From positions 186,001-250,000 of the forward strand of contig NZ_JAMGSI010000001.1 in assembly GCF_023516715.1 (NCBI RefSeq): a stretch of DNA of 64,000 nt. Reading direction: 5' to 3'. Shown one piece after another: positions 1 to 64,000 of this stretch; positions within the stretch are counted from its first letter, which is position 1, and each line of letters begins with the position of its first letter. This DNA is from Akkermansia massiliensis (GTDB lineage: Bacteria > Verrucomicrobiota > Verrucomicrobiia > Verrucomicrobiales > Akkermansiaceae). The notes beneath the pieces were generated by a model. The model saw only the letters and a list, made by a program, of their open reading frames with translations. It was not told where the DNA came from and did not search any database. Both the position numbers and the translations under genes were made by a program.

Positions 1-1
1 C

Positions 2-58
2 TTTTCCTCCCTGCTGGTTGGCATCTGCACGATCATTTATTTCATCGTTAAATCTTAG
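2..58 (+). CDS. C-terminal end of an upstream membrane protein (partial)
   Basis: The second frame from base 2 is open to a TAG at 56-58. It encodes a strongly hydrophobic stretch of about 16 residues followed by Lys-Ser, as expected of a membrane protein with a C-terminal helix. The stop codon overlaps a possible GTG start of the next gene by one base, which suggests translational coupling. Too little is visible to name the product, and a chance open frame is possible. Confidence 0.3.
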   Translation, partial: FSSLLVGICTIIYFIVKS

Positions 59-63
59 TGTAT

Positions 64-432
64 ATGAACGGATTGGATCAATTTGTAACTTCTATCGTGG
101 AGCAGACTATTGAAAGTCTGCATGACCGCGGCTTGTTGATTTTGGAAGAATCCGATGAACAGAAAGCCGCCCGCATGTTTAATGGAAAGCTGGAACTCTC
201 TATAAACGACCTGGCGCAGCATCCAGCCTGCGGATGGTCACGCAAGAAGACTATTAAACTTCTACGGGACAAACACATAGAAGACCTTGGTACCAGTGCC
301 CGCGACTACCGTATTTCTGCCGTGAGCGTGTACCGCTTTCTTACTAAGGAGAAAATCTCTCAGACAGGGGTCGACATGAACAGACCTCCCGCAAAACGGA
401 AGAGGAACCCCCCAAGTACCATTTCCAACTAA
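64..432 (+). CDS. Small phage protein of unknown function
   Basis: About 122 residues, basic at the C-terminus (a Lys/Arg/Pro-rich tail of about 20 residues). I start it at ATG 64. A GTG six bases earlier (58) overlaps the stop of the preceding frame and is an alternative. Residues 50-100 contain a stretch that reads like a small helical DNA-binding region, with a Trp-Ser-Arg-Lys-Lys-Thr segment followed by a Tyr-Arg-Ile-Ser-Ala segment. I do not recognise a family. Its place ahead of the recombination genes suggests an early phage gene. Confidence 0.6.
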   Translation: MNGLDQFVTSIVEQTIESLHDRGLLILEESDEQKAARMFNGKLELSINDLAQHPACGWSRKKTIKLLRDKHIEDLGTSARDYRISAVSVYRFLTKEKISQTGVDMNRPPAKRKRNPPSTISN

Positions 433-466
433 CCTAACCTAAGTAACAACAAACAGAAAAAACACC

Positions 467-943
467 ATGCAAAGAAACGAATGTAAGACTGGAACAGCGA
501 AGTACGACCCGGCGCGGAAATACCGCAAGGGGGATTTAGTTCGAATCACCGGATTTCACGGGAGGCTTTTCGGAAGTGGAGGTAATCGGGAGTTGTCCGC
601 AAATAACGCAATTGGAGGCCAAGTGGCCCTTTGTGGAGACGAGATTGCGGGAGGGGATGTTAGCCTCCCTGATGGCGTTTTACTAAACCGAAACAATTAC
701 CTTTCAGTTGCTTGTATCAAACTTGTCAAGCCGATTGAAGAAATTGAAGCGGAACAACCTTATAGGGTCGAAGAGATGGCTTTTAATTTCCGGGTCACGA
801 GAGATATCTACTATATGCACACAATATGGTGGAATTCAGACGCTTGTCTCACATCTCCCTACAACAAGGAAGAAGCCTTAAGGAAAGCGCAGGAGCTTTG
901 CGACGAACTGAACCGCAAGCATCAGGAATCCCTGAATGCCTAA
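467..943 (+). CDS. Phage protein of unknown function
   Basis: A 158-residue soluble protein without a recognised domain or membrane segment. The first 40 residues contain a Lys-Gly-Asp-Leu-Val-Arg-Ile motif typical of a small beta-barrel, of the kind that opens many hypothetical phage proteins. The C-terminal 50 residues look helical (many Glu, Leu, Asn). The start is preceded by an A/C-rich leader (about 443-466) with no Shine-Dalgarno sequence, a leader type seen repeatedly in this prophage. It lies directly ahead of recT and is probably expressed with it. Confidence 0.65.
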   Translation: MQRNECKTGTAKYDPARKYRKGDLVRITGFHGRLFGSGGNRELSANNAIGGQVALCGDEIAGGDVSLPDGVLLNRNNYLSVACIKLVKPIEEIEAEQPYRVEEMAFNFRVTRDIYYMHTIWWNSDACLTSPYNKEEALRKAQELCDELNRKHQESLNA

Positions 944-1008
944 AAAGCAGTTGGCCGGGGTCAGCGCCAACTGATCCCCGGCCTGTTACACAGAACCATG
1001 CAAAGATT

Positions 1009-1956
1009 ATGAGTAACGCACCTACACATAAACTAGATTTGCCCCAGGCGCCAGTCCCGAAAAAGACACTCCATGAAATTGTGATGTCGGAGGACATGAA
1101 GAGCCACATTGCCCAGCTTGTAGAGGGCATGATGACGCCGGAACGCTGTATCAGTATCTTCTGGCACTGCTGCCAGAAAACCCCACTCCTTCAGCAATGC
1201 GCCCCTGTAACGCTGATTGCATCCCTGAAAAACCTGCTGATGATGCGTTGTGAGCCTGACGGCATCCACGGCTATCTTGTTCCATTTTGGGCTAAAGACA
1301 AGGCAACCGGAAAGCCCGTGCTAACCTGCGTGCCGGTGCCCTCCGCCCGCGGCCTGATGCGTATGGCCCGCTCCAATGGCGTCACCAACCTCAACATTGG
1401 CATTGCACGTGAGGGAGAGCCGTTTTACTGGAATATCGAGGACGGGAAATTTGTCATGGGTCACACCCCCGGATGGGATGACGACAAGAAACCCATCAGG
1501 GGTTTTTACTGTATCTGGACAGACAAGGATAGCTACTTGCACGGGGAGCGGATGAGTCTGAAAGCCGTCAATGATATCATGGCCCGCTCCAACTCCCGTA
1601 ACAAGAAGGGGGAAATCGTAGGACCCTGGAAAACCGATTTTGAACAAATGGGCTTGAAAACAGTGATCAAGCGCGCCTCCAAGCAATGGGATTTGCCCTT
1701 GTATATCCAGCAAGCCATGAGCGTCTCCGACGAACAGGAATTTGGAAGCGAAATGCGGAATGTAACCCCGGAAAAAACCGATGGACCCGCCGAAGGGGAA
1801 ACCCCGTGGAACAACGCGCCAGCACCTGAAGAATTCCAAAACGACCAACCGGAAGCCCTGCCGGAACCGGAGCCGGAAGGACAGAATGACCTTATTCCCG
1901 GACTGAAGATGCCCGCGCCGAAAGAGCCCGTAACCATCAGCAGGGAGGACTATTGA
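1009..1956 (+). CDS. recT: RecT-family single-strand annealing protein
   Basis: 315 residues matching the RecT/Bet-like phage recombinase family. The core runs from about residue 25 to 240 and includes the hallmark stretches around a Pro-Glu-Arg-Cys helix, Leu-Lys-Asn-Leu-Leu-Met, and Lys-Thr-Val-Ile-Lys-Arg-Ala-Ser-Lys. The last 75 residues are acidic and Pro-rich, as is common in this family. RecT coats and anneals single-stranded DNA and works with a 5'-3' exonuclease, here the next gene, one base downstream. I use ATG 1009 because the open frame upstream to 826 overlaps the previous gene and has no family character. Confidence 0.9.
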   Translation: MSNAPTHKLDLPQAPVPKKTLHEIVMSEDMKSHIAQLVEGMMTPERCISIFWHCCQKTPLLQQCAPVTLIASLKNLLMMRCEPDGIHGYLVPFWAKDKATGKPVLTCVPVPSARGLMRMARSNGVTNLNIGIAREGEPFYWNIEDGKFVMGHTPGWDDDKKPIRGFYCIWTDKDSYLHGERMSLKAVNDIMARSNSRNKKGEIVGPWKTDFEQMGLKTVIKRASKQWDLPLYIQQAMSVSDEQEFGSEMRNVTPEKTDGPAEGETPWNNAPAPEEFQNDQPEALPEPEPEGQNDLIPGLKMPAPKEPVTISREDY

Positions 1957-1957
1957 C

Positions 1958-2647
1958 ATGAGCCTATCATCGAATTGTACCGTTTACGAGAACGTGCCCC
2001 AGCGTTCGGAAGCGTGGTTCAAGTTGCGCTCCGGACGCCTGACGGCCAGCAATTTTGACAGGCTGCTTACCCCTACGGGACGCAAACCCCAGCCCAAGAA
2101 CAACAAAGAAAGGGGCCCGTGGGGCGCCCTGATTATTGAATTGTGCTGCTCTTTCCTCCGTCCTGATGAAATCCAATGGGAAGGAAACCGCCACACGGAC
2201 CGGGGAGAAGAACTGGAACCGGAAGCCAGGGACGAATTCAGAAAAATAACCGGACTGACTGTCAAGGAAGTGGGGTTTGTCCTTTGCAAAGACGGCCCGG
2301 TTGGGTGCAGCCCTGACGGACTCATTGTTGATGCGTCTGGCGATTACATTGCCGGACTGGAAATCAAGTGCCCTCTCTCCAAGACACATGCTCTTTACCT
2401 GCTCAACGGCGTGCTGCCAGATGACTACCGGCAGCAAGTTCACGGCTCTATGGCCGTGACGGGGTTGCGGACATGGTATTTCATTTCCTACTGCCGGGGC
2501 CTGCGTCCGTTTGTCATCAAGGTGGAGTGGGATGAATACACGGACAAAATCAAGGAAGCCTTGGATGAATTTAAAGCGGAATATCGGGATAAATACGATC
2601 TCATTATGCCGCGCATCCGCCCGGCAGCAGAAGGGAGGGCGGCATGA
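1958..2647 (+). CDS. YqaJ/lambda-type exonuclease
   Basis: A 229-residue member of the YqaJ viral recombinase family, related to lambda exonuclease (PD-(D/E)XK fold). The catalytic residues are visible: Glu in Arg-Gly-Glu-Glu (residues 82-85), Asp120 in Ser-Pro-Asp-Gly, and Glu135-x-Lys137 in Leu-Glu-Ile-Lys-Cys-Pro. It would resect double-stranded ends to give the single strands that RecT anneals. It starts one base after recT and overlaps the next gene by four bases, so the three form a coupled recombination operon. Confidence 0.92.
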   Translation: MSLSSNCTVYENVPQRSEAWFKLRSGRLTASNFDRLLTPTGRKPQPKNNKERGPWGALIIELCCSFLRPDEIQWEGNRHTDRGEELEPEARDEFRKITGLTVKEVGFVLCKDGPVGCSPDGLIVDASGDYIAGLEIKCPLSKTHALYLLNGVLPDDYRQQVHGSMAVTGLRTWYFISYCRGLRPFVIKVEWDEYTDKIKEALDEFKAEYRDKYDLIMPRIRPAAEGRAA

Positions 2648-2985
2648 GAACGAAGGCAAGAGCTATCCACCGGCCCGGCGTGATGAACAAAACGGAAGCC
2701 GCCTATGGCTTTTACCTGTCTGACCTCCAAAACAAAGGGGAGATACGGGAATTCAAGTTTGAAGCCGTCAAACTGATCCTGGGGAACCGCTGCTCATACA
2801 CACCGGATTTCATGGTTGTCCGCCCTGACGGCACCCTTGAATTCCACGAGGTGAAAGGCTTCTGGCGCGACGACGCCAGGGTAAAAATCAAGACCGCCGC
2901 CGACAAGTTCCCCTTTGTTTTTATCGCTGCCAAGCAGACAAAAACGGGTTGGGAAATCGAAACAATCCAGGAAGGAGAAAATTGA
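2644..2985 (+). CDS. DUF1064-family phage nuclease-like protein
   Basis: A 113-residue protein of the DUF1064 type, small phage proteins with a restriction-endonuclease-like core. Tyr-Thr-Pro-Asp-Phe (about residues 55-59) and Phe-His-Glu-Val-Lys-Gly (about 71-76) supply the D...ExK catalytic pattern. Families of this kind sit in phage recombination modules and are thought to resolve or trim branched DNA. That role is inferred here from context. The ATG overlaps the stop of the exonuclease gene by four bases. Confidence 0.8.
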   Translation: MRTKARAIHRPGVMNKTEAAYGFYLSDLQNKGEIREFKFEAVKLILGNRCSYTPDFMVVRPDGTLEFHEVKGFWRDDARVKIKTAADKFPFVFIAAKQTKTGWEIETIQEGEN

Positions 2986-2986
2986 A

Positions 2987-3325
2987 ATGAATAGATTTAA
3001 GAAAACATATAGAGAATGCCTTTGCTTAGTATCATCAGGAGGTTTTGTCGCAGGATGTATTTATCCGATCGTTGGTTGGAATAATGGTCTACATGTTATT
3101 ACAGAAGATAAAAACGGTGAACCATTGGATTATTTGCTTCATAATGGGGGCGGTGATCCTGTTGAAAACGAATATGGGATAACAGGCGATCTTGCGGCGG
3201 TAGATGATAGATTCGACGAAGAACAAGGAAACTTAATATTCCGAACTTTGGTTGACGGTAAAATCGACACATATCCGTGGGAACTTGAACAGAAGGGAGG
3301 GGCCGAAAATGAAACTGACGCCTGA
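2987..3325 (+). CDS. Small AT-rich phage protein of unknown function
   Basis: A 112-residue acidic protein, clearly more AT-rich than its neighbours, which hints at separate acquisition. Start ATG 2987 follows a GGAGG-containing stretch of the previous gene by about 14 bases. It has no membrane segment, signal peptide or recognised motif. The middle reads as a small beta-rich domain (Gly-Cys-Ile-Tyr-Pro-Ile-Val-Gly-Trp), similar in feel to the small barrel-like proteins common in phage early regions. The 3' end overlaps the next gene by 17 bases. Confidence 0.6.
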   Translation: MNRFKKTYRECLCLVSSGGFVAGCIYPIVGWNNGLHVITEDKNGEPLDYLLHNGGGDPVENEYGITGDLAAVDDRFDEEQGNLIFRTLVDGKIDTYPWELEQKGGAENETDA

Positions 3326-3611
3326 ACAGAAAGCTTTTTACGAGTACGGGAAAGCCCGTGAGGCTCTTCGGCTCTTTAAGACGGACTTTGCATACCGGGA
3401 AGAAACTTTAAGAGAATTCTACGAGAACTATGTATGTGAAGCCTGGCAGAAGCGGGCCGCGTGCAGGGCGTGGGTGCCTTTAAAGGAGCGAAATTGCAAC
3501 AATTGCATGCACCTTTATCGCGACACGAAATTTGGTTCTCCTTGTTTTTGTTGCACAGGTATTGACGACGAAATTCCCAATAACTGGGAGCCGAGAAAGG
3601 AGGCATTATGA
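3309..3611 (+). CDS. Small protein with a probable zinc-binding cysteine cluster
   Basis: A 100-residue protein. Its C-terminal third holds Cys-Asn-Asn-Cys-Met-His and Cys-Phe-Cys-Cys, which would form a treble-clef or zinc-ribbon-like site, as in many small phage proteins involved in DNA transactions. The N-terminal half is helical and charged. A GGAGG about ten bases ahead of ATG 3309 supports the start. It overlaps the previous gene by 17 bases and the next by four, so it belongs to the same early operon. Function unknown. Confidence 0.65.
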   Translation: MKLTPEQKAFYEYGKAREALRLFKTDFAYREETLREFYENYVCEAWQKRAACRAWVPLKERNCNNCMHLYRDTKFGSPCFCCTGIDDEIPNNWEPRKEAL

Positions 3612-4210
3612 AGGACTGGACAGGGAATAAAAGGACGCTTGGCGCTACGCTGGGAGCATCCTATCTCGCCACCGGTGAAAGGCCGAGGGAAGACTATTAC
3701 GCCACCGATCCGGACATGGTGCGGGATCTGCTCAACGCTGGCGCGCCTCTCCGTCAGCGGGTATGGGAACCAGCCTGCGGAGCTGGTCATATCGTCAATG
3801 TCCTGCGGGAGCGGGGGCATGAAGTCTGTGCAACCGACATTGTTGACCGTGGATGTCCTGATTCCTGCGTACAAGATTTCTTGTGGGAGTTCGACGATGG
3901 CGAGATAGGAGACGTGGATATTATGACCAATCCTCCCTACGCCACAGCCCTTGAATTTGTCGAGCGTGCGCTTGCCTGCGTCAAGGATGGAGCCAATGTC
4001 TGGATGCTTCTGCGTCTCCAGTTTTTAGAGGGCAAGGCCCGGCGCCGGTTGTTCGACGTTGCCCCCCCCTCCGACGTGTGGGTATTCAGCGAGCGGCGGA
4101 CCTGCGCCAAAAACGGGGATTTTTCCAAAACCGAAGGCGGCGCCATTGCCTACGCTTGGTTTCACTGGGTCAAAGGATATAACAATCAAACTATTGTGAA
4201 GTGGTTATGA
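3608..4210 (+). CDS. Phage N6-adenine DNA methyltransferase
   Basis: A 200-residue SAM-dependent methyltransferase. Motif I is Glu-Pro-Ala-Cys-Gly-Ala-Gly-His (about residues 53-60), and the amino-methyltransferase motif IV is Asn-Pro-Pro-Tyr (about residues 107-110). It is short, with no obvious target-recognition domain. The gene overlaps a second methyltransferase by four bases (ATGA). No restriction endonuclease accompanies the pair, so they are orphan methyltransferases, most likely used to protect phage DNA from host restriction. Confidence 0.85.
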   Translation: MKDWTGNKRTLGATLGASYLATGERPREDYYATDPDMVRDLLNAGAPLRQRVWEPACGAGHIVNVLRERGHEVCATDIVDRGCPDSCVQDFLWEFDDGEIGDVDIMTNPPYATALEFVERALACVKDGANVWMLLRLQFLEGKARRRLFDVAPPSDVWVFSERRTCAKNGDFSKTEGGAIAYAWFHWVKGYNNQTIVKWL

Positions 4211-4992
4211 AAGCCGTACTGCGATATTTAGGCGGTAAAAACCGCCTTGCCCCGTGGATTATCCGGCATTTCCCGGCTCACACTTGCTATGTGGAGCCAT
4301 ACAGCGGAAGCCTGGGTGTCTTGCTCAACAAGGCCCCGGCGCCGGTGGAAATCTGCAATGACAAAGACGGCGAGATTGTCAACCTGTTCCGCGTCCTCCG
4401 CAGTGAGGACGCCGGACGGCTGCTTGAGGCCGTCATGCTGACCCCATACAGCCGTGACGAGCTCAACGACTCCGCCCCTGCAGGTGATGCCGTGGAGCGT
4501 GCCCGGCGTCTGCTAGTGCGCTCCTGGATGGGGATTGCAAGCGACTCTTTCAGGGATGGACGTTCCGGCTTACTCGTAAGCCGGAACAGGGTGCCTTCTC
4601 CGGCTACCGACTGGGACCGGCTGCCGGAAACTCTGCGGCTGGCCACCCAGCGGTTAAAGCACGTCCACGTGGAAAACCGGGACGCCCTTGACGTCTTACA
4701 GGCCCACGACGGGCCGGAAACACTCCACTACGTTGACCCGCCTTACATGCCAGCCACGCGCACCAGGACGGGGCGATACAGCCATGAGTACACGGAGGAC
4801 GATCACCGGCGCTTGCTCAACGTCCTGGTCACGCTGCAGGGCAAGGTGGTGTTGTCCGGCTATGATAACGAGCTTTACAACTCCGCCCTGCAGGGCTGGC
4901 ACAAGGACTCCATCAAGACCATTTCCAACATGAGCAGTCCACGTGTGGAATGCCTGTGGATTAACTACAACCCCCAACTGACGCTTTTTTAA
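4207..4992 (+). CDS. D12-class (Dam-like) DNA adenine methyltransferase
   Basis: 261 residues of the D12/Dam family. The N-terminal Tyr-Leu-Gly-Gly-Lys-Asn SAM motif is at about residues 6-11, Tyr-Val-Glu-Pro-Tyr-Ser-Gly follows at about 28-34, and the catalytic Asp-Pro-Pro-Tyr at about 177-180. Dam relatives methylate adenine, often in GATC, but the recognition sequence cannot be read from the protein. I start it at ATG 4207, which overlaps the stop of the previous methyltransferase; a GTG two codons earlier is less likely. The initiator gene follows after two bases. Confidence 0.9.
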   Translation: MKAVLRYLGGKNRLAPWIIRHFPAHTCYVEPYSGSLGVLLNKAPAPVEICNDKDGEIVNLFRVLRSEDAGRLLEAVMLTPYSRDELNDSAPAGDAVERARRLLVRSWMGIASDSFRDGRSGLLVSRNRVPSPATDWDRLPETLRLATQRLKHVHVENRDALDVLQAHDGPETLHYVDPPYMPATRTRTGRYSHEYTEDDHRRLLNVLVTLQGKVVLSGYDNELYNSALQGWHKDSIKTISNMSSPRVECLWINYNPQLTLF

Positions 4993-4994
4993 TT

Positions 4995-5765
4995 ATGGAA
5001 TTCATCAACATCCCAACAGCCTTGTTTTCCAGCCCCGAATATATCGGGGCGGAACCCGTACAGCGCGCTACCTGGATTTCTCTTCTTGCGTGGTGTTGTG
5101 AACAGGAGAATGGCGGCATCATTGAGGGTTGCCGCTCCTGGGGCATGCGTCGCTGGATGCAGACCTGCGGCGTGACGGACCAAGAAATCAACGTAGAAAA
5201 CGAACTTTACCATTTTGACGGTGATCATCTGGTCGTGTTCGGCTATCCTCATGAGATTCAGGAAACCCTCAAAGTCAAAAGGAAAACCGCCCGTGAAAAT
5301 GGGAAGCTGGGGGGACGCCCGAAGAAAACCAATGTTGAAACCAACATAGGAACCAACGCGGAAACCGAAGAAAAACCTACGTCGGTTTTTTCAGAAACCA
5401 ATGTAGGAACCGAAATAGGAACCAACGTAGCCCCCTATGTTGAAACCTATCCGAAAACCGTAAGGGAAGGGAAGGGAAGGAAGGAAGGAATTCACCCCCT
5501 TACCCCCTTTCCGTGCACCGTGGAGGAAATCGAAGACCATCTTCGGGCCGCGGCTTTTGCGGGGCGCGTGCGTTTAACCCCTGACCAGATACCGGACTGC
5601 GCTACGGCCTACTGGGGAAGCCGGGATGCCGTCAACTGGACCCGCAACGGCATCCCCGTGACCAAATGGCAATCTGACGCCATCAGCTTCGCCACCAGCT
5701 ACGCCCTCAACCATCCGCCGCCTCCTGAAAACGGAGACCCATATTCGAACCTTGAAGAACTTTAA
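4995..5765 (+). CDS. Phage replication initiator / helicase-loader-like protein with internal iterons
   Basis: A 256-residue protein directly ahead of a DnaB-type helicase, which is the usual place of a phage initiator or helicase loader. The N-terminal 90 residues look like a compact helical (winged-helix-like) domain. Residues about 111-157 are a degenerate tetrapeptide repeat (Asn-Val-Glu-Thr, Asn-Ile-Gly-Thr and so on), because the underlying DNA is a 12-bp repeat array. The C-terminal 80 residues form a second small domain. The layout, initiator gene carrying an iteron origin, is like lambda O. Family assignment is by context only. Confidence 0.6.
   Translation: MEFINIPTALFSSPEYIGAEPVQRATWISLLAWCCEQENGGIIEGCRSWGMRRWMQTCGVTDQEINVENELYHFDGDHLVVFGYPHEIQETLKVKRKTARENGKLGGRPKKTNVETNIGTNAETEEKPTSVFSETNVGTEIGTNVAPYVETYPKTVREGKGRKEGIHPLTPFPCTVEEIEDHLRAAAFAGRVRLTPDQIPDCATAYWGSRDAVNWTRNGIPVTKWQSDAISFATSYALNHPPPPENGDPYSNLEEL
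5326..5490 (+). repeat. 12-bp iteron array and homopurine tract: probable phage replication origin
   Basis: Units of the form RAACCRAnRTAG follow one another at exact 12-bp steps from 5326 to 5385 (five units). After a 9-bp spacer they resume from 5395 to 5466 (six units, the last three degenerate). The spacer is part of a small inverted repeat (AAAAACC ... GGTTTTT, 5371-5391). Directly downstream, 5463-5490 is almost pure purine (GGGAA/GGAA repeats). Iterons inside the initiator gene next to a helicase gene are the classic lambdoid origin layout. The repeat is read directly; the origin role is inferred. Confidence 0.65.
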
Positions 5766-5785
5766 CAATCAACCTATTTCAAAAC

Positions 5786-7132
5786 ATGATCGACTCTCAA
5801 ACACTCATTGACGCTGAAAAACTGGTGCTTTCCCAAGCTATGGACGGAACCCAGGCATTTACGGACTTCCGGGACAAAGGCATTTCCCGGCAGACATTCA
5901 GCCTCCCGGCACATCAACAGATTTGGTCTGCCTTGGAAACCATTGCCAAGACAGGCGGCACCGTGGATGCCCTGACCGTCATTGCTCACCTGGAGACTCA
6001 AGGCCAGCTTGACGCCGTAGGAGGGCACGCCGGGGTGGTAGAGATTGCCACCTATGGAGCCCTTGCCCGCTACAAGACGGACGCTGCGCTGGAAATGGTC
6101 ACGGAAGCCGCAAAAAGACGTTCTCTGCTCGCTTTTGCGTCCCGGATTGCGGAATGTGCCGGAGACCAGCTCAAAAGTGCGGAAGAGACATTGGATGAAG
6201 TTGAACGCGATATGTCCTCCCTGCGGGACAAATGCGGCGTCAAGCAAACCGAAACCATCCGCGGGGCGGTGGGCTCCATCATCGAAAACCTGCAATGGCG
6301 CATGAAGAACCCCGGCGCCATCAAGGGGCTGTCTTCCGGGTTCCGCCGTCTAAATCTGACCCTGGACGGGTTACAGCCCGGCGCCATGATCGTGATCGCC
6401 GCCCGGCCCGGCGTTGGGAAAACCGCTGCCCTGGTCAACATCCTGACCAACATCTGCCTGGAAGGAACCCCCGTGGGCATGTTCAGCCTGGAAATGCCGA
6501 AAGCCCAGCTTTTGGAGCGCATTCTTTACGGCATGGCCGGAATCAACTCCGACGACATTCGCCGCGGCAAGCCGATGACGGTCGGACAGCAGCAGAATTT
6601 CACGGCTGCTGTGCGGAAAATCACGGATGCCCCTCTGCACATCGACGATGAAAGCGCCCTGACCATTGATAAAATCATGGCCCGTGGGCGCCGGATGGTC
6701 CGGGAACATGGCGTCAAGTGCATCGGGGTAGACTACTTGCAGCTTGTGCGCTCCACGTCCCAGCAGGCCCGCGGGAGCCGGGAGCGGGAAGTCTCGGAAA
6801 TCTCGGCCGGCCTGAAGGCTATGGCAAAAGAGTTGAATATTCCCGTCCTGGTGCTGGCCCAGCTCAACCGCGACGTGGAAAAGCGTCAAGGCAAGTCCCA
6901 GGGAAAGCCGGTTGTTTCCGACCTGCGCGACTCCGGATCCATTGAACAGGACGCGGACCAGATCATCATGATTCACCGGCCCGGAATGTATAATCCGGAC
7001 AAGCACGCGCCCACAGAAGCGCAGTGGATTATTGGCAAAAACCGCTTTGGGCGTATGGGGCATATTCCGTTCCGTTGGATCGCGGAACTTACGAAATACG
7101 AAGAAGAATCTACAACCACCAGCAAATCATGA
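5786..7132 (+). CDS. dnaB: DnaB-family replicative helicase
   Basis: 448 residues, the usual size of a phage or bacterial DnaB. The N-terminal helical domain (residues 1-100) starts with the family-typical Asp-Ala-Glu-Lys-Leu-Val-Leu. The RecA-like C-terminal domain carries Walker A Ala-Arg-Pro-Gly-Val-Gly-Lys-Thr (about 203-210), Walker B around Ile-Gly-Val-Asp-Tyr-Leu-Gln-Leu (about 313-320), and the late Leu-Arg-Asp-Ser-Gly-Ser-Ile-Glu-Gln-Asp-Ala-Asp motif. It unwinds the phage fork, probably loaded by the preceding gene product. The leader before the ATG is A-rich with no Shine-Dalgarno sequence. Confidence 0.95.
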   Translation: MIDSQTLIDAEKLVLSQAMDGTQAFTDFRDKGISRQTFSLPAHQQIWSALETIAKTGGTVDALTVIAHLETQGQLDAVGGHAGVVEIATYGALARYKTDAALEMVTEAAKRRSLLAFASRIAECAGDQLKSAEETLDEVERDMSSLRDKCGVKQTETIRGAVGSIIENLQWRMKNPGAIKGLSSGFRRLNLTLDGLQPGAMIVIAARPGVGKTAALVNILTNICLEGTPVGMFSLEMPKAQLLERILYGMAGINSDDIRRGKPMTVGQQQNFTAAVRKITDAPLHIDDESALTIDKIMARGRRMVREHGVKCIGVDYLQLVRSTSQQARGSREREVSEISAGLKAMAKELNIPVLVLAQLNRDVEKRQGKSQGKPVVSDLRDSGSIEQDADQIIMIHRPGMYNPDKHAPTEAQWIIGKNRFGRMGHIPFRWIAELTKYEEESTTTSKS

Positions 7133-7395
7133 AAAAACTAGACATCATCACTCAACCCTGCGGAGCTCATGCCTTGAGAATGTCCCTCTATTTGGGACCC
7201 AAGCGCAAGAGAATGAGAATTTGCATCGGGCTGGAAACACACGATTACATGGAAGCCCAGCGCCGCGCATTGCTCCTTCTACGTTACAACAAACGCCTTG
7301 GAATTTATGATCAGGATATTCCCGGAGAAGCTGAAATCACATATCCCGCAAAAACGGATGACTTGCCCCTGTTCCGGGGCGACAATGGCGAATAA
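7129..7395 (+). CDS. Small basic phage protein of unknown function
   Basis: An 88-residue protein whose ATG overlaps the helicase stop (ATGA), so it is translationally coupled. The first 60 residues are rich in Lys and Arg and resemble the arm-type DNA-binding N-terminus of an integrase (Lys-Arg-Lys-Arg-Met-Arg-Ile-Cys-Ile-Gly-Leu-Glu-Thr). The protein has no catalytic domain. It may be a stand-alone AP2/arm-binding-like DNA-binding protein. This is a resemblance, not an assignment. Confidence 0.55.
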   Translation: MKKLDIITQPCGAHALRMSLYLGPKRKRMRICIGLETHDYMEAQRRALLLLRYNKRLGIYDQDIPGEAEITYPAKTDDLPLFRGDNGE

Positions 7396-7397
7396 AA

Positions 7398-8975
7398 ATG
7401 GTAACACCCGTTGACATATTCCGGCGCAAGAAAGTAGATGCCCGCCCCATGTCCACCCGCGAGCGGGCCATGCTGCCCGCCGCGGAACGGGTGAACTCCA
7501 TCTTCACGGCGGACACGGAAAAGGCCAGTCTCCTGCAACGCCTCGCCAACATGCTTGACGATTTTCTGGCCGGGAAAAGGCAGGAAATCATTCTTCCGGA
7601 TGGTACGTCAACAACGGTGGGGGTGATGCAGGGTAAGGCAGACTTCATCGCCAAGGCCCGCGGCTTCATGGCCGCGGAAGGCATGACGCCGGATGCCCGC
7701 GACAACCATATTACCAATATTGGGGCCCGGTCGCGTCTGGCGCTCATTTTCGACACCTACACCCGATCATGTTACGGCCAGGCCCGCTGGGAAAACGGGA
7801 TGACGCCGGAAATGCTCCACGCTTACCCGGCATGGCGCTTTGTCCGGCACCCGGGAGCCCGGATGCCCCGCCCGCTGCATGTCCTGCATGAAGGCGCCGT
7901 CAGGCTCAAGACGGACTTCCAATTTTGGGCCGTCGAGATGAATTCTCCGGCTATTGGGGGCTTCCTGCTGCCCTGGCCTCTCTACGGCTTCAACTCCTGG
8001 ATGGACATTGAGAGCGTATCCCGCGCCGAGTGCATCAGGGCCGGCCTGATTGGCTCCAACTGGGCCCCCGGCCCGGTGGATTTGTCCCAGTTTGGGGCAA
8101 CGCTGCCGGAACGCCTCATGAACCGGTCTGCCTCCGTCCAGAAGATAAAGGACCCGGCCCTTGCCGCCCGGCTCCGGGAAAGCCTCAAGAAGCGCCTTGG
8201 AGCAGATGCCCTGGACAGAGACGGACGGCTTGCCATTCCGGCCCGCGAGCTCGCCCAGCGCATGCAGCAACAGGCGGAGCAGGGGAACCCAGTAGACGTG
8301 TTGCCGGTGCAAATGATGCTCAACATGGACATGGTTTCCAAGGTAGGGGACAAAATTAACATTCCAGCATCCGGCATCAGCGGGAAGGTGCGTGGAGCCG
8401 TCAGCAGGGCCGCCCGCTCCGTTGATGCGGTTCACACGGACGGACCGCTTCCGCAAGCCCACATCAGACAGACTTCAAGCCCGCAACTGCTGGGGAGTTT
8501 CAACCCGTGGGAAAAGGATGCCCCGATTGCTATTTCCAGCGCCGGGAAACATCCGGATTTGACTGCATGCCATGAAATAGGCCACTATGTCGACCTGTGG
8601 GGACTCGGCAAGGGTCAATGCCATCTCACCCCCGGCATGATTCCCAGCGAGATTGAAGCGGAAAAACGGTCCAAGTATGGTTCTGAACATTCCCCGGAAA
8701 TGGATGAACTCATGTCCGCCATCATGGAATCACCCACGCTTTCCACCATCCGCAATATTCCAGGCAGGTACTACCGGTACCTTGAAAGCCGCCGTGAATG
8801 CTTTGCCCGCGCCTATGCTCAATTCATCGCCGTGGAATCCCGCGACAAAACCCTTATCAAGCAACTCAACCACCAACGACAAAAAAGGAACCTGACTCAA
8901 TGGACAATCAAGGAATTCAAGCCCATACGGAACGCTTTCAGAAACTTATTCAGGAAAAAAGGCTGGATGAAGTAA
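7398..8975 (+). CDS. MuF-type head morphogenesis protein fused to a zinc metallopeptidase domain
   Basis: 525 residues. Residues about 104-212 read as the MuF/SPP1-gp7 minor head domain: Arg-Leu-Ala-Leu-Ile-Phe-Asp-Thr-Tyr-Thr-Arg, Trp-Arg-Phe-Val-Arg-His-Pro-Gly-Ala-Arg, Pro-Arg-Pro-Leu-His-Val. The C-terminal part carries Cys-His-Glu-Ile-Gly-His (HEIGH at 392-396) and Arg-Glu-Cys-Phe-Ala-Arg-Ala with Glu467, the pattern of a gluzincin-type zinc peptidase. MuF proteins enter the capsid, and MuF fusions to C-terminal effector domains are known from temperate phages. The gene lies just before the terminase genes, about 6 kb from the portal, which is unusual for a MuF gene. Confidence 0.75.
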   Translation: MVTPVDIFRRKKVDARPMSTRERAMLPAAERVNSIFTADTEKASLLQRLANMLDDFLAGKRQEIILPDGTSTTVGVMQGKADFIAKARGFMAAEGMTPDARDNHITNIGARSRLALIFDTYTRSCYGQARWENGMTPEMLHAYPAWRFVRHPGARMPRPLHVLHEGAVRLKTDFQFWAVEMNSPAIGGFLLPWPLYGFNSWMDIESVSRAECIRAGLIGSNWAPGPVDLSQFGATLPERLMNRSASVQKIKDPALAARLRESLKKRLGADALDRDGRLAIPARELAQRMQQQAEQGNPVDVLPVQMMLNMDMVSKVGDKINIPASGISGKVRGAVSRAARSVDAVHTDGPLPQAHIRQTSSPQLLGSFNPWEKDAPIAISSAGKHPDLTACHEIGHYVDLWGLGKGQCHLTPGMIPSEIEAEKRSKYGSEHSPEMDELMSAIMESPTLSTIRNIPGRYYRYLESRRECFARAYAQFIAVESRDKTLIKQLNHQRQKRNLTQWTIKEFKPIRNAFRNLFRKKGWMK

Positions 8976-9139
8976 ACGAAGAGCTCTTCACCCTCATTGA
9001 CCAGGGGGAACTGACGTGGGAGGATGTATACCGCCATTTCCCCTTTCTGCCCGGCCTCATGAACGACCCAAGCCTGGAGGACGTGTATTACTGCACCCAC
9101 GCCCCGGAAGACGGGGAAGAACCTCATACACTCGAATGA
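8900..9139 (+). CDS. Small acidic protein overlapping the MuF-peptidase gene
   Basis: A 79-residue strongly acidic helical protein (about 18 Glu/Asp) in a different frame from the MuF-peptidase gene. It overlaps the last 76 bases of that gene and overlaps the terminase small subunit gene by four bases. No family is recognised. Position and acidity would fit an inhibitor or immunity protein for the peptidase domain, but a simple phage accessory protein is equally possible. Translation is supported by coupled start and stop overlaps and by codon use like the neighbours. Confidence 0.6.
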   Translation: MDNQGIQAHTERFQKLIQEKRLDEVNEELFTLIDQGELTWEDVYRHFPFLPGLMNDPSLEDVYYCTHAPEDGEEPHTLE

Positions 9140-9645
9140 AGAAGCAACCGACCAGAAAGCAGGAAGCAGAGAATAAAGAGAAGGGGCGCCCGTCCAGGTA
9201 CAGTGCCGCCCTGGCGGAACGCATTTGCGAGCATATCCGGTGCGGTTGCAGTCTGCGAAGAGCCGCTGATAAGGAAGGCGTACCTCATTCCACAGTGATG
9301 ACATGGGCCTTCAACAACACGGTATTTTCCGACCAGTACGCGCGCGCGTGCGAGGACCGATTGACCGCTTTGGAGGACAAGTTGCTTGACCTTGTGGAGA
9401 AGGGGCATGAAGTGGCCCCCTGTGCCGAAATAGGGGGAACCATGCTGCAAGCGGTCAAACTGGAAATAGACACGCTCAAATGGATGCTTGCCAAGCTGAT
9501 GCCGAAGAGATACGGAGACCGCGCGGCTCTGGCCCTGGAAGGTGGAGACACGCCCGTTAAATTGGCTCACACGCTGCCCGCAGAAGCAGTGGCGCCGCTG
9601 GCAGCAGCCTTGAAAGAAATATGGTCAGAAGAGGAAGAAAGCTAG
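9136..9645 (+). CDS. terS: Terminase small subunit
   Basis: 169 residues. After a basic N-terminal tail comes a helix-turn-helix region (about residues 20-65, with Cys-Gly-Cys-Ser-Leu-Arg-Arg-Ala-Ala and Val-Pro-His-Ser-Thr-Val-Met-Thr-Trp), then a helical oligomerisation segment. This is the usual plan of phage small terminases, which bind the packaging site and hand DNA to the large subunit. The start ATG 9136 overlaps the previous stop, and the 3' end overlaps the large subunit gene by 25 bases. The pairing with terL supports the call. Confidence 0.8.
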   Translation: MKKQPTRKQEAENKEKGRPSRYSAALAERICEHIRCGCSLRRAADKEGVPHSTVMTWAFNNTVFSDQYARACEDRLTALEDKLLDLVEKGHEVAPCAEIGGTMLQAVKLEIDTLKWMLAKLMPKRYGDRAALALEGGDTPVKLAHTLPAEAVAPLAAALKEIWSEEEES

Positions 9646-11150
9646 GGCCCCCCGTCAGGCCGGAAGACTCCCCCGTCATCTTTGCCGCCGTGGTGCTCGG
9701 GGAAACGGGGCTGTATAAATGGCAGATGAAGGCCCTTGAGCGTGCTGCCCGCGGCAAGCGTGTTACCCTGCGTGCAGCCAACGGCTCCGGCAAGACGGAC
9801 AAGCTAATCGGCATCCTGGCCTTGTGGTTCTTGTGGCGTTACCCCCGCGGGCGCATGCCGATCACATCCGGCTCATGGCGCCAGGTAAAAAACCAGCTAT
9901 GGCCTGCCTTGGAACGGCACCGGAACAACCCGTCCCTTGCGGGCTGGAAATGGCTCAAGAATTGCCGCGTGGAAACTCCGGAAGGGGGATTCGTTGAAGG
10001 CTTTTCCACCAACCACGCCGGCAAGGCGGAAGGCTGGCACGGGCGCGTGACGGACGAATTCAAGGATGAACGAAAGGAGCAGGAAGAGGAAGACCCCCGC
10101 AGCGAGAAGAAAGCCCGCCTGTTTGACGCTGACGAGTTCACCGGGGATGACCCTTCTTCCCCCGTGTTTTTCGTGGTGGACGAAGCAAAGACAGTGCCGG
10201 ATGAAATCTTTGACGCCATTGAACGCTGTACGCTTCAGTTCTGCATCTACCTATCTTCCCCAGGCAAGCCCTCCGGCCAGTTCTACCGTTGTTTCCACGA
10301 GGAAAAAGACCTCTTCTGCCCGATGGTCGTGACGGCCTTTGACTGCCCCCATATCTCCCAGGAGCGCATTGACCGCATTCTGGCCCGCGTAGGAGGCAAT
10401 GAGGATGATCCCTACTACCGTTCCGTTGTGCTAGCAGAATTCACGCTGGAAGGGGACTTGTACATTATTGACCCTGGAAAACTGGAATGGGGCCAGCGGC
10501 AACCCTATGAACCCCGCAGGGGGCGTCCTGTGGCTTTCCTGGACATTGCCGCGGGCGGAGATGAAACAGTCCTCGCCATCTGCGACGGGAACGAAGCTTG
10601 GATCGAGTACGCGGAACGTCAGCGGGACACGGTGCAGAGTGTCCGCAAGTGCATTGCCACCCTCAAAGGGCTGGGCATTGCGGATTGTGATTTATGGGTG
10701 GATGCTCCGGGCATGGGCCTTGCCGTCATTAACGATTTTCATGAAATGGGATGGTATCCCAATGAATTTTTTGGCAATGCCCAGCCGAAGTGCAAAGACC
10801 GCTATATCAACCTTGCCGCAGAATGTTGGAATGACGCTGGGCTGGAACTCATGACGGGGAGGGTACATATCAGGGCAAAACATGCCGATAAGGTGTTGTT
10901 CGAGCAATTGACCACTAGATACAAAGAATACGCTGACGATTCAAAGGTACGAAATGAGAAAAAAGAGAAGATGAAGGCTCGCGGTGTTCGTTCGCCTGAC
11001 CGAGCAGACGCCTTGCTGGGGGCTATATGGGCTTCCATACGTGGGTTTACAGGAGTCTGGACGGAAGAAACGGAGGTTTACACGCCTCCGGGCTCGGAAG
11101 ATTGGTATCATGACTCATGGACAGAAGGTCCCGTCTCCTGCGAAATCTGA
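9621..11150 (+). CDS. terL: Terminase large subunit
   Basis: A 509-residue DNA-packaging motor. The ATPase domain has Walker A Arg-Ala-Ala-Asn-Gly-Ser-Gly-Lys-Thr (about residues 51-59) and an acidic Walker B-like Phe-Val-Val-Asp-Glu-Ala (about 183-188). The nuclease domain shows acidic residues in Phe-Leu-Asp-Ile-Ala-Ala-Gly-Gly-Asp-Glu (about 304-313), Trp-Val-Asp-Ala-Pro-Gly (about 356-361) and Asp-Arg-Ala-Asp-Ala-Leu (about 460-465). The stop codon is also the first three bases of a 31-bp motif repeated at 17505. Confidence 0.93.
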   Translation: MVRRGRKLGPPVRPEDSPVIFAAVVLGETGLYKWQMKALERAARGKRVTLRAANGSGKTDKLIGILALWFLWRYPRGRMPITSGSWRQVKNQLWPALERHRNNPSLAGWKWLKNCRVETPEGGFVEGFSTNHAGKAEGWHGRVTDEFKDERKEQEEEDPRSEKKARLFDADEFTGDDPSSPVFFVVDEAKTVPDEIFDAIERCTLQFCIYLSSPGKPSGQFYRCFHEEKDLFCPMVVTAFDCPHISQERIDRILARVGGNEDDPYYRSVVLAEFTLEGDLYIIDPGKLEWGQRQPYEPRRGRPVAFLDIAAGGDETVLAICDGNEAWIEYAERQRDTVQSVRKCIATLKGLGIADCDLWVDAPGMGLAVINDFHEMGWYPNEFFGNAQPKCKDRYINLAAECWNDAGLELMTGRVHIRAKHADKVLFEQLTTRYKEYADDSKVRNEKKEKMKARGVRSPDRADALLGAIWASIRGFTGVWTEETEVYTPPGSEDWYHDSWTEGPVSCEI

Positions 11151-11178
11151 AACTCATATCCAGTCCCAGCTATTTACG
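11148..11178 (+). repeat. 31-bp motif, copy 1 (ahead of the tail fibre gene)
   Basis: This 31-base segment matches 17505-17535 at 26 positions, including CATATCCAG and CTATTTACG in the same spacing. In both places the motif begins exactly with the TGA of the upstream gene and lies 28-29 bases ahead of the next ATG, which lacks a usable Shine-Dalgarno sequence. A shared regulatory signal, such as a late promoter element, processing site or leader, is the simplest reading. Confidence 0.6.
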
Positions 11179-11206
11179 GATTTGAGGATTGCCGCATCAT
11201 GTCCGT

Positions 11207-13432
11207 ATGAGGCAAGCGGCTCACTACGATTTACACACAACCGAGGGACTGGCACAGGTGCAGCACCTGCGCTTTGTGCTGCCCTCCGGCGAGGTAGACA
11301 CGCAGTTCAACGGCATGACCATCCGGGGCGGCGTCCTTGATGACGGCATCCGGGAAATACCCGGCTCCGAGATCATTGACGGGAGATGCGCCTTGCAGCT
11401 TCCCCGGCTCGCGGCTGGCTGCCATCGGTATGATGTCCTTGTCTCCGGCGACGGGACAGACAAGCCCCTTCTGGCTGGTGTCATTCATGTGGCTCCCCGC
11501 GTCACTCCCGTGGACGTGGATGACAACGCCCCTGCGGACTATCTCGACATCGTGATTCCGGAGGACGAAGGCGGCACCATTACCGTTATTTCCGAATCCC
11601 CTGCATGGGTAGACGATGCCGTGGAGGAATCCCTTCAGCAGCGCGGCATGTACGTCACTCCGGTTAGCGGCACGGCATCCATGTCTCCACCCGGCTACGA
11701 CCAAGACCAGACCGTGGAGTGGTCATGGGCGCGGTTTAGGTTTGGGGACGACATGCTCGGCGGTTATCGCGGCAGCGTCTGCAAGGTGCGCGACGTAGGC
11801 ATGTGGGCGGTCCTCGGCACGACGGACACCACACCGCGCTGGCTGGACATCTGGCGGCGTGCTCCGGGCGAGGACTGGGTACTGGCGGCACGATCCAGCC
11901 AAGCCGTTGCGGCCCGTACCGATGTGGACCTGTACATGTGGGGGATGATTGGCGATACGGAGATGGTGATCGGGGACGAGGTGGCGCTGCATGTCTATGG
12001 CGGCACGCCGGAGGCACCGGTGGAGCTGCCCCTGTCCATCGCCCGCCAGATGGTGACGGCTGCCGATGGGCGCGGCATAGCGTCTGCGCTGGACGGGCCG
12101 ATTACCGATACCACCGTCATGCCCGCAGTGATGTTGTCCTGCACTTATCAGGACGGCGTCAGCGTAGGAGGAGTTAATCTGGCCACCCGTGCCGAGGTGC
12201 AGCGACTGACGGATTATACCGGCAATGTCGGCAAGCAGGTCTATCAGGATGCCCGCGCATCCGAGGCGGCCAGGGACACGGCACAGGAGATTGCCGAGGG
12301 CTTGTCCATCACTGTGGGCACGGTCACAACGGGAGCGCCGGGCAGCCAGGCAACCGCCACCCTGACACCCGGCAGCACGCCGGGGGCGTGGCGGATGGAC
12401 ATGACCATACCGAGGGGAGACGTGGGAACCGTGGACACAGCCCAGGCTTACACCTGGACACAGCCCCAAACCTATGACGCCATGATCAACGCCAATGGAG
12501 GCATCAATATCCCGCTTACCGTGGGAGCGCAAACAGGCACGGCAGCCGTGAACCGCCTGTATGCCGCAGGAATGGCCGGAGTGACGGACATTTATACCCA
12601 GCATGTCTACCTGAACACGGGCGCTATTACGGCGACAGGTACGGCATCTACTAAAATTCTGATACCTGGACAGTACGCGCAGACAAACGTCCCGGCCAAT
12701 ACGCACAGTACTGTTATACATACTTTCACGGGGCCGCACGGCCAATGGAATTATTCCAGTTTTGCCGGGTTTTCTATCCCCTATCAATTAACGGCGGCTG
12801 GCAAAATCACCGTAGATATTGGGCGCGGGAGCAAGACGACGCGGCAAGATTTATCCCTGGACTCATACAGCATCATTCCTGGCAATAATCTGGCGTACAA
12901 TACCGGGGAGATACTGGATATTACGTTTGATAATGTGCGCGATACGGCCCGCAATGGCTATGTGATCCGCGTCCGTGAAATATACTGTACCGAGTCCACG
13001 CAGCTCTGGAAGGTTAAAACCACAACCAGCTTTATCCCTGCTTCCGGTAACGAGCCAATTCCTTATATAGTTAACAAGATAATCTACCAGCAATATGAGC
13101 CACGCTCCTACATTGCGGGGGATTATGGCGACGCTTACGGCGCATTGTATCTCTTGACCGGAAGCGGCAGCAATCAGCAACTCTGGAAGATTGCTACGGT
13201 CCGCGGCGTTACAACCTTTGAGACGGGGACGGGGTTTAACCGCATCGTGTCAGACGTGCCGGGGATTGCAGGCGATACCGTTGCGCTCCTTGTCGGGTCT
13301 GCGGAGCGCACCAACTACCAACCGGGCAATGTCAACCCGGTTTACTATGCCCTGGCCGCAATAGCCGGAAATGCCATTGAAACCGAAGAAACGACTGATT
13401 TTGAAGATATTAACGCCCCGATTGAGTCATGA
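11207..13432 (+). CDS. Tail fibre / receptor-binding protein
   Basis: About 741 residues from ATG 11207; a TTG at 11189 is an alternative. The first 250 residues resemble the N-terminal adaptor domain of upper-baseplate fibres. At about residues 375-420 a segment ending Thr-Ile-Pro-Arg-Gly-Asp-Val-Gly follows a Gly-Ala-Pro-Gly motif, which is typical of collagen-like linkers in phage fibres. The C-terminal 300 residues are beta-rich, Thr/Asn/Tyr-rich and without a recognised fold, as expected of a receptor-binding tip. Its place between terminase and lysis genes, away from the tail module, is odd. Host-surface binding is inferred. Confidence 0.65.
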   Translation: MRQAAHYDLHTTEGLAQVQHLRFVLPSGEVDTQFNGMTIRGGVLDDGIREIPGSEIIDGRCALQLPRLAAGCHRYDVLVSGDGTDKPLLAGVIHVAPRVTPVDVDDNAPADYLDIVIPEDEGGTITVISESPAWVDDAVEESLQQRGMYVTPVSGTASMSPPGYDQDQTVEWSWARFRFGDDMLGGYRGSVCKVRDVGMWAVLGTTDTTPRWLDIWRRAPGEDWVLAARSSQAVAARTDVDLYMWGMIGDTEMVIGDEVALHVYGGTPEAPVELPLSIARQMVTAADGRGIASALDGPITDTTVMPAVMLSCTYQDGVSVGGVNLATRAEVQRLTDYTGNVGKQVYQDARASEAARDTAQEIAEGLSITVGTVTTGAPGSQATATLTPGSTPGAWRMDMTIPRGDVGTVDTAQAYTWTQPQTYDAMINANGGINIPLTVGAQTGTAAVNRLYAAGMAGVTDIYTQHVYLNTGAITATGTASTKILIPGQYAQTNVPANTHSTVIHTFTGPHGQWNYSSFAGFSIPYQLTAAGKITVDIGRGSKTTRQDLSLDSYSIIPGNNLAYNTGEILDITFDNVRDTARNGYVIRVREIYCTESTQLWKVKTTTSFIPASGNEPIPYIVNKIIYQQYEPRSYIAGDYGDAYGALYLLTGSGSNQQLWKIATVRGVTTFETGTGFNRIVSDVPGIAGDTVALLVGSAERTNYQPGNVNPVYYALAAIAGNAIETEETTDFEDINAPIES

Positions 13433-13833
13433 ACAACGCAGAAATACAGATACAATTCCCACGGCCCGGCGATTGGCAGGAATTCGCCTTGACGGCCATC
13501 TACCGGGACGCGGAGGGGTACACCCGTACCGACAGCTACACTGCGCGAGAGATACCAGCGGACCAGGCCCCGGCCATGCAGGCTGTAGTTGCCGCGCTGG
13601 TGGGACTGGCGGAACCGTGGAAAGCCTCCCAGGTGTGGGCGCGGCTGGAGGATTTCATCAATTTTGACCGGCGCCCTGACGAGCCCACATCTGTTGAGAG
13701 CGTCTGGCTGACCGTCGAGGCCGTCAACCCTCAGGGCGGACGCCGGACGTTCACCGCCACGGACTACCCGGATTTCATCATTCTGGACCCTGCCGCCATC
13801 GTATTCTTTAAACATTTCACCACCAATAAATAA
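13429..13833 (+). CDS. Fibre-associated phage protein of unknown function
   Basis: A 134-residue acidic protein whose ATG overlaps the fibre gene stop (ATGA), so the two are translationally coupled. It is beta-rich (Ile-Gln-Ile-Gln-Phe-Pro, Ala-Leu-Thr-Ala-Ile-Tyr-Arg) and has no membrane segment. Genes in this place often encode fibre chaperones or small fibre partners, and that is the best guess here. No family is recognised. Confidence 0.6.
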   Translation: MNNAEIQIQFPRPGDWQEFALTAIYRDAEGYTRTDSYTAREIPADQAPAMQAVVAALVGLAEPWKASQVWARLEDFINFDRRPDEPTSVESVWLTVEAVNPQGGRRTFTATDYPDFIILDPAAIVFFKHFTTNK

Positions 13834-13838
13834 CAAAT

Positions 13839-14117
13839 ATGAACGTAAATAAAAACGACATTGAAAAGGCCCAGCAGGCGGCATCTGCCCGCTGGGGGAA
13901 TTGGGTCAAGTACGTCATCGGCGCCATCATCGGCGCTCTGGCCGCTGCTGGCTACATCACCGTAACCGGCTGCGGGCATAACGTGGACATTACCCCGGAC
14001 CGCACCGAGGTCTGCAAGGACGGTTCCTGCCTGATCATCGAGCAGGGCCACCTGTCCTACAGCCAGGCCCAGCCCAAGACGGAGGTTCCGCCCGTAGTTC
14101 AAGCTACCAAGAAATAA
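13839..14117 (+). CDS. Small membrane protein, lysis-cassette candidate
   Basis: 92 residues: a short amphipathic N-terminus, one strong membrane helix (about residues 21-42, rich in Ile, Gly and Ala), then a Thr-Val-Thr-Gly-Cys-Gly segment and an external tail with two more cysteines and a Pro-rich end. The Cys after the helix looks somewhat like a lipobox, so an Rz1-like spanin or holin-associated protein is possible. The position just ahead of a second small membrane protein and an endolysin supports a role in lysis. Assignment is by context. Confidence 0.55.
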   Translation: MNVNKNDIEKAQQAASARWGNWVKYVIGAIIGALAAAGYITVTGCGHNVDITPDRTEVCKDGSCLIIEQGHLSYSQAQPKTEVPPVVQATKK

Positions 14118-14121
14118 GACC

Positions 14122-14331
14122 ATGTGTGATTTTGTAGACAAGCGGCTGGAAACCATCCGCAAGTACAAGGACATCATCATGATGTTCGGCGGGGCTGGGG
14201 CTGCCGTCTGCATCTACATGGACTTCAGGACGGTGGTCCAGGAACAAGCGGAAACTTCGGCCAAGACTGCTGAAATACTCCGCACAATGGACCTCCGCCT
14301 TTCCAACCTTGAACACCAGACCAATAAATAA
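14122..14331 (+). CDS. Putative holin or holin accessory protein
   Basis: 69 residues with one membrane helix (about residues 19-35, Ile-Met-Met-Phe-Gly-Gly-Ala-Gly-Ala-Ala-Val-Cys) and a C-terminal coiled-coil-like segment (Lys-Thr-Ala-Glu-Ile-Leu-Arg-Thr-Met-Asp-Leu-Arg-Leu). Size and topology fit a class III holin or a spanin-like partner. It lies four bases after another small membrane protein, and the endolysin gene is 300 bases downstream. No sequence family is certain. Confidence 0.55.
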   Translation: MCDFVDKRLETIRKYKDIIMMFGGAGAAVCIYMDFRTVVQEQAETSAKTAEILRTMDLRLSNLEHQTNK

Positions 14332-14332
14332 T

Positions 14333-14575
14333 ATGCCTAACAATTTATACACCAATTCAGGACTCTCTTTTTCGGATGCTCTCCACGCTTTGAAAAATGG
14401 CAAGGGAGCCAGATTGCCGAAATGGTCCCCGGATGTAGTCATCCGCGCCCAGTTCCCGGACGAGCACAGCAAGATGACAGCTCCCTATCTGTACGTGGAA
14501 TCCCGTTTCGGGCGGGTGCCGTGGAAGGAGACGTTTATCGAACTGTTTTCCGAAGAATGGGAGATTGTCGACTGA
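14333..14575 (+). CDS. Tad2-like (DUF2829) anti-Thoeris protein
   Basis: 80 residues with the DUF2829 pattern. Ser-Phe-Ser-Asp-Ala-Leu-His-Ala-Leu-Lys-Asn-Gly (12-23) is the family's opening helix. Trp31, Met-Thr-Ala-Pro-Tyr (48-52), Val-Pro-Trp (62-64) and the closing Phe-Ser-Glu-Glu-Trp-Glu-Ile-Val (72-79) follow in the right order and spacing. Some DUF2829 proteins (Tad2) bind the signalling nucleotide made by the Thoeris system and so block that defence. Residue-level binding cannot be judged here. It sits inside the lysis cassette, an accessory-gene position. Confidence 0.7.
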   Translation: MPNNLYTNSGLSFSDALHALKNGKGARLPKWSPDVVIRAQFPDEHSKMTAPYLYVESRFGRVPWKETFIELFSEEWEIVD

Positions 14576-14631
14576 ACTGTAAAGTTTTTCTTACAAGTTC
14601 TAACCAGTTCTAATCAAAACAAGTTATAACT

Positions 14632-15213
14632 ATGAATAACACTGAAAGAAACATGGCTGCGGCCATCCTCCGCTTTGAAGACAGCCGTGTGACCGGTCCG
14701 GCCTCCCTGCGCGTCTCCCGTCTCCCTGCTGCCGACAAGGGCGGGAAATGGGAGATTTGCGGCATTTGCGATGGCATTGAACCCGCCGTATTCAACCGCC
14801 TCAAGTCCCTGCTGGACGCCGGAAAGCGGGAAGAAGCCTGGGAGGGCTGTCTTCAGTACGTCCTGGACAATACCGCCGCGGTCCGCGCCTGGATTGGTTC
14901 TGACGCCCATCCGGGCATTGAGTTCTTCCTCCGGGACCACTATTTCAATTCCGGCAGCAAGAACACCGGGAAGATATTGCAGCGCGTCCTCGACAAACAT
15001 CATTCCGGCCTCACTGTGGATGGCATCATTGGCCCCATGTCCAAGGCATTTCTGCATAATTCCCTATCGCGTGGTAATGATGCAGCATTCCTTGATGACC
15101 TCCGGGAACAGCGAGCAGCCTTCTACCGCTCCTGCAAGCAGTTCCCGACCTTCGGGCGCGGCTGGCTGCGCCGCTGTGACGACGCCTACAGCGTTGCCCG
15201 TTCCCTCGTTTAA
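14632..15213 (+). CDS. Endolysin (GH108/PG_binding_3-type)
   Basis: A 193-residue protein without a signal peptide. The N-terminal Arg-Phe-Glu-Asp (about 14-17) supplies a possible catalytic Glu. The middle holds a Asp-Gly-Ile-Ile-Gly-Pro-Met-Ser segment typical of peptidoglycan-binding repeats. The end has Arg-Ala-Ala-Phe-Tyr-Arg-Ser-Cys then Phe-Gly-Arg-Gly-Trp-Leu-Arg-Arg-Cys, the pattern closing GH108/PG_binding_3 phage muramidases. The usual Glu-Gly-Gly-Tyr segment is not seen, so the N-terminal domain is divergent. It would degrade host peptidoglycan after holin action. The 56-base leader before the ATG is AT-rich. Confidence 0.7.
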   Translation: MNNTERNMAAAILRFEDSRVTGPASLRVSRLPAADKGGKWEICGICDGIEPAVFNRLKSLLDAGKREEAWEGCLQYVLDNTAAVRAWIGSDAHPGIEFFLRDHYFNSGSKNTGKILQRVLDKHHSGLTVDGIIGPMSKAFLHNSLSRGNDAAFLDDLREQRAAFYRSCKQFPTFGRGWLRRCDDAYSVARSLV

Positions 15214-15237
15214 TCCTTCTCCCCACTTATCCGTCCC

Positions 15238-16605
15238 ATGAGTAAGAAGCCCCGCAGCCAAAAGGCCGCCAAGACAACCAAGGCCGCTGACATTGAGATT
15301 TTCGAGGACCGCTCCCCGCAGGAACGCGGCTATCTCGGCATCTATGAGACCATCACGCCCAAGGTGCTGAAAAATGCCCGTGAAAGCGTCCAGACGGGCA
15401 ACATGCTCGATCTGGAACGCGTGTTCCGCTCGATGAAAATCGAATGGCCGCGGCTGCGGGGCAACTTGCGGAAGCTCCGGGAAAACGTGCAGGAATTGGA
15501 GCTTGCCGTAACCCCGTGGGCGGAAAAGGGAAAGAAGCCGACTCCGGAAGCCATCAAGCACGCGAATCTTGTTGAATCCGCCTTGTACCGCTGCCGGCTG
15601 GAACAGGGGAAGTGGGAACTGGATTTGAATGGACTGATCGGAGCCTTGGCGGAAGCGCCGGAACGCGGGGTGGGCGTGCTGGAAATCATGTGGGAACCCG
15701 GCAAGATACGGTCTCCCCGCGCATATTGCCCCATTCCGTCCACGTTTTTCAAATGGTCCAGCTATCCGGCGCAGATTGACCGCCTTGTCCTGTGTCCGGA
15801 TGGAGTAGGGAACAGCCCCGAAATGGAATTCCCGCCTGATAAATTCATTGCCGCCATCAACTGCGACGGGCTTGACCACCCCATGTACGGAGCAAACATG
15901 CTCGCCCTGGTGGGATGGTTCGGGGCTGCCAAGTTCGGCCTCTCCTGGTTCATGCAATTCTGCCAGATATTCGGTTCCCCTCTTCGTCATGGCAGGGCAT
16001 CGGGAACGGTGGCCCAGCGGAAGCTATTTGACCAGATGATTAAATTCGGGCAAACCGGTATCCTGGTGACTGACCCGGAAGCACAGGTTGACTTCGTCGA
16101 CGCCGTCAAGGGAGGGACACAGCTTCCGCACCTGGACATGCTCCGCGAGTCCAATAATGCTTGTGACATCCTGATTTTAGGGCAAACCCTGACCAGCGAC
16201 GTTTCCAGCAAGGGCGGCAACCGTGCGTTGGGAGAAGTGCATGAAGCCACGGAAAACAAGGTCGTGCTGGCCCGCGGCAAATATGTTGCCGGCATCCTCA
16301 ACCAGCAGCTTGTTCCGGCCATTCTCCGGCTCAACATGGGCCGCCTTCCGGAACACCTGCCGATCATCTCTTTCAAGGACCCGTCCTCCGGCATGAGCGA
16401 AGCAAAACTTGGCTGGGTGGAAAGGGCAACCAAGCTTGTTCCCGTCGCAAAGGAACAGGTTTACGACTGGCTGGATATTCCCATGCCCGAAGAAGGCGCG
16501 GAGCTCTATCAGCCACCATCGTTTGGAGACGACCCGGAAACGGGAGAGATGGATGACCTGGACCGGGAATCCCTGGTGCATGCAGCGCGTAAAAAAAAAC
16601 GCTGA
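15238..16605 (+). CDS. Portal protein, DUF935 (Mu gp29-like), zero-frame product
   Basis: 455 residues with the DUF935 portal signature: Leu-Arg-Lys-Leu-Arg-Glu-Asn-Val near residue 80, a central Gly-Val-Gly-Val-Leu-Glu-Ile-Met-Trp, and Pro-Leu-Arg-His-Gly-Arg near residue 250. The portal is the dodecameric ring through which DNA is packaged. This frame ends at a run of nine A followed by CGC TGA, and it lacks the helical C-terminal region usual in DUF935 proteins. That region is encoded immediately downstream in the -1 frame with no start codon (next entry), so a frameshift is likely. Confidence 0.88.
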   Translation: MSKKPRSQKAAKTTKAADIEIFEDRSPQERGYLGIYETITPKVLKNARESVQTGNMLDLERVFRSMKIEWPRLRGNLRKLRENVQELELAVTPWAEKGKKPTPEAIKHANLVESALYRCRLEQGKWELDLNGLIGALAEAPERGVGVLEIMWEPGKIRSPRAYCPIPSTFFKWSSYPAQIDRLVLCPDGVGNSPEMEFPPDKFIAAINCDGLDHPMYGANMLALVGWFGAAKFGLSWFMQFCQIFGSPLRHGRASGTVAQRKLFDQMIKFGQTGILVTDPEAQVDFVDAVKGGTQLPHLDMLRESNNACDILILGQTLTSDVSSKGGNRALGEVHEATENKVVLARGKYVAGILNQQLVPAILRLNMGRLPEHLPIISFKDPSSGMSEAKLGWVERATKLVPVAKEQVYDWLDIPMPEEGAELYQPPSFGDDPETGEMDDLDRESLVHAARKKKR

Positions 16606-16898
16606 AGCACATTGACGAGGTCAACCGGATTGCCGCGCGCATCGGGCGTCAGACGGACCAGGCAGCCCATGAACTGACCTCCGGCCTTGCCGGATTCATA
16701 GAAAACCTTATCGCCGCCGTCGAGGCCGGGGAAGACCTGGAAACGGTCATCCGGTCTGCCCGTGAGCAGGTGCCGGACCTGTGGGACCAGATAGACACCT
16801 CCAAATTGGAAGACCGGCTTGTCAGGATCCAGCACGCCGCGCTGGAAGCCGGCTGGAACTCCATGCGCGAGCCGGAAACCGCCAATGTGGAAGGATGA
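16593..16898 (+). CDS. C-terminal domain of the DUF935 portal, read by -1 frameshift
   Basis: The -1 frame relative to the portal is open from 16593 to TGA 16896-16898 and encodes about 99 clearly protein-like helical residues (Ile-Ala-Arg-Ile-Gly-Arg-Gln-Thr near the start, Ala-Ala-Leu-Glu-Ala-Gly-Trp-Asn near the end). This is the type of tail that closes full-length DUF935 portals. The frame has no ATG, GTG or TTG in its first half and a TAA at 16590, so it cannot be expressed alone. It joins the portal in frame if ribosomes slip back one base on the A run at 16591-16599. A mutation or an assembly error in the A run is the alternative. Confidence 0.7.
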   Translation, partial: KKTLKHIDEVNRIAARIGRQTDQAAHELTSGLAGFIENLIAAVEAGEDLETVIRSAREQVPDLWDQIDTSKLEDRLVRIQHAALEAGWNSMREPETANVEG

Positions 16899-16904
16899 CG
16901 GGCC

Positions 16905-17507
16905 ATGAACATTGAAATTGAAATGAGCGGCTTTGACGCCGTGCTGAATGAGGCCATGAAAATCGTTGCCCCGGAAACGCTGGAAGCCGCGAACCGGGAA
17001 AGCGGGGAATACCTGCGGGACTATCTGGCGTCCTGGTACGACAACAAGGGGCGGGAACACTGGGTCAACAACTCACTTCCTACACACGGCCCGGGCCGCA
17101 TGTCGACAGGCTGGTTCTCCAACATTGCGCGCAAATGGTTCCTTTCCTCTGCGGACGCTTCCGGAGCGGTCATCACAAACCCTGACGAGGACGGCTCCCT
17201 GCGGCACAAAATCAGGGGAGGGACGATCACGGCCAAAAATGCCGGGGCACTGACCATTCCCCTTGTTCCGGAGGCCCACGGGCGCCGGGCGGCTGATTAT
17301 CGCTCTGAAATCGGGGAATTGTTCACCATCCCCAACAAAAGCGCCCTGTTTGAGGCCGTGGAAGGCGGCGGGGTGCGTGCGGTGTACGCCCTGCGCCAAT
17401 CCATCACACAGGACCCGTGGCCGGACGCCATCCCGGCCAGCGAAGAATTGGCCGCGGCCTATGGCATCAAGCTCATGGACGTTCTGGCGGCCTCCCTGGA
17501 TGCCTGA
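16905..17507 (+). CDS. Phage head-tail or virion morphogenesis protein (tentative)
   Basis: A 200-residue protein between the portal and the protease-scaffold gene. In Mu-like heads this interval often holds a virion-morphogenesis (gpG-like) or minor head protein. Visible features: Ala-Asn-Arg-Glu-Ser-Gly-Glu-Tyr-Leu-Arg-Asp-Tyr near residue 30, a His-Gly-Pro-Gly-Arg-Met-Ser-Thr-Gly-Trp segment near 61-70, and Ile-Pro-Asn-Lys near 143. There is no membrane segment. The family is not certain. Its stop codon begins copy 2 of the 31-bp motif. Confidence 0.5.
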   Translation: MNIEIEMSGFDAVLNEAMKIVAPETLEAANRESGEYLRDYLASWYDNKGREHWVNNSLPTHGPGRMSTGWFSNIARKWFLSSADASGAVITNPDEDGSLRHKIRGGTITAKNAGALTIPLVPEAHGRRAADYRSEIGELFTIPNKSALFEAVEGGGVRAVYALRQSITQDPWPDAIPASEELAAAYGIKLMDVLAASLDA

Positions 17508-17535
17508 AATCCATATCCAGCCCCGACTATTTACG
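17505..17535 (+). repeat. 31-bp motif, copy 2 (ahead of the protease-scaffold gene)
   Basis: Matches 11148-11178 at 26 of 31 positions and likewise starts with the upstream gene's TGA. Between this copy and the next start codon, CCATGC (17551-17556) and GCATGG (17562-17567) form a perfect 6-bp stem with a 5-base loop. The stem contains the start codon ATG 17564-17566, which could modulate translation of the protease-scaffold gene. Confidence 0.6.
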
Positions 17536-17563
17536 CAATCGCGTTTCATGCCATGCTTGGGGC

Positions 17564-18655
17564 ATGGATTTTGAGTTTAACGTCCCTCTTGCGTTCAGTG
17601 GTGATTCTCCGGCACGCATTGTATACATGCCGGAGGGCGTGCATTATATCAATGCATCCGTTGGCGGGCGGCAGAAGGTGATTGTAGACCGCTCCTGTCT
17701 GGCCCCCTTGAAACGTGACCTAGCCTTAAAGCTGGCAAAAAACGTCCGTCCTGTCTGTCTGTTTGATCATAAAATGGGGCCAGCCTCCTTTCTTCCGTCC
17801 GACTTTGACTATTTGGACGGGGTCGGGCCAATTCTGGTGGGCGAATGGACATTGAGCGGCAAGAATGCCAAGGAGGGAAAAGACTACGGCTATTTTTCAC
17901 CGGCGTTCAGGCTTGACCTCAACACTTGCAAACCCGTGGGGCTGGAGCCGGATGACATTGAGGTGGGCTCCCTGGTCAATGACCCGGCCTTTGAAAACAT
18001 TGCCCGCATTGCGGCCAGCAAGGCCAAGCTTGAGAATTTCACGGTCCTTGGACCGGATACCCCCTTGAATAGCGACGGAGAGGATACCGACGCCGTTCAT
18101 AACCAAACAAACAACACAAATACAACAATGTACGAACTACTGGTTAAATGCGGCGTCCTCACCAAAGAGGAAGCCGCATCTGATAAGGCCGGCAAGATCG
18201 CGGAGGATAAAATCAACGACCTGAAGAAAAAATCCGAAGGAGGCGAGAAGTCCAAAGCGGAACTTGAAGCGGCCAAAAAGGAGGCGGAGGACGCCAAAAA
18301 GGAAGCGGCCACCTGCAAGGCGGCCAAGGCCAAGCTGGACGACACCGAAGCCAAACTGAAAGCCGCGGAAGAGGAACTTGCCGAGGTGAAAGCATCCAAG
18401 GCGGCTCTCATTGACGCGGAAATTGAAGCCGCCATCAAGGCCGGCAAGATTGCCCCGGAAAACGAAGAAGCCAAGGAAGCGCTCAAGACCGCCCTGACTG
18501 CCAATATCAAGGCCGGCAAGGCTTTGATTGACACGATGAAGCCGGACCCCGCGTTTGCGACGGTGGTCGCCAACAAGGGTAAAGGCGGAAGCGGCGGCGA
18601 AGAACTCACTGGACGTGACCGCATCATTGAAAACATCAACAAGGAAAAGAACTAA
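17564..18655 (+). CDS. Mu I-like prohead protease fused to scaffold
   Basis: 363 residues. The N-terminal 185 residues match the Mu protein I / phage I-like protease type, with Val-Cys-Leu-Phe-Asp-His-Lys and Tyr-Phe-Ser-Pro-Ala-Phe segments. Residues about 200-300 are a long Ala/Lys/Glu coiled coil (repeated Lys-Lys-Glu-Ala-Glu-Asp-Ala-Lys-Lys) that acts as scaffold in this family. The protease matures the capsid and removes the scaffold. The start ATG 17564 lies in a small hairpin and has no Shine-Dalgarno sequence. An internal in-frame start at 18128 could give scaffold alone. Confidence 0.85.
   Translation: MDFEFNVPLAFSGDSPARIVYMPEGVHYINASVGGRQKVIVDRSCLAPLKRDLALKLAKNVRPVCLFDHKMGPASFLPSDFDYLDGVGPILVGEWTLSGKNAKEGKDYGYFSPAFRLDLNTCKPVGLEPDDIEVGSLVNDPAFENIARIAASKAKLENFTVLGPDTPLNSDGEDTDAVHNQTNNTNTTMYELLVKCGVLTKEEAASDKAGKIAEDKINDLKKKSEGGEKSKAELEAAKKEAEDAKKEAATCKAAKAKLDDTEAKLKAAEEELAEVKASKAALIDAEIEAAIKAGKIAPENEEAKEALKTALTANIKAGKALIDTMKPDPAFATVVANKGKGGSGGEELTGRDRIIENINKEKN
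18128..18655 (+). CDS. Probable nested scaffold protein from an internal start
   Basis: ATG 18128 is in frame with the protease-scaffold gene (codon 189) and is preceded by about 25 bases of almost pure A and C. This is the same leader type seen ahead of independent genes in this prophage (467, 5786, 26358). Starting here gives a 175-residue product that is nearly all coiled-coil scaffold. Mu and lambda make free scaffold from an internal start inside the protease gene, so this is expected. Use of this start is inferred, not proven. Confidence 0.55.
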   Translation: MYELLVKCGVLTKEEAASDKAGKIAEDKINDLKKKSEGGEKSKAELEAAKKEAEDAKKEAATCKAAKAKLDDTEAKLKAAEEELAEVKASKAALIDAEIEAAIKAGKIAPENEEAKEALKTALTANIKAGKALIDTMKPDPAFATVVANKGKGGSGGEELTGRDRIIENINKEKN

Positions 18656-18658
18656 GCC

Positions 18659-19690
18659 ATGGCTTTTTTGACTCTACTGGACATCCAGAAACGCAACGGT
18701 TCGGCATCCGACATCGGATTGATCGAAGAAGTGGGTCTTTCCGCTCCTGAAGTAACGCAGCTTGCTTCCGTGGTGGGTTCCAAGACCATGATCAAGACGT
18801 TTGTACGCACCGGCGTACCCCGTGCCCGGTTCCGTCCGGCCAATGCTCCCATTGGCTATACGTCCTGCACCTACGAAGCAAGGAATGTGGAATTGTTCCC
18901 CGTTTCCTCCATCGTTTTTGTAGATACTATTACCTTGGCAAGCTCTGATGATGGAGAAGCCGCCGTACTGGCCGACGAAGCTTCCGGGATTACGGAGGGC
19001 GTTTTGCTTTCTTTGGGCGCTCAAGGTTTTTACGGAACGCAAATCGACGAGAACGGCTTCCCCGGGCTTCCCGACTTCATTGACGATACGATGATCGTAA
19101 GCGCGGACAGCTCCAAAGCTGCCGACAGTTACGACGGAACGTCCGTCTTTGCCGTCATTGAAGGTCCCAAGGGCGTGCACTGGCGCTGGGGCCGCGACCG
19201 GGGAATCAGCCTCGGGCCGTTCAAGGATACGTACATTCCCGGCAAGGACCCGGAAACGGGAGAGCAGGGAGCCATTCCCGGCAAGGCTGCCGATTTGACC
19301 GCCTTTGTTGCGCTGGTCAACAACTCCAAGCTGTCTGCCGCACGCCTGAAGAATATCGGAACTGCGGAAGGAACGACTCTGGATGACGACAAGCTGGCGG
19401 AATTGCTGGCCTTGTTCCCGGCTGGCGCCCGTGTGACGAAGTTCATCATGAACCGTATGGCCCTGGAACAGCTTCGCAAGAGCCGAAATGTGGTGAGTGT
19501 TTCTGTCAACGGAAGCAAGGCGGGCGGGGATTCCTCTGGCTCCGCTCCGATTCCGACGCATGCCCACGGCATCCCGATCTTGGTGACGGATTCCATCGTC
19601 AACAACGAAAGCGACCTGACTTCCATCACGGGCATTTCCCACTGGGGCAAGCACGCGCCGAAGAAGGTTGCCAACAAGAAGAACAAATAA
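18659..19690 (+). CDS. Major capsid protein
   Basis: 343 residues, following the protease-scaffold gene by three bases, in the usual order. The sequence fits the HK97-fold capsid group: an N-terminal helical arm (Thr-Leu-Leu-Asp-Ile-Gln-Lys-Arg), a central Gly-Phe-Tyr-Gly segment, and a C-terminal Thr-His-Ala-His-Gly-Ile-Pro-Ile-Leu-Val-Thr-Asp-Ser-Ile before a Lys-rich end. The late Pro-Ile-Leu-Val-Thr-Asp strand is common in phage capsid C-termini. It would form the icosahedral shell. Confidence 0.85.
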   Translation: MAFLTLLDIQKRNGSASDIGLIEEVGLSAPEVTQLASVVGSKTMIKTFVRTGVPRARFRPANAPIGYTSCTYEARNVELFPVSSIVFVDTITLASSDDGEAAVLADEASGITEGVLLSLGAQGFYGTQIDENGFPGLPDFIDDTMIVSADSSKAADSYDGTSVFAVIEGPKGVHWRWGRDRGISLGPFKDTYIPGKDPETGEQGAIPGKAADLTAFVALVNNSKLSAARLKNIGTAEGTTLDDDKLAELLALFPAGARVTKFIMNRMALEQLRKSRNVVSVSVNGSKAGGDSSGSAPIPTHAHGIPILVTDSIVNNESDLTSITGISHWGKHAPKKVANKKNK

Positions 19691-19713
19691 AACAGAGAAA
19701 GGAACCTTAAACA

Positions 19714-20112
19714 GTGAATCCTATTAGACACACCCGCAAGGACGAATTGCTGACGGCCCGGATGAACATGCCGGGCACAGGCAAGGCGGTCTATTCCGAA
19801 GTTTTGGATGCGGGGCAGACGGGCGGCATTGATGAAATGGCGATCGTCATCGAGCACGAAGACCTTCCGGCCCTGGCTGCCGGAAAGAAAATCACGCTGA
19901 CTTTGGAAGCATCCGAGGATGGCGAAAGCTGGGCCGAGGTGCCGGGGTTCTCCCTGGCTCCCACGGCGGGAGAAGCGGCGGGCGCTCTTGCGAACAGCAT
20001 TTCCGGACGTGTCCCCTACGACATGGGACGCTACATCCGGCTCAAGGCCGTTGCGGACGCTTCCAGCGGCGACAACACCGCCGCCAATTGTGAACTCTCC
20101 ATCCGTGTGTAA
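19714..20112 (+). CDS. Capsid-associated (decoration-like) protein
   Basis: 132 residues from GTG 19714, with an AAAGGA stretch 12 bases upstream. It is a beta-rich protein with an Ile-Thr-Leu-Thr-Leu-Glu-Ala-Ser-Glu-Asp-Gly segment and a Gly-Arg-Tyr-Ile-Arg-Leu-Lys-Ala segment. That resembles the galactose-binding-like or Ig-like folds used for capsid decoration. It follows the major capsid gene by 23 bases. The role is inferred from position and fold impression. Confidence 0.5.
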   Translation: MNPIRHTRKDELLTARMNMPGTGKAVYSEVLDAGQTGGIDEMAIVIEHEDLPALAAGKKITLTLEASEDGESWAEVPGFSLAPTAGEAAGALANSISGRVPYDMGRYIRLKAVADASSGDNTAANCELSIRV

Positions 20113-20117
20113 ACGTC

Positions 20118-20552
20118 ATGGCGCTGGTCCAAATCACGGAAAACACCCTGCGGGCCTTCCTTGCGGACGCCGAAATCACGGCGTTTGATTCGGCAGGTGC
20201 AGAGGGTGATTCCCCGGAACGGGCCGGCGCCCTGATCAGAACGACGTGCAACCTTGTTGCCGGCATCGTCAACGCCTCCGGAAAATACCCTGTCCTGGAA
20301 ACAGGGCAGGGGAAGGTTCCGGAGGAACTGGAACACCCGACGCTTGTCTGGATACGTCACTCCATGCTGGCCGATCTGCCTGACATGGGAGACCTGGAAG
20401 GGTCCCCCCGTGCCAAGCAGTACAGCACGGCCAGCGAGATTTTCCGGGCCGTCCGGCAGGGTAAATTCTACCTTGCCCCCTATGACTCGGAAAGCAGCGG
20501 CGTTGAGGTGTTCGGTTCCGGGGAACCCTATCAAAACTGGTGCGAACTATGA
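20118..20552 (+). CDS. Head-tail connector protein (Mu gp36 / DUF1320-like)
   Basis: 144 residues, mostly helical, beginning Ile-Thr-Glu-Asn-Thr-Leu-Arg-Ala-Phe-Leu-Ala. The length, the position straight after capsid and decoration genes, and the repeated helices with Arg-Ala-Gly-Ala-Leu-Ile-Arg fit the DUF1320 (Mu gp36) head-completion group. Such proteins sit under the portal and join head to tail. It overlaps the next gene by four bases. Confidence 0.55.
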   Translation: MALVQITENTLRAFLADAEITAFDSAGAEGDSPERAGALIRTTCNLVAGIVNASGKYPVLETGQGKVPEELEHPTLVWIRHSMLADLPDMGDLEGSPRAKQYSTASEIFRAVRQGKFYLAPYDSESSGVEVFGSGEPYQNWCEL

Positions 20553-21034
20553 GCGCTCTACCTGCAAGCCCGCGCATCGCCATCGGGGAAAAAATCTATC
20601 AGAAGATCGTTTCCCTGTGCGCCCATTACAACGGGGGGGAAGACCCCGGTATCGTCATGCGCGGCTGGGATGCAAGCCTGAAAGCCCTGATTGATCAGAA
20701 GCTTTCCAAGCTGGGAATTTGCGTGCTGGTGTGCGCCCCGAAGCGCAAGCCCCTTCAGGAGCACGGCGGCACAAACGCCGCCATCCTGACAACCAAAATC
20801 GTCATTGAAAGCAACCCCGTCCTGAAAAAGTCCGATGCGACCGCCGTGCTCGGCTGGGATGCGGACGATCTGGCCGATTTGCTCGCCATCGGGCTTGAAG
20901 GGCACCGGGAATTCAACTGGCTACCCAGCATGAAGCTCAAGGTGACAAGCACGGAGTCAAGTCGGGTACAGATGACCAACAAGGCCGTTACGATCACCGT
21001 TGAACAAACAGCAATATTGAAACATGGCAACTAA
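20549..21034 (+). CDS. Tail completion / head-tail joining protein (tentative)
   Basis: 161 residues beginning at ATG 20549, which overlaps the stop of the connector gene. The N-terminal half has Gly-Trp-Asp-Ala-Ser-Leu and Cys-Val-Leu-Val-Cys-Ala-Pro-Lys-Arg. The C-terminal half is a run of beta strands (Lys-Leu-Lys-Val-Thr-Ser-Thr-Glu-Ser). Proteins in this slot cap the tail tube or bind the connector. No firm family. It overlaps the next gene by 11 bases. Confidence 0.5.
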   Translation: MSALPASPRIAIGEKIYQKIVSLCAHYNGGEDPGIVMRGWDASLKALIDQKLSKLGICVLVCAPKRKPLQEHGGTNAAILTTKIVIESNPVLKKSDATAVLGWDADDLADLLAIGLEGHREFNWLPSMKLKVTSTESSRVQMTNKAVTITVEQTAILKHGN

Positions 21035-21230
21035 AACCACCACCCCCGCGGCCCAGGAGGCCGCCCCTACTCCGGCGCCCCGCATCGTCAAATGCCGGGT
21101 TGTCGTCAACAAGCTGGAACTCCCTCACGGCATTGCCGCGCGGGGAAGAATCGTCCACATCCCTGAAGACGTGTTTGAACAGCACAAGAAAGACGGGAAC
21201 GTGACCCTTATTGACTACGTAAGAAACTAA
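21024..21230 (+). CDS. Small phage protein of unknown function
   Basis: A 68-residue basic protein with an Ala/Pro/Thr-rich disordered N-terminus (first 20 residues) and a compact C-terminal part containing Gly-Arg-Ile-Val-His-Ile-Pro-Glu-Asp-Val-Phe. This resembles the Mu gp38-like or FluMu-type small head-tail proteins in this slot, but the match is weak. It overlaps the preceding gene and precedes the tail tube gene by five bases. Confidence 0.55.
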   Translation: MATKTTTPAAQEAAPTPAPRIVKCRVVVNKLELPHGIAARGRIVHIPEDVFEQHKKDGNVTLIDYVRN

Positions 21231-21235
21231 ATATC

Positions 21236-21817
21236 ATGTCAGAACTATACAACAAGGAAATGCTTGTCGGTACGTTTCTCGACCTGTGCCCGTTTGGAAC
21301 GACGGTCACGAGCGGAGAAAGCACCGATACCGTTGACGAGCATTTCAAGCCGGCGAAGGATTCCGACGCCTGGATGGTCGCCAACGAAGTGATCGACTAC
21401 AAAATCACGCCGACCACCGAAGACGACGCCCGCACGGTGTTTTCCCGCGATACGACCTCGTATGTGACGCGGAAGAACACCAAGGTGACGGGCAACACCA
21501 TCGAAATCAACTCGACGGAAATCAACCCGGTCTGCTGGCAGGTCATCTATCAGTGCGACAAGCTGGAAGCCGGGAAGGAAGTGCAGCCTTTTTCCCGCAA
21601 CATCTACGGGCAAAAGGTATGGGCGCGCCTCACCAAGTACCAGGAAGACAAGAAGGAAATCATGGTCCTGGAAGTGGCGGCGCTGCTCAAGGTGGAACTC
21701 CCCACGGAAAACAACAAGCTGCTCACGCCGAAACTGACGCTTGAGGTTATTCCTTCCTCCCTGAATTCCCTGACGCCCACCGAAGAAATCGCTTTCCCGG
21801 CTCCTGCCGGGGCATGA
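21236..21817 (+). CDS. Major tail (tube) protein
   Basis: 193 residues, acidic and beta-rich, in the position of the tail tube gene. It contains a Thr-Glu-Asp-Asp-Ala-Arg-Thr-Val-Phe-Ser-Arg loop and a Pro-Lys-Leu-Thr-Leu-Glu-Val-Ile-Pro strand near the end, as seen in siphophage tube proteins. It would polymerise around the tape measure. A strong GC hairpin follows the gene (21822-21863), fitting a highly expressed structural gene with a partial terminator. Confidence 0.7.
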   Translation: MSELYNKEMLVGTFLDLCPFGTTVTSGESTDTVDEHFKPAKDSDAWMVANEVIDYKITPTTEDDARTVFSRDTTSYVTRKNTKVTGNTIEINSTEINPVCWQVIYQCDKLEAGKEVQPFSRNIYGQKVWARLTKYQEDKKEIMVLEVAALLKVELPTENNKLLTPKLTLEVIPSSLNSLTPTEEIAFPAPAGA

Positions 21818-21821
21818 CACG

Positions 21822-21863
21822 CGGGCCGCCCCTCTGGTTCTTTGCATGGGGAGGGGCGGCCCG
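21822..21863 (+). terminator. Strong GC hairpin after the tail tube gene
   Basis: A perfect 13-bp stem (21822-21834 with 21851-21863) encloses a 16-base loop, 4 bases after the tail tube stop. Downstream is only a weak, interrupted T run, so it is probably a partial terminator or mRNA-stabilising hairpin. It would keep tube protein mRNA above that of the baseplate genes. Confidence 0.6.
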
Positions 21864-21888
21864 TATTTCCCTTTACCGTTTTTGAGAC

Positions 21889-22299
21889 ATGGAAACGACT
21901 GTTTCTCCTTTTTCCGTTACTTTTGACGGGCGCCCCGTCGTCCGCGCCGGGGAATGCCTGCTCGATGCCCTGCCGGAACACGCTTTCCCGGTCCAGTTCG
22001 GCACCTCGGCAACTCCCATCATCAACAGTCCGTTTCCCCGCCTGGATGCCTTCGGCAACATTTCCATGTCCTTCTCCATCTCCACCGTCCGGGAATGTGA
22101 TTCCCACATGGACGCGTGGAGGAGCTTTTATGAATGGCTCCGCGACTGGAAGACGGCGGGGAAGGGAACCCTGACTTGGGCCGACTGCATCGGTTCCCAT
22201 GAGCAGCGGTTCGAGGCCATCGTCGCCGACGCGGAACCCAAAGTGACAGGGCTGTATTTCATCGTCTCCTACAACTTCACTCTTGGCAAACCCCTATGA
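21889..22299 (+). CDS. Tail protein of unknown function
   Basis: 136 residues: a beta-rich start (Phe-Ser-Val-Thr-Phe-Asp-Gly-Arg-Pro-Val-Val), then Trp-Arg-Ser-Phe-Tyr-Glu-Trp-Leu-Arg-Asp-Trp and a C-terminal Gly-Leu-Tyr-Phe-Ile-Val-Ser-Tyr. It lies between the tube and the large baseplate-like gene and overlaps the latter by four bases, so a tail or baseplate accessory role is likely. No family is recognised. Confidence 0.55.
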   Translation: METTVSPFSVTFDGRPVVRAGECLLDALPEHAFPVQFGTSATPIINSPFPRLDAFGNISMSFSISTVRECDSHMDAWRSFYEWLRDWKTAGKGTLTWADCIGSHEQRFEAIVADAEPKVTGLYFIVSYNFTLGKPL

Positions 22300-24512
22300 A
22301 AACCCTTGACGTTTCCAGCAGCGAATTCCTGGACATCGCCGAAAGCCCCGCCTACAGCCGGCTTTCCTTCGGGGGCGCCTCCGTCTCCTTCCGCGTCCCC
22401 GTAGACCGCTTTTCTTCCTGTCCCTATGAAGAGGGAGAAATTGTCAAAGTCGTGTGGCGTGGGAAAACCCTGCTCATTGGTCCGGTCATCAACCCGGAGC
22501 ACTCCCTGGACGGTACTTCCGAAAGCTGGGACATCAAGATTCATGATTTCTGGTGGAATCTCGCCAACATCCAATATTTCAGCGATGGGCGCTCCCGCGG
22601 AATCTTTGCCTCGTACAAATACGGCACGGACGGGAGCCAGGTCAAACAGGCCACGGCCAAAATCAAGGACGCCCTGGCCGGCATCCTGGACCACGCCATC
22701 AAAACGGCCCTGGTTCCGATCAAGTACGACCTCCGGATTGACCAGGAGGCGGAACTGATACCCTTTGCCTACTCTTCCGAGACTTACGCTTCCCTCCTGA
22801 TTCAAATTCAAAAATGGCGCCCCAACATGGCCGCATGGTTTGAGTATGGGGCTGGCGACGCTGTCACGCTGGTCATTGCCGATCATGCCAACCTGCCGGA
22901 CGTGGTGCTTGACCTGTCCGCCGTGGACGTGAGCACCCTTTCCCTCAAGGCGCGGCCCGACCTGGTGCCCCCTGCCGTAGGGCTGACCTGCAACGCCTCC
23001 ATTGGCACCAATGTGCAACGAGCCGTGGCCGTCTACCCTCCGGGGGCGTCCCTGTCCCAGCCTTATGTGGTCACTGCGGAGGTGGATGTGCCGGGCGGGC
23101 TCAATGTGTCGGATGCCTCCGGCCAGCACGAGCCCGTGGAAACTGGGACGCTGGGCTATGACGCTCCCCGGATGACCGTCAGGGGTGACAAATTCCCCGC
23201 GGCAAAAGCTCAATGGCTGGCCCGCGTCAAACGCTGGGTGCCGGCCCTGGCGGACTGCGCCAACCTGGAAGTTGCCAACCTCCCGACAGTGGTACCTATC
23301 ACGCCCGCGGACGCAGAGCACCGGGGCTATGACCGCAACGCCATTTCCCATGAACTTATAGGCGGCCAAATCAACGGCAAGAGCTCAAAAATCAAGTGGG
23401 GCAAGGTCAAGGTTGATGTCCGGCTGCGCGCCACGGATCCGCCCGCCACGGCTAAGCAGTATTTTCCGGAATTTGCCGGGCGCACGGACGGCGGCGACCG
23501 CTGGATAGGGCTGATCCCGTTTGAGGTGACGACGACCAACGTCGCCCATGCCCGGTACCTGATGGACGACAAGGGAACGGTGGAATACCTGGATAACGGG
23601 GACGGTCCGGTTGACCCCGGCAACCCGGGAGACGATGGAGACTACAATTCCGCAGCCCTGTACGTCAAATTTACGGAGAGTATCTACAAGGCGACCCGCA
23701 TCATGCCCTATGACGGCTCCGCGACTGTGCACGACGACTTTGACCAGGTTTGCGGGGGGCGCCTCTCCATCACGGGAGGGCTGCGCGAGTGGGAAACCAT
23801 GCGTTCCGTCATCCAGGAAATTACCCTCGACCTCAAGACGGGAGCGTCTGATGTTACGGTGGGTGCCGCGGAACAGCTTTCCTTGCAAGACTCCATCGAC
23901 AAGAGCAAGCAGCTCGCCGATGCCCTCCGCAACACCTCCCAGGCGTCCGCTTCCACGTCTTCCGGCGACGGTTCCGCGGGCGGCGTGGGACCGGGCGGCG
24001 GCGGGACCATCCCCAGCCCGGACATGGACGACAAAAAGCCGGAGCTCCCCAGCGTGGGGCCGTCCGTCAAGATCGGACAAGCCCAGGAGTCCCCGGCCAT
24101 GGGGACAAGCGCCGTTGAAGTCGGCTTCCAGTGCCGGCTTGCCTACGATGATGCCGGGAAGGTGGATGAAGCCTACATCCGGCAGGGGAAAGCCATGTAT
24201 GCCGGCAACTACATCGGGGGCATACTGCCGGAGGGCGCCGGTTCCGGCGGCTGGGTAAAAAGCCCCACCACCTCCGGGGAAGTCTGGCTGAAGGTGCAGT
24301 TGGATAAAGACGCCAAATACATGGGTTCCTATCTTTCTGCAGTCGGCGGGGTTACCGATCCTGTGAAGCTGGGGGAAGAGGACCGCCAGACTCCTTATGA
24401 ATATTTTTTCCACCTTGCCACCATCGACGGCGACAAGGTTGTGCAGCATCAGACGGGAACGGTGTATTTACAGTACGATCCCGGAACCTTCGGCCCAAGC
24501 GGTAAATCATGA
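22296..24512 (+). CDS. Large baseplate hub / tail tip protein
   Basis: 738 residues. The first 400 are beta-rich with a Val-Trp-Arg-Gly-Lys-Thr-Leu-Leu-Ile-Gly-Pro-Val segment, the kind of start seen in gp27/hub-like proteins. Around residues 545-580 is a low-complexity Ser/Gly/Pro linker. The final 130 residues form another beta domain (Gly-Thr-Val-Tyr-Leu-Gln-Tyr-Asp-Pro). The position between tube and tape measure genes and the size fit a hub or tail-tip protein. The downstream glycosyltransferase gene overlaps by four bases, so the two are cotranslated. Confidence 0.6.
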   Translation: MKTLDVSSSEFLDIAESPAYSRLSFGGASVSFRVPVDRFSSCPYEEGEIVKVVWRGKTLLIGPVINPEHSLDGTSESWDIKIHDFWWNLANIQYFSDGRSRGIFASYKYGTDGSQVKQATAKIKDALAGILDHAIKTALVPIKYDLRIDQEAELIPFAYSSETYASLLIQIQKWRPNMAAWFEYGAGDAVTLVIADHANLPDVVLDLSAVDVSTLSLKARPDLVPPAVGLTCNASIGTNVQRAVAVYPPGASLSQPYVVTAEVDVPGGLNVSDASGQHEPVETGTLGYDAPRMTVRGDKFPAAKAQWLARVKRWVPALADCANLEVANLPTVVPITPADAEHRGYDRNAISHELIGGQINGKSSKIKWGKVKVDVRLRATDPPATAKQYFPEFAGRTDGGDRWIGLIPFEVTTTNVAHARYLMDDKGTVEYLDNGDGPVDPGNPGDDGDYNSAALYVKFTESIYKATRIMPYDGSATVHDDFDQVCGGRLSITGGLREWETMRSVIQEITLDLKTGASDVTVGAAEQLSLQDSIDKSKQLADALRNTSQASASTSSGDGSAGGVGPGGGGTIPSPDMDDKKPELPSVGPSVKIGQAQESPAMGTSAVEVGFQCRLAYDDAGKVDEAYIRQGKAMYAGNYIGGILPEGAGSGGWVKSPTTSGEVWLKVQLDKDAKYMGSYLSAVGGVTDPVKLGEEDRQTPYEYFFHLATIDGDKVVQHQTGTVYLQYDPGTFGPSGKS

Positions 24513-25243
24513 TCAGGATTTACATTTTCACGTATGCTGGAGACGCCCAGGAGGCCGTTGCCTGCGTCCGGTGCGCCAGAACGGCGCTTCCCGGTGCCCT
24601 TGTAACCGTGGCGGACGATTCAGCCTTTCCGGTGCCGGAAGAAGTCAGGAGGGCTTTTCTGGCTTATGGAGCGCGCTACAAAAGGACGGATTTTCCCAGG
24701 AATGGCAATCTCAACGGGCCGGAATGCGTCAGGGGCATTATTTCCACGCTGGCCGGGGACGCCGCGGATGACGACATCATCGTCAAAATTGATTCCGACA
24801 CGGCGCTTTTGTCCGGCGAGTGGGTCAGGAACATGCACGGAGTCGGCCTTGACTGGTACGCATGCGGATGTGGGGCACGCCGGTTCTTCGGCCTTTGCTA
24901 CGCCATGAGTGGAAAAACAGCCAGACTGGCCGGCGAGGCCCTGGAGCATGCAACCCTGCCGGAAAACGCCCCGGAAGATCTTACCATTGGACGGACGGTC
25001 ATTGACCTGTGCGGTATGGAACGGGGGCATTTTGCCGCTCCCTGGACACCCATGAACCGCGCCGGGCGCTGGTCCTGGTGGAACTGGGACAGCAGCACGA
25101 CGGACCCGGAGGACTACGCCCGCTCCTATGACGTGGTGAACGTCGGGAACCCCCGTCCTCCCCACATCCCCAAAAGCGCCCGCTGGGAGGTCATGCACGC
25201 CATGTGCGACGCGGTCATGAATGAAAGGAGGGGCAAGGAATGA
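24509..25243 (+). CDS. GT-A type glycosyltransferase in the phage tail operon
   Basis: 244 residues. An N-terminal Rossmann-like beginning (Arg-Ile-Tyr-Ile-Phe-Thr-Tyr-Ala-Gly-Asp) leads to a metal-binding DxD motif Asp95-Ser-Asp97 within Val-Lys-Ile-Asp-Ser-Asp-Thr. This is typical of GT-A nucleotide-sugar transferases. There is no membrane segment or signal peptide. The start overlaps the hub gene and the stop overlaps the NeuA-like gene, each by four bases, so the product should be made together with tail proteins. Donor and acceptor are unknown. Confidence 0.7.
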   Translation: MIRIYIFTYAGDAQEAVACVRCARTALPGALVTVADDSAFPVPEEVRRAFLAYGARYKRTDFPRNGNLNGPECVRGIISTLAGDAADDDIIVKIDSDTALLSGEWVRNMHGVGLDWYACGCGARRFFGLCYAMSGKTARLAGEALEHATLPENAPEDLTIGRTVIDLCGMERGHFAAPWTPMNRAGRWSWWNWDSSTTDPEDYARSYDVVNVGNPRPPHIPKSARWEVMHAMCDAVMNERRGKE

Positions 25244-25845
25244 TTGCCATTATCCCTGCCAAGGGACACAGCGACGCCGTACCCCGCAAGAACATGGCGG
25301 ACCTGGGCGGGATGCCCCTGTTCTGGCACTCCGTCCGCTACGCGCGGGCGGAAGGCGTGGAGCCCGTTGTCAGCACTGACGATACGGAGATCAGGGATTA
25401 CGCCTTGGAGCGTGGTTGCCGAGTGGTGGATGAAGTTGTGAACGACAGCAGCATGGTTAACTGCGTCCGGCAGGTGATGGGCCAGGTAGATGCCGACCGC
25501 TACGCCCTCCTTCAGCCCACCTCTCCCCTCCGGGAACCGGGATTGCTGAACAGAATGGAACGTATGAGCGCTGCCTGCGCCTTTACGGCCCAACGCATCA
25601 AGGTGATTGGCAGGCTGGGAACGCGTCTTGTTGTTCAGGGGCGGCGGCAGGACGCCTGCGACATCCTTCTTCAGTTCGATGGCTCCATTCTCACTGGTAC
25701 ACGATTCATGGCGGAACAGGGCATCCTTTTTGCCCCGGATGCCGTAGCTGTGGAGCAGCGCCCTCCATTCACCGTTCAGATAGATCATTCAAGCGATCTT
25801 AACATAGCAAGAGCATTATATGAATATAGCAATAGTTGGAAATAA
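25240..25845 (+). CDS. NeuA-like CMP-sugar synthetase (acylneuraminate/KDO cytidylyltransferase family)
   Basis: 201 residues. The cytidylyltransferase signature is clear: Ile-Ile-Pro-Ala-Lys-Gly with Pro-Arg-Lys-Asn (15-18), Val-Val-Ser-Thr-Asp-Asp (43-48) and Leu-Leu-Gln-Pro-Thr-Ser-Pro-Leu-Arg (90-98). Family members activate sialic acid, KDO or pseudaminic/legionaminic-type sugars as CMP derivatives. The Arg-Pro motif usual after the STDD region is replaced by Asp-Glu-Val-Val, and the C-terminus is short, so substrate or activity may differ. It overlaps both neighbouring glycosyltransferase genes. Confidence 0.78.
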   Translation: MIAIIPAKGHSDAVPRKNMADLGGMPLFWHSVRYARAEGVEPVVSTDDTEIRDYALERGCRVVDEVVNDSSMVNCVRQVMGQVDADRYALLQPTSPLREPGLLNRMERMSAACAFTAQRIKVIGRLGTRLVVQGRRQDACDILLQFDGSILTGTRFMAEQGILFAPDAVAVEQRPPFTVQIDHSSDLNIARALYEYSNSWK

Positions 25846-26332
25846 GCACATCGCTCACGACTGTTCCGCACGCATTGACGTGGCGGATATGGTTGTACGC
25901 ATCTCTAAAATGGACCACCTGGATTCCGGGCTGGTGGGGACGAGAACGGATGCACTCTACTTGGAACCAAATTGCGTATGGTGGGGATATCCTCCCGAAC
26001 GTCGCAGGCTGGATATGCTCAATACGATCCCGTCGATTTACATCAGGAATTCATGGTGGCGGCGCACTGGGGAAAAACTTATCTCGCAGGGTATTCTGCG
26101 TTGGGATCAGGTGCATGTCATCCCTCCGGAAGTGGAGAACGGACTGAAGGACTGCACGACGTTTGCAATGGCTGTCTACGATGTTCACAGGCGGTTACCG
26201 GAAGCGGTTATTTTAGGCGCGGGCGTCGACTTCGGACAGGAACGGGACCGCGTTTTCCCTTACCACGCCCATAGTGGGGAAAGTTCCTATATGGACAGCC
26301 TTGTCAAGCGAGGAGTGCTTTTCCCTATTTAA
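25820..26332 (+). CDS. Sialyltransferase-like protein (GT29-like)
   Basis: 170 residues resembling the sialyltransferase GT29 pattern. Ile-Val-Gly-Asn (5-8), an Arg-Ile-Asp (18-20), Val-Val-Arg (25-27) and Val-Gly-Thr-Arg-Thr-Asp (39-44) form a sialylmotif L-like block. Cys-Thr-Thr-Phe-Ala-Met (112-117) with Gly-Val-Asp-Phe (135-138) resembles motif S, and Tyr-His-Ala-His-Ser-Gly-Glu (148-154) the closing His/Glu region. It is short for the family. It overlaps the CMP-sugar synthetase gene by 26 bases, and donor synthetase beside transferase is a telling pair. GT42-like ancestry is an alternative. Confidence 0.62.
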   Translation: MNIAIVGNKHIAHDCSARIDVADMVVRISKMDHLDSGLVGTRTDALYLEPNCVWWGYPPERRRLDMLNTIPSIYIRNSWWRRTGEKLISQGILRWDQVHVIPPEVENGLKDCTTFAMAVYDVHRRLPEAVILGAGVDFGQERDRVFPYHAHSGESSYMDSLVKRGVLFPI

Positions 26333-26357
26333 TTTCAACAACTAATAAATAAACAAC

Positions 26358-28865
26358 ATGTCAGACAAAGAACTAAACATCAACATCAGGACGACCGCCG
26401 ACACTTCCGGAGCCGACCAGACTGCGGAGGCCATCAACAAGACCCGGGAAGCGGCCCAGGGAGCCGGCGAAAGCGCGGACGCCATCAACCAAGTAACCGA
26501 TGCCCTGAACAATGCCAAAACGGCAGCCGAGGAAACCGGCGCCGCCATGAATGAGGGCATAGGGCCGGAACAGGAAAGAGCTTTGGAAAACGCCAGGAGC
26601 AAACTTGACGAATACGCCGACGCCCTGACCGCTGCCGGTTCCCGGATGAAAGCCGCCTTTGACGACAACCCCGGACTGACCGGCTTTATCGACGAAGTAA
26701 CCAACGGTGTTCTGACCTCCGAAGAATTCAGGAAGAAGCTGGAACAGGTGGATGACGTCTTTGAAGTCCTCAACGACAGGGCCTCCAACCTGGACCTTGG
26801 GGCGAAGTGGGGGGATGGCCTTGACGAAAACCTTCAGAAGATCATCGACGATTACAACAAGGAAATGGACGCCGCCGACAAGGCAGCGGACAAAGCGGAA
26901 GATGCGGAGGCCCGGAAGCAGAAAGCCGCCGCGGCTACGGTGGAACGGCTGGAAGCCGGGAACCGCCGCGCCTCTGCCACCTATGAGGAATTGCAGGCCG
27001 AACTTGAAGCCTACATTGCCAAGCTGGAAGAGGCCCGGAAGGCGGGGGACAACGTAGCCCAGGCGGATGCCCTGAAGAATATTCAGGATTTGGGAAGGCG
27101 CATCAAGACGGCAGGAGAAGCCGGAGAACTCACCACGACGCAGGTGAAGGGGATGGCCGGACAAATCACCATTGCGGCAACGCGCATCCTCGGCATGTCC
27201 AGTTCCCTGCGGGGGGCCATTCCATTCATTCATTTGTTCGGCACCACCATCAAGACGGCCATGGGGCCGCTTGGCTGGGCCATGCTGCTGATCCAGGGGC
27301 TTACCGCGGGCATTAGTGCCCTGATTGACCATTTCAAGGCCAAAAGCGATGAACTTGACAAGGCAGCCGAGAAGGCAAAGAGGAAGCATGATGAAATCAA
27401 CCAGTATTTGAGGGATGCCGAAAAGGGCCGCCTTGCTCTTGTTCAGAAAACGAAACAGGAGGATGCGGCCAACGTCGTCAACCGGGAGTATGAACAGTAC
27501 GTCAAAAACATTACGTACGAATATCAGCAGCAGACAAGGGAAATTGAGTATCAGCTTACCCTTCGCAAGATGGAGATTGCCGAAAAGCAGGGGGCGGACA
27601 CCTGGAAAAACAAGATGGAACGTTTGGATGTAGAGGAACAATACCAGGATGGCAAAATCAGCAAGCACGAAAGAAAGTACAAGCTTTTACTTCTGGATCA
27701 GGAACTTGAAAGGATAACGGAGCGAGCCAAGATTCAAACCGCTCATGAGGAAGACCTTGCCTTAGCTGACAAACAAGGGGATGCCGAAGGGAAAAGAAAT
27801 ACAGCTTTAGGCGAAGCCTCACGGCTACAGGATGTGAAAATGAGTCTTCCTACTGTTGATGAAATGGCAGGGATTTTCAAGAAACAGAATGAAGTTCAAA
27901 TGGAGGTACAATCATGGGATAAAAGAATAGAAGAGGTTGGAAAGAAGGTTTCTTTAGTAAAAGAGGCCATAGAGGGTATTCCCGATTTTTTACCAACGCC
28001 CGAAAAAATGGTAAAAGAAATGGAAAAACTTGAGAGAGAAAAGGAGAAATATTTAGAATCCAGGAAACGAGCACAAAATTCCCTCAATAATTCAGTGAAC
28101 CATATTTCTAATATTCAAGAAAGACTGGAAGAAGAAGGCATATCGTTTCAACCTTCTTACGGTGTAGGCAAGGACGGGAAGCCTGTTACTAACGAACAAA
28201 GAACCGAAGAATATAAAACCTCCTTAAAAAAGGTTGAAGCCAGACAAAAAACAGCACTAGAGGAGGCAGGAAAACACCAAGAAGAATTAAATGATATTTT
28301 GAAAGAGCGTGTTATTATTCAAAAAGGAATGTTGCGTCTTGAAACAGAAGAAGCGAGAAATGAGCAAGTACGAAAGAAAGAAGATAGGGTAGGGGAAAAG
28401 GAATGGAAAAACGAAAAGAAGAAGGAAGAGGAAAAGGGACAGAAGAAGCTTGACCAGAAAAATGAACAGGAACTAAAGAAGCTTCAGCGGGAACAGCAGC
28501 AGGAAGCCAACAAGGCCATTAAAACCTTTGTGGAAGGCTTCACCATCAACGCTGGGAAGAGTGCCTCCCCCCGGCAAACCGCCATAGTTCACAAAGCTAT
28601 TGACGGTATCAGAAAAGACATAGAACGCGCAGCGGCTGATGGGCATATTGACCCGGAAGAAATGCAGGATTTAGGCAAGCTTTTTGTGGGAAAACTGACG
28701 GAACTTGGAGTTGCATCAAGACAAGCTATCCAGGGTTTGAAACAGGAGTTCGACAGCAATATGGGGGCTGTTAATGCAGAAATCAAAGCCATTAAAAAGT
28801 GGGCCAACACCACGGAGAGACAGAAGCGGCCCGGTTGTGTTGTGAATGCTCCTTTCCGCAGATAA
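26358..28865 (+). CDS. Tape measure protein
   Basis: 835 residues, almost wholly helical with long Glu/Lys/Ala/Gln coiled coils. A hydrophobic block (about residues 285-325, rich in Leu, Ile and Gly) is typical of tape measures. The protein sets tail length and passes DNA through the host envelope. Bases about 27700-28450 are markedly more AT-rich than the rest of the gene, suggesting recombination inside it. The protein ends with a basic Cys-containing tail. The leader is A-rich with no Shine-Dalgarno sequence. Confidence 0.75.
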   Translation: MSDKELNINIRTTADTSGADQTAEAINKTREAAQGAGESADAINQVTDALNNAKTAAEETGAAMNEGIGPEQERALENARSKLDEYADALTAAGSRMKAAFDDNPGLTGFIDEVTNGVLTSEEFRKKLEQVDDVFEVLNDRASNLDLGAKWGDGLDENLQKIIDDYNKEMDAADKAADKAEDAEARKQKAAAATVERLEAGNRRASATYEELQAELEAYIAKLEEARKAGDNVAQADALKNIQDLGRRIKTAGEAGELTTTQVKGMAGQITIAATRILGMSSSLRGAIPFIHLFGTTIKTAMGPLGWAMLLIQGLTAGISALIDHFKAKSDELDKAAEKAKRKHDEINQYLRDAEKGRLALVQKTKQEDAANVVNREYEQYVKNITYEYQQQTREIEYQLTLRKMEIAEKQGADTWKNKMERLDVEEQYQDGKISKHERKYKLLLLDQELERITERAKIQTAHEEDLALADKQGDAEGKRNTALGEASRLQDVKMSLPTVDEMAGIFKKQNEVQMEVQSWDKRIEEVGKKVSLVKEAIEGIPDFLPTPEKMVKEMEKLEREKEKYLESRKRAQNSLNNSVNHISNIQERLEEEGISFQPSYGVGKDGKPVTNEQRTEEYKTSLKKVEARQKTALEEAGKHQEELNDILKERVIIQKGMLRLETEEARNEQVRKKEDRVGEKEWKNEKKKEEEKGQKKLDQKNEQELKKLQREQQQEANKAIKTFVEGFTINAGKSASPRQTAIVHKAIDGIRKDIERAAADGHIDPEEMQDLGKLFVGKLTELGVASRQAIQGLKQEFDSNMGAVNAEIKAIKKWANTTERQKRPGCVVNAPFRR

Positions 28866-28908
28866 CTTTTCCATTTAGTTTTTTTCTTGTTCATGATATG
28901 GTTACTTT

Positions 28909-29322
28909 ATGGATGCTTCTATTGCTTTTATTGGTGTCATTTTGATTACCTCATTTGCGGTTTATTTAGCATGGAAAAAATCGAAGACTAGTTTAGGTAA
29001 TGAAAAATATTCGTCGAATGGAATGGCAAGAAATGAAGAAAAGGAGGACCAAACCGAAATGAATAATTTCGCTGGATCAGAAAAAAGCCATGGAGAAAAC
29101 CACTCTGCGGACGGTATATCTGGGGCATTCCGAGGTGTTGGCATCGTTTGCTTTGTACTGGCCGTAGTCGTTCCTCTTGTGCTTTTGGCTGGTGGGAGCG
29201 GTCAGACCATCTTTGCTGCTGCAATTTTCCTTGTCCTTGCCCTTTCCGGGTTAGGCTGGCTGGGTGTCGGGGTCATTATCCGTCTCTTAGAACGGATTGC
29301 CGAGAACACGGGGAGAAAGTAA
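28909..29322 (+). CDS. Membrane protein at the prophage edge (moron candidate)
   Basis: 137 residues with an N-terminal membrane helix (about 5-22), a polar charged segment (about 23-68) and two more helices (about 74-98 and 100-123). It lies between the tape measure gene and attR and is AT-rich at its 5' end. Genes in that place are often expressed from the lysogen and change host properties, for example by superinfection exclusion. Nothing in the sequence proves this, and a late tail-associated membrane protein is also possible. Confidence 0.6.
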   Translation: MDASIAFIGVILITSFAVYLAWKKSKTSLGNEKYSSNGMARNEEKEDQTEMNNFAGSEKSHGENHSADGISGAFRGVGIVCFVLAVVVPLVLLAGGSGQTIFAAAIFLVLALSGLGWLGVGVIIRLLERIAENTGRK

Positions 29323-29340
29323 GAAGAATGGAGCACGGGC

Positions 29341-29405
29341 GGTTGTCCGTAGGTTATCCGTACAACCCTTGAAAAATGGTTAAAAACGGGCAAGTACGGA
29401 CAACC
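29341..29405 (+). repeat. Three GGTTRTCCGTA repeats near attR: probable integrase/excisionase arm sites
   Basis: GGTTGTCCGTA (29341-29351) is followed head to tail by GGTTATCCGTA (29352-29362), one helical turn apart. An inverted copy, TACGGACAACC, lies at 29395-29405. They stand 75-140 bases inside the prophage from the tRNA-derived attachment core, where tyrosine-integrase arm and excisionase sites normally lie. The repeats are seen directly; the binding role is inferred. Confidence 0.6.
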
Positions 29406-29479
29406 TATGCCGCTCATTTCTGTACAAAAATGTTAGTAAATACTAGGAAAGTTAAGAAACGTATAATGTTATAAAGTGA

Positions 29480-29524
29480 TTTGGGAGCAGGATGTCGCAG
29501 GTTCGAATCCTGTCTTCCCGACCA
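29480..29524 (+). other. attR: 3' half of tRNA-Pro(TGG)
   Basis: From the anticodon loop TTTGGGA (anticodon TGG at 29482-29484) to the CCA end, the sequence reads as a tRNA-Pro 3' half. It includes anticodon 3' stem GCAGG, T stem GCAGG with loop TTCGAAT and CCTGT, acceptor strand CTTCCCG, discriminator A, and CCA at 29522-29524. Upstream of 29480 no matching anticodon 5' stem, D arm or acceptor strand (CGGGAAG expected) exists. This is therefore a displaced 3' end. The intact gene should lie at the other end of the prophage. Confidence 0.85.
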
Positions 29525-29595
29525 TTTTTTACTCCCAGTAATGGGAAAAACCAGGGAGAGTCTTGAATATTCCAAAATAAGGAGGGAAATAATTT

Positions 29596-29624
29596 TTGAC
29601 TTTTTAATTTGATTTCAACATAAT
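29596..29624 (+). promoter_or_regulatory. Sigma70-type promoter of the propeller gene
   Basis: TTGACT (29596-29601), a 17-bp spacer and CATAAT (29619-29624) match the consensus well. They lie in AT-rich DNA 79 bases ahead of ATG 29703. The interval from the tRNA end (29525) to the gene otherwise holds no reading frame. Confidence 0.6.
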
Positions 29625-29702
29625 GACAAATGCCAGAAGAACTACTGTTGTTGATAAGTCTATTTTAGTTTTTTGTTGTAGAAATTAGTAGAATTTCATC
29701 CG

Positions 29703-31546
29703 ATGAATATGAGATTCACGGCATTTCTGAAGCTATTGGGATTAATGGTCTCAACTTTGCTTGCATTATGTTCCTTCTCTCTTGGGGTGGAAAATTTCTC
29801 CAACCTTCCTCCTTGTCCCGGAAGCAGGATAACGGATGCTTTAGTGGATTCTTCAGGTATTTTATGGGCTTCAACCCAGGGTGAGGGATTATTCTACTTG
29901 GAGCTGGATAAAAATGTCTGGAAAAAGGCAGGAACAGCGGCAGATTTTCCAGATACTGAAAATTTCTATGCCCTGGCTGAAGATGCCCAGGGAAGAATAT
30001 GGGTGGGAACAGACCGTTGGGGAGTGTGTATTTGGAATGGCAAACAATGGAAAACATACACCCGTAAGACGACATTGCCGGGTGGCCGTGTTTTTGACAT
30101 TAGCGTCTCTTCTGCAACAGGGGATGTTGCCGTAGCAACCTCGGGAGGCATTGCTATTTATTCCCCTTTGACGGATTCATGGAAGGATGTCACGCGGGCC
30201 GATGGCTTGCCTGAAGATCAAGTTTCAGCACTAGCCTTTGATAGGTCGGGAGATTTGTGGGTAGGCTTCTTAACGGCAGGAATGGCCCGGATGACTCTTA
30301 AGGATGAATACAAGACCTGTGAGTTTTTTCAGTCAAAATGGCATTCGGATGATGCACGCAAGCTTTCGCAACCTCCGGTTCTTTTCGGTGCAGGGCTGCC
30401 GTCAAATTTGTGCAATACCATGGCTGCCAATGGTAATTCCGTATTTGTGGGCACAACGTCAGGACTGGGAATAAAACGCGGTGACAAAGAGATTTTTATC
30501 CGGGGAATGGATGCCGTGGAAAAACTGAAAGCGAAGGGAATTATGAAATCTTCCCAAGGTAAATTGAGGCCTCTTCCCGAAGATTATGTGACGAGCCTTT
30601 ATCCCGTAAAGGAAGGAGTGTGGATAGGCTTCCGCAATCAAGTTCCCATCTTGCTTAATCCGGCAAATATGCAATATGAAAGTTCTGTGAACACTAAATT
30701 GGCAGAGAAAAAAAAGGGAGGCACAGTCAGTTGTTTTGTTGATCTTCCTGATGGGACTGTTTTAGCTGGAGTTTTTGGAGAAGGGTTTCGGGTCGTTGGA
30801 AAACAACAGCCAGTAAAAAGAAAAGACGTCGTCTTGGAGATGAAATCAAACATCCAAAAATTTTTTCCATTCCAGATGATCAGGCATGGCATAATTCTTT
30901 GAACCAGTTTCAATCTCTGCCGCTTGGCGAAAGGCCTTATGGTATTTGTTTTGCCTGTGATGATTGGGAAACACAGGGCGACTGGTGCAACAGATATGGA
31001 CGCCATTTTTCCTTAAGACGTTCGGCAAAAAAGTCATGGGGAAATATCATGCATCGTTTTGATCAACGAAAGGATTTCCGAGGCTATTTGTATGACGCCA
31101 GAGTAACTCTCGGGCCGAGGAAGAAAATCAAAGATGCCTGGATATCGGGGAAATTCTATGAAGAAAATGCAGCGTCCCGAATTTGTCTGTACAACATCAA
31201 CGATGCGACCCGTCCCTGTTCCGAATGGAGTGATCAGGGTTATATGCACGGTACCTTTTTTGATGGTCCAGACTTATGGGTTCTTGTACGCGTTCCTGCT
31301 GGTAAAAATGAAATTTCCCTCTACTTCAACCAACCCTTATCCAATGACATTTCACGCTATGATCGGGATTACCTGATCGAAGCTCGTTTTGTCGAATCTC
31401 GTTTGCCTCAGGAGGTTCTGATTCAAAGGAATGGGAAAAAATCGGAAAATATTGTAAACCTTGAACTAACCCGTATCATGTCGCTTCCTGTTATGGTCCG
31501 TACGAGATGCCGGGATTTCGGGAATAATGGAGTATATAAAAATTTT
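29703..31546 (+). pseudogene. Secreted beta-propeller protein, N-terminal part; frameshifted and interrupted
   Basis: A signal peptide (residues 1-28) is followed by repeats of the two-component-regulator propeller type: Asp-Ser-Ser-Gly-Ile-Leu-Trp-Ala-Ser-Thr, Ala-Gln-Gly-Arg-Ile-Trp-Val-Gly-Thr, Ser-Gly-Asp-Leu-Trp-Val-Gly. The first frame stops at 30902, but coherent coding continues in the -1 frame from about 30815 through 31546. A one-base slip in the A-rich stretch 30815-30824 joins them. At 31546 an IS1595 element interrupts the gene; the C-terminal part resumes at 35362. Without these lesions the protein would have about 810 residues and sit outside the inner membrane. It is most likely dead. 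Confidence 0.8.
31539..31546 (+). repeat. 8-bp target-site duplication, left copy
   Basis: AAAATTTT here and at 35354-35361 flank the transposable element exactly. IS1595-family elements usually make 8-bp duplications. Deleting one copy plus the element restores the propeller frame as Tyr-Lys-Asn-Phe-Tyr-Thr-Asp. Confidence 0.85.
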
Positions 31547-31578
31547 CGGAATTATCCCTTTTAGTCTTGTTCTCCCCC
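31547..31578 (+). repeat. Left terminal inverted repeat of the IS1595-family element
   Basis: A 32-base end starting CGGAATTATC and ending in TCCCCC. It pairs with the right end with a one-base gap and eight mismatches. It begins directly after the target duplication. Confidence 0.85.
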
Positions 31579-31600
31579 TCCTATTGCATAGGGTAACAAA

Positions 31601-31628
31601 AAAAGCTCCTTTCAAAGAAGGAGCTTTT
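31601..31628. terminator. Bidirectional Rho-independent terminator
   Basis: A perfect 11-bp stem AAAAGCTCCTT (31601-31611) / AAGGAGCTTTT (31618-31628) with a 6-base loop and A/T tails on both sides. It would end transcription of the leftward membrane protein gene and insulate the element from the host gene it interrupts. Confidence 0.85.
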
Positions 31629-31675
31629 GTTAGATGTTCAAATATGATTTGAATCTATTTTAGACAATAAAAAAT

Positions 31676-32221
31676 TTACTCAGAAGATGAAATAGGGTCA
31701 CATTGATGCTGTTCTGCTTCATTTTTAACTTGAGCTTTAACTGTTTCATTGCTCATAATATTATCCACATGCACATGACACAATGTTGAAAGACATTCAA
31801 CAAATAGAAAAATTACAGCTATAAAATAAGCAATAACATAATAAGCCAAGACTGTAGCTGGGGCCAAAAGAAGATAGAGATTTTTTTCACCCAACTCGGA
31901 AGAATATCCTTTATACATGAAATAAATTCCTATGACACATGTAGGAAAAGATAAATAAGGATATAGTCTGACTGTAAAAAAATGACCAATCTTATCAACT
32001 TTCTCATTAGCCTGCTCATAACGTTTTTCGAAGTAATCTACATGCAAATTTTTTTTATCATTAGATGACATTAAAACACAGAGCTTAGCAAGCCCGTGTT
32101 TCATAATGTGGAATATTCGAAATATTATATTTTTAAAAATTTGTTGAGGCTTGTCCCATATGTTAGTAGCGATTAAAACACCACACATTACAGCACAAAA
32201 ATTAGAATATTCGTCTGGCAT
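31676..32221 (-). CDS. Transposon passenger: membrane protein of unknown function
   Basis: 181 residues, very AT-rich, with two clear membrane helices (about residues 88-107 and 115-143) and perhaps a weaker one near the N-terminus. A basic amphipathic region (about 50-80, Lys/Glu/Asp-rich) separates them. The C-terminal 35 residues are polar. It lies 20 bases downstream of the PLD-like gene on the same strand, so the two form a pair. No family is recognised. A membrane-bound partner or effector of the PLD-like protein is one possibility. Confidence 0.6.
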   Translation of the reverse strand: MPDEYSNFCAVMCGVLIATNIWDKPQQIFKNIIFRIFHIMKHGLAKLCVLMSSNDKKNLHVDYFEKRYEQANEKVDKIGHFFTVRLYPYLSFPTCVIGIYFMYKGYSSELGEKNLYLLLAPATVLAYYVIAYFIAVIFLFVECLSTLCHVHVDNIMSNETVKAQVKNEAEQHQCDPISSSE

Positions 32222-32241
32222 AATAGGAGTAATTTAATTTC

Positions 32242-32715
32242 CTAAACAGAACATTTTCCAAACCCAGCATCGAAAATACATTTCAAGTTTTCGACCATTT
32301 CTGGGTCATTAGCGCAAACTTTAGCATGCCTATTTTCAGCATCCGTTTCATAACGAAATCTTTTATTGTCAGAGATGCAAAAATCGTTGTTTGAGCATTT
32401 ACAAAGAAGGTGAACCTCTGCTCCACCTTTCAAGTTCAGGATATCATAACAATCTCTTGCCTCTGGTACAGAGGACCGAACCGCAATACGAATTTTTACT
32501 CCTCTATTCATGGCATCAACAATTAAATCTTTTGTTTCTTTAGTGCCATAAATATCAGAAGCAAGTTTAGAACATTGAATGTAAACGTAATTTACTGAAG
32601 CACGAATAATTTCTTGAATAATAATACAAGCATGCTCGCGACTGATATTGTCTATCCACTCTGGCGAATCTTCTTCTATTTTTTTAACAAAGTCGTTTTT
32701 GTAAAAAATTGACAT
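32242..32715 (-). CDS. Transposon passenger: PLD-like domain protein without catalytic HKD
   Basis: 157 residues. Val-Asn-Tyr-Val-Tyr-Ile-Gln-Cys-Ser, Met-Asn-Arg-Gly-Val-Lys-Ile-Arg-Ile-Ala-Val and Asp-Phe-Cys-Ile-Ser-Asp-Asn-Lys-Arg-Phe-Arg-Tyr-Glu follow the layout of phospholipase D-like proteins (strand, helix with Arg-Gly-Val-Lys-Ile, then the D-x-x-I-x-D strand). The HxK(x)4D catalytic motif is missing, so this would be a binding or sensing version. Such inactive PLD-like domains occur in bacterial defence and regulatory proteins. Cys-rich (7 Cys). The function is unknown. Confidence 0.55.
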   Translation of the reverse strand: MSIFYKNDFVKKIEEDSPEWIDNISREHACIIIQEIIRASVNYVYIQCSKLASDIYGTKETKDLIVDAMNRGVKIRIAVRSSVPEARDCYDILNLKGGAEVHLLCKCSNNDFCISDNKRFRYETDAENRHAKVCANDPEMVENLKCIFDAGFGKCSV

Positions 32716-32980
32716 AATAATTGTAAAACTTAAAAATATCGGGAAAATTATGTCGAACTCTTAAGTCTGGTCAAGCTTTTCCTGTTTTTTTATAATGTTC
32801 AGAATGTTTGCTCTCTAAAAAATTACACTTTTTAGCAATTTCATTTGATGGCATTTTGTTTCTGTTATTCCTGTTGGAATTGACTCTTATTGAATGCTAT
32901 CCGTTCATCTGATGCCATAGGTATTTCCTTATGTCTCAAATAGCTTTCTAACAAATAATAAAAATCGTTTTTAGGGTCTC

Positions 32981-33337
32981 TTATTGTAGGGATTTACTCC
33001 CTCCTAATCTCTCTTCCACCGCCCTCAAAATCCATTCCTCCACAGACAACCCTTCCTTGACGGCCCGCTTGACCACTTCATTCAGAGTAGAATTTTTCAT
33101 TCGAACGGCGATTTGAGATTCGAGTTCCGAAGGATAGTCCTTACTCATCAAATGACGCAATGAGCCTTGCACGTTTTTAGGGATTCTTTGACGGGCAAAC
33201 CAGTTATGAACCACGGTGGTTTGGACTCCAAGAGCCTTGGCTATTTCGGCACGGCTAATGGAATGTTCGCTGAGCCATTGGCCTAATTTTTTAGTGTCCA
33301 CATAGTCCGGTTCAGGCTTGGAATTGCTCGTAAACAT
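32981..33337 (-). CDS. Transposon passenger: HTH plus ribbon-helix-helix-like regulator
   Basis: 118 residues. Residues 16-55 form a helix-turn-helix (Leu-Gly-Gln-Trp-Leu-Ser-Glu, Arg-Ala-Glu-Ile-Ala-Lys-Ala-Leu-Gly-Val-Gln, Val-Val-His-Asn-Trp-Phe) of the YdaS/XRE kind. The C-terminal half resembles a ribbon-helix-helix protein (Ser-Gln-Ile-Ala-Val-Arg-Met-Lys, Val-Val-Lys-Arg-Ala-Val-Lys-Glu-Gly, Ile-Leu-Arg-Ala-Val-Glu-Glu). It is divergent from the outer-membrane barrel gene, and a perfect palindrome lies between them. It probably controls one or both. The 265 bases downstream (32716-32980) are AT-rich and hold no gene I can support. Confidence 0.75.
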   Translation of the reverse strand: MFTSNSKPEPDYVDTKKLGQWLSEHSISRAEIAKALGVQTTVVHNWFARQRIPKNVQGSLRHLMSKDYPSELESQIAVRMKNSTLNEVVKRAVKEGLSVEEWILRAVEERLGGSKSLQ

Positions 33338-33428
33338 GCGGTTTGATTATCTGATAGAACCCAGTTCATAGAAAGAAAGAGCTTGTGTTGTTCGCATTTG
33401 TTATGTTAATAACTCGCATATGATGATT

Positions 33429-33443
33429 ATTGCGATTCGCAAT
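33429..33443. promoter_or_regulatory. Candidate operator between the regulator and barrel genes
   Basis: ATTGCGA-T-TCGCAAT is a perfect 7-1-7 palindrome 69 bases ahead of ATG 33512. Further TCGCA half-sites lie near 33392 and 33413. It sits in the divergent intergenic region beside a DNA-binding protein gene, the usual place for an autoregulatory operator. Confidence 0.5.
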
Positions 33444-33511
33444 TGAGACCCTCAAGAGGGAATCTTTGTTGGCAAGCGTGACTTCATTATGACTTCAACC
33501 CATAAACGACC

Positions 33512-34255
33512 ATGAAGAAAAACTTATTTATAACGTGTGCATTAGGTCTATTATCCTGTGCTTTTTCAGTCCAAGCGTCTGACCCTTGGAACTATTATAG
33601 AGCAGGCAGTTCTTACAGTTCCCCATCCTATACTCAGAAATACGATTCTACCTTTGGAATGAGTATCAAGGGTGTTTATGGGATTGCGGGAGATAGTGAC
33701 ATGCCCAATCTTGGCGGCGGTCTGCTCAGCCTAAATTCCTATACTGAAACAGGAGATATCGTTCACGAATTGTCTTTGACGGCGGGATTGATGTCTTCCG
33801 ATGCTAAACATTTCAATGCCTTTGATATTGGCCGCGAATTGGGATATTCCGATGCTCAGATTCAACAATTTCTTAATGATAAAAATATTACGAATGTTGA
33901 CCTGAAAATCAAATACCAAACATCTATTCCATTACTGGCGGGATATACATTGAACCTTCCATTAGTACAGGAGAAAGCGTATTTCTACTTAGGAGGCAAG
34001 ATTGGCATCACCTTTAATACATGGAGAGCAACAGCAACGCTTGATAGAAAAGTTTGGCATAATTCCTCTTATCGAATTGAGCGTAAGAGAATTAGTGCTT
34101 CAGAATACAATGCTGATTTTACCTTTTCTCTTACGGCTGGCTTCCGTTTTGCCATTGGTAACAAAACAGATTTGATTCTGGGCTATGAACTCCTCAAGTT
34201 CCATGAAGTCGAACCCTACCACCTTATCCAAGCTGGCATTAGCTGGACCTTCTAA
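33512..34255 (+). CDS. Transposon passenger: outer-membrane beta-barrel protein
   Basis: 247 residues with a clear signal peptide (residues 1-22, cleaved after Val-Gln-Ala). The rest alternates as beta strands and ends Ile-Gln-Ala-Gly-Ile-Ser-Trp-Thr-Phe, the terminal aromatic strand of an outer-membrane barrel. The size suggests an 8- to 10-stranded barrel. It is a surface protein carried by a transposable element, perhaps under the divergent regulator. The function is unknown. It is followed by a terminator. Confidence 0.75.
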   Translation: MKKNLFITCALGLLSCAFSVQASDPWNYYRAGSSYSSPSYTQKYDSTFGMSIKGVYGIAGDSDMPNLGGGLLSLNSYTETGDIVHELSLTAGLMSSDAKHFNAFDIGRELGYSDAQIQQFLNDKNITNVDLKIKYQTSIPLLAGYTLNLPLVQEKAYFYLGGKIGITFNTWRATATLDRKVWHNSSYRIERKRISASEYNADFTFSLTAGFRFAIGNKTDLILGYELLKFHEVEPYHLIQAGISWTF

Positions 34256-34329
34256 TCCCCTTCGGCGGTGAATTAACTGGCCTCCTTCCTTTCGGGGAAG
34301 GGGGCGATTCTTTGATTTGCATGACTTAG

Positions 34330-34361
34330 GCCGTCACCTTGTTTGCAGGGTGGCGGCTTTT
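34330..34361 (+). terminator. Terminator of the barrel gene
   Basis: GCCGTCACC (34330-34338) pairs with GGTGGCGGC (34349-34357) through a 10-base loop, with one G-T pair, followed by TTTT. It touches the 3' end of the convergent transposase gene and may serve it too. Confidence 0.7.
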
Positions 34362-35278
34362 CATTTCCAGCACAACCCCATCAAAACCTCAAAGGCCTCA
34401 TTTTCGTTCCTATAACATTGCCTGAAACAGAATTCATCCACATATTTCTGTAGGTGTTTAAGGGAGACATGATGAAATATTCCATGAATCCCTCTTTTCA
34501 ATAAAGCCCAGAAGCTTTCAATCCCATTGGTATGAACCCCATTGCCCGCGCTGAACATAACGTTATGGTCAATCATGATGCGGGTAAGGTTCTTATTGTT
34601 AGGATATTTTAGAATATTGTAGCCCTTGAACTGGTCAGTCATGACTTTGGTATTAGGTTTGCAAACCTTGCTAAGGACATTGAATAATTGTTTGCCCGTC
34701 AATTGTTTTCCTTCTTCATTCCTATTGGCAACGACGGCATGAACTTTCCCAGTTCCCCTTTCTCTGACTCCAATAACAGGAACTTTAGCCGTCCCTCTTC
34801 CTCTAGGATTTTTCGGCAAATCGTCATCATCCCCATGTTCATTTTTCTTCCGGGGTTTTCCTCCAACATAGGTTTCGTCAATCTCAACAATCGCCTCAAA
34901 AGTTTCTCCTACCTCTCTTTTTGCCATTGCCCCTCTAATCTTATGCATCATCCTCCAAGCAGTTTTATAAGAAACACCTAATTCCCTTTTCAATTGCATA
35001 GCAGAAATCCCTTTTTTAGACAAACAAACCATATTGATAGCATACAGCCAATGCCTTAAAGGCATTCTTGTTTCTTCAAAAATGGTTCCCTTGAAAATAG
35101 AGAATTCCATCTTACAGTTGTTGCAATAGGCATTGCGGCAATTATAGTGAGCGTGATAAACCTTCTCTGTTTTCCCGCAAAACGGGCAAACTATTTTCCC
35201 ATCAAACCGTTTTTCAATCAGGTATTTTGCCACGCTCTCATCATCAGGAAATTTTTCAATGAATTCGCGGTACGTCAT
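34361..35278 (-). CDS. tnp: IS1595-family (ISXO2-like) transposase
   Basis: 305 residues. The N-terminal zinc ribbon is Cys-Pro-Phe-Cys-Gly-Lys (32-37) with Cys-Arg-Asn-Ala-Tyr-Cys-Asn-Asn-Cys (about 47-55). The catalytic part shows Ile-Asp-Glu-Thr-Tyr-Val-Gly-Gly-Lys, Met-Thr-Asp-Gln-Phe-Lys-Gly-Tyr and Asn-Gly-Ile-Glu-Ser-Phe-Trp, the ISXO2 DDE/DDN-type acidic residues. The gene looks intact. An AGGAG seven bases before the ATG lies inside an 8-bp hairpin stem, which could limit translation. A TTGTAA/TACACT promoter-like pair lies close to the element end. Confidence 0.92.
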   Translation of the reverse strand: MTYREFIEKFPDDESVAKYLIEKRFDGKIVCPFCGKTEKVYHAHYNCRNAYCNNCKMEFSIFKGTIFEETRMPLRHWLYAINMVCLSKKGISAMQLKRELGVSYKTAWRMMHKIRGAMAKREVGETFEAIVEIDETYVGGKPRKKNEHGDDDDLPKNPRGRGTAKVPVIGVRERGTGKVHAVVANRNEEGKQLTGKQLFNVLSKVCKPNTKVMTDQFKGYNILKYPNNKNLTRIMIDHNVMFSAGNGVHTNGIESFWALLKRGIHGIFHHVSLKHLQKYVDEFCFRQCYRNENEAFEVLMGLCWK

Positions 35279-35281
35279 GTT

Positions 35282-35307
35282 CTACTCCTTTCTTTTTCTA
35301 GGAGTAG
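35282..35307 (-). promoter_or_regulatory. Hairpin hiding the transposase ribosome binding site
   Basis: CTACTCCT (35282-35289) and AGGAGTAG (35300-35307) form a perfect 8-bp stem with a 10-base loop. On the transposase mRNA the downstream arm contains the AGGAG seven bases before the start codon. Pairing would block initiation, a known way for insertion sequences to keep transposase low. Confidence 0.6.
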
Positions 35308-35320
35308 TGTAATGGATTAT

Positions 35321-35353
35321 GGGGGATTTACAAGATTAAAGTATATAGTTCCG
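35321..35353 (-). repeat. Right terminal inverted repeat of the IS1595-family element
   Basis: Read inward on the minus strand it starts CGGAACTATATAC and ends AATCCCCC, matching the left end. The transposase promoter-like -35 TTGTAA overlaps it. Confidence 0.85.
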
Positions 35354-35361
35354 AAAATTTT
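35354..35361 (+). repeat. 8-bp target-site duplication, right copy
   Basis: AAAATTTT, identical to 31539-31546. The host propeller frame resumes immediately after it. Confidence 0.85.
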
Positions 35362-35949
35362 TATACGGACCGGGCCGGATTCTATTTTTTAAGAATTTCC
35401 AGAAATGGCTCTAAAGAGGCGACTCTTGGTGGTGTTTTTCTGAATGCATGTCTGGAAAGCGGCTATCAGAATGCCAGGATGCCTTCCCCTCCGGAACTTA
35501 CTTCCATAAAAAATGCTGATGTTCCGGAAAATCTACTGAAAGCTTGGAGCAACTGTTTTGTGAAACGGGCCGATTCTCCATTTCATCTTCGCCTTTCCCA
35601 AAAATTACTGCTTTATACGTTCAGGAAACTATGGAATGAGGCTTCAGTTCCCGATCCATTGAAAGAAAACTGGAAGTGGCATCTAAAGATCTGGGATGAA
35701 GGCGATATCAAGAAATTTGAACAAAAGATGCTTGAGACATGGTCAACGGAGCAAATGAAGGATTCTTATTATCGCTCCAGCTATAAATTCCCCAACAGTC
35801 CCAATGTCATTGATTTTACTCCCCAGGAAATCAGAATGATGGATAGATGGAAAGTTGATTGGAAACAATTTATCATTGGAACAAAGCAATACAGTGAATC
35901 AAATGTAAATAAAATGAGATTACGGCTGAATGAATATTTTAATCGATAA
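35362..35949 (+). pseudogene. Secreted beta-propeller protein, C-terminal part displaced by the element
   Basis: Open from the target duplication to TAA at 35947-35949, in the frame that continues the upstream fragment: Tyr-Thr-Asp-Arg-Ala-Gly-Phe-Tyr-Phe-Leu-Arg-Ile-Ser-Arg-Asn-Gly-Ser. This stretch fits the closing beta-sandwich of the propeller protein. An ATG at 35479 could give a 156-residue fragment, but no promoter is evident. The remainder (about 140 residues) is helical with a Trp-rich segment. It precedes the transglutaminase-like gene by seven bases, so the three genes once formed an operon. Confidence 0.8.
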
Positions 35950-35956
35950 AAGACAT

Positions 35957-37561
35957 ATGAGTATATTGCGGTATTATTATATTGTTCTAATTGCCTGTCC
36001 TCTGATTCTGCAAGCGAGTTGGGCGAGCGGGGAGCCGGGAGGTAAAATCAAGGTGGATCCTCAGTCACTTCCCATATGTACTATAGAAGAGGCAGAAGGA
36101 GAGGATCCAGAAGATGAGAACAGCAATAAATATGCCATTTTTGAACCAGAGAAAATCAAGGAGTATAAAGCTAAGGGGCAATTCACTGTTGTTGTCGTGG
36201 AGCCGCCGCAGCCACATGCAGGATACGAATTGGACGAAGAGAAAAAGTACGAATGGACCGTTACGGAAAAGTTGGAAGTCAAAAATGGAGATCAGGACAC
36301 TTGTACTGTCCATTCGTCTAACAAGGAACACTGGGGAAAAGTGATCACGGTAAAATGCAAGATGAGTTTTTATGAGACTAAAAACGGACAGAAAAAACAT
36401 TTGACTGATCTTGAAGCCGCACACAAATTATTAACTCCAAGCCTCCTAATCCATCAAATAAGTTTCAATCACGTACAGGGTAAGCATGACAAGGATGCTA
36501 TGGATTTATTAAAAACTTATAAAGGGAAAATCATAGATGTCCCGGAAGCAACTTTTGATAAGAATGGCAAAGCAACGAAATCGGAACCTTTTCTCTATAT
36601 TGGCGGTAAAAAACCTGATCTAAAAATTAAAGCGGAAGTAAAACCTGGAATCATAAAGAAAGCGAAGGTAAAGACAAAGGGTGAGGGAAAAGTTTCGAAA
36701 AATTTCCTCCCAGAACTGGATGAACAGGAATTTGATAACAACACAGAATTTGAAATTCCTTTCAAAGATAATATTGATTCCAAATTGAATAAAGGAAATC
36801 AACAATGGACTTGGAGATTAACAGAGATTCAAGGAACTGCTCTTACTAACGAGACAATTGTTTTTGAAACAACAGTTAGGAATGGGTATGTCCTGTTTAG
36901 TGAACCACTCAAATCGCCGTGGGATATGAATGACAATAAGAAAAAACCATGGATTAAAGCGCTAGATGTAGTAATAGAAGGTTCAGGGAATATAGGGCTT
37001 GATAAAAATTCATCAGATTCAATCATAAAAAATATTACTAATTATACTTTTAGCAAGATGGGGTGGACTTATGATACGGTGAGGGGAGCACCAAAGTATA
37101 CTCCATCACTTGGTACTATTAATCTGGATTCCTATCTTGAGAAGAACAATGGGAATGTAGTCAATTGTTACGACCAATGCTTTTCTCTAACTGCTCTCGT
37201 TAGATTGCTTGGAATCAACGTCGAAGGAAATTATCAGGAACCTTTTGGGAATATATTAACTGTCAATTTAATAGGAGTGGGTTCTTGTAATAATCCTTTT
37301 TATAAAAATCCTCGCCTTCCCGCAGCTCTTGCGGTCCCAGTCATTCTGAAAACAAATCCCTATTATCAGTATAGGACCGGATTTGGTAATCATGCATATG
37401 TCGTATTCGATGTAAGTTTATTTGGTTCTTCGTTTAAATTTATTTATGATGCCTGTGCCGGACCAGTAGTTGGTGATAGTTCTAATTCCTATCAAAAAAG
37501 CACGATAGAAAATCCACCTGTTCCGCCTAATAGTAGAATATTTAAAACAGAGTTCTCATGA
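35957..37561 (+). CDS. Secreted protein with a transglutaminase-like C-terminal domain
   Basis: 534 residues from ATG 35957, which places a signal peptide (residues 1-24) at the N-terminus; an ATG at 35930 only adds a polar extension overlapping the previous gene. Residues 25-390 are acidic, Lys-rich and beta-like, with no known domain. The C-terminal part has Cys404 in Asn-Cys-Tyr-Asp-Gln-Cys, His479 in Gly-Asn-His-Ala-Tyr and Asp498 in Ile-Tyr-Asp-Ala-Cys, a Cys-His-Asp triad in the order of transglutaminase-like proteases. Its ATGA overlap with the next gene shows coupling. The target is unknown. Confidence 0.6.
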   Translation: MSILRYYYIVLIACPLILQASWASGEPGGKIKVDPQSLPICTIEEAEGEDPEDENSNKYAIFEPEKIKEYKAKGQFTVVVVEPPQPHAGYELDEEKKYEWTVTEKLEVKNGDQDTCTVHSSNKEHWGKVITVKCKMSFYETKNGQKKHLTDLEAAHKLLTPSLLIHQISFNHVQGKHDKDAMDLLKTYKGKIIDVPEATFDKNGKATKSEPFLYIGGKKPDLKIKAEVKPGIIKKAKVKTKGEGKVSKNFLPELDEQEFDNNTEFEIPFKDNIDSKLNKGNQQWTWRLTEIQGTALTNETIVFETTVRNGYVLFSEPLKSPWDMNDNKKKPWIKALDVVIEGSGNIGLDKNSSDSIIKNITNYTFSKMGWTYDTVRGAPKYTPSLGTINLDSYLEKNNGNVVNCYDQCFSLTALVRLLGINVEGNYQEPFGNILTVNLIGVGSCNNPFYKNPRLPAALAVPVILKTNPYYQYRTGFGNHAYVVFDVSLFGSSFKFIYDACAGPVVGDSSNSYQKSTIENPPVPPNSRIFKTEFS

Positions 37562-38943
37562 AAAATATATTGATTATACTATTTACAATATCATGTACTT
37601 CCGTTTCATTATTTGCAACGGAGTCTATGCCTTTGATGACAGTAGCTGCGGAAAAAAATAGATCTTCCATGCAAAGCATAAGATTGCATGGGCTAAAAGA
37701 CTTGGAAAATACTTCCTTTCATTTTGGAAGTAAAAAGTTAACAGATCAGGCGCCTGATCTCAAAAAAATCCTCCATGGATTAAAAGTGAGAAACGGTATT
37801 TTTTTTGTTACCTCCGATTCATGGAATCCTATTCTCTATTGCAATCAACATGGACATATAAATGGATCGATGGATGTCAGATACTCCACCAGTGTTTTCG
37901 GCATACGGACTGATATGATTATTTTTGAAGGAGCTTCATTCAATTATTGGTCCATGCCTTCCATTTATAAGGAAATAGTGTTAAGCGACGATTGCTGGGT
38001 TATGACCAAAGGTGATGATATTCTTTGTTTTACGTTTAAAAACGCTGGATTGGCGTTCAAGGGATTTACCGATCCGGCTACTTTTGTTACCCCCGAAACG
38101 GTAAAGACGAGATATGCCTCTACGCGTGAAATGCTGCCTGTACTTAAAGCATTGTCTCTCGTTCTGGATGGGAAAGCGCCGGCTGTTTATGATTTTGATT
38201 TAGCCCAAGAAAAATTAATGGAATTCAACCGATCTATCAAACAGCGGGACCGTAGGGCCAGAGAAGTATCCAAACTCCGTTGGCAAAAAGAAGAGAAGCA
38301 GCGGGAAGAACGAAAAAAACTTGCTCCCGACTATGGCATTCCCGGAAAGTTTCCTTTTAGCGTTCGTGGGGAATCTGATTTATCGGAAGGTTTAAAGTGG
38401 AAAAACTTTGATACATATTTCTCATCTCTTTCGCTTTCTCCCGACAAGAAGGTTATTTTGCCCAATCCCGATCAGGGTGCTATCAATCAGGCATGGTTGA
38501 AGACTGTTTGGAAGAAGGGAGACGTGGATGTGGTGGATGAACAGGAAAACGGCGTGGTTGCGCGCCTTCATACGGAAGGGAAAGACGATGACAAGAGCGA
38601 TATTTGGCTTTTTGTCGGCTATTGCCAGTCTCAGTCTGCGGCCATGAACGAGCTGTATTCACGGCGTTTTCAGAAAACCCCGGACAGGCCTGAACAATGG
38701 TCTTGGGATGACGAAATAGCAACAGTGGTCGTCAATCCGTTCAAACTGGGAGATTACAGTTTGGGAAGGCAGGGGGTATTGGGCGATTTTGGCGGAATTA
38801 TTCCGTCGAGCAACGAGTCGTCCCTCTTTTTCGTGAACGGTAATACGGTAGTAGCCCTTGTTTCCATGGATCCGTCTTGTTCTGTTCTTTCCCTAACAGA
38901 GCAAATTGATAAGAGGCTTGAAGCAGTCAGGAAAAACAAATAA
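37558..38943 (+). CDS. Secreted protein of unknown function
   Basis: 461 residues with a signal peptide (about 1-20). The middle (about residues 225-265) is a charged Lys/Arg/Glu helix. The flanking parts are beta-rich, with a Trp-Asp-Asp-Glu-Ile-Ala-Thr-Val-Val-Val-Asn-Pro-Phe-Lys-Leu-Gly segment near residue 387. Codon use becomes more GC-rich toward the 3' end, where the sequence returns to chromosome average. It is coupled to the transglutaminase-like gene and may be its partner. No family is recognised. The 254 bases downstream hold no supported gene. Confidence 0.65.
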   Translation: MKNILIILFTISCTSVSLFATESMPLMTVAAEKNRSSMQSIRLHGLKDLENTSFHFGSKKLTDQAPDLKKILHGLKVRNGIFFVTSDSWNPILYCNQHGHINGSMDVRYSTSVFGIRTDMIIFEGASFNYWSMPSIYKEIVLSDDCWVMTKGDDILCFTFKNAGLAFKGFTDPATFVTPETVKTRYASTREMLPVLKALSLVLDGKAPAVYDFDLAQEKLMEFNRSIKQRDRRAREVSKLRWQKEEKQREERKKLAPDYGIPGKFPFSVRGESDLSEGLKWKNFDTYFSSLSLSPDKKVILPNPDQGAINQAWLKTVWKKGDVDVVDEQENGVVARLHTEGKDDDKSDIWLFVGYCQSQSAAMNELYSRRFQKTPDRPEQWSWDDEIATVVVNPFKLGDYSLGRQGVLGDFGGIIPSSNESSLFFVNGNTVVALVSMDPSCSVLSLTEQIDKRLEAVRKNK

Positions 38944-39197
38944 ATGTTGAACCGTATATGGAACCTGAATAATGTTATCTTGAGAAGAAATCCTGGAGGT
39001 GCAGTATTCCGGAGTTTTTTTAGTTCATAAAACCAGATATGGGGGGTCTTCGCCTCTTGTGCCCGGTCTATTTTTCAACGTGCTTTTTTATTGCTTTTGG
39101 GAGGCATTCCCGTGTTGAGGGAGATTCTCTTTGTTGATATCATGGAGAAAGCCGATTTTTTACTTGAGCTTCGGAGGGAGGCAAGCAGAGTGAATAT

Positions 39198-39482
39198 ATG
39201 AAGCAGAGTCAGCAAAAAACAGCCTCCTTTTCCTGGCTGGTGGGGTTGAGGTGGTCATTTGCCGGGTATGTGGTAGGGACGCTTTTTGCGGCGGGGGCAG
39301 GGGCGCTGGATTTTCCCATGCTGGCGCGGGCCATGCTTTTGGCGGCGGCGGTTTGTTTTGTCGTGTCTCTTGTTTGTGCGGGGGCGTGTATCCGGAGCAG
39401 CAAAGCGGCCCGCTGGTACTTACTTCTTGTACTCGTGATGATTATGATCGCGCTGCTGTTCGGGCGTGAAAATATTAATTAG
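39198..39482 (+). CDS. Small three-helix membrane protein
   Basis: 94 residues with three membrane helices (about 14-33, 36-58 and 65-85), rich in Ala, Val and Leu, and a short basic N-terminus. There is no motif for a transporter or enzyme. Bases 38944-39197 upstream are without a gene. It stands alone ahead of a promoter for the next gene. Confidence 0.6.
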   Translation: MKQSQQKTASFSWLVGLRWSFAGYVVGTLFAAGAGALDFPMLARAMLLAAAVCFVVSLVCAGACIRSSKAARWYLLLVLVMIMIALLFGRENIN

Positions 39483-39501
39483 TCATTTGTATATGTTTTG
39501 A

Positions 39502-39528
39502 TTGACCGAGTGTGCACTGATATATAAT
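39502..39528 (+). promoter_or_regulatory. Promoter of the outer-membrane barrel gene, probably leaderless
   Basis: A perfect TATAAT lies at 39523-39528 with TTGACC at 39502-39507 (15-bp spacer). The start codon ATG 39537 is only eight bases beyond the -10, so the transcript would start within two or three bases of the ATG. Confidence 0.5.
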
Positions 39529-39536
39529 TTCCGATC

Positions 39537-40517
39537 ATGTTCCTTCGATTATTATCAAGTTTCTCTCTCATGGCTGGCATGACTCTGGTCGCCCAGGCGA
39601 ATACCCAGCCTTATCCGGATTCCGATTCTTCTGACGGATACGATACCGGTTTTTATGCAGAGGCTTATTCCGGCGGCTACGACAGCGCTCCGGCTCCGGC
39701 GGGGGAATCCGCCTCCAGGCCTGTTTTCCCCACGCAGTCCTATTTTGAATTGCTTGGCCCCATGGATTCCAGAAACGGGCGCGGAAGCGTGGATATCCAG
39801 AATTGGATGACGGATTTGAATTTGTGCAGGATGTCCAGCGGTTCCTGGAATTTTTCTTCTACGGCGGCCTTGCGTCTGAGCTGGTTTAATGGAAAAGGAG
39901 CGGATGAGATGGATGTGGACCGGCTGTACACGATTTGGCTGAATGTGAACGCCTCCTATGCCATCACGGGGAAGACGCGCCTGGTTTTCGGTGTGACGCC
40001 CCAGATTTCCACGGATTTCGATACATGGACGAGCCATAATATTTTCTTGGGAGGCCATGTTCTTCTGGCAGGCCCCTTGAACGACCGGTTCAGCTATGGA
40101 ATCGGCATCGGCTGTTATCCGCAGCTTGGGGATTATCCTTTCCTGCCCCTTATCCAGTTTAAATGGGAAGCTTCCCGCAATTGGACGCTTCAGCTGGAAG
40201 GGGCCCGCCTTTCCTATATCAACAAGGTGAGCGATGGGTTGAAGTGGGGACCCTTCGTTTCCGTGGTGTCCGGCACATGGACGATTCACCATGACCGCCG
40301 CGTCCGCCAGTTTGCATGGATTTCCGGCGTCGCCGGCATAGGCGCCGATGTGGGGTTGGGTCACTGGGGCAGCGTGCGCCCCAGGCTGGTGGCGGATGTC
40401 GGTTTTTCCTTCGGGAATTCCGGCACTATCAAGACAAGCAACGGAAGCCATGATTTGGAAAAATACCATTATGACCCCGGTTTTTATTTGCGTGCGGGGC
40501 TGCTATTTGAGTTTTGA
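39537..40517 (+). CDS. Outer-membrane beta-barrel protein
   Basis: 326 residues with a signal peptide (1-21, Ala-Gln-Ala). An Asp/Ser/Tyr/Gly-rich linker (about 22-55) is followed by a beta barrel of alternating strands ending Phe-Tyr-Leu-Arg-Ala-Gly-Leu-Leu-Phe-Glu-Phe, the terminal aromatic strand recognised by the BAM machinery. No enzyme motif is seen, so a structural or porin-like role is likely. A strong terminator follows. The start has no Shine-Dalgarno sequence and seems to be leaderless. Confidence 0.75.
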   Translation: MFLRLLSSFSLMAGMTLVAQANTQPYPDSDSSDGYDTGFYAEAYSGGYDSAPAPAGESASRPVFPTQSYFELLGPMDSRNGRGSVDIQNWMTDLNLCRMSSGSWNFSSTAALRLSWFNGKGADEMDVDRLYTIWLNVNASYAITGKTRLVFGVTPQISTDFDTWTSHNIFLGGHVLLAGPLNDRFSYGIGIGCYPQLGDYPFLPLIQFKWEASRNWTLQLEGARLSYINKVSDGLKWGPFVSVVSGTWTIHHDRRVRQFAWISGVAGIGADVGLGHWGSVRPRLVADVGFSFGNSGTIKTSNGSHDLEKYHYDPGFYLRAGLLFEF

Positions 40518-40546
40518 CCGGCCAACAGGATTAGCGAATACATGAC

Positions 40547-40583
40547 AAAGGCCTCCGGTGCGTTGAATGTGCCGGAGGCCTTT
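40547..40583. terminator. Bidirectional terminator between the barrel gene and ugd
   Basis: AAAGGCCTCCGG (40547-40558) and CCGGAGGCCTTT (40572-40583) form a perfect 12-bp stem with a 13-base loop and T runs on both strands. It lies between convergent genes. Confidence 0.9.
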
Positions 40584-40626
40584 TACATATGGGGACGTTT
40601 GAAGCCGGGACGGTTCCCGGAGGCAG

Positions 40627-41949
40627 TCAGGCTTCTTCAACGGAGGGTCTGCCCACGGAGTGGTATTCAAATCCTACGGCCCGGAGGTTTGCCGGGGAGA
40701 GGATGTTTCTTCCGTCAAAGATGATGCGGTTGCGCATGACTCCGGCGAGTTTCTGCAGATCCGCATTCGCATATTCGCTCCATTCCGTGGCGATGACCAG
40801 AACTTCCGCATCCCGGGCGCATTCGTACATGTCTTCCACCAGTTTGACCCCCATAGGGTTCAGAATGGGGGCCGCCGTGTGCATGGCTTTGGGGTCCGTA
40901 GCGGTGACAATGGCTCCTTCCCCGCAGAGTTTTTCACATAGTTTCAGGGCGATGGACTCCCGGACGTCGTCCGTGTTCTGTTTGAAGGCAAGGCCCCAAA
41001 CGGCTATCTTTTTGTCCTTGAGGACCCACAGGCGGTCCCGAATTCTGTCCAGGAAGTGGATATGCTGGGTGTCATTGATGTGTTCCACTTCCTCCAACAG
41101 GGTGAAGGGAATGCCCAGCGTGCGGCTGATATTGATGAAGGCTTTGACGTCTTTCGGGAAGCAGGACCCGCCGTAGCCCAGCCCCGCGTTGAGGAAGTGG
41201 CGTGAGATGCGTTTGTCCATGCCGATGCCTTCCGCCACCAGTTCCACGTCTGCGCCCGTTTTTTCACAGACCTTGGCGACAGCGTTAATGTAGGAAATTT
41301 TCAGAGCCAGGAAGGAGTTGGCTGCGTGCTTGATGAGTTCCGCGGAGTTGACGTCCGTTTCCAGAATAGGGGCATGAATGGGCTGGTAAATGCGCTTGAT
41401 GACGTTCATGGCCTGTTCCGAGTTGGCTCCAATGACAATGCGGTCGGGGTGCAGCAGGTCGTCCACGGCGCATCCTTCCCTCAGGAATTCTGGATTGGAG
41501 ACAATGTCGAACTGAACATTCGGCCCCGCATAGTGCTTGATGGTCTGGCTGACTTTTTCCCCGGTTTTGACGGGTACGGTGGATTTGTCCACAATGACCT
41601 TGTATCCCATTTCTGGTTGGAGCGCCTGGGCGATTTCCCTGGCCACTTTTTCAATGTAGGTCAGATCCACGGAACCATCCGTATTGGGCGGCGTGGGCAC
41701 GGCGATGAAGATGACTTCGCTTTCCGCAATGGAAGCGGCGATGGAAGGGGAAAATTCCAGCCGCCCCACGGCTACGTTTTTTTTCACGAGCTCTTCCAGC
41801 TTGGGCTCGTAAATGGGGATGGCCCCGGATTGAAGAGTACGTATTTTTTCCGTATTATTATCCACGCAAATGACGTGATGGCCCATTTCGGCAAAACAGG
41901 TGCCTGTGGTCAGCCCCACGTAACCACTGCCGATAATTGTTAAATTCAT
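40627..41949 (-). CDS. ugd: UDP-glucose 6-dehydrogenase
   Basis: 440 residues, normal for the family. The N-terminal NAD site is Ile-Gly-Ser-Gly-Tyr-Val-Gly-Leu (5-12). The catalytic cysteine lies in Gly-Gly-Ser-Cys-Phe-Pro-Lys-Asp (about 258-265), with Gly-Tyr-Gly just before. The closing UDP-binding domain contains Gly-Leu-Ala-Phe-Lys-Gln-Asn-Thr-Asp-Asp-Val-Arg-Glu-Ser. The enzyme oxidises UDP-glucose to UDP-glucuronate for polysaccharide or lipopolysaccharide synthesis in the cytoplasm. GDP-mannose dehydrogenase is a less likely reading. Single gene between two terminators or promoters. Confidence 0.93.
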   Translation of the reverse strand: MNLTIIGSGYVGLTTGTCFAEMGHHVICVDNNTEKIRTLQSGAIPIYEPKLEELVKKNVAVGRLEFSPSIAASIAESEVIFIAVPTPPNTDGSVDLTYIEKVAREIAQALQPEMGYKVIVDKSTVPVKTGEKVSQTIKHYAGPNVQFDIVSNPEFLREGCAVDDLLHPDRIVIGANSEQAMNVIKRIYQPIHAPILETDVNSAELIKHAANSFLALKISYINAVAKVCEKTGADVELVAEGIGMDKRISRHFLNAGLGYGGSCFPKDVKAFINISRTLGIPFTLLEEVEHINDTQHIHFLDRIRDRLWVLKDKKIAVWGLAFKQNTDDVRESIALKLCEKLCGEGAIVTATDPKAMHTAAPILNPMGVKLVEDMYECARDAEVLVIATEWSEYANADLQKLAGVMRNRIIFDGRNILSPANLRAVGFEYHSVGRPSVEEA

Positions 41950-42060
41950 AGTGTTAGCGTAAATATTGGTAAAAACTTAACTGTATGGAAAAGTAAGAGC
42001 AGTCAACCCCTGAGCATTATGGGATAGGGAATTTTTTCTGTCAAAATAAAAAGTTCCTGA

Positions 42061-42089
42061 TTGAGCGCCTCCTTTCCTTGTGGTATAAC
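42061..42089 (+). promoter_or_regulatory. Sigma70-type promoter of mdh
   Basis: TTGAGC (42061-42066), a 17-bp spacer and TATAAC (42084-42089), 44 bases ahead of the mdh ATG at 42134. Confidence 0.7.
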
Positions 42090-42133
42090 CGTGACCAGAC
42101 AGGAAAATATCTGTTTATTTTAATTTGAACGTT

Positions 42134-43123
42134 ATGAAAACACCTATCACCGTTACCGTTACAGGAGCCGCCGGCCAAATTGCCTATTCCCTTCTGTTCC
42201 GTATTGCCTCCGGCAGCATGCTGGGGCCGGATCAGCCGATCAACCTGCGCCTGCTGGAAATTCCCCCGGCCATGAATGCTCTGGAAGGGGTGGTGATGGA
42301 GTTGCGTGACGCCGCGTTCCCGCTGGTTAATGAAATTGTCCCGACCAGCGATCCTGATGAAGCGTTCGCCGGCGCCAACTGGTGCCTGCTGGTAGGCTCC
42401 GTTCCCCGCAAGGCCGGTATGGAACGCAAGGACCTACTGGATATCAACGGCAAGGTGTTCATCGGCCAGGGGCAGGCCATTGCCCGCAGCGCCGCCAAGG
42501 ATGTGCGCGTGCTGGTGGTCGGCAACCCCTGCAATACGAATGCCCTTATTGCCATGCACAATGCGAGCGGCGTTCCCTCCGACCGCTTTTTTGCCATGAC
42601 TCGCCTGGATGAAAACCGTGCCAAGAGCCAGCTTGCGGAAAAGGCCGGCGTCCATGTGACGGAAGTGACCAACATGGCCATCTGGGGCAATCATTCCTCC
42701 ACCCAGTACCCTGATTTCACCAACGCCAGGATTGGCGGAAAGCCTGTGACGGAAGTCATCAAGGATACGGAATGGCTTAAGGGCGATTTCATTACCACCG
42801 TGCAGCAGCGCGGTGCCGCCATTATCAAGGCACGCGGCGCTTCTTCCGCCGCTTCCGCCGCTTCCGCAGCCGTGGATACCGTCCGCAGCCTGGCTACCCA
42901 GACTCCGGAAGGCGACTGGTATTCCGTGGCCGTTTGCTCCGACGGTTCCTACGGCATTGAAAAAGGTCTTATCTGCTCCTTCCCGGTCCGCACCACCAAG
43001 GATGGCGGCTGGGAAATCGTGCAGGGGTTGCCGGTTGATGCGTTCTCCCGTGAAAAAATTGACGCTACCGTTAATGAACTGAAGGAAGAACGTGACGCTG
43101 TTTCCTCTCTGTTGAAGCATTAA
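42134..43123 (+). CDS. mdh: Malate dehydrogenase
   Basis: 329 residues of the cytosolic-type malate dehydrogenase group. The NAD-binding Gly-Ala-Ala-Gly-Gln-Ile-Ala-Tyr is at 10-17. The substrate region is Leu-Asp-Glu-Asn-Arg-Ala-Lys (about 158-164), and the catalytic His lies in Trp-Gly-Asn-His-Ser-Ser (about 184-189). It interconverts malate and oxaloacetate with NADH, central to the reductive branch that feeds succinate and propionate formation in gut anaerobes. I start at ATG 42134 rather than a TTG three codons upstream. It has its own promoter and terminator. Confidence 0.96.
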
Positions 43124-43141
43124 AGTTGATTTGCTCTTGCG

Positions 43142-43176
43142 CCGGGCTTCCCGTTTTCGGGGAGCCCGGTTTTTTT
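43142..43176 (+). terminator. Terminator of mdh
   Basis: A 12-bp GC-rich stem (43142-43153 with 43158-43169, one G-T pair) and a TTTT loop are followed by seven T residues. A textbook Rho-independent terminator. Confidence 0.93.
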
Positions 43177-43267
43177 GTGCCTTGAAAGCTCCGTAAGCCT
43201 CATTTTCTGCGGGACAGAAGTTTTCCCCCGTGTTAAAAAGAAAGATGGATGCAGCATCCGCTTATTT

Positions 43268-45418
43268 ATGGACCAAGACCGCATATTATACCGGGGTGAG
43301 GCCTTTACACTGACCGGAAATTCCGTGCGCCAGGATGCCGCGCATTGGGCGGAGGTGCAGCCGGATGGCCAGGTGAAGACCATGAAGAACGGCCGTTATT
43401 CCGAATGGCGCGTTCTGCCGGAGGCCGGAAACGCCCCGCATTACCGGGGAAGCTTTGAAGTGCTCAATAAGGCCTACAGCCTGGCGCTTAACGAGGCCGG
43501 CGCCCTGCTCAATGAAGAAGGGACGTTCCGGACGGGAGCCAACTGGCCCACCGTGTGGACCCGGGATATTTCCTACGCCACCCATCTGGGGCTGGGGTTG
43601 TGGAATGTCCATGCCTGCATGAAGAGCCTGAATGCCCGGGTGCGGAACGGGGAGGTGGAGCAGGATACCGGCACGGGCGGTTCCTGGCCCATTTCCTCCG
43701 ACCGCGTGGTGTGGGGAATGGCCGCCTGGGAGGTTTACTGCCTGACGGGGGACGCCGGCTGGCTGGCCCGTTCCTGCCGCGTGCTGGAAAAGACGTGCAT
43801 GCGGGATGAACAGGTGCTTGCGGCTACCGGCGGCCTGGTGAAAGGGGAGTCATCTTTCCTGGATTGGCGGGAACAGAGTTACCCGGCGTGGATGACTTCC
43901 GCGGACATCGGGGATTCATGCAGCCTTTCCACCATGGTTCTGCATGCGGAGGCCCGCAAGGTTCTGGCACGGATGTTCCGGGAACTGGGGCTGGAGGAGA
44001 AGGCGCGGGAATGGGAGGAAAAAAGCGTCTCCCTGTCCGCCGTCATCGAGCGGTTTTTCCGGATTCCGGAGCATGCCCTGTACGGGCAGTACCTGTATGG
44101 CCGGGGTTACCCCGTGCTGTCGGAAAAGGTGGATTCCCTGGGCAATCTGCTTTGCGTGCTTCTGGGGCAGGCTCACGGTCCGCATGCCGCCGGAATGGTA
44201 GCCGTTCTCCCCCATTGCGTGTACGGCATTCCCTGTTTCCATCCCCAGATGCCGGACGGCGTGCCGCCTTACCACAACCGTGCCATGTGGCCGTTCCTGG
44301 AGGGCTATTACGCGCAGGCCGCCGCCGCGGTGGAGAATGAGTCTGCCCTGGCTCTGGCGTTCGCCTGCATGGTGCGCGCCGCCCTGCTGTGTGGGACGAA
44401 CAAAGAGAACGTGCTTCTGGAAACGGGCCTGGATGAAGGGCTGCTGCTCAGTTCGGACAGCCAGCTCTGGAGCATTGCCGGGATGCTGGGCAGTTTTTAC
44501 AAGGGGTTGTTCGGCATCCGCCTTCAGCCGGATTCCATGGAGTTCCGCCCCTGTGTTCCGGAGTCTTTTGAAGGAGTTCATGAACTGGCCGGGCTGGAAT
44601 ACCGCGGCATGACGGTGGATGTGCGCTTGCGCGGCCACGGGCGCCGGATAGCGCGGTGCCTGGTCAACGGGCAGGAGGCTCCCCCCGTGCTTTCTCCGGG
44701 CATGAAGGGCCGCGTGTTCGTGGAACTGGAGATGGTTGCCGCAGAAGAAGGGGCGGGGCAGGTGAATCTGGCCCACATGGGCGGCAGCCTGGAGGCTCCG
44801 GAGTGGAAGGCAGCCCGCCATGGAATCGCCTGGGAGGCCGTGGCCGGAGCGGATTATTACCGTGTTTACCGGAACGGCATTCCCGTGTCCCAGACGGAGT
44901 ATTGCCATTACATGCCTGCCCCCAGCCGGGGGGACGTGTCTTTCCAGGTGATGGCGGTCGCTCTGGACGGCAGGGAGTCTTATCTGAATGAACCCAATGA
45001 TTATCCTTCCGCGGATGCCCGCATGGAGACGCGCCCCTGCGGGCTGAGCGGGGATGAAGTCTGGTTTTCCCGCGTTACGGAGTCTCCGGACGCCCTGTGC
45101 TATAATGTCAACATAGACAAGCCCGGCGTGTACCGGGTGGACGCCTTTTTCGCGAACGGCACTTTTGACGTTTCAGACGGGAACACCTGCGCCCTGCGCA
45201 GCCTGTACCTGGACGGGCGGCGCGCGGGCACGCTGGCTTTTCCCCATACGTCACGCTCCGGCAACTGGGAGCATTTCATTTATTCCACGGCGGTGGAGGT
45301 GGTGATGACGCCCGGTCCCTGCCGCGTGGAAGTGGTGTACGACTCTTTTTCCGAGAATATGAACCGTCTGGTGAATGATATGGTGATAAAACACCTCCGG
45401 TTTACCCGTATATCCTGA
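43268..45418 (+). CDS. Six-hairpin glycosidase with C-terminal beta domains
   Basis: 716 residues from ATG 43268. Residues about 60-440 have the repeating helix-loop pattern and Asn-Trp-Pro-Thr-Val-Trp-Thr-Arg-Asp-Ile-Ser-Tyr of six-hairpin (alpha/alpha)6 glycosidases; the Arg-Asp and a later Asp-Trp-Arg-Glu may be catalytic. The end has an Fn3-like segment (Trp-Glu-Ala-Val-Ala-Gly-Ala-Asp-Tyr-Tyr-Arg-Val-Tyr) and a CBM-like beta domain. No signal peptide is visible, so it may act on imported oligosaccharides in the cytoplasm. The GH family and substrate are not certain. Confidence 0.65.
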   Translation: MDQDRILYRGEAFTLTGNSVRQDAAHWAEVQPDGQVKTMKNGRYSEWRVLPEAGNAPHYRGSFEVLNKAYSLALNEAGALLNEEGTFRTGANWPTVWTRDISYATHLGLGLWNVHACMKSLNARVRNGEVEQDTGTGGSWPISSDRVVWGMAAWEVYCLTGDAGWLARSCRVLEKTCMRDEQVLAATGGLVKGESSFLDWREQSYPAWMTSADIGDSCSLSTMVLHAEARKVLARMFRELGLEEKAREWEEKSVSLSAVIERFFRIPEHALYGQYLYGRGYPVLSEKVDSLGNLLCVLLGQAHGPHAAGMVAVLPHCVYGIPCFHPQMPDGVPPYHNRAMWPFLEGYYAQAAAAVENESALALAFACMVRAALLCGTNKENVLLETGLDEGLLLSSDSQLWSIAGMLGSFYKGLFGIRLQPDSMEFRPCVPESFEGVHELAGLEYRGMTVDVRLRGHGRRIARCLVNGQEAPPVLSPGMKGRVFVELEMVAAEEGAGQVNLAHMGGSLEAPEWKAARHGIAWEAVAGADYYRVYRNGIPVSQTEYCHYMPAPSRGDVSFQVMAVALDGRESYLNEPNDYPSADARMETRPCGLSGDEVWFSRVTESPDALCYNVNIDKPGVYRVDAFFANGTFDVSDGNTCALRSLYLDGRRAGTLAFPHTSRSGNWEHFIYSTAVEVVMTPGPCRVEVVYDSFSENMNRLVNDMVIKHLRFTRIS

Positions 45419-45427
45419 CATCGGTTC

Positions 45428-47341
45428 ATGGATTTTATGTCGAAACGCTTTTTTGTCTTATTGCTGGCCCTGGGCGCCGGGGCGTGGAACGCCCCCGCCA
45501 TGGGGAAGGATGCGGAATCAGCCTCCCGGTCTCCGGCTCCCGCGGCCCGGGAAGGGGCGGAGTTCACCCGCCTGCCCGTGAGCTGGACGGTGAATCCCGG
45601 GGATGCCGCCAACGCGCGCGCCGCATGGAAGGCCCTGAGCGCCTATCACCAGGGGAAGCCCAAGTCTTCCAGAAAGCTGCACGTGGTTTACGTAACGTTC
45701 AAGGACAGGCCGGCCCTTGAAGGATACCGGGAACGGTATGACCATATCCTGAAGAACATCCAGGCCTATTATGCGGACCAGATGCAGGCCAACGGGTTTC
45801 CTCCGCTTACGTTCCAATTGGACCTGGACGAACGGGGGAAGCTGGTCATTTACGATGCCTATGTGGACAGGCCCATGAGCGAGATGAACGTGCAGAGCTC
45901 CGGTCCCGTCTCCCGGGAGGCGGCCAAGAAGGTGCTGGCGTCCAAGGGGATTGACATTGAAAAGGAACACGTGCTGATCGTGTGCCAGCTGCCGGACGGC
46001 GTAGGGCCTTATTACGGCGGCGGCTTCAGCCACCAGGGAACGGGCTGGACCTGCGACCAGGAGGGGCTGGATCCCGCCAGCTTCCTGGATACGGAGATGA
46101 TGCAGGGTGGCCGCTTCAAGGTGACCAAGGGGAAGAACGCCACCATTTACATAGGCGGCACGGCTCATGAACTGGGGCATTCCTTCGGCCTTCCGCACAC
46201 GGGCAACGGATGGGACTACCCCAACGCGGGGGATTCCCTGATGGGCCACGGCAATTCCACGTACGGCAATGAACTGCGCAACGAGGGGAAGGGGGCTTTC
46301 CTGGCGCCTACGGACGCCCTGAAACTGGCCAGCGTTCCCCTGTTCAACGGCGTGGAGACAGAGCTTCCTGCTGACGCCTCCTACGGGCGCATGATCGGCA
46401 AATACGTTCCGGGGTCCTTTGAACGGCTGGAGGCCATTCCCGTCAAGGACGGCCTGCGGCTGAAAGGCCGGGTGCGCCTGACGCGGCCCGCTTATGGAAT
46501 CGTAGTCCACCTGGACCCTCCCGGCGGTTCGGATTATGATTCCAATGCCGTGGGAGCTTCCCTGAATGGAAAGGGAGAGTTTGACCTCACCATCTGCCGG
46601 CCCGGCTACAGGGGCGGCTTTATAGAAATGCGGGTGGCCGTGCTGAACTGCGACAGCACCCGCAGCATGATTACGCTGCCCGTGTGGATGGACGCCCAGG
46701 GGGCCAAGACTCCTTCGCTGGCCCAGACCGTTTACTTCGGCGACGTTCAGAACCTGTGGATACGCGGCCGCGCGGAGGAAGCCCGGAAGGCCCTCGCGGA
46801 GGTGGAGCGCAAGCATGGCTCCCGTCCGGAGGTGAAGGAATGGCTCCCCATCTGGAAGCGCGCCCTGGAGCGCCAGGACCCCTCCCTGGAGGCTACCCCT
46901 GCACAGATTCCTGCGGAAACCGCCAGCGTCAGCCTGAATGACTGCAAGCCCTCCGTGGCTCAAGTGGGGTGGGCCGTTCCGTTGTGGGACGTCCTCTTTC
47001 CGTCTGACCTGGGGCCCGTGCCTTTCTTCAGGACGATCGGGAAGCCGGAACGCTTCATCCTGGCGCATGCCCCGGCCGTCTTTTCCTATGACCTGGACGG
47101 ACGCTGGAAGGAGTTCCGCGCGGATGTGGGGCTGCCCTTCGGTTCCCGCGGCAGCGTCAAATTCGGCGTGTACCTGGACGGGAAAAAGCTTGTGGAAACC
47201 CCCGTGCTCAAGGACGGCTCCTCCGTTCCGGTGAAGGCGGCGGTGGAGGGCGGCAGGAAGCTGGAAATCCGCGTGGATGACGCCGGAGACGGCAATGCCG
47301 CCGATTGGGGCATCATTGCCAACGGCATTCTGACCCGGTAA
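45428..47341 (+). CDS. Secreted metzincin-type metalloprotease with NPCBM domain
   Basis: 637 residues. A signal peptide (about 1-25) is followed by a peptidase domain with His-Glu-Leu-Gly-His-Ser-Phe-Gly-Leu-Pro-His (247-257), the HExxHxxGxxH zinc site of metzincins. A Ser-Leu-Met-Gly-His-Gly Met-turn follows about 20 residues later. A middle beta domain leads to a C-terminal NPCBM-type domain (about 500-636, with Asp-Cys-Lys-Pro-Ser and a closing Asp-Trp-Gly-Ile-Ile-Ala-Asn). NPCBM domains bind glycans, so a mucin or glycoprotein target is plausible. It follows the glycosidase gene by nine bases. Confidence 0.8.
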   Translation: MDFMSKRFFVLLLALGAGAWNAPAMGKDAESASRSPAPAAREGAEFTRLPVSWTVNPGDAANARAAWKALSAYHQGKPKSSRKLHVVYVTFKDRPALEGYRERYDHILKNIQAYYADQMQANGFPPLTFQLDLDERGKLVIYDAYVDRPMSEMNVQSSGPVSREAAKKVLASKGIDIEKEHVLIVCQLPDGVGPYYGGGFSHQGTGWTCDQEGLDPASFLDTEMMQGGRFKVTKGKNATIYIGGTAHELGHSFGLPHTGNGWDYPNAGDSLMGHGNSTYGNELRNEGKGAFLAPTDALKLASVPLFNGVETELPADASYGRMIGKYVPGSFERLEAIPVKDGLRLKGRVRLTRPAYGIVVHLDPPGGSDYDSNAVGASLNGKGEFDLTICRPGYRGGFIEMRVAVLNCDSTRSMITLPVWMDAQGAKTPSLAQTVYFGDVQNLWIRGRAEEARKALAEVERKHGSRPEVKEWLPIWKRALERQDPSLEATPAQIPAETASVSLNDCKPSVAQVGWAVPLWDVLFPSDLGPVPFFRTIGKPERFILAHAPAVFSYDLDGRWKEFRADVGLPFGSRGSVKFGVYLDGKKLVETPVLKDGSSVPVKAAVEGGRKLEIRVDDAGDGNAADWGIIANGILTR

Positions 47342-47418
47342 ATTTCCGCTCCACTGGCGGAGAAATGTGACATTAGGCTTGTCTTTTGTCCTTTCTCATA
47401 GTGTTCTGTGGACTAGCC

Positions 47419-49809
47419 ATGATTGGGATGAATGCAAAGCTATGGGGTGCCGCGGCGCTGATTGCCGGCGCTCCCCTGTTTGCAGAGACGCCCGCGGAAC
47501 AGCCGCCGTCCTCCCCGTCCTCCGGTTCCGGGCAGGAAGAACCCCAGGGGGAAATGGCGGGGAACCTGCTTTCCGGCACGCTCATGCCGCAGATTCCCTC
47601 CAATATCTCCATCACCAATGACGGGCCCATCAGGGTGGAGAAAGCCAGGAAGATCATTTTTGAAGGCCCGCGCGTGCACATGGTCACGGATACCGGGGTG
47701 GAGGTGTTTGCGGATTACGCGCAGGCGGATATGGACCGGAGCAGGGTTTTTCTGAAAGGGAACCTGTCCATTTACCAGAGCGACAGCAAGACGCGCACCA
47801 ACAGCCTGATACGCGCCAGCAGCGCGGAGTTCGACTGGGAGAACGAAGTGCTCCTCACGGACGCCATCCGGGCGAAGATGGAAGGGCTGATCCTGCGCAG
47901 CGGGAAGTTTGAATCCCGGAAGGACGCCGCCGGCAAGACCTATCTGGAAGCCCGTAACGCCTCCGTTACGGCGGAGGACGTCAGCGAACCCCTCACCTGG
48001 ATTTCAGCGGACAGGATACGCGTGTATCCGGAAGACAGGTTCTCCTTCAAAAACCTGACCCTGTATTACGGGGGCGTTCCCTTCTTTTACTTTCCCTATC
48101 TCAGCCATTCCCTGAATCCGGAGGTGGGCTATCTTCCCCTTCCCGGCATGCGGTCCATCTGGGGGCCTTACCTCCTGAATGAATACGGGTTCCTGCTGGG
48201 GGAAAAATGGTCGGACAACGGCATGCCTTCCGCCGACTATCTGGGCACCCTCCATGTGGATTACCGCACCAGGCGCGGCTTCGCCTACGGGCTGGACATC
48301 CGTGACGTGCTGCTGGAAAAGGACTGTCCGGACATGACGGGCCTGTCCTTTTACAAAACCCATGACAAGGGGGTGAAGATTAACGCCGGGGATGATGAAT
48401 ACCGCGAGCACCTGGACCCGGACCGGTGGCGGCTGGCGCTCCAGCAGATGTGGTCCCACCGGGTAAACGCCCGCACGGACTGGCGGCTGAAGGCCAACGT
48501 CAACATGCTGAGCGACGAGTACATGCTCCGCGACTTTTATCCGGAAATCTATCAGCGCAATTCTTCTCCGGATAATACGGTGCTTCTCTCCCGCACGGAC
48601 GACACGAATGATTTTTCACTGCTGCAGCGTTTCGTTCCCAACAACTTCTACATGGCGGACCAGCGGACGGAGTTCAGCTATGAACGCATCAAGTCCCCCA
48701 TTTTCCGTTCTCCCGTCATGTATGAAAGCCGCACCAGCTTCGCCTTCCTGAAGCAGTACGTCCCCCCTTTCATGCGGACGGAAATCCGGGATATGCTGGA
48801 CGAGATGGAGCCCGGAACCACTTCCTATGATTACTGGGCCCGCATGCTGATGACGGACAGCTACAGCCGGTTCCATTCCTTCCATGAAATTTCCGCCTCC
48901 AAGAAAATCATGGGGTTCCTGAACCTGACGCCCAAACTGGGCGGGGGCTACACCGGGTATTACGGCGTGGAGGACTACAAGCCGCTCAACCAGGGGATTT
49001 TTTATGCCGGAACGGATGCGGACTTCAAATTTTCCCGCCGTTATTCCTCCGTGTACAGTGATTCCCTGGGCCTGAACGGCATGAACCACATCGTGCAGCC
49101 CCATTTTACGCTGGCGTACGTGAAGACCAACCGCCTGAGCGAGCTTTATCCCCAGATTGACGGAGACACCCCCACCACCAATCCGCCGTCCCTGAGCCTG
49201 GGCAGGTATACGGAGATTGACTCCCTCCCAACGGGGCTGGTATTCCGGTACGGCCTGCGCAACATGCTGATGACCAGCCGGGACGCCAATTCCCACCGCT
49301 GGTTTTCCTGGGATGTGTTCATGGATGCGTACCTGTATGACCCGATCAACCAGCGGGACTTCTCCAACCTCTTCTCCTTCATGCGCTGGAACCCCGTTCC
49401 GTGGATGGAATACCGGTCGGAAATGCAGGCCCCCATCCTGGGGAAGGACAAGATTTCCGGCTGCCATGAGTACAACAACTCACTGCGCTTCATGCCGTGG
49501 CGCTCCACGGAATTCGTGGTGAGGCACCGTTACCTGAACCAGCACTCCCTGCTGGAGGACAGCAGCCAGCTTGACCTGCGCGTTTTGCAGCGTTTTTCGG
49601 AAGCCTGGGCATTCAGCGGCAAGTGGCGCTTCTCCCTGCTGGACGGAAAGCTGGACATTCAGGAATACAACGTGTACCACAACATGGGTTCCTGGTATTT
49701 GGGCGTGGGAGCGTTCGTGCGCAAGAACGGGAATAAAAACGAATTCGGCCTGGGCATCAGCTTCACCATTCAGCAGACCGGGGACTACATGCCGGTCAAG
49801 TTCCTCTAA
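47419..49809 (+). CDS. lptD: LPS-assembly protein LptD
   Basis: 796 residues from ATG 47419; another ATG three codons later is possible. A signal peptide (about 1-22) and a Pro/Ser-rich linker precede the N-terminal OstA beta-jellyroll (about 60-220: Ile-Thr-Asn-Asp-Gly-Pro-Ile, Val-Phe-Ala-Asp-Tyr-Ala-Gln-Ala-Asp). A large Tyr/Arg-rich beta barrel follows, with Phe-Pro-Tyr-Leu-Ser-His-Ser at the junction. It inserts lipopolysaccharide into the outer leaflet of the outer membrane. Few cysteines are seen, so the disulfide control of the E. coli protein is probably absent. Length is normal. Confidence 0.85.
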   Translation: MIGMNAKLWGAAALIAGAPLFAETPAEQPPSSPSSGSGQEEPQGEMAGNLLSGTLMPQIPSNISITNDGPIRVEKARKIIFEGPRVHMVTDTGVEVFADYAQADMDRSRVFLKGNLSIYQSDSKTRTNSLIRASSAEFDWENEVLLTDAIRAKMEGLILRSGKFESRKDAAGKTYLEARNASVTAEDVSEPLTWISADRIRVYPEDRFSFKNLTLYYGGVPFFYFPYLSHSLNPEVGYLPLPGMRSIWGPYLLNEYGFLLGEKWSDNGMPSADYLGTLHVDYRTRRGFAYGLDIRDVLLEKDCPDMTGLSFYKTHDKGVKINAGDDEYREHLDPDRWRLALQQMWSHRVNARTDWRLKANVNMLSDEYMLRDFYPEIYQRNSSPDNTVLLSRTDDTNDFSLLQRFVPNNFYMADQRTEFSYERIKSPIFRSPVMYESRTSFAFLKQYVPPFMRTEIRDMLDEMEPGTTSYDYWARMLMTDSYSRFHSFHEISASKKIMGFLNLTPKLGGGYTGYYGVEDYKPLNQGIFYAGTDADFKFSRRYSSVYSDSLGLNGMNHIVQPHFTLAYVKTNRLSELYPQIDGDTPTTNPPSLSLGRYTEIDSLPTGLVFRYGLRNMLMTSRDANSHRWFSWDVFMDAYLYDPINQRDFSNLFSFMRWNPVPWMEYRSEMQAPILGKDKISGCHEYNNSLRFMPWRSTEFVVRHRYLNQHSLLEDSSQLDLRVLQRFSEAWAFSGKWRFSLLDGKLDIQEYNVYHNMGSWYLGVGAFVRKNGNKNEFGLGISFTIQQTGDYMPVKFL

Positions 49810-50341
49810 TGTCCGGGGAAGGTCGCGGTTCTCTTGTAATGGGTGCGCCGGAAGCGTTTCTCCTTGTTACGGCATCCGTGTTTTTAGGGATGGAAGCTGC
49901 CCGGGCTGTGTGACGTTTTTCCGGGGAGGGGGGCTTTTTCTCCGGGGTTGCGTGATTTTACAGGGGCCGGGAAACCGGGATTCCCTGGTTGGAGCGGAAT
50001 GCGAGACAGGCCGTCCTCAAGGTGAGTGAAGCTGGAAGATGAACGAATCAGCTTTTGTTCATGGACCCCCCCGGACACGGTCCAAGGCCGCATTTTTACA
50101 ATTCGTCCGTCCACGTTCATCTTCTTTTCAGGGAGGGCTGGGGCTTCCGGCGTACCGGGTAGGAAAAGTTTTTCCGCAAGAACCCGCTGCCGCGCTTGTG
50201 CCGGAACCTTGGCTTGCATTCCGGGGAGGAAACGGGGAAGATGCCATGACATGGGGCAAACCGCGGCGCATGCCATGGCGGCAACGCCGCCCGGCGCGCC
50301 GGCTACGCGGAAAGCTCCCGCATCAATCATTTTATACGAAT
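49810..50341. other. Non-coding interval with a structured element
   Basis: No convincing gene lies between lptD and the nitroreductase. At 50035-50045 GAAGATGAACG is the exact inverted complement of CGTTCATCTTC at 50114-50124. A second small stem GGACC/GGTCC (near 50063-50082) lies inside, and TTTT follows the right arm. It could be a terminator-like leader or a small RNA. The open frame running through it into the nitroreductase has no family character and is not taken as coding. Confidence 0.45.
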
Positions 50342-50983
50342 ATGAACGCTCAGGAATTGATCAAGACGCTGGAATGGCGCTATGCCACCAAGATATTCAA
50401 CCCGGACCGCCAAATTCCGGCAGAGGATTGGGAAGCCCTTCTGGAATCCCTGCATTTGAGTCCTTCCTCCCTCGGTCTCCAGATGTGGAAATTCCTCGAC
50501 GTGCAGGATCCGTCCGTGCGCTCACGGCTCCGGGAGGTTTCCTGGGGACAGCCCCAGGTTACGGACGCCTCCCATCTGGTAGTCTTCTGCGCCCGCAGGG
50601 ACTTCAAGCCGGAGGATGTGCAGCGCTATCTGGAACGCATTGTGGAAGTGCGCGGCGTCACCATGGAATCCCTGGAGCAGTACCGCGCGCGCATTTTTGA
50701 ACTGGTGGATTCCAAGTCTCCGGAAGTCCTGAAGGCATGGCTGGAACGCCAGGTGTACATCGCCCTCGGGTTCATGATGAGCTGCGCCGCTGACCTCCGG
50801 GTGGATACCTGCGCTCTGGAAGGAATGGACCCTGCGGCCTATGACCGCATTCTGAACCTGGAAGGCTCCCCGTACTATGCGCTTTGCGCCCTGGCCCTGG
50901 GCTACCGGGATGAAGAGGCGGACAAATACGCCCGTCTGGCGAAAGTGCGCTTTGACCGGGATGACGTCATTCCGGTCGTCTGA
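50342..50983 (+). CDS. NAD(P)H nitroreductase family protein
   Basis: 213 residues of the FMN-dependent nitroreductase (NfsB-like) fold. The family-typical start Trp-Arg-Tyr-Ala-Thr-Lys-Ile-Phe-Asn (about 12-20), Leu-Ser-Pro-Ser-Ser-Leu-Gly-Leu-Gln (about 39-47) for FMN binding, and the late Leu-Ala-Leu-Gly-Tyr-Arg (about 189-194) are visible. It reduces nitro compounds, quinones or flavins in the cytoplasm. I start at ATG 50342 because the first residues then match the family. The preceding 300 bases in frame do not. Confidence 0.87.
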   Translation: MNAQELIKTLEWRYATKIFNPDRQIPAEDWEALLESLHLSPSSLGLQMWKFLDVQDPSVRSRLREVSWGQPQVTDASHLVVFCARRDFKPEDVQRYLERIVEVRGVTMESLEQYRARIFELVDSKSPEVLKAWLERQVYIALGFMMSCAADLRVDTCALEGMDPAAYDRILNLEGSPYYALCALALGYRDEEADKYARLAKVRFDRDDVIPVV

Positions 50984-50994
50984 CGGAATTTTCT

Positions 50995-51771
50995 TTAATC
51001 CCCCGCTTCAAGCAGTTGCCGCATGTCTTCCGGCAGCGGGGCTTCCGCGGTGAAAACTTCTTCATCAAACGGGAACTCCAGCCGGCAGGCATGCAGCGCA
51101 TGGCGCGGCAGGATCAGCCGTTCTTCCAGCTCCCGGCTCCAGCCGTGCTGGATGTATTCCAGATAGCAGGCTTCAGAGGGGCCGTAAATCTTGTCTCCCA
51201 GAATAGGGTGGCCGAGGTGCGCCAGATGCACGCGTATCTGGTGCATGCGTCCGGTTTCCGGAATGCACCGGACCAGGGCCAGCGGGCCGCGGGGCGTGTT
51301 CCACGTCCGTTCCGTCCGGAAAACGGTGGCGCATGCCTTCCCGGCGGGGTGAACGGCCTGCTTGACCCAGATGGGGCTTTCCGCGACGTCCCCCTGTCTC
51401 AGGATGGGGGCGGCGCAGGTTGTTTCCGCCCACTCCGGCCGGCCTTGCACGATTGCCAGGTATTCCTTGTGCATCCGGCGCCTCTGCATGGCCCTCCCCA
51501 GCTCGCGCGCCGCCGCCTTGTTCTTGGCGATCAGCGTCAGGCCGCTGGTTTCCCGGTCCAGCCTGTTGACCAGGGAAAGGGCGGCTCCGTTGGCTATTTC
51601 ATAGCTCAGCAGGGCTTCCACGCCCTCCAGCAGGTTGGGCTCCTTCTTCCCGTTGGACGGGTGGACGATGAGGGGAGCGCCCTTGTCCACCACAATCCAG
51701 TCCCCGGACTCCCCCGCCACCTCAAAGTGCGGAAAGCAGGCAATAGGAGCGTCGGAAATGGGAATCCACAT
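50995..51771 (-). CDS. RluA-family pseudouridine synthase
   Basis: 258 residues from ATG 51771. The catalytic motif is Val-Asn-Arg-Leu-Asp-Arg-Glu-Thr-Ser-Gly-Leu, with the active-site Asp. Then come Lys-Glu-Tyr-Leu-Ala-Ile-Val and Gly-Arg-Met-His-Gln-Ile-Arg-Val-His-Leu-Ala-His, all typical of RluA-type enzymes. No S4 domain is present. It isomerises uridine in ribosomal or transfer RNA; the target site is not deducible. A longer open frame upstream overlaps the RsuA gene and is discarded. It lies 14 bases downstream of that gene, so the two form an operon. Confidence 0.88.
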   Translation of the reverse strand: MWIPISDAPIACFPHFEVAGESGDWIVVDKGAPLIVHPSNGKKEPNLLEGVEALLSYEIANGAALSLVNRLDRETSGLTLIAKNKAAARELGRAMQRRRMHKEYLAIVQGRPEWAETTCAAPILRQGDVAESPIWVKQAVHPAGKACATVFRTERTWNTPRGPLALVRCIPETGRMHQIRVHLAHLGHPILGDKIYGPSEACYLEYIQHGWSRELEERLILPRHALHACRLEFPFDEEVFTAEAPLPEDMRQLLEAGD

Positions 51772-51785
51772 GGCGAACAGGAGGA

Positions 51786-52478
51786 TTACAGCGCATCCGG
51801 ACGGATGGGCATCCATTCCCCCGGCTCCAGGTTCAGGCTGTCCAGATGCAGGGAGCCGATGGAAATGCGGCACAGGGAGGCCACGGGAGCGCCCACGGCG
51901 GCCAGCATGCGGCGCACCTGGTGGTACTTCCCCTCCGTCAGCGTCAGCCGGGCGCGGCGCGGTTCCAGGATTTCCAGCACGGCGGGGGCGCAGGGGCGGT
52001 CCTCCCCGTTCAGCATGAAAGTTCCGGAGGCGAACAGTTCCACGGCCTCCGCCGGAATGTCCTCTTCCGTGACGGCTTCGTAAACCTTGGCGACGTGATG
52101 CCTGGGGGACGTCATGCGGTGGATGAATTTCCCGTCGTCCGTAATGAGAAGCAGGCCGGACGTTTCCTTGTCCAGCCGTCCTACGGAAGAAACCGCGGGG
52201 TTCCTGTGCCGCCACTGGAAGGGCAGCAGGTCGTAAATCACGTCCCCCTCCCCGTCGTCATGGCTGCACGTATATCCCGCGGGCTTGTAAAGGGCGGCGT
52301 ACAGGCCGTCCGGGAACTCCACCGGCTCTCCGTCCAGCAGGATGCCTTCCGCCTGCACCTTGTCCGTGGGGGCGGAGCAGGGTTCCCCCTTGAACGTGAT
52401 GGAGTGGCGTTTGATCCAGCCCGGCGCTTCCCGCCTGGAACAGTACCCGTAGCGGGATAAAAGAGCATCCAGTCTCAT
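51786..52478 (-). CDS. RsuA-family 16S rRNA pseudouridine synthase
   Basis: 230 residues. The N-terminal S4-like RNA-binding domain (Met-Arg-Leu-Asp-Ala-Leu-Leu-Ser-Arg-Tyr-Gly-Tyr-Cys-Ser-Arg) and the catalytic Val-Gly-Arg-Leu-Asp-Lys-Glu-Thr-Ser-Gly-Leu-Leu-Leu-Ile-Thr are clear. The closing Glu-Gly-Lys-Tyr-His-Gln-Val-Arg-Arg-Met is the RsuA/RluB hallmark. It makes a pseudouridine in small-subunit or large-subunit rRNA. It is cotranscribed with the RluA-type gene, and the pair concerns rRNA/tRNA modification. Confidence 0.9.
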   Translation of the reverse strand: MRLDALLSRYGYCSRREAPGWIKRHSITFKGEPCSAPTDKVQAEGILLDGEPVEFPDGLYAALYKPAGYTCSHDDGEGDVIYDLLPFQWRHRNPAVSSVGRLDKETSGLLLITDDGKFIHRMTSPRHHVAKVYEAVTEEDIPAEAVELFASGTFMLNGEDRPCAPAVLEILEPRRARLTLTEGKYHQVRRMLAAVGAPVASLCRISIGSLHLDSLNLEPGEWMPIRPDAL

Positions 52479-52615
52479 ACGGCGTATTTTTTCCTAACGG
52501 GAACAAAAAACAAGGTTGAAGTATGCCTCCCCGGCTGATAGCATTAAACTATTACATGCGGAGCCTCCCCGTTTGGAGCGCTGCCGTTGTTCACCATTTA
52601 CGCTTATATAGTTCC

Positions 52616-53998
52616 ATGATTGAAACGATTACAGAAGAACAGTTGACCCCCCAGCAGGCCGAATTTTGGGTGCGCGCCCGCCAGGCGGTGGACATGAACA
52701 ATTATCCCTATGCCGTCAGCCTGCTCAAGGCCCTGGTGAAGCAGCTTCCCGGCTTTCTGGAAGGCCGCAGGGCGCTCCGTGCCTGTGAAATCAAGCTGAA
52801 CCCGGAAGCCAAGAAAGGCGGTCTGTTCAGCGGCATGAAAATCAGCACCAGCAAGCTCACCTCCTCCAAGAAGGATGCGGCCACCCAGCTTTCCGCGCTG
52901 GAAGACGAACTGGAAAATGATCCTTACAGCATTCCGGTCAACGAGGCCCTGTACACGGCCGCCATGGACGTGGGCTTCCCGGACCTGGCCGCCTTTGCGC
53001 TGGAAACCGTCCGCCAGGGCCATCCCGGCAACAAGAAGATGCTCCACATGCTGGCCTCCCATTACGTTTCACGGGACATGCCCGCCCAGGCTGCTGAGGT
53101 GTACCATGACCTCGTGAAGCTGGACCCCACGGACAGCGTGGCCGTGAAGAGTGAAAAAGACTGCATGGCCCGCGCCACGATGCAGCAGCAGAAGTGGGAG
53201 GAAGCCAAGAGCTTCCGGGACGTGATGAAGAACTCCGCGGAAACGAACTCCCTGGACAAGAGCGACAAGAAGGGCCTCACCCGTGCGGAGCTGGAAGAAC
53301 GCCTTGGGCTCCTTTCCGCCCGTTATGCCCAGAACCAGCAGGACCTGGCCGCCGTGCGCGACATCGCCGGCGTCTATGAACAGATGGAGGACTGGGCGAA
53401 TGCCTATTCCTTCTACAACTACGCGTTCAGCCTCAGCAACAATGATATTTCCCTGGAAAACAAGGCCTCTGAAATGAATGAGCGCTACCGCAAGGCCCAG
53501 GTGGAGGAAATCCGCCGCCGCGCCGCCGCGGAGCCGGACAACAAGGAACTTCAGGAACAGCTCGTCCAGTTCAGCAAGGAAGCGGCGGAACAGCAGGTGG
53601 CCGTGTGCCGCCAGCGCGTGGAAAACAACCCCACGGACCCGCAGACGCGCTTTGAACTGGGGCAGGCCCTCTTCGACTGCGGCAACTACACGGAAGCCAT
53701 TCCGGAGCTCCAGCGCGCCCGCAACAACCCCCATATCCGCATCCGCGCCATGCTGTTGCTCGGCAAGTGCTATGACGCCAAGAACATGCATGATATGGCC
53801 CTGCGCCAGTTGGAGGAAGCCAACAAGGAACTGATTGAAATGAATGACACCAAGAAGGAAATCCTTTACATGATCGGCCTGCTTTATGAAAAGCTGGGCA
53901 AGAAGGAGGAATCCCTGGCGGCGTTCCAGCAGATTTACGACGCCGAATACGGCTACCGCGACGTAGCCAAGCGCGTGGAATCCTCCTACAGCAATTAA
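52616..53998 (+). CDS. TPR-repeat protein
   Basis: 460 residues from ATG 52616; the open frame upstream to 52523 is unlike the rest. It is almost fully helical with repeated TPR-like pairs: Asp-Met-Pro-Ala-Gln-Ala-Ala-Glu-Val-Tyr-His-Asp-Leu, Ala-Asn-Ala-Tyr-Ser-Phe-Tyr-Asn-Tyr-Ala-Phe, Gly-Asn-Tyr-Thr-Glu-Ala-Ile-Pro-Glu-Leu. No signal peptide is seen. It is probably a scaffold for protein complexes. A TATATA ten bases before the ATG hints at a near-leaderless transcript. A perfect terminator follows. Confidence 0.75.
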   Translation: MIETITEEQLTPQQAEFWVRARQAVDMNNYPYAVSLLKALVKQLPGFLEGRRALRACEIKLNPEAKKGGLFSGMKISTSKLTSSKKDAATQLSALEDELENDPYSIPVNEALYTAAMDVGFPDLAAFALETVRQGHPGNKKMLHMLASHYVSRDMPAQAAEVYHDLVKLDPTDSVAVKSEKDCMARATMQQQKWEEAKSFRDVMKNSAETNSLDKSDKKGLTRAELEERLGLLSARYAQNQQDLAAVRDIAGVYEQMEDWANAYSFYNYAFSLSNNDISLENKASEMNERYRKAQVEEIRRRAAAEPDNKELQEQLVQFSKEAAEQQVAVCRQRVENNPTDPQTRFELGQALFDCGNYTEAIPELQRARNNPHIRIRAMLLLGKCYDAKNMHDMALRQLEEANKELIEMNDTKKEILYMIGLLYEKLGKKEESLAAFQQIYDAEYGYRDVAKRVESSYSN

Positions 53999-54038
53999 GG
54001 TTCCGATCCATTCCGCGCCCGCGACGGGGCGCCATTCT

Positions 54039-54072
54039 CAAAGCCTTTGCCGGAGACGGCAAAGGCTTTGTT
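54039..54072 (+). terminator. Terminator of the TPR gene
   Basis: CAAAGCCTTTGCCG (54039-54052) and CGGCAAAGGCTTTG (54057-54070) form a perfect 14-bp stem with a GAGA loop followed by TT. Between here and 54299 I see no further gene. Confidence 0.85.
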
Positions 54073-54299
54073 GCTGGATGGACGGCCTTCCTGCGGATGG
54101 GCTGCGCCGGGCCGGAAGCGGCCGCGGCGGCCTCCTTTCCGGTATGGCCGCTGTGAGGCTCTTTTCCCGGGATGCTTCCGTCAAACGTATTACTTCATCT
54201 GCCAGATTCCGCAAAGGCAGCGGTAGCGGGGAGGAGAGGAGTACACGCGCTCCTGTAATTTTCCTTGCCCGCCTCTGCAAGAACTGGAAAAATGGCCGG

Positions 54300-54851
54300 A
54301 TGGAGAAGCTGATGCAGGCATTGCTTATTATTGACGTTCAAAATGATTATTTTCCTGGCGGCCGGTTTGAACTGGCGGGCGCCGTTGAAGCGCTTGAACG
54401 GACCAGGGCCGTACTGGACCGGTTCCGGGAAAAGGGGCTTCCCGTTATCTTTGTCCAGCACATCAACACCCGTCCGGACGCTTCGTTTTTCCTCCCGGAT
54501 ACCGTCGGCGCGGAAATCCATCCGGACATTGCTCCCGCGGGGGATGAGCCGATTGTCGTGAAACATGCTCCAAACAGCTTTTTCCGGACGAATCTTCTGG
54601 AGCTCTTGCAAGCCAGGGAAGTGAATGAACTGGTTGTCTGCGGAATGATGACCCATATGTGCATTGATACCACCGTGCGCGCGGCGAAGGATTACGGCAT
54701 TCCCGTCACGCTCCTGTATGACGCCTGCGCTGCCAGGGATTTGAAGATCATGGAGCATTCCATCCCGGCCCAGACAGTACAGGATGCGTATATGGCAGGC
54801 TTGAATGGAATGTTTGCGGAAATCAAGCTGGCGGAGCAACTGGAACTTTAG
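54300..54851 (+). CDS. Isochorismatase-family cysteine hydrolase
   Basis: 183 residues with the family triad: Asp in Ile-Ile-Asp-Val-Gln-Asn-Asp (about 8-14), Lys in Val-Val-Lys-His-Ala-Pro-Asn-Ser-Phe (about 85-93), and Cys in Val-Val-Cys-Gly-Met-Met-Thr-His-Met-Cys (about 113-122). Such enzymes hydrolyse nicotinamide, ureido or isochorismate-like substrates. The Asp-Val-Gln-Asn-Asp-Tyr-Phe-Pro-Gly-Gly start resembles nicotinamidase-type members, but the substrate is unproven. I start at ATG 54300; ATG 54312 is four codons later. The long frame upstream is not family-like. Confidence 0.85.
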   Translation: MEKLMQALLIIDVQNDYFPGGRFELAGAVEALERTRAVLDRFREKGLPVIFVQHINTRPDASFFLPDTVGAEIHPDIAPAGDEPIVVKHAPNSFFRTNLLELLQAREVNELVVCGMMTHMCIDTTVRAAKDYGIPVTLLYDACAARDLKIMEHSIPAQTVQDAYMAGLNGMFAEIKLAEQLEL

Positions 54852-55067
54852 GGTCCCTAGCCGCAGAATGTGCCTCCGGAAAGCAGGGCAAAATGCCTGT
54901 AGGGAGGGGCGCCCCCTGTTCCCCCTCTGTGCGGCCCGGCCCGTTTTTTTGGGCAAAACACGCGGTTTGCGGGAAATCCTGTAAAATATATCCACAGTTA
55001 ATCAACATGAACCTGGATAACGGAAATGGAACAATGCCGGGCGTTGCCCGCATCGGGCTAATCGAGC

Positions 55068-55604
55068 ATGCCTCGCAGGGACGCCGGGGGAGGGATTTCC
55101 GGTGGCGGCGGCACGCATACCGGAAAAACGCTTGCGGCGCAGCGGGCGCTTGAAAAATATTCCTATCCCTATTTATCCATTGACCATTTAAAGATGGGGT
55201 TGATACGCAGCGGAATATGTCCCCTTGCACCTGAAAGCCCAGATGAAGAGCTCACCCCCTTCCTTTGGAGCGTTATCAGGGAAATTGTAAAAACCGCCAT
55301 GGAAAATGGGCAGAATCTGGTGGTGGAAGGGTGCTGCATCCCCTTTGACTGGAAGAAGGATTTTACACCGGCCTGCCGGGAGCAGATCCGGTATGTTTGC
55401 CTGATTTTTTCAGAGGATTATATTCAAAGGCATTACCATGACATCATGGACCATGCAAACGCGATTGAGCAGCGCATGGATGAGGCGTCCTGCACACGGG
55501 AGAGCCTGCTGCGTGAAAACAGGGACAACCTTGAGAAATGCAGGCAGCATGGGTGTGACTATCTGTTGATTGAGGAGTCCTACAACGTGGATATCGTGTT
55601 GTAA
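55068..55604 (+). CDS. P-loop nucleotide kinase (zeta-toxin/adenylate-kinase-like)
   Basis: About 178 residues with a P-loop Gly-Gly-Gly-Gly-Thr-His-Thr-Gly-Lys-Thr, then Leu-Ser-Ile-Asp-His-Leu-Lys-Met-Gly, Leu-Val-Val-Glu-Gly-Cys and Glu-Gln-Arg-Met-Asp. This is the plan of small P-loop kinases found mostly in Firmicutes. The residues before the P-loop (first 14) are Gly/Arg-rich and unlike a normal first beta strand, so the true start or an N-terminal lesion is uncertain; a different frame (ATG 55007) covers the upstream part. The isolated gene, AT-leaning in its body, may be horizontally acquired. Bases 55605-55895 hold no supported gene. Confidence 0.6.
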   Translation: MPRRDAGGGISGGGGTHTGKTLAAQRALEKYSYPYLSIDHLKMGLIRSGICPLAPESPDEELTPFLWSVIREIVKTAMENGQNLVVEGCCIPFDWKKDFTPACREQIRYVCLIFSEDYIQRHYHDIMDHANAIEQRMDEASCTRESLLRENRDNLEKCRQHGCDYLLIEESYNVDIVL

Positions 55605-55895
55605 AAACGGAGGTCTCGTGTGAGGCCTTTCCGGAGAGAGGCGGCGCCATGCCTGCCTGCGGCTTTCCATAGCGTCAGGCATTGCTCGGGATGGACATTT
55701 CACCCGGGCGGAGAAGTTTTCCGGCAGCGGCTTCCCGGTTTTACAACATGGCCGGAAGGCGGCTTTGCGGGAACGGAATGCTGCGCTGCCACCGTTCCCA
55801 TGCGGCGGCAGAGGGAGTGAATTCCTGACGTTTTCATTTTACCCTTGATCCTTGAAAGGGAAATGCTAGCGTGAATTACTGTAACAACTGCCCTG

Positions 55896-56741
55896 ATGAA
55901 AATCTTTTTCGCAATTCCCGTTTTTTGCCTGTTTGCGGGCGTTTCCGCACCGGGTGACGAGGCGCCGGAGGAAAAGGCGGTTTCCGTCATTCTTCTGTCG
56001 GCTACAAGTAAAATCCCTTGGGAGCCCGGAATAAAAAAACCGGAAAGAACGTTCCAGGTCGTGCTGGGTTTTTCCAATCCCGGTCCCGGCAAAATCATAG
56101 GGAGCAGAAAGGAGGGCATCCGCCTGGAGATACGTGATTCCACCGGTGGAGGGAACGTTCCTTCCGATTATGTTGATTTCCTGCATGCCCGCGATCCCGA
56201 ATTCAGGATGGAAACGGAAGATTGGGTTCCCGCTCCGGACGCCCGCTGGGTGAGTGTAAAGGGGAATATGCTGCTGGTGACAGCGGAGAAGGAGGTGACG
56301 TCCGAGGGCTGTCTTTTTTCCATGGACAAGGAAAAGGAAGAACGCCATGTTGTTCTGAAAGGCGGGAGCCTGATGGATGACGGCCGGCAGGGAGACGCGC
56401 AGGCTACTCTGAAAATAACAAGGTCGCTCAATAAGGATTCCGGAAAAATAAACCTGAACGTGGAGCTGGTTTCGTCACGCATGCTGGGTATTTGCGGAGT
56501 GACGCTCATGAAACCGGACAGTACTCCCGTGATGGGAAAAAATTGGAGCTGGGGCTATTCTTCCGGTTCCGGCGGTTCCCTCTCCTGGGAATGGGATTAC
56601 AGGCTGGAACCGGAAGAAAAGGGGGAGATACAGGTCTTGGTGAATTACATGACTGAGCTGAAACGGATTGACGTGCCTGTCGACCTGAAATTCGGTTTGT
56701 CCGGAATGGTCCGGGAAACTTCACGGCAGCGGAAACCATGA
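55896..56741 (+). CDS. Secreted protein, family A copy 1 of a four-gene array
   Basis: 281 residues with a signal peptide (about 1-19). It shares with the gene at 57728 the segment Ala-Arg-Trp-Val-x-Val-Lys-Gly, a Gly-Tyr-Ser-Ser-Gly-Ser-Gly-Gly-Ser-Leu loop and the end Val-Pro-Val-Asp-Leu-Lys-Phe-Gly-Leu-Ser-Gly. It is beta-rich, with two probable Ig-like halves. No known domain or enzyme motif. It overlaps the next gene by four bases and should be coexpressed with it. The function is unknown. Confidence 0.65.
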   Translation: MKIFFAIPVFCLFAGVSAPGDEAPEEKAVSVILLSATSKIPWEPGIKKPERTFQVVLGFSNPGPGKIIGSRKEGIRLEIRDSTGGGNVPSDYVDFLHARDPEFRMETEDWVPAPDARWVSVKGNMLLVTAEKEVTSEGCLFSMDKEKEERHVVLKGGSLMDDGRQGDAQATLKITRSLNKDSGKINLNVELVSSRMLGICGVTLMKPDSTPVMGKNWSWGYSSGSGGSLSWEWDYRLEPEEKGEIQVLVNYMTELKRIDVPVDLKFGLSGMVRETSRQRKP

Positions 56742-57655
56742 AGGCGATACATTGTTTATGGTGCGGCATCGTCTTCTTCCTGCCGGGCTGGCACCCGTGC
56801 CGGGGAGCGGAAGAGGGGAAAATGGAGGAAAAAGTGGGAATCGTCTTTAGGGAAGCGGGGTTGAAGCGGGACACGGGGAATGACGGCGGGGAAGGGGTAC
56901 TGCAATGGAAGTGCAGCGCCGTTCTTTTTATCCGCGAACCCTGGGGGTTTGGAGAGAGTAGCGTGGTGGAAAACCAGTCTTTGGGAAGGTGGGCAGCGGA
57001 TGGCAGGGAGCTGGCCCCTGTGGAATTTCAAACGGCATGGCTGAATGAAAATAGTAGAAAAGGAGTGAGTTTCACGGTAATTGAAGGCACTGCGGCCAAT
57101 CTGCCCCCTGCCGGCTGTGCCTGGATCCGGCTGAAGGGATGCCTGAGGGTCCCGGTGGCGCGCACGCTGGAAAGCCCTGTTTACGAATTGCCTTTAAGGC
57201 AGGGCGCCGCCGCCTTCATTCCGCTTCCTGGCATTGAGGAAGAGAACGGCGGGAATGTGAACGATGTGGTGGAACCGTGCGAGCTGCCGGTGGGGAACCT
57301 GTATGTGAAAAAATGCGAGCGGGTGACGGAGGATGGAAAAAAACAGCTCATGCTCAGCATTTGTCTGGACGCGAATAACGCGTTCCGTCCGGAAAAATTC
57401 CAGCTTCTTGACGAGAATGGGAAAGTGCTGGAGTACCAGTCCCTTGACAATTCGGAGATTGATGATGAGTCAACAACCTGGACGGCCGATTTTACGTTTT
57501 CCCCTCCGGAAAAAATGAATGCAGACAAATGCAGGGTCCGGCTGGTTTATAAAACTGCCCTGAAGTATGTTTCCGTTCCTGTAGATGCCAGGTTCGGCAT
57601 AGGCGGGGAAATACGGGAGGAGGCGGAAAAGCGGGGAGGAAAGAAAGCAGGCTAG
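56738..57655 (+). CDS. Secreted protein, family B copy 1 of the array
   Basis: 305 residues with a signal peptide (about 1-22). It resembles the gene at 58626: both contain Trp-x-Arg-Leu-Lys-Gly, Arg-Val-Pro-Val-x-Arg, Glu-Ser-Pro-Val-Tyr-Glu and Pro-Leu-Pro-Gly, and both end with Val-Ser-Val-Pro-Val-Asp and a Gly-Gly/Arg-Gly-Glu-Ile-Arg-Glu motif. It is beta-rich with no recognised domain. Its ATG overlaps the family A gene before it, so each A-B pair acts as a unit. Confidence 0.65.
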   Translation: MKAIHCLWCGIVFFLPGWHPCRGAEEGKMEEKVGIVFREAGLKRDTGNDGGEGVLQWKCSAVLFIREPWGFGESSVVENQSLGRWAADGRELAPVEFQTAWLNENSRKGVSFTVIEGTAANLPPAGCAWIRLKGCLRVPVARTLESPVYELPLRQGAAAFIPLPGIEEENGGNVNDVVEPCELPVGNLYVKKCERVTEDGKKQLMLSICLDANNAFRPEKFQLLDENGKVLEYQSLDNSEIDDESTTWTADFTFSPPEKMNADKCRVRLVYKTALKYVSVPVDARFGIGGEIREEAEKRGGKKAG

Positions 57656-57727
57656 CGTTTTGCCGGAACCGGCGCTTCTTCCTTGGCGGCGGTCTCTTTT
57701 CATCTTGTGCCGTTCTGCGAACGTGTT

Positions 57728-58624
57728 ATGCTGAAAAAGTACCCTTACCCCCTGCCTATGCTTCACTATTGCCTGCCCTGGCTGGCCGCGTTCTGCTGCG
57801 CGGCTGTTTCCGGCCCCGCTGCCGGAAAGGAAAGCCCTGAAGAACCTGCCGTAACCGTTTCCCTGGATGGTTGGAGAACGAACCTCCAGGAGGCCGGGCC
57901 GTTTTCAAAAGCCAGCCGGTCGTTTTCCATGGATTTGAAGGTCAGGGAAACGTCTTCTTCATGGAAGGTGGCTTATGGCGGGGAGTCCGGTTCCGAGCTG
58001 GCCCTGACGGATTCCGAAGGAAGTTCTCCTGCCAAAACGAATTGCCGTTACAGTGATTCCCGTTCCTACCAGCAGAGCAACATAGCCGGAACAATTTTTT
58101 TAAGTACGCCGTCCTGGCTGCCTTCGGAAAAAGCCAGGTGGGTGGAAGTCAAAGGGGAGGTTCCCTTGGTGATATATAGCAGCCCCGCCGTTTCGGAGAG
58201 CGTGACGCTCAAGATGACGGTCAAGGATTTCTCCGTTCCTCTGGTGCTCAAGAACGCCGGACTGGACGGCGGGGACGTGAAGGTCAAACTGAAAGGCCAT
58301 TATGATGAGGGCGGAGACGACACGAAGGGGTATATGCTGAGGGTGGAAGTCCATTCTTCCACTCCGCTTGGCTTTCTGGATTTTGAACTGCATTCCCCGG
58401 ATGGCGCTCCGCTGGTGACGGAAAATTACGGTTCCAGCTCCGGACGCTCCCTGAAGAGTTATGACTGGGGCCGGTACTTCCGGATGCAGGGGAAGAAGCA
58501 GGAGGAACTGAAGGTGGCCGTTCAATATGCGGAGGGATTAAGGAAAATCATGGTGCCCGTCCGTATCCGGTGCGGCCTGTCCGGCGCCGTGGAACAACAG
58601 GATACCCCGAACAAGGAGAACTAG
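57728..58624 (+). CDS. Secreted protein, family A copy 2 of the array
   Basis: 298 residues from ATG 57728, with a signal peptide (about 1-32, Leu-Ala-Ala-Phe-Cys-Cys-Ala-Ala). It shows the same layout as the gene at 55896: Ala-Arg-Trp-Val-Glu-Val-Lys-Gly, a Tyr-Gly-Ser-Ser-Ser-Gly-Arg-Ser-Leu loop, and the final Val-Pro-Val-Arg-Ile-Arg-Cys-Gly-Leu-Ser-Gly. It is divergent in between. It precedes the second family B gene by one base. The function is unknown. Confidence 0.65.
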   Translation: MLKKYPYPLPMLHYCLPWLAAFCCAAVSGPAAGKESPEEPAVTVSLDGWRTNLQEAGPFSKASRSFSMDLKVRETSSSWKVAYGGESGSELALTDSEGSSPAKTNCRYSDSRSYQQSNIAGTIFLSTPSWLPSEKARWVEVKGEVPLVIYSSPAVSESVTLKMTVKDFSVPLVLKNAGLDGGDVKVKLKGHYDEGGDDTKGYMLRVEVHSSTPLGFLDFELHSPDGAPLVTENYGSSSGRSLKSYDWGRYFRMQGKKQEELKVAVQYAEGLRKIMVPVRIRCGLSGAVEQQDTPNKEN

Positions 58625-58625
58625 G

Positions 58626-59531
58626 ATGAACAGGCAGAGCATTATTGTTGCCCGGTTTTTGCTGTGCGCCGCTGCGGCTTTGGGAGCGGCGGCGTGGGGC
58701 GGCGGCAAGCCGGAGGAAAAAAATCCGGTGAAGGTCGTTTTTGTTTCCGTCGGCATGGAAAAAAACAGCATGTGGATTAACGGAGCGCCCCAGGAATCCC
58801 CTCTGCAGCTGAAGTTCGGAGTAAATTTCAGCGTCAAGTCCCCCTTGGGCTTTGGATCGCGATACAATGACGGTATCCAGTATCTGGAGGCGACCGATTC
58901 CACCGGCAGGAAGCTGGCCCCGGCAGAGTTTAGGATGGGCAGCATGTACCCGCGGAGTGAAGGCGGAATAGTACAGGCAACCGTCAATGGAGTTGCCGGA
59001 GAACTGCCTTCTCCGGACGCTTCCTGGGTACGGCTGAAAGGGGTGTTCCGCGTTCCCGTCTCCCGTTCCGTGGAGAGCCCTGTTTACGAATTTCCCCTGG
59101 CAGAAGAGGCGGAAGAGCATGTGCCGCTGCCGGGAGCCAATGACCGGGAGGAAGCGGGCGGCGGAGACATCGTCCTGTCTGAAAGCGTGCCTACAGGCAG
59201 GCTTTTCCTGAAAGAGTGCAGTACGTTTGAAAGGAACGGAAAAAAGATGAGGAAAATGATTCTGGGGCTGGGGGTGGAAAGCTCCTTCGACCTGGACCGT
59301 TTTGAAATTCTCAATGAGAAGGACGAAGTTCTGGAAACCGAATCCCGGGGCGGGGGGAGCAGAATGAACTCCTCCTACCGTGAATGGACAAGGCGCCTGC
59401 AGTTTGAAGAGCCGGAGAATATGCAAAAACTCAGGTTCCGGATGATTTACAAGGTTCCTGTGGAGCCGGTCTCCGTCCCCGTGGACGTCAAGCTGGGCAT
59501 GAGGGGGGAGATCAGGGAAAAGAAGAAGTAA
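58626..59531 (+). CDS. Secreted protein, family B copy 2 of the array
   Basis: 301 residues with a signal peptide (about 1-25, Ala-Ala-Ala-Leu-Gly-Ala-Ala-Ala). The similarity to the gene at 56738 is easy to see around Trp-Val-Arg-Leu-Lys-Gly, Arg-Val-Pro-Val-Ser-Arg-Ser-Val-Glu-Ser-Pro-Val-Tyr-Glu and the Lys-Leu-Gly-Met-Arg-Gly-Glu-Ile-Arg-Glu end. The protein is beta-rich. It closes the ABAB array and precedes convergent ABC-transporter genes. Confidence 0.65.
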   Translation: MNRQSIIVARFLLCAAAALGAAAWGGGKPEEKNPVKVVFVSVGMEKNSMWINGAPQESPLQLKFGVNFSVKSPLGFGSRYNDGIQYLEATDSTGRKLAPAEFRMGSMYPRSEGGIVQATVNGVAGELPSPDASWVRLKGVFRVPVSRSVESPVYEFPLAEEAEEHVPLPGANDREEAGGGDIVLSESVPTGRLFLKECSTFERNGKKMRKMILGLGVESSFDLDRFEILNEKDEVLETESRGGGSRMNSSYREWTRRLQFEEPENMQKLRFRMIYKVPVEPVSVPVDVKLGMRGEIREKKK

Positions 59532-59613
59532 GGCGGTCTTCGCTGCTTCCTGCTTCGGCGGCAGGAGGGCGCGGGGCAGGTCTCCTGCGGAGAATTTTCC
59601 GGGACTGGCCGCG

Positions 59614-60363
59614 TCAGAGCACCTTGGAGAAGAATTCCTTCAGCCTGGGGTTGGCGGGGTGGTCGATCACCTGGGCGGGAGGCCCTTCTTCCACAATTTT
59701 TCCCTTGTCCATGAACAGGACGCGGGAGGCCACCTCCCGCGCAAACCCTATTTCATGGGTGACCACCACCATGGTCAGCCCACCCTGCGCCAGGTCCTTC
59801 ATCAGGGAGAGCACTTCCCCCACCATTTCCGGATCCAGGGCGGATGTGGGTTCGTCAAACAGGATCACGTCCGGATTCATGACCAGCGCGCGCACGATGG
59901 CGATGCGCTGCTTCTGTCCCCCGGAAAGCTGGAGGGGATAGGAGTTCCTCTTGTCGTACAGCCCGATGCGCCGGAGCAGGGTTTCCGCCTGGGCCACGGC
60001 CTCCTTCCTGGTGGAGCGTCCCGTTTTGACCGGGGCGATCGTGATGTTTTCCAGGATGGTCAGGTGCGGGAAAAGGTTGAAGTGCTGGAAGACCATGCCC
60101 ACGTGCCGGCGGAACTGGTTGACGTCCGTGCGGGGGGAGGTGACCAGCTCCCCCTTGAAGAGGATTTCCCCGGAGGTGGGTTCCTCCAGCAGGTTCAGGC
60201 AGCGCAGGAAGGTGCTTTTCCCGGAGCCGGACGGCCCTACGATGAAGACCACTTCCCCCCGGTCAATCTGCGTGGTGACGTCATTGACCGCAGGCACGGA
60301 GTTGAATTCCTTCACCAGGCGGCTGATCTGGAACATGGGGGTGTTTCCGGGCTGTTCATTCAT
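59614..60363 (-). CDS. glnQ: Polar amino-acid ABC transporter ATP-binding protein
   Basis: 249 residues. Walker A is Gly-Pro-Ser-Gly-Ser-Gly-Lys-Ser-Thr (about 38-46), the signature Leu-Ser-Gly-Gly-Gln-Lys-Gln-Arg (about 142-149), Walker B [14 protein letters not shown], then the His switch in Val-Thr-His-Glu-Ile-Gly-Phe-Ala. This is the GlnQ/HisP subgroup, which powers uptake of glutamine or other polar amino acids. It overlaps the fused permease gene by eight bases, so both form one operon. Confidence 0.93.
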
Positions 60364-61840
60364 TGTTTTTCAGTCTCCTTTCCAGTTTGCCGAGCAGCCA
60401 GCTGAACAGCATGACCACGGAGAGGTAAATCAGGGCTACGGCCGTCAGGGGCATGAAGGCGGTGTAAGTCTGGCTCCGGATGATGTCGCCGCCCTTGGTC
60501 AGGTCCTGAAGGGCAATGTAGCCGGAGACGCTGGTCTCCTTCAGCAGCACGATGAATTCGTTCCCCAGCGCGGGCAGCACGTTTTTAAAGGCCTGGGGCA
60601 GGATGATGAAAATCATGGTCTGGGCGTATCCCAGGCCCAGGCTGCGGCCGGCTTCAAACTGCCCCTTGTCAATGGCCATGATGCCGCCGCGGATGATTTC
60701 CGCCACGTAGGCGCCGGAGTTGAAGCCGAAGGCCACCACGGCCACCAGCACCTTGCTGACGTCCACGGTACCGAAGATCACAAAGTAGATAATGAGCAGT
60801 TGCACGACCACGGGCGTGCCGCGGATCACCGTCAGGTACAGTTTGCAGAGGGCGTTCAGGAAGCGGAAATTGCCCGTCTTGTCATGCGTGGCGCGGATGA
60901 CGGCTACCACAAAGCCCATCAGGATGCCCAGCAGGACGGAGAAAAAGGAGACCTCCACCGTGACCAGGAAGCCGTTGGCCAGGTATTTCCAGCGGCCTTC
61001 CTGCATGAAGTTGACGTCAAAGGAGTCCTTCAGGTCCAGCCACATGTTTTCCAGCCAGTTCCCCCCGGCGGCGTGTTTTCCGGCTCCCGCGGCGGACTTG
61101 ACCTGCATGGCCGCGTACGCGGTCCTTATTTCCTCCAGCCTGCCGGAGGCTTTCAGGTCCGCAATGGCGCTGTTGATGTCCTGGAGAAGTTCCGGATTTC
61201 CCTTGCGGACGGCAATGGCATAGGATTCTGAAGTGAGGGGTTCCGGCAGGATTTCCAGCCGGTCATTGCCTGCCACGTACATTCTGGCCGGGTCCTGGTC
61301 AATTACGGCCGCATCCACCTTGCCCGCCGCCACGGCGGCTACGGCCAGCGCCCCGTTGGGGAAGCGTTCCGGCTGCTGGATGTTCCGGGTGACGTAGATG
61401 TCTCCCGTGGCTCCGTGCTGCACGCCGATTCTCCTGCCGCGGATGTCTTCCCGGCCCCGGATGGGGGAGCCTTTGGGGACGATGATGACCTGCGCGGCTT
61501 CCACGTAGGGGATGGAAAAGTCCACTTTTCCCCTGCGTTCCGGAGTGACCGTGATGCCGGAGGCGGCCACGTCCGCCTTTCCGGAGACCACCGCCGTAAT
61601 CACGGAGTCAAAGCTCATGTCTTCAATGACCAGCTCCCTGCCGGTGCGCCGGGCCACCTCCCGCATGATTTCCGGGTCAATGCCCATGATGGCGTTCCCC
61701 TCCCGGAATTCGTAGGGCGGGAAGGTCGCTTCCGTCACCATCAGGATTCTGCCGTTTTCCGCCGCTCCCGCGCCGCAGCATAAGAGGAGCCAGCCCGTCA
61801 GCAGGACTCCGAGGTTTTTCAGGAAGGAAATGGAGGGCAT
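60356..61840 (-). CDS. Amino-acid ABC transporter, substrate-binding and permease domains fused
   Basis: 494 residues. A signal-like helix (about 1-25) is followed by a periplasmic family-3 solute-binding domain (about 30-250: Phe-Pro-Pro-Tyr-Glu-Phe, [10 protein letters not shown]). A HisM-type permease domain (about 285-490) carries the EAA loop Glu-Ala-Gly-Arg-Ser-Leu-Gly-Leu-Gly. Such fusions keep the binding protein tethered beside the channel. The specificity is probably glutamine or a related polar amino acid. The ATPase gene follows with an 8-base overlap. Confidence 0.93.
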
Positions 61841-62000
61841 GGAAGGTAGGAAAAAAACGGTGGAGGCTGAACCGCTGGGATATATGATTTACCCGCCCGG
61901 AACGCAATAAAAAACTGTTTCTTCCCGGCTCCGGCTTTTTCCGGCCCTGCGGCGGCTGTGCCGGGGAGCGTGGGGACGTTCCCACGGTGCGGGAATGGAT

Positions 62001-63071
62001 TCAGCGGACCAGCCGCAGAAGGATCCGGCGCAGCCTGTAGGCGATTTTTTTCAGGAAGGTATGGCGGCTGAGTTCCGCGTAGGCCGCCGCGGCGTCATTC
62101 CGGCGCATGGCGGAAAGGAAGGCGTCGTCACGGGCGGGATGGGCTTCCAGCGCGTGGCGCCAGATGGAGCTGGCGTTCAATTTTTCAAGCGCCTGCGGCA
62201 TGCCGTCCGCCTTCAGTTTTCCGGAGACGGCCAGGGTTGCCAGAAAGCTGCGCACGTTGTTCAGGAAGGCCCCCAGTTCGCTTTTTTTCCAGTCTTCCCG
62301 GTCCGTCAAGGTCAGCTTGAGGGAATGAAGGCGGAGCATGTCGTCAAAGAGGGAGAGGGACAGGTTCCCGGTCACCCCTCCGAATTTATAGATATACACC
62401 TCCTTTGCCAGCACGGCGATTCGTTCCGCCCTGGGGAATACCTGAAGGTTGAACAGCTGGTCTTCCGCGTACCTGAGCCCGCTGGGGGCGGGACGGCTGG
62501 ACAGAAGGAATTCCCTTCTGTAAAGCTTGATGCACATTTTCCCGTAGGTGTAGAACAGGCCGTGCCTGTCCATGCCGAAGAAGCCGGAATGGTAGGAGGA
62601 CAGGAATTCCTCCCTTTCCACCACCCGGCTGTGCGGGATATGGCCGTCCTTCCTGCGGAAGAGGCCGAAGCGGTCCAGATGGCGGACGTAGTCTCCGATG
62701 ACGACGTCCGCCCGTTCCCGGACGGCCATTTGAGCCATGGCTTCCACGCTGTCCGGAAAAATGGCGTCGTCCCCGTCCACGAACATCACATACTCTCCCG
62801 CGGCCATGTCCATGCCGGCGTAGCGCGCGGCGTCCACCCCCGCGTTCTCCCGGGTGATGACCCGGATGTTCTGATGCCGCGCCGCATAGGCGTTCAGAAT
62901 GTGCGCCGTGCGGTCCGTGGAACCGTCATTGACCAGGATGATTTCCAGCGGTGACCAGGTCTGGCGCAGCAGGCTGTCCAGGCAGGAGGAAACGCACGTT
63001 TCCAGGTTGTACACGGGAACGATGATGCTGACGAGGGGAGCCTCCGGAATGGTTTGAACAGGGTGGTGCAT
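62001..63071 (-). CDS. Family 2 glycosyltransferase
   Basis: 356 residues from ATG 63071; an upstream in-frame ATG at 63182 adds a low-quality extension. The GT2 core is clear: Val-Ser-Ile-Ile-Val-Pro-Val-Tyr-Asn, Ile-Leu-Val-Asn-Asp-Gly-Ser-Thr-Asp, and Val-Met-Phe-Val-Asp-Gly-Asp-Asp-Ala with the DxD metal site. The C-terminal 150 residues are helical and basic. It probably adds a sugar in surface polysaccharide synthesis. The 5' side faces a probable invertible promoter whose current orientation points to this gene; the leader would be about 215 bases. Confidence 0.85.
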   Translation of the reverse strand: MHHPVQTIPEAPLVSIIVPVYNLETCVSSCLDSLLRQTWSPLEIILVNDGSTDRTAHILNAYAARHQNIRVITRENAGVDAARYAGMDMAAGEYVMFVDGDDAIFPDSVEAMAQMAVRERADVVIGDYVRHLDRFGLFRRKDGHIPHSRVVEREEFLSSYHSGFFGMDRHGLFYTYGKMCIKLYRREFLLSSRPAPSGLRYAEDQLFNLQVFPRAERIAVLAKEVYIYKFGGVTGNLSLSLFDDMLRLHSLKLTLTDREDWKKSELGAFLNNVRSFLATLAVSGKLKADGMPQALEKLNASSIWRHALEAHPARDDAFLSAMRRNDAAAAYAELSRHTFLKKIAYRLRRILLRLVR

Positions 63072-63300
63072 GGGCGCGGTCGTAAAGGCTCCGCCGCCAT
63101 GAACAGGATGCCTGCCGGAACGGAAGCAGGGGACATGGCCCGGACCGGAGGAAACGATAGGGCATCCGGGCGCGTCAAACAATGCCGAAAAGCTGTTTTC
63201 TACATTATCGTATAGTTAGAGTCATTTGCTATTTTCTTCATATTCAATATATAATGATAAAGGGAAAGAAAAATCGTTTTTTGAGGGCCAAATATTAAAC

Positions 63301-63460
63301 CGGATTACCAGTCCGCTGTCAATCGAAGATTCTGACAATATAAACTTTAAGGAGTTTCTGGATTTTTATCCCAACGGAAAAGCCGTTTTTCCTCCCCTGC
63401 CTAAGAGGCTGAATTTGCCAGCTTTTCCGGGCCTCTATTTTCAAACGGACTGGTAATCCG
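63301..63460. promoter_or_regulatory. Probable invertible promoter segment bounded by 15-bp inverted repeats
   Basis: CGGATTACCAGTCCG (63301-63315) and CGGACTGGTAATCCG (63446-63460) are perfect inverted repeats. On the minus strand TTGACA (63322-63317) lies just inside the left repeat, and TTTAAT (63299-63294) lies outside it at exactly 17 bp, forming a promoter toward the GT2 gene. If the segment flipped, the same TTGACA would stand at 63439-63444 on the plus strand. It would then be exactly 17 bp from TAATGT (63462-63467), facing the EpsG-like gene. No recombinase gene lies nearby in the window. Confidence 0.7.
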
Positions 63461-63493
63461 CTAATGTCCGGCCGCGCCCGTTTTTGCCTTGGC

Positions 63494-64000
63494 ATGTGTT
63501 TCGATTTTATTCCCATTTCCTCATACACTGCATTGTTTAACTGGACCATTCTTTTTTTAATCCTTGGTGCGGTTTATCAGGCGGGAACGGGAGGAATCTT
63601 TTCCGCTTCCACCGCCAGGCTGGACAGCCTGGCCGGCTTTTTATTCGTCGTCGCCCTGATCATGTACATGGGCGCGCGTCCCGTCAGCGCAGAGTTTGGA
63701 GATACCATCAATTACGCCGCGGAATTCCAGACGCTTCAGCAGGGAGAGGCGGGCAACTGGAAAGCCCAGTTGACGGGCATGAAGGGGGAATGGCTGTTTG
63801 CCGTCATTCTGCATGCGTGGGCGCAGCACGGCAATGTGCACGATTATTTCCTGACCTGTTCCGCGGTATACGTGGGAGCGCTGGCCCTGGCCAGCTACAG
63901 GATTTTCGGAGCCCGGTGGTTCATTCCCTTCCTGATTACGTGCGCCATGTTCACCTTCTGGGTATACGGGGTCAACGGCGTCCGCAACGGCATGGCCGCC
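63494..64000 (+). CDS. EpsG-family polysaccharide polymerase (3' end beyond window)
   Basis: The first 169 residues of a membrane protein with several hydrophobic helices (about 14-30, 47-63, 101-116, 125-137 and 142-158). The short Val-Arg-Asn-Gly-Met-Ala at its visible end resembles the conserved Asn/Arg motif of EpsG-type exopolysaccharide polymerases. Glu-Trp-Leu-Phe (about 99-102) fits the same family. The gene runs off the window. It starts 27-32 bases beyond the outer -10 of the invertible segment, so its expression may be phase-variable. Probably the first gene of a surface polysaccharide locus. Confidence 0.7.
   Translation, partial: MCFDFIPISSYTALFNWTILFLILGAVYQAGTGGIFSASTARLDSLAGFLFVVALIMYMGARPVSAEFGDTINYAAEFQTLQQGEAGNWKAQLTGMKGEWLFAVILHAWAQHGNVHDYFLTCSAVYVGALALASYRIFGARWFIPFLITCAMFTFWVYGVNGVRNGMAA

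Follow-up and report, generated by a model that had tools for sequence, protein, structure and literature searches.

A predicted glycosyltransferase paired with a tail protein domain, and an inserted CMP-sugar synthetase with a sialyltransferase-like protein, in an Akkermansia prophage

Introduction

Why should a prophage carry genes for the activation and transfer of a sugar between the genes for its tail? The question is raised by one locus of the window, i.e. the whole stretch of 64,000 nucleotides of Akkermansia massiliensis DNA that was analysed, in which a first-pass annotation had seen a three-gene glycosylation cassette, apparently for a CMP-activated sugar. The three genes are designated here GT, CST and ST. 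We ask what their products are, whether they belong together, and where the sugar might go.

Organization of the locus

The assignment of an Akkermansia-type prophage to the window is backed by PHROG matches for terminase, portal, head maturation protease, major head protein, endolysin and DnaB-like helicase. The ORFs of GT, CST and ST were verified on the plus strand (Table 1), and their coordinates agree with the earlier placement between the “hub” and tape measure genes, with overlaps of 4 nt between “hub” and GT, 4 nt between GT and CST, and 26 nt between CST and ST. The protein encoded upstream of GT gave no informative profile match in PHROG or PDB and “hub” is therefore a name by position only. 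The protein encoded downstream of ST has a weak PHROG tape-measure match (E 0.012), and its counterpart in phage Chambord is annotated as tail length tape measure protein. Two 747-aa ORFs of the window (11189-13432 and 43175-45418) were considered as copies and rejected, as blastp gave no match at 1e-3.

Table 1. Features of the tail locus, with positions in the window
Feature	Description	Length	Position	Strand	Basis
“hub”	structural tail protein	738 aa	22296..24512	+	ORF call
GT	predicted GT-A-fold glycosyltransferase	244 aa	24509..25243	+	predicted fold, DSD and conservation
CST	CMP-sugar synthetase (CTP_transf_3)	201 aa	25240..25845	+	Pfam
ST	predicted compact GT29-like sialyltransferase	170 aa	25820..26332	+	predicted fold and motifs
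Insertion		1115 bp	25213..26327	+	blastn; ends set by local alignment
Tape measure protein		835 aa	26358..28865	+	weak PHROG match and Chambord annotation

The three proteins

For GT, no match was found in Pfam, PHROG or NCBIfam at E up to 1, and neither Pfam nor the PDB sequences hold a relative from which a family could be named; its identity rests on the predicted fold. Foldseek matched the AF2 model (pLDDT 77.5, pTM 0.82) to PDB structures of UGGT, LgtC, glycogenin and GlyE (best E 1.6e-7), and VIA-align gave Z values of 13.6-15.8 to chondroitin synthase, B3GalT5 and B3GNT2. A DSD motif at residues 95-97 is invariant (8/8). With a predicted GT-A fold and a DxD motif, GT is probably a GT-A glycosyltransferase (GT8/GT24/GT31-like), in line with the DxD-type enzyme proposed before.

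CST is the only one of the three proteins with Pfam matches, namely CTP_transf_3 and NTP_transf_3. The former is matched at 5.8e-12 with 46.3 bits (cut-off 22.6), spanning residues 2-106 only, and phmmer matches CST to NeuA and KdsB structures, whose chains (228-264 aa) are longer than CST; the first-pass reading as a CMP-sugar synthetase is thereby supported. CST is not assignable to one equivalog (NeuA, KdsB or PseF), since every model score is under its cut-off: the best NCBIfam-type models were PseF and KdsB, all far below cut-off (PseF 45.8 vs 205.7 bits), in a model list that holds no NeuA model.

ST had no match in Pfam (PF00777 included), PHROG or NCBIfam at E up to 1, and none among the PDB sequences by phmmer or profile. 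Its identity as a sialyltransferase-like protein rests on the fold predicted by AF2 (pLDDT 75.9, pTM 0.77), the model being built on 5 sequences, with the five models spanning pLDDT 45.0 to 75.9. In the Foldseek search against PDB, ranks 1-28 were all GT29/GT42 sialyltransferases (best E 6.0e-5), with ST8Sia at rank 21 (5cxy, identified via profile search), and rank 29 was FtsZ. VIA-align gave Z 11.6 to ST6GalNAc2 and 11.4 to ST3Gal1 (model range 1-170), and the non-sialyltransferase Rossmann folds SteA and HPPK reached Z 10.6 and 9.3. The model has the GT-A variant 2/Rossmann-like fold of GT29, as far as a prediction can tell.

An HxxxxE motif (sialylmotif VS) lies at residues 149-154, with H149 and E154 invariant in 6/6 aligned sequences. 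In hST3Gal1 this motif starts with the catalytic base His, and sialylmotif III is HYYE-like with its His as catalytic acid (available text of PMC6884586). Sialylmotif III is missing in ST: from S to VS, the alignment shows no H-Y that is conserved. In the sialylmotif S region only TT (113-114) and G135 are invariant. The motif-L-like segment (residues 2-46) contains IVGN, ID..D.V.R and GTRTD, which align with a Pfam-GT29 protein and lie outside the hhalign alignment. The GT29 comparison set consisted of three proteins of the phylum from Pfam GT29, two above and one just below the cut-off, which used as a profile match GT29 structures. Against this profile, hhalign aligned HxxxxE of ST (prob 88.7, E 2.5e-6) over 36 columns, which are C-terminal only and cover neither motif L nor motif S. 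In a shuffle test, 0/500 reached the score of the window ST versus L095; the 11 remaining ST/GT29 pairs gave weaker results, with 1 to 47/500 shuffles reaching the score. The sialyltransferase-like protein of the first-pass annotation is thus supported by predicted fold and HxxxxE, with sialylmotif III missing.

The glycosyltransferase and the tail protein domain

Residues ~601-738 of the “hub” protein correspond to a C-terminal domain (~125 residues) that is common to the proteins directly 5' of GT and that matches across divergent Akkermansia prophages, also in proteins whose N-terminal parts do not match. The distance from the end of the domain to GT is 0-32 nt in 26/26 loci with a GT of at least 39% identity over at least 200 residues, i.e. 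the window, 9 viral contigs, 13 genus genomes and 3 phage records, which are not all independent, as some may be one phage in different records. Five GT matches of 39-42% over 48-142 residues (G012, G022:C10, G026:C22, G034, G043) were left out of this count, and in two of these, the short loci L060 and L061, the tail domain was not seen; where the GT match is partial or more distant, a tail domain nearby is mostly absent, some of these loci being short. GT is an old phage gene that is present as an independent gene in many Akkermansia prophages, and from the gene order its pairing with the tail domain favours the virion as site of the sugar. The end of “hub” and GT also diverge jointly from the phage L016 (identity in 200-nt bins 0.84, 0.78, 0.75 and 0.62, then 0.90; 0.93-1.0 on the 5' side of this region). 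This co-divergence could be plain mosaicism, since the tape measure gene likewise differs from L016 in its 3' part.

CST and ST as an insertion

CST and ST are a clean 1.1-kb insertion that carries most of CST and ST. The near-identical phage L016 has 4 nt in its place, and blastn aligns L016 to window positions 24001-25212 at 81% and 26328-27000 at 96%. CST and ST are present in 1/26 GT loci, a count in which the downstream side of L019 and L116, ending 42 and 120 nt past GT, is not contained, whereas for the genus genomes among the 26 the ST search covers the rest of the genome. The first-pass annotation had taken the three genes as one cassette and had proposed a survey of related prophages for conservation of the trio in the tail module. 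The trio is not conserved as such and a three-gene unit is not supported, since GT alone is widespread in Akkermansia prophages and only CST and ST were inserted; the comparison argues for two layers rather than one cassette.

ST was found neither in the phage collection (tblastn) nor in the viral contigs (as single protein or alignment). CST gave one weak record in the phage collection and as single protein no viral contig, and its alignment search gave two distant ones. These absences cannot be taken as counts of rarity, because the searches may omit near records and a 99%-identical ST exists in the viral fold library (A0A8S5UAA1, “Myoviridae sp. ctZYN8”), nearly the same protein and with no function assigned. 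In this library, annotated GT29 proteins stand at ranks 3 and 6 for ST as query; A0A6J5NLG3, an annotated GT29 protein of an uncultured Caudovirales phage, is a loose fold match (TM-score 0.30 on query).

CST-ST in bacterial chromosomes

Within the genus, 10/76 genomes have an ST match, and in 8 of these 10 the whole chromosomal CST-ST ORF was read. Of the remaining two, one contains a TGA in frame (G029) and the other sits at the start of a contig, its upstream side being unseen (G073). CST and ST are fused in 8/8 ORFs read, which strengthens the earlier suggestion of donor activation beside a transferase, CST and ST being neighbours in the window. The same genome that holds the prophage encodes a GT10-CST-ST protein of 1075 aa (L026, 10017-13244), whose CST and ST are 39% and 32% identical to those of the window and in the same order. 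Unlike the window genes, it is one polypeptide that also includes a fucosyltransferase and a C-terminal part, and it belongs to a glycosyltransferase cluster and not to a phage, adjoining GT6, GT31+GT11 and a second GT10 protein. GT10 was Pfam-scanned in 1/8 ORFs (L026); four more have the same length, and in L029, L030 and L035 the ORF is shorter, beginning at CST. Across the order, the ST profile matched 10/288 genomes, 9 in the genus and one, weakly, in another genus. A CST-like gene lies directly 5' of the GT29 gene in 2/4 phylum genomes with a GT29 match, and PF00777 has 0 matches in the prophage-bearing genome. The compact GT29-like domain, fused to a donor-making enzyme among Lewis/blood-group-type transferases, raises the possibility that Akkermansia itself mimics host glycans.

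The sugar

Sialic acid itself is plausible as the transferred sugar. The host genome has 4 matches to PF13088 (sialidase-type) and genes for a NanA-like lyase and an AGE-like epimerase; neither TRAP DctP nor a dedicated sialate transporter was found in it. As it has 0 NeuB matches, sialic acid would have to be salvaged, and we infer salvaged Neu5Ac or Neu5Gc as the most likely sugar. Kdo is a less likely candidate, since this genome encodes a separate KdsB. An ulosonic acid other than sialic acid (Kdo, pseudaminic or legionaminic acid) is quite unlikely; in its favour speak the PseF and KdsB models that score best for CST, below cut-off, NeuB-like ORFs seen by eye on two viral contigs with CST relatives, and plant GT29-like proteins proposed as Kdo transferases (in the available text of PMC5811610); a host with its own KdsB and without NeuB-family match, and a chromosomal CST-ST that sits among Lewis/blood-group-type transferases, argue against it.

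Proposed mechanism and alternatives

The reading that we tentatively prefer, rated a little short of probable, is that the phage adds a sialic-acid-like sugar as a cap to a glycan built by GT, probably on the tail protein. In a first layer, GT most likely attaches an initial sugar, or a short glycan, to the C-terminal domain of the upstream tail protein. In a second layer, CST would form a CMP-sugar from CTP and the ulosonic acid, and from this ST would cap the GT-built glycan. Sialic acid salvaged by the host with its sialidase-type, NanA-like and epimerase genes would feed CST, and the virions would show mucin-like sialylated tails. Activity, sugar, acceptor and expression timing are what we infer from the genes. 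In its fullest form, which we regard as rather doubtful, a temperate phage would activate mucin-derived sialic acid with a CMP-sialate synthetase of its own and would sialylate its own tail by means of a GT29-like enzyme of minimal size (170 residues). The conserved pair of tail domain and GT would then serve Akkermansia phages in general as a platform for virion glycosylation, with swapped decorating enzymes. If true, gut phages would wear host-like sialic acid, and mucus retention, recognition by lectins or antibodies, and adsorption could change.

The main alternative acceptor is the surface of Akkermansia: in lysogeny or early infection, GT, CST and ST might sialylate LPS or capsule and not the virion, leading to receptor change or mucus mimicry. 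The closest CST-ST relatives come from a chromosomal cluster of surface-directed-looking glycosyltransferases, and temperate phages are described to alter host serotypes in lysogeny (available text of PMC12619734), but the genes lie inside a structural operon with 4-nt overlaps and GT tracks the tail-protein domain in all 26 loci, so that we hold such a conversion to be unlikely. The same pairing makes it highly improbable that GT modifies phage DNA bases and that CST and ST extend this DNA glycan, although DNA hypermodified by virus-encoded glycosyltransferases is known from a title cited in the same article. If ST were another small Rossmann-fold protein, the CST-ST pair would be a degenerate or repurposed remnant. 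This would fit with the missing Pfam match and sialylmotif III, the low-depth model and the Z values of SteA and HPPK; it is improbable in view of the uniform first 28 Foldseek ranks, an HxxxxE that is invariant in divergent relatives and the fusion to a CMP-sugar synthetase in chromosomes.

Comparison with known systems

Serotype-conversion cassettes of the gtrABC type consist of a flippase and membrane glucosyltransferases; in the present trio, Pfam matches belong to CST only. Compared with CAZy GT29 (ST3Gal1, ST6GalNAc2, ST8SiaIII, bacterial GT29), ST shares the full-length predicted fold and HxxxxE, and with some bacterial GT29 genes also the CMP-sugar-synthetase partner, and its start may correspond to motif L; it differs in having 170 aa versus ~265-330 in the solved chains, in the missing sialylmotif III and in lying under Pfam detection. 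In a literature search of freely available journal articles, no title on a sialylating phage stood among those listed; “sialyltransferase” occurs 0 times in the available main text of an article on gut phage carbohydrate proteins (PMC9853417), and “sialic” 0 times in that of one on the Akkermansia capsule (PMC13343947). In mycobacteriophage virions, the subunits of capsid and tail tube bear glycans at their C-termini (available text of PMC12619734). Similar to these, a glycan on a phage structural protein is predicted here from the genes; unlike there, GT lies beside the C-terminal domain of a tail protein, a CMP-sugar step is added and the acceptor is a putative one.

The wider finding is the tail domain with its own glycosyltransferase in every one of the 26 loci. 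Akkermansia phages Chantilly and Chambord have the same order of hub, GT and tape measure genes as the window, but contain neither CST nor ST. Both are listed among the induced prophages of the OMM12 consortium with A. muciniphila as host (available text of PMC10197239), and since these GT carriers are thus induced prophages of a cultivated strain, virion glycosylation of Akkermansia phages is directly testable.

Tail operon and insertion of the CST and ST genes

The three genes claimed as a glycosylation cassette, encoding a glycosyltransferase (GT), a CMP-sugar synthetase (CST) and a sialyltransferase-like protein (ST), lie exactly where the first-pass annotation had placed them. The tail protein gene and GT overlap by 4 nt, as do GT and CST, and CST and ST overlap by 26 nt. 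The surrounding prophage region contains terminase, portal, protease, head protein and endolysin genes and is carried by a genome of 3.28 Mb. All three phage records matching the window are Akkermansia phages. Among the named contigs that hold an ST relative, four of five bear the label Akkermansia or Akkermansiaceae and the remaining one, a MAG, is labelled Clostridiales. Between terminase and portal lies an ORF for a mosaic, swapped protein of 747 aa, which is 96% identical to locus L075 over residues 428-745 and 34% over residues 7-137, and which had no match in a PHROG search.

Starting at the head protein gene and until shortly before the tail gene ends, the window is 93-100% identical (200-nt DNA bins) to the near-identical phage L016. 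The tail gene end and GT diverge more (0.84 to 0.62, last bin 0.90), and towards its 3' end the tape measure gene does too (0.39-0.65). The alignment runs up to 25212 and resumes at 26328, with only 4 nt between in L016; the intervening 1115 bp, which hold CST and ST, are an insertion. ST is not confined to this genome, since another phage sequence, Myoviridae sp. ctZYN8, has a 99%-identical protein on record.

Table. Coordinates of the features discussed
Feature	Locus	Positions	Strand	Size (aa)
Tail protein ("hub", positional name)	window	22296-24512	+	738
GT	window	24509-25243	+	244
CST	window	25240-25845	+	201
ST	window	25820-26332	+	170
Tape measure protein	window	26358-28865	+	835
Mosaic ORF	window	11189-13432		747
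Multi-domain glycosyltransferase cluster (GT10+CST+ST, GT6, GT31+GT11, GT10; large proteins), own chromosome	L026 (G000:C1:1466213-1477866)	6213-17866
CST-ST ORF	L031 (G029)	4346-5491
GT relative	L074	15333-16055
GT relative	L086	15197-15919
GT relative	L087	10072-10758	minus
Distant GT relative, then large ORF	L025 (viral contig)	5944-10010		1168 (large ORF)
CST relative and NeuB-like ORF	L112 (viral contig)	3992-7598
CST relative and NeuB-like ORF	L113 (viral contig)	994-3500
ORF with motif-L-like and PSTG segments	L111 (G424)	1054-1890		278

Pairing of GT with a tail-protein domain

GT had no match in profile searches. Its predicted model (pLDDT 77.5, pTM 0.82) is of GT-A fold and residues 95-97 are DSD, unchanged in all eight aligned sequences, which supports the claimed DxD-type glycosyltransferase. 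Foldseek matches include UGGT, LgtC, glycogenin and the S. pneumoniae glycosyltransferase GlyE, and VIA-align gave Z 15.8 for chondroitin synthase (rmsd 3.4, 213 residues), 14.4 for B3GalT5 and 14.0 for B3GNT2, the nucleotidyltransferase IspD also scoring 13.3. Because of the fold and the invariant DSD the donor is probably a UDP-sugar; the GT family cannot be named.

GT loci (GT at least 39% identical over at least 200 residues) were compared across the window, viral contigs, genus genomes and three phage records. In all 26, a tail domain of ~125 residues ends 0-32 nt 5' of GT. Where prophages of the genus are more distant, their tail proteins show ~27-28% identity or match in the last part only, yet these last ~125 residues are still recognisable, followed by GT. 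Nine viral contigs all have the tail protein and then GT; CST and ST are missing beside GT in eight, and the ninth (L019) stops 42 nt past it. The claimed cassette thus stands in part: GT is widespread with the tail domain, but the trio is not conserved, the CST-ST pair being present in 1 of the 26 loci (L019 and L116 end too soon past GT to show it). The domain/GT pairing, a purely genomic association, is the best evidence that GT may act on the C-terminal domain of the tail protein.

Next to more distant or partial GT matches, e.g., in L075 and L025, the domain is mostly missing. Three GT relatives of ~31-33% identity (L074, L086, L087) have no tail domain nearby, and two of them (L074, L086) adjoin the same 597-aa ORF. 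The L025 relative (36%) is followed by an ORF with segments that resemble, by eye, a sulfotransferase, a glycosyltransferase and a methyltransferase; these might be a further decorating set located 3' of the same GT.

Identity of CST and ST

CST matches Pfam CTP_transf_3 (5.8e-12), and phmmer finds structures of NeuA, CMP-N-acetylneuraminic acid synthetase and KdsB; KdsB and IspD are encoded by separate host genes. We consider it very probable that CST is a CMP-sugar synthetase. The profile agrees with the NeuA-like assignment at family level, NeuA itself not being assigned, and since no equivalog model reaches its cut-off, CST does not reveal which sugar is activated.

Family searches with ST gave no match. 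The model from a five-sequence alignment (pLDDT 75.9, pTM 0.77; 45-58 for the other four models) retrieved sialyltransferases at Foldseek PDB ranks 1-28, mostly GT29 and also GT42 CstII (best E 6.0e-5), with FtsZ at rank 29. VIA-align gave Z 11.6 for ST6GalNAc2 (rmsd 3.5, 160 residues) and 11.4 for ST3Gal1 (2.9, 146); because SteA (10.6) and HPPK (9.3) also score, Z values alone do not settle the identity. Residues 149-154 form an HxxxxE motif, unchanged in six of six aligned sequences, which in hST3Gal1 starts with the catalytic base (PMC6884586) and adds weight to a GT29-like reading. Against a profile of three phylum proteins from a Pfam GT29 search (two above the cut-off, one just below), the HxxxxE end alone aligned (probability 88.7, E 2.5e-6, 36 columns). 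The score of window ST with L095 was reached by none of 500 shuffles, those of the other 11 ST/GT29 pairs by 1-47. Predicted fold and motif thus fit the claimed sialyltransferase, but there is no family match and no sialylmotif III, the motif that holds the His acting as catalytic acid. ST may work like a GT29 enzyme and is likely a GT29-like transferase, yet we do not file it as a GT29 member. Bacterial GT29 proteins are already known (PMC5811610), and some viral proteins, one from an uncultured phage, already bear this name (viral fold-library match). A 278-aa ORF in another genus of the same family (L111) might connect ST with classical GT29/GT42.

Sugar source and proposed mechanism

NeuB was not found in the own genome; five of 76 genus genomes have it, none of them with an ST match. 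Four sialidase-type (PF13088) matches, a NanA-like lyase adjoining an AGE-like epimerase (each under its equivalog cut-off) and two SSF-family ORFs of unassigned substrate fit sialic acid salvage; a TRAP DctP search found nothing. A. muciniphila sialidases free Neu5Ac and Neu5Gc from porcine mucin (PMC10067855), and a sialic acid is, in our judgement, a reasonably likely identity of the sugar. Two viral contigs (L112, L113) have a CST relative few genes from a NeuB-like ORF, judged by eye, apparent nonulosonic-acid pathways.

Most likely, the operon would make tail protein, GT, CST and ST jointly in lytic growth: GT would prime the C-terminal domain of the tail protein, CST would turn a salvaged sugar into a CMP-sialate-like donor and ST would cap the primed domain. 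Of the two targets proposed for GT and the pair, we slightly favour the virion over the lysogen surface. Virion glycosylation is known from mycobacteriophages, as described in PMC12619734. New, so far as our searches reach, are the compact GT29-like form that Pfam misses, the fact that it is coupled to an own synthetase within a tail operon, the existence of a near-identical phage lacking the pair, and the association of the tail domain with GT across phages of Akkermansia.

Chromosomal relatives

ST matches occur in 10 of 76 genus genomes, and chromosomal CST and ST form one polypeptide in all eight ORFs read, five of ~1075 aa and three shorter, beginning at CST. In two of four phylum genomes with a Pfam GT29 match, the GT29 gene lies directly 3' of a CMP-sugar-synthetase-like gene. 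Activation and transfer are thus linked in three ways: by fusion, by adjacency of bacterial genes and, in the phage, by gene overlap. The own-genome polypeptide also bears a GT10 fucosyltransferase. Neighbouring genes encode a GT6 protein, one that combines GT31 and GT11, and another of GT10 type; a weak match to CgtA lies there as well. Judged by family names, this cluster appears to serve surface glycans of Lewis or blood-group-like type, a reading that a sialyltransferase would fit, and host-glycan mimicry by the bacterium itself is possible. The L031 CST-ST ORF has an in-frame TGA within ST and is possibly a decayed copy.
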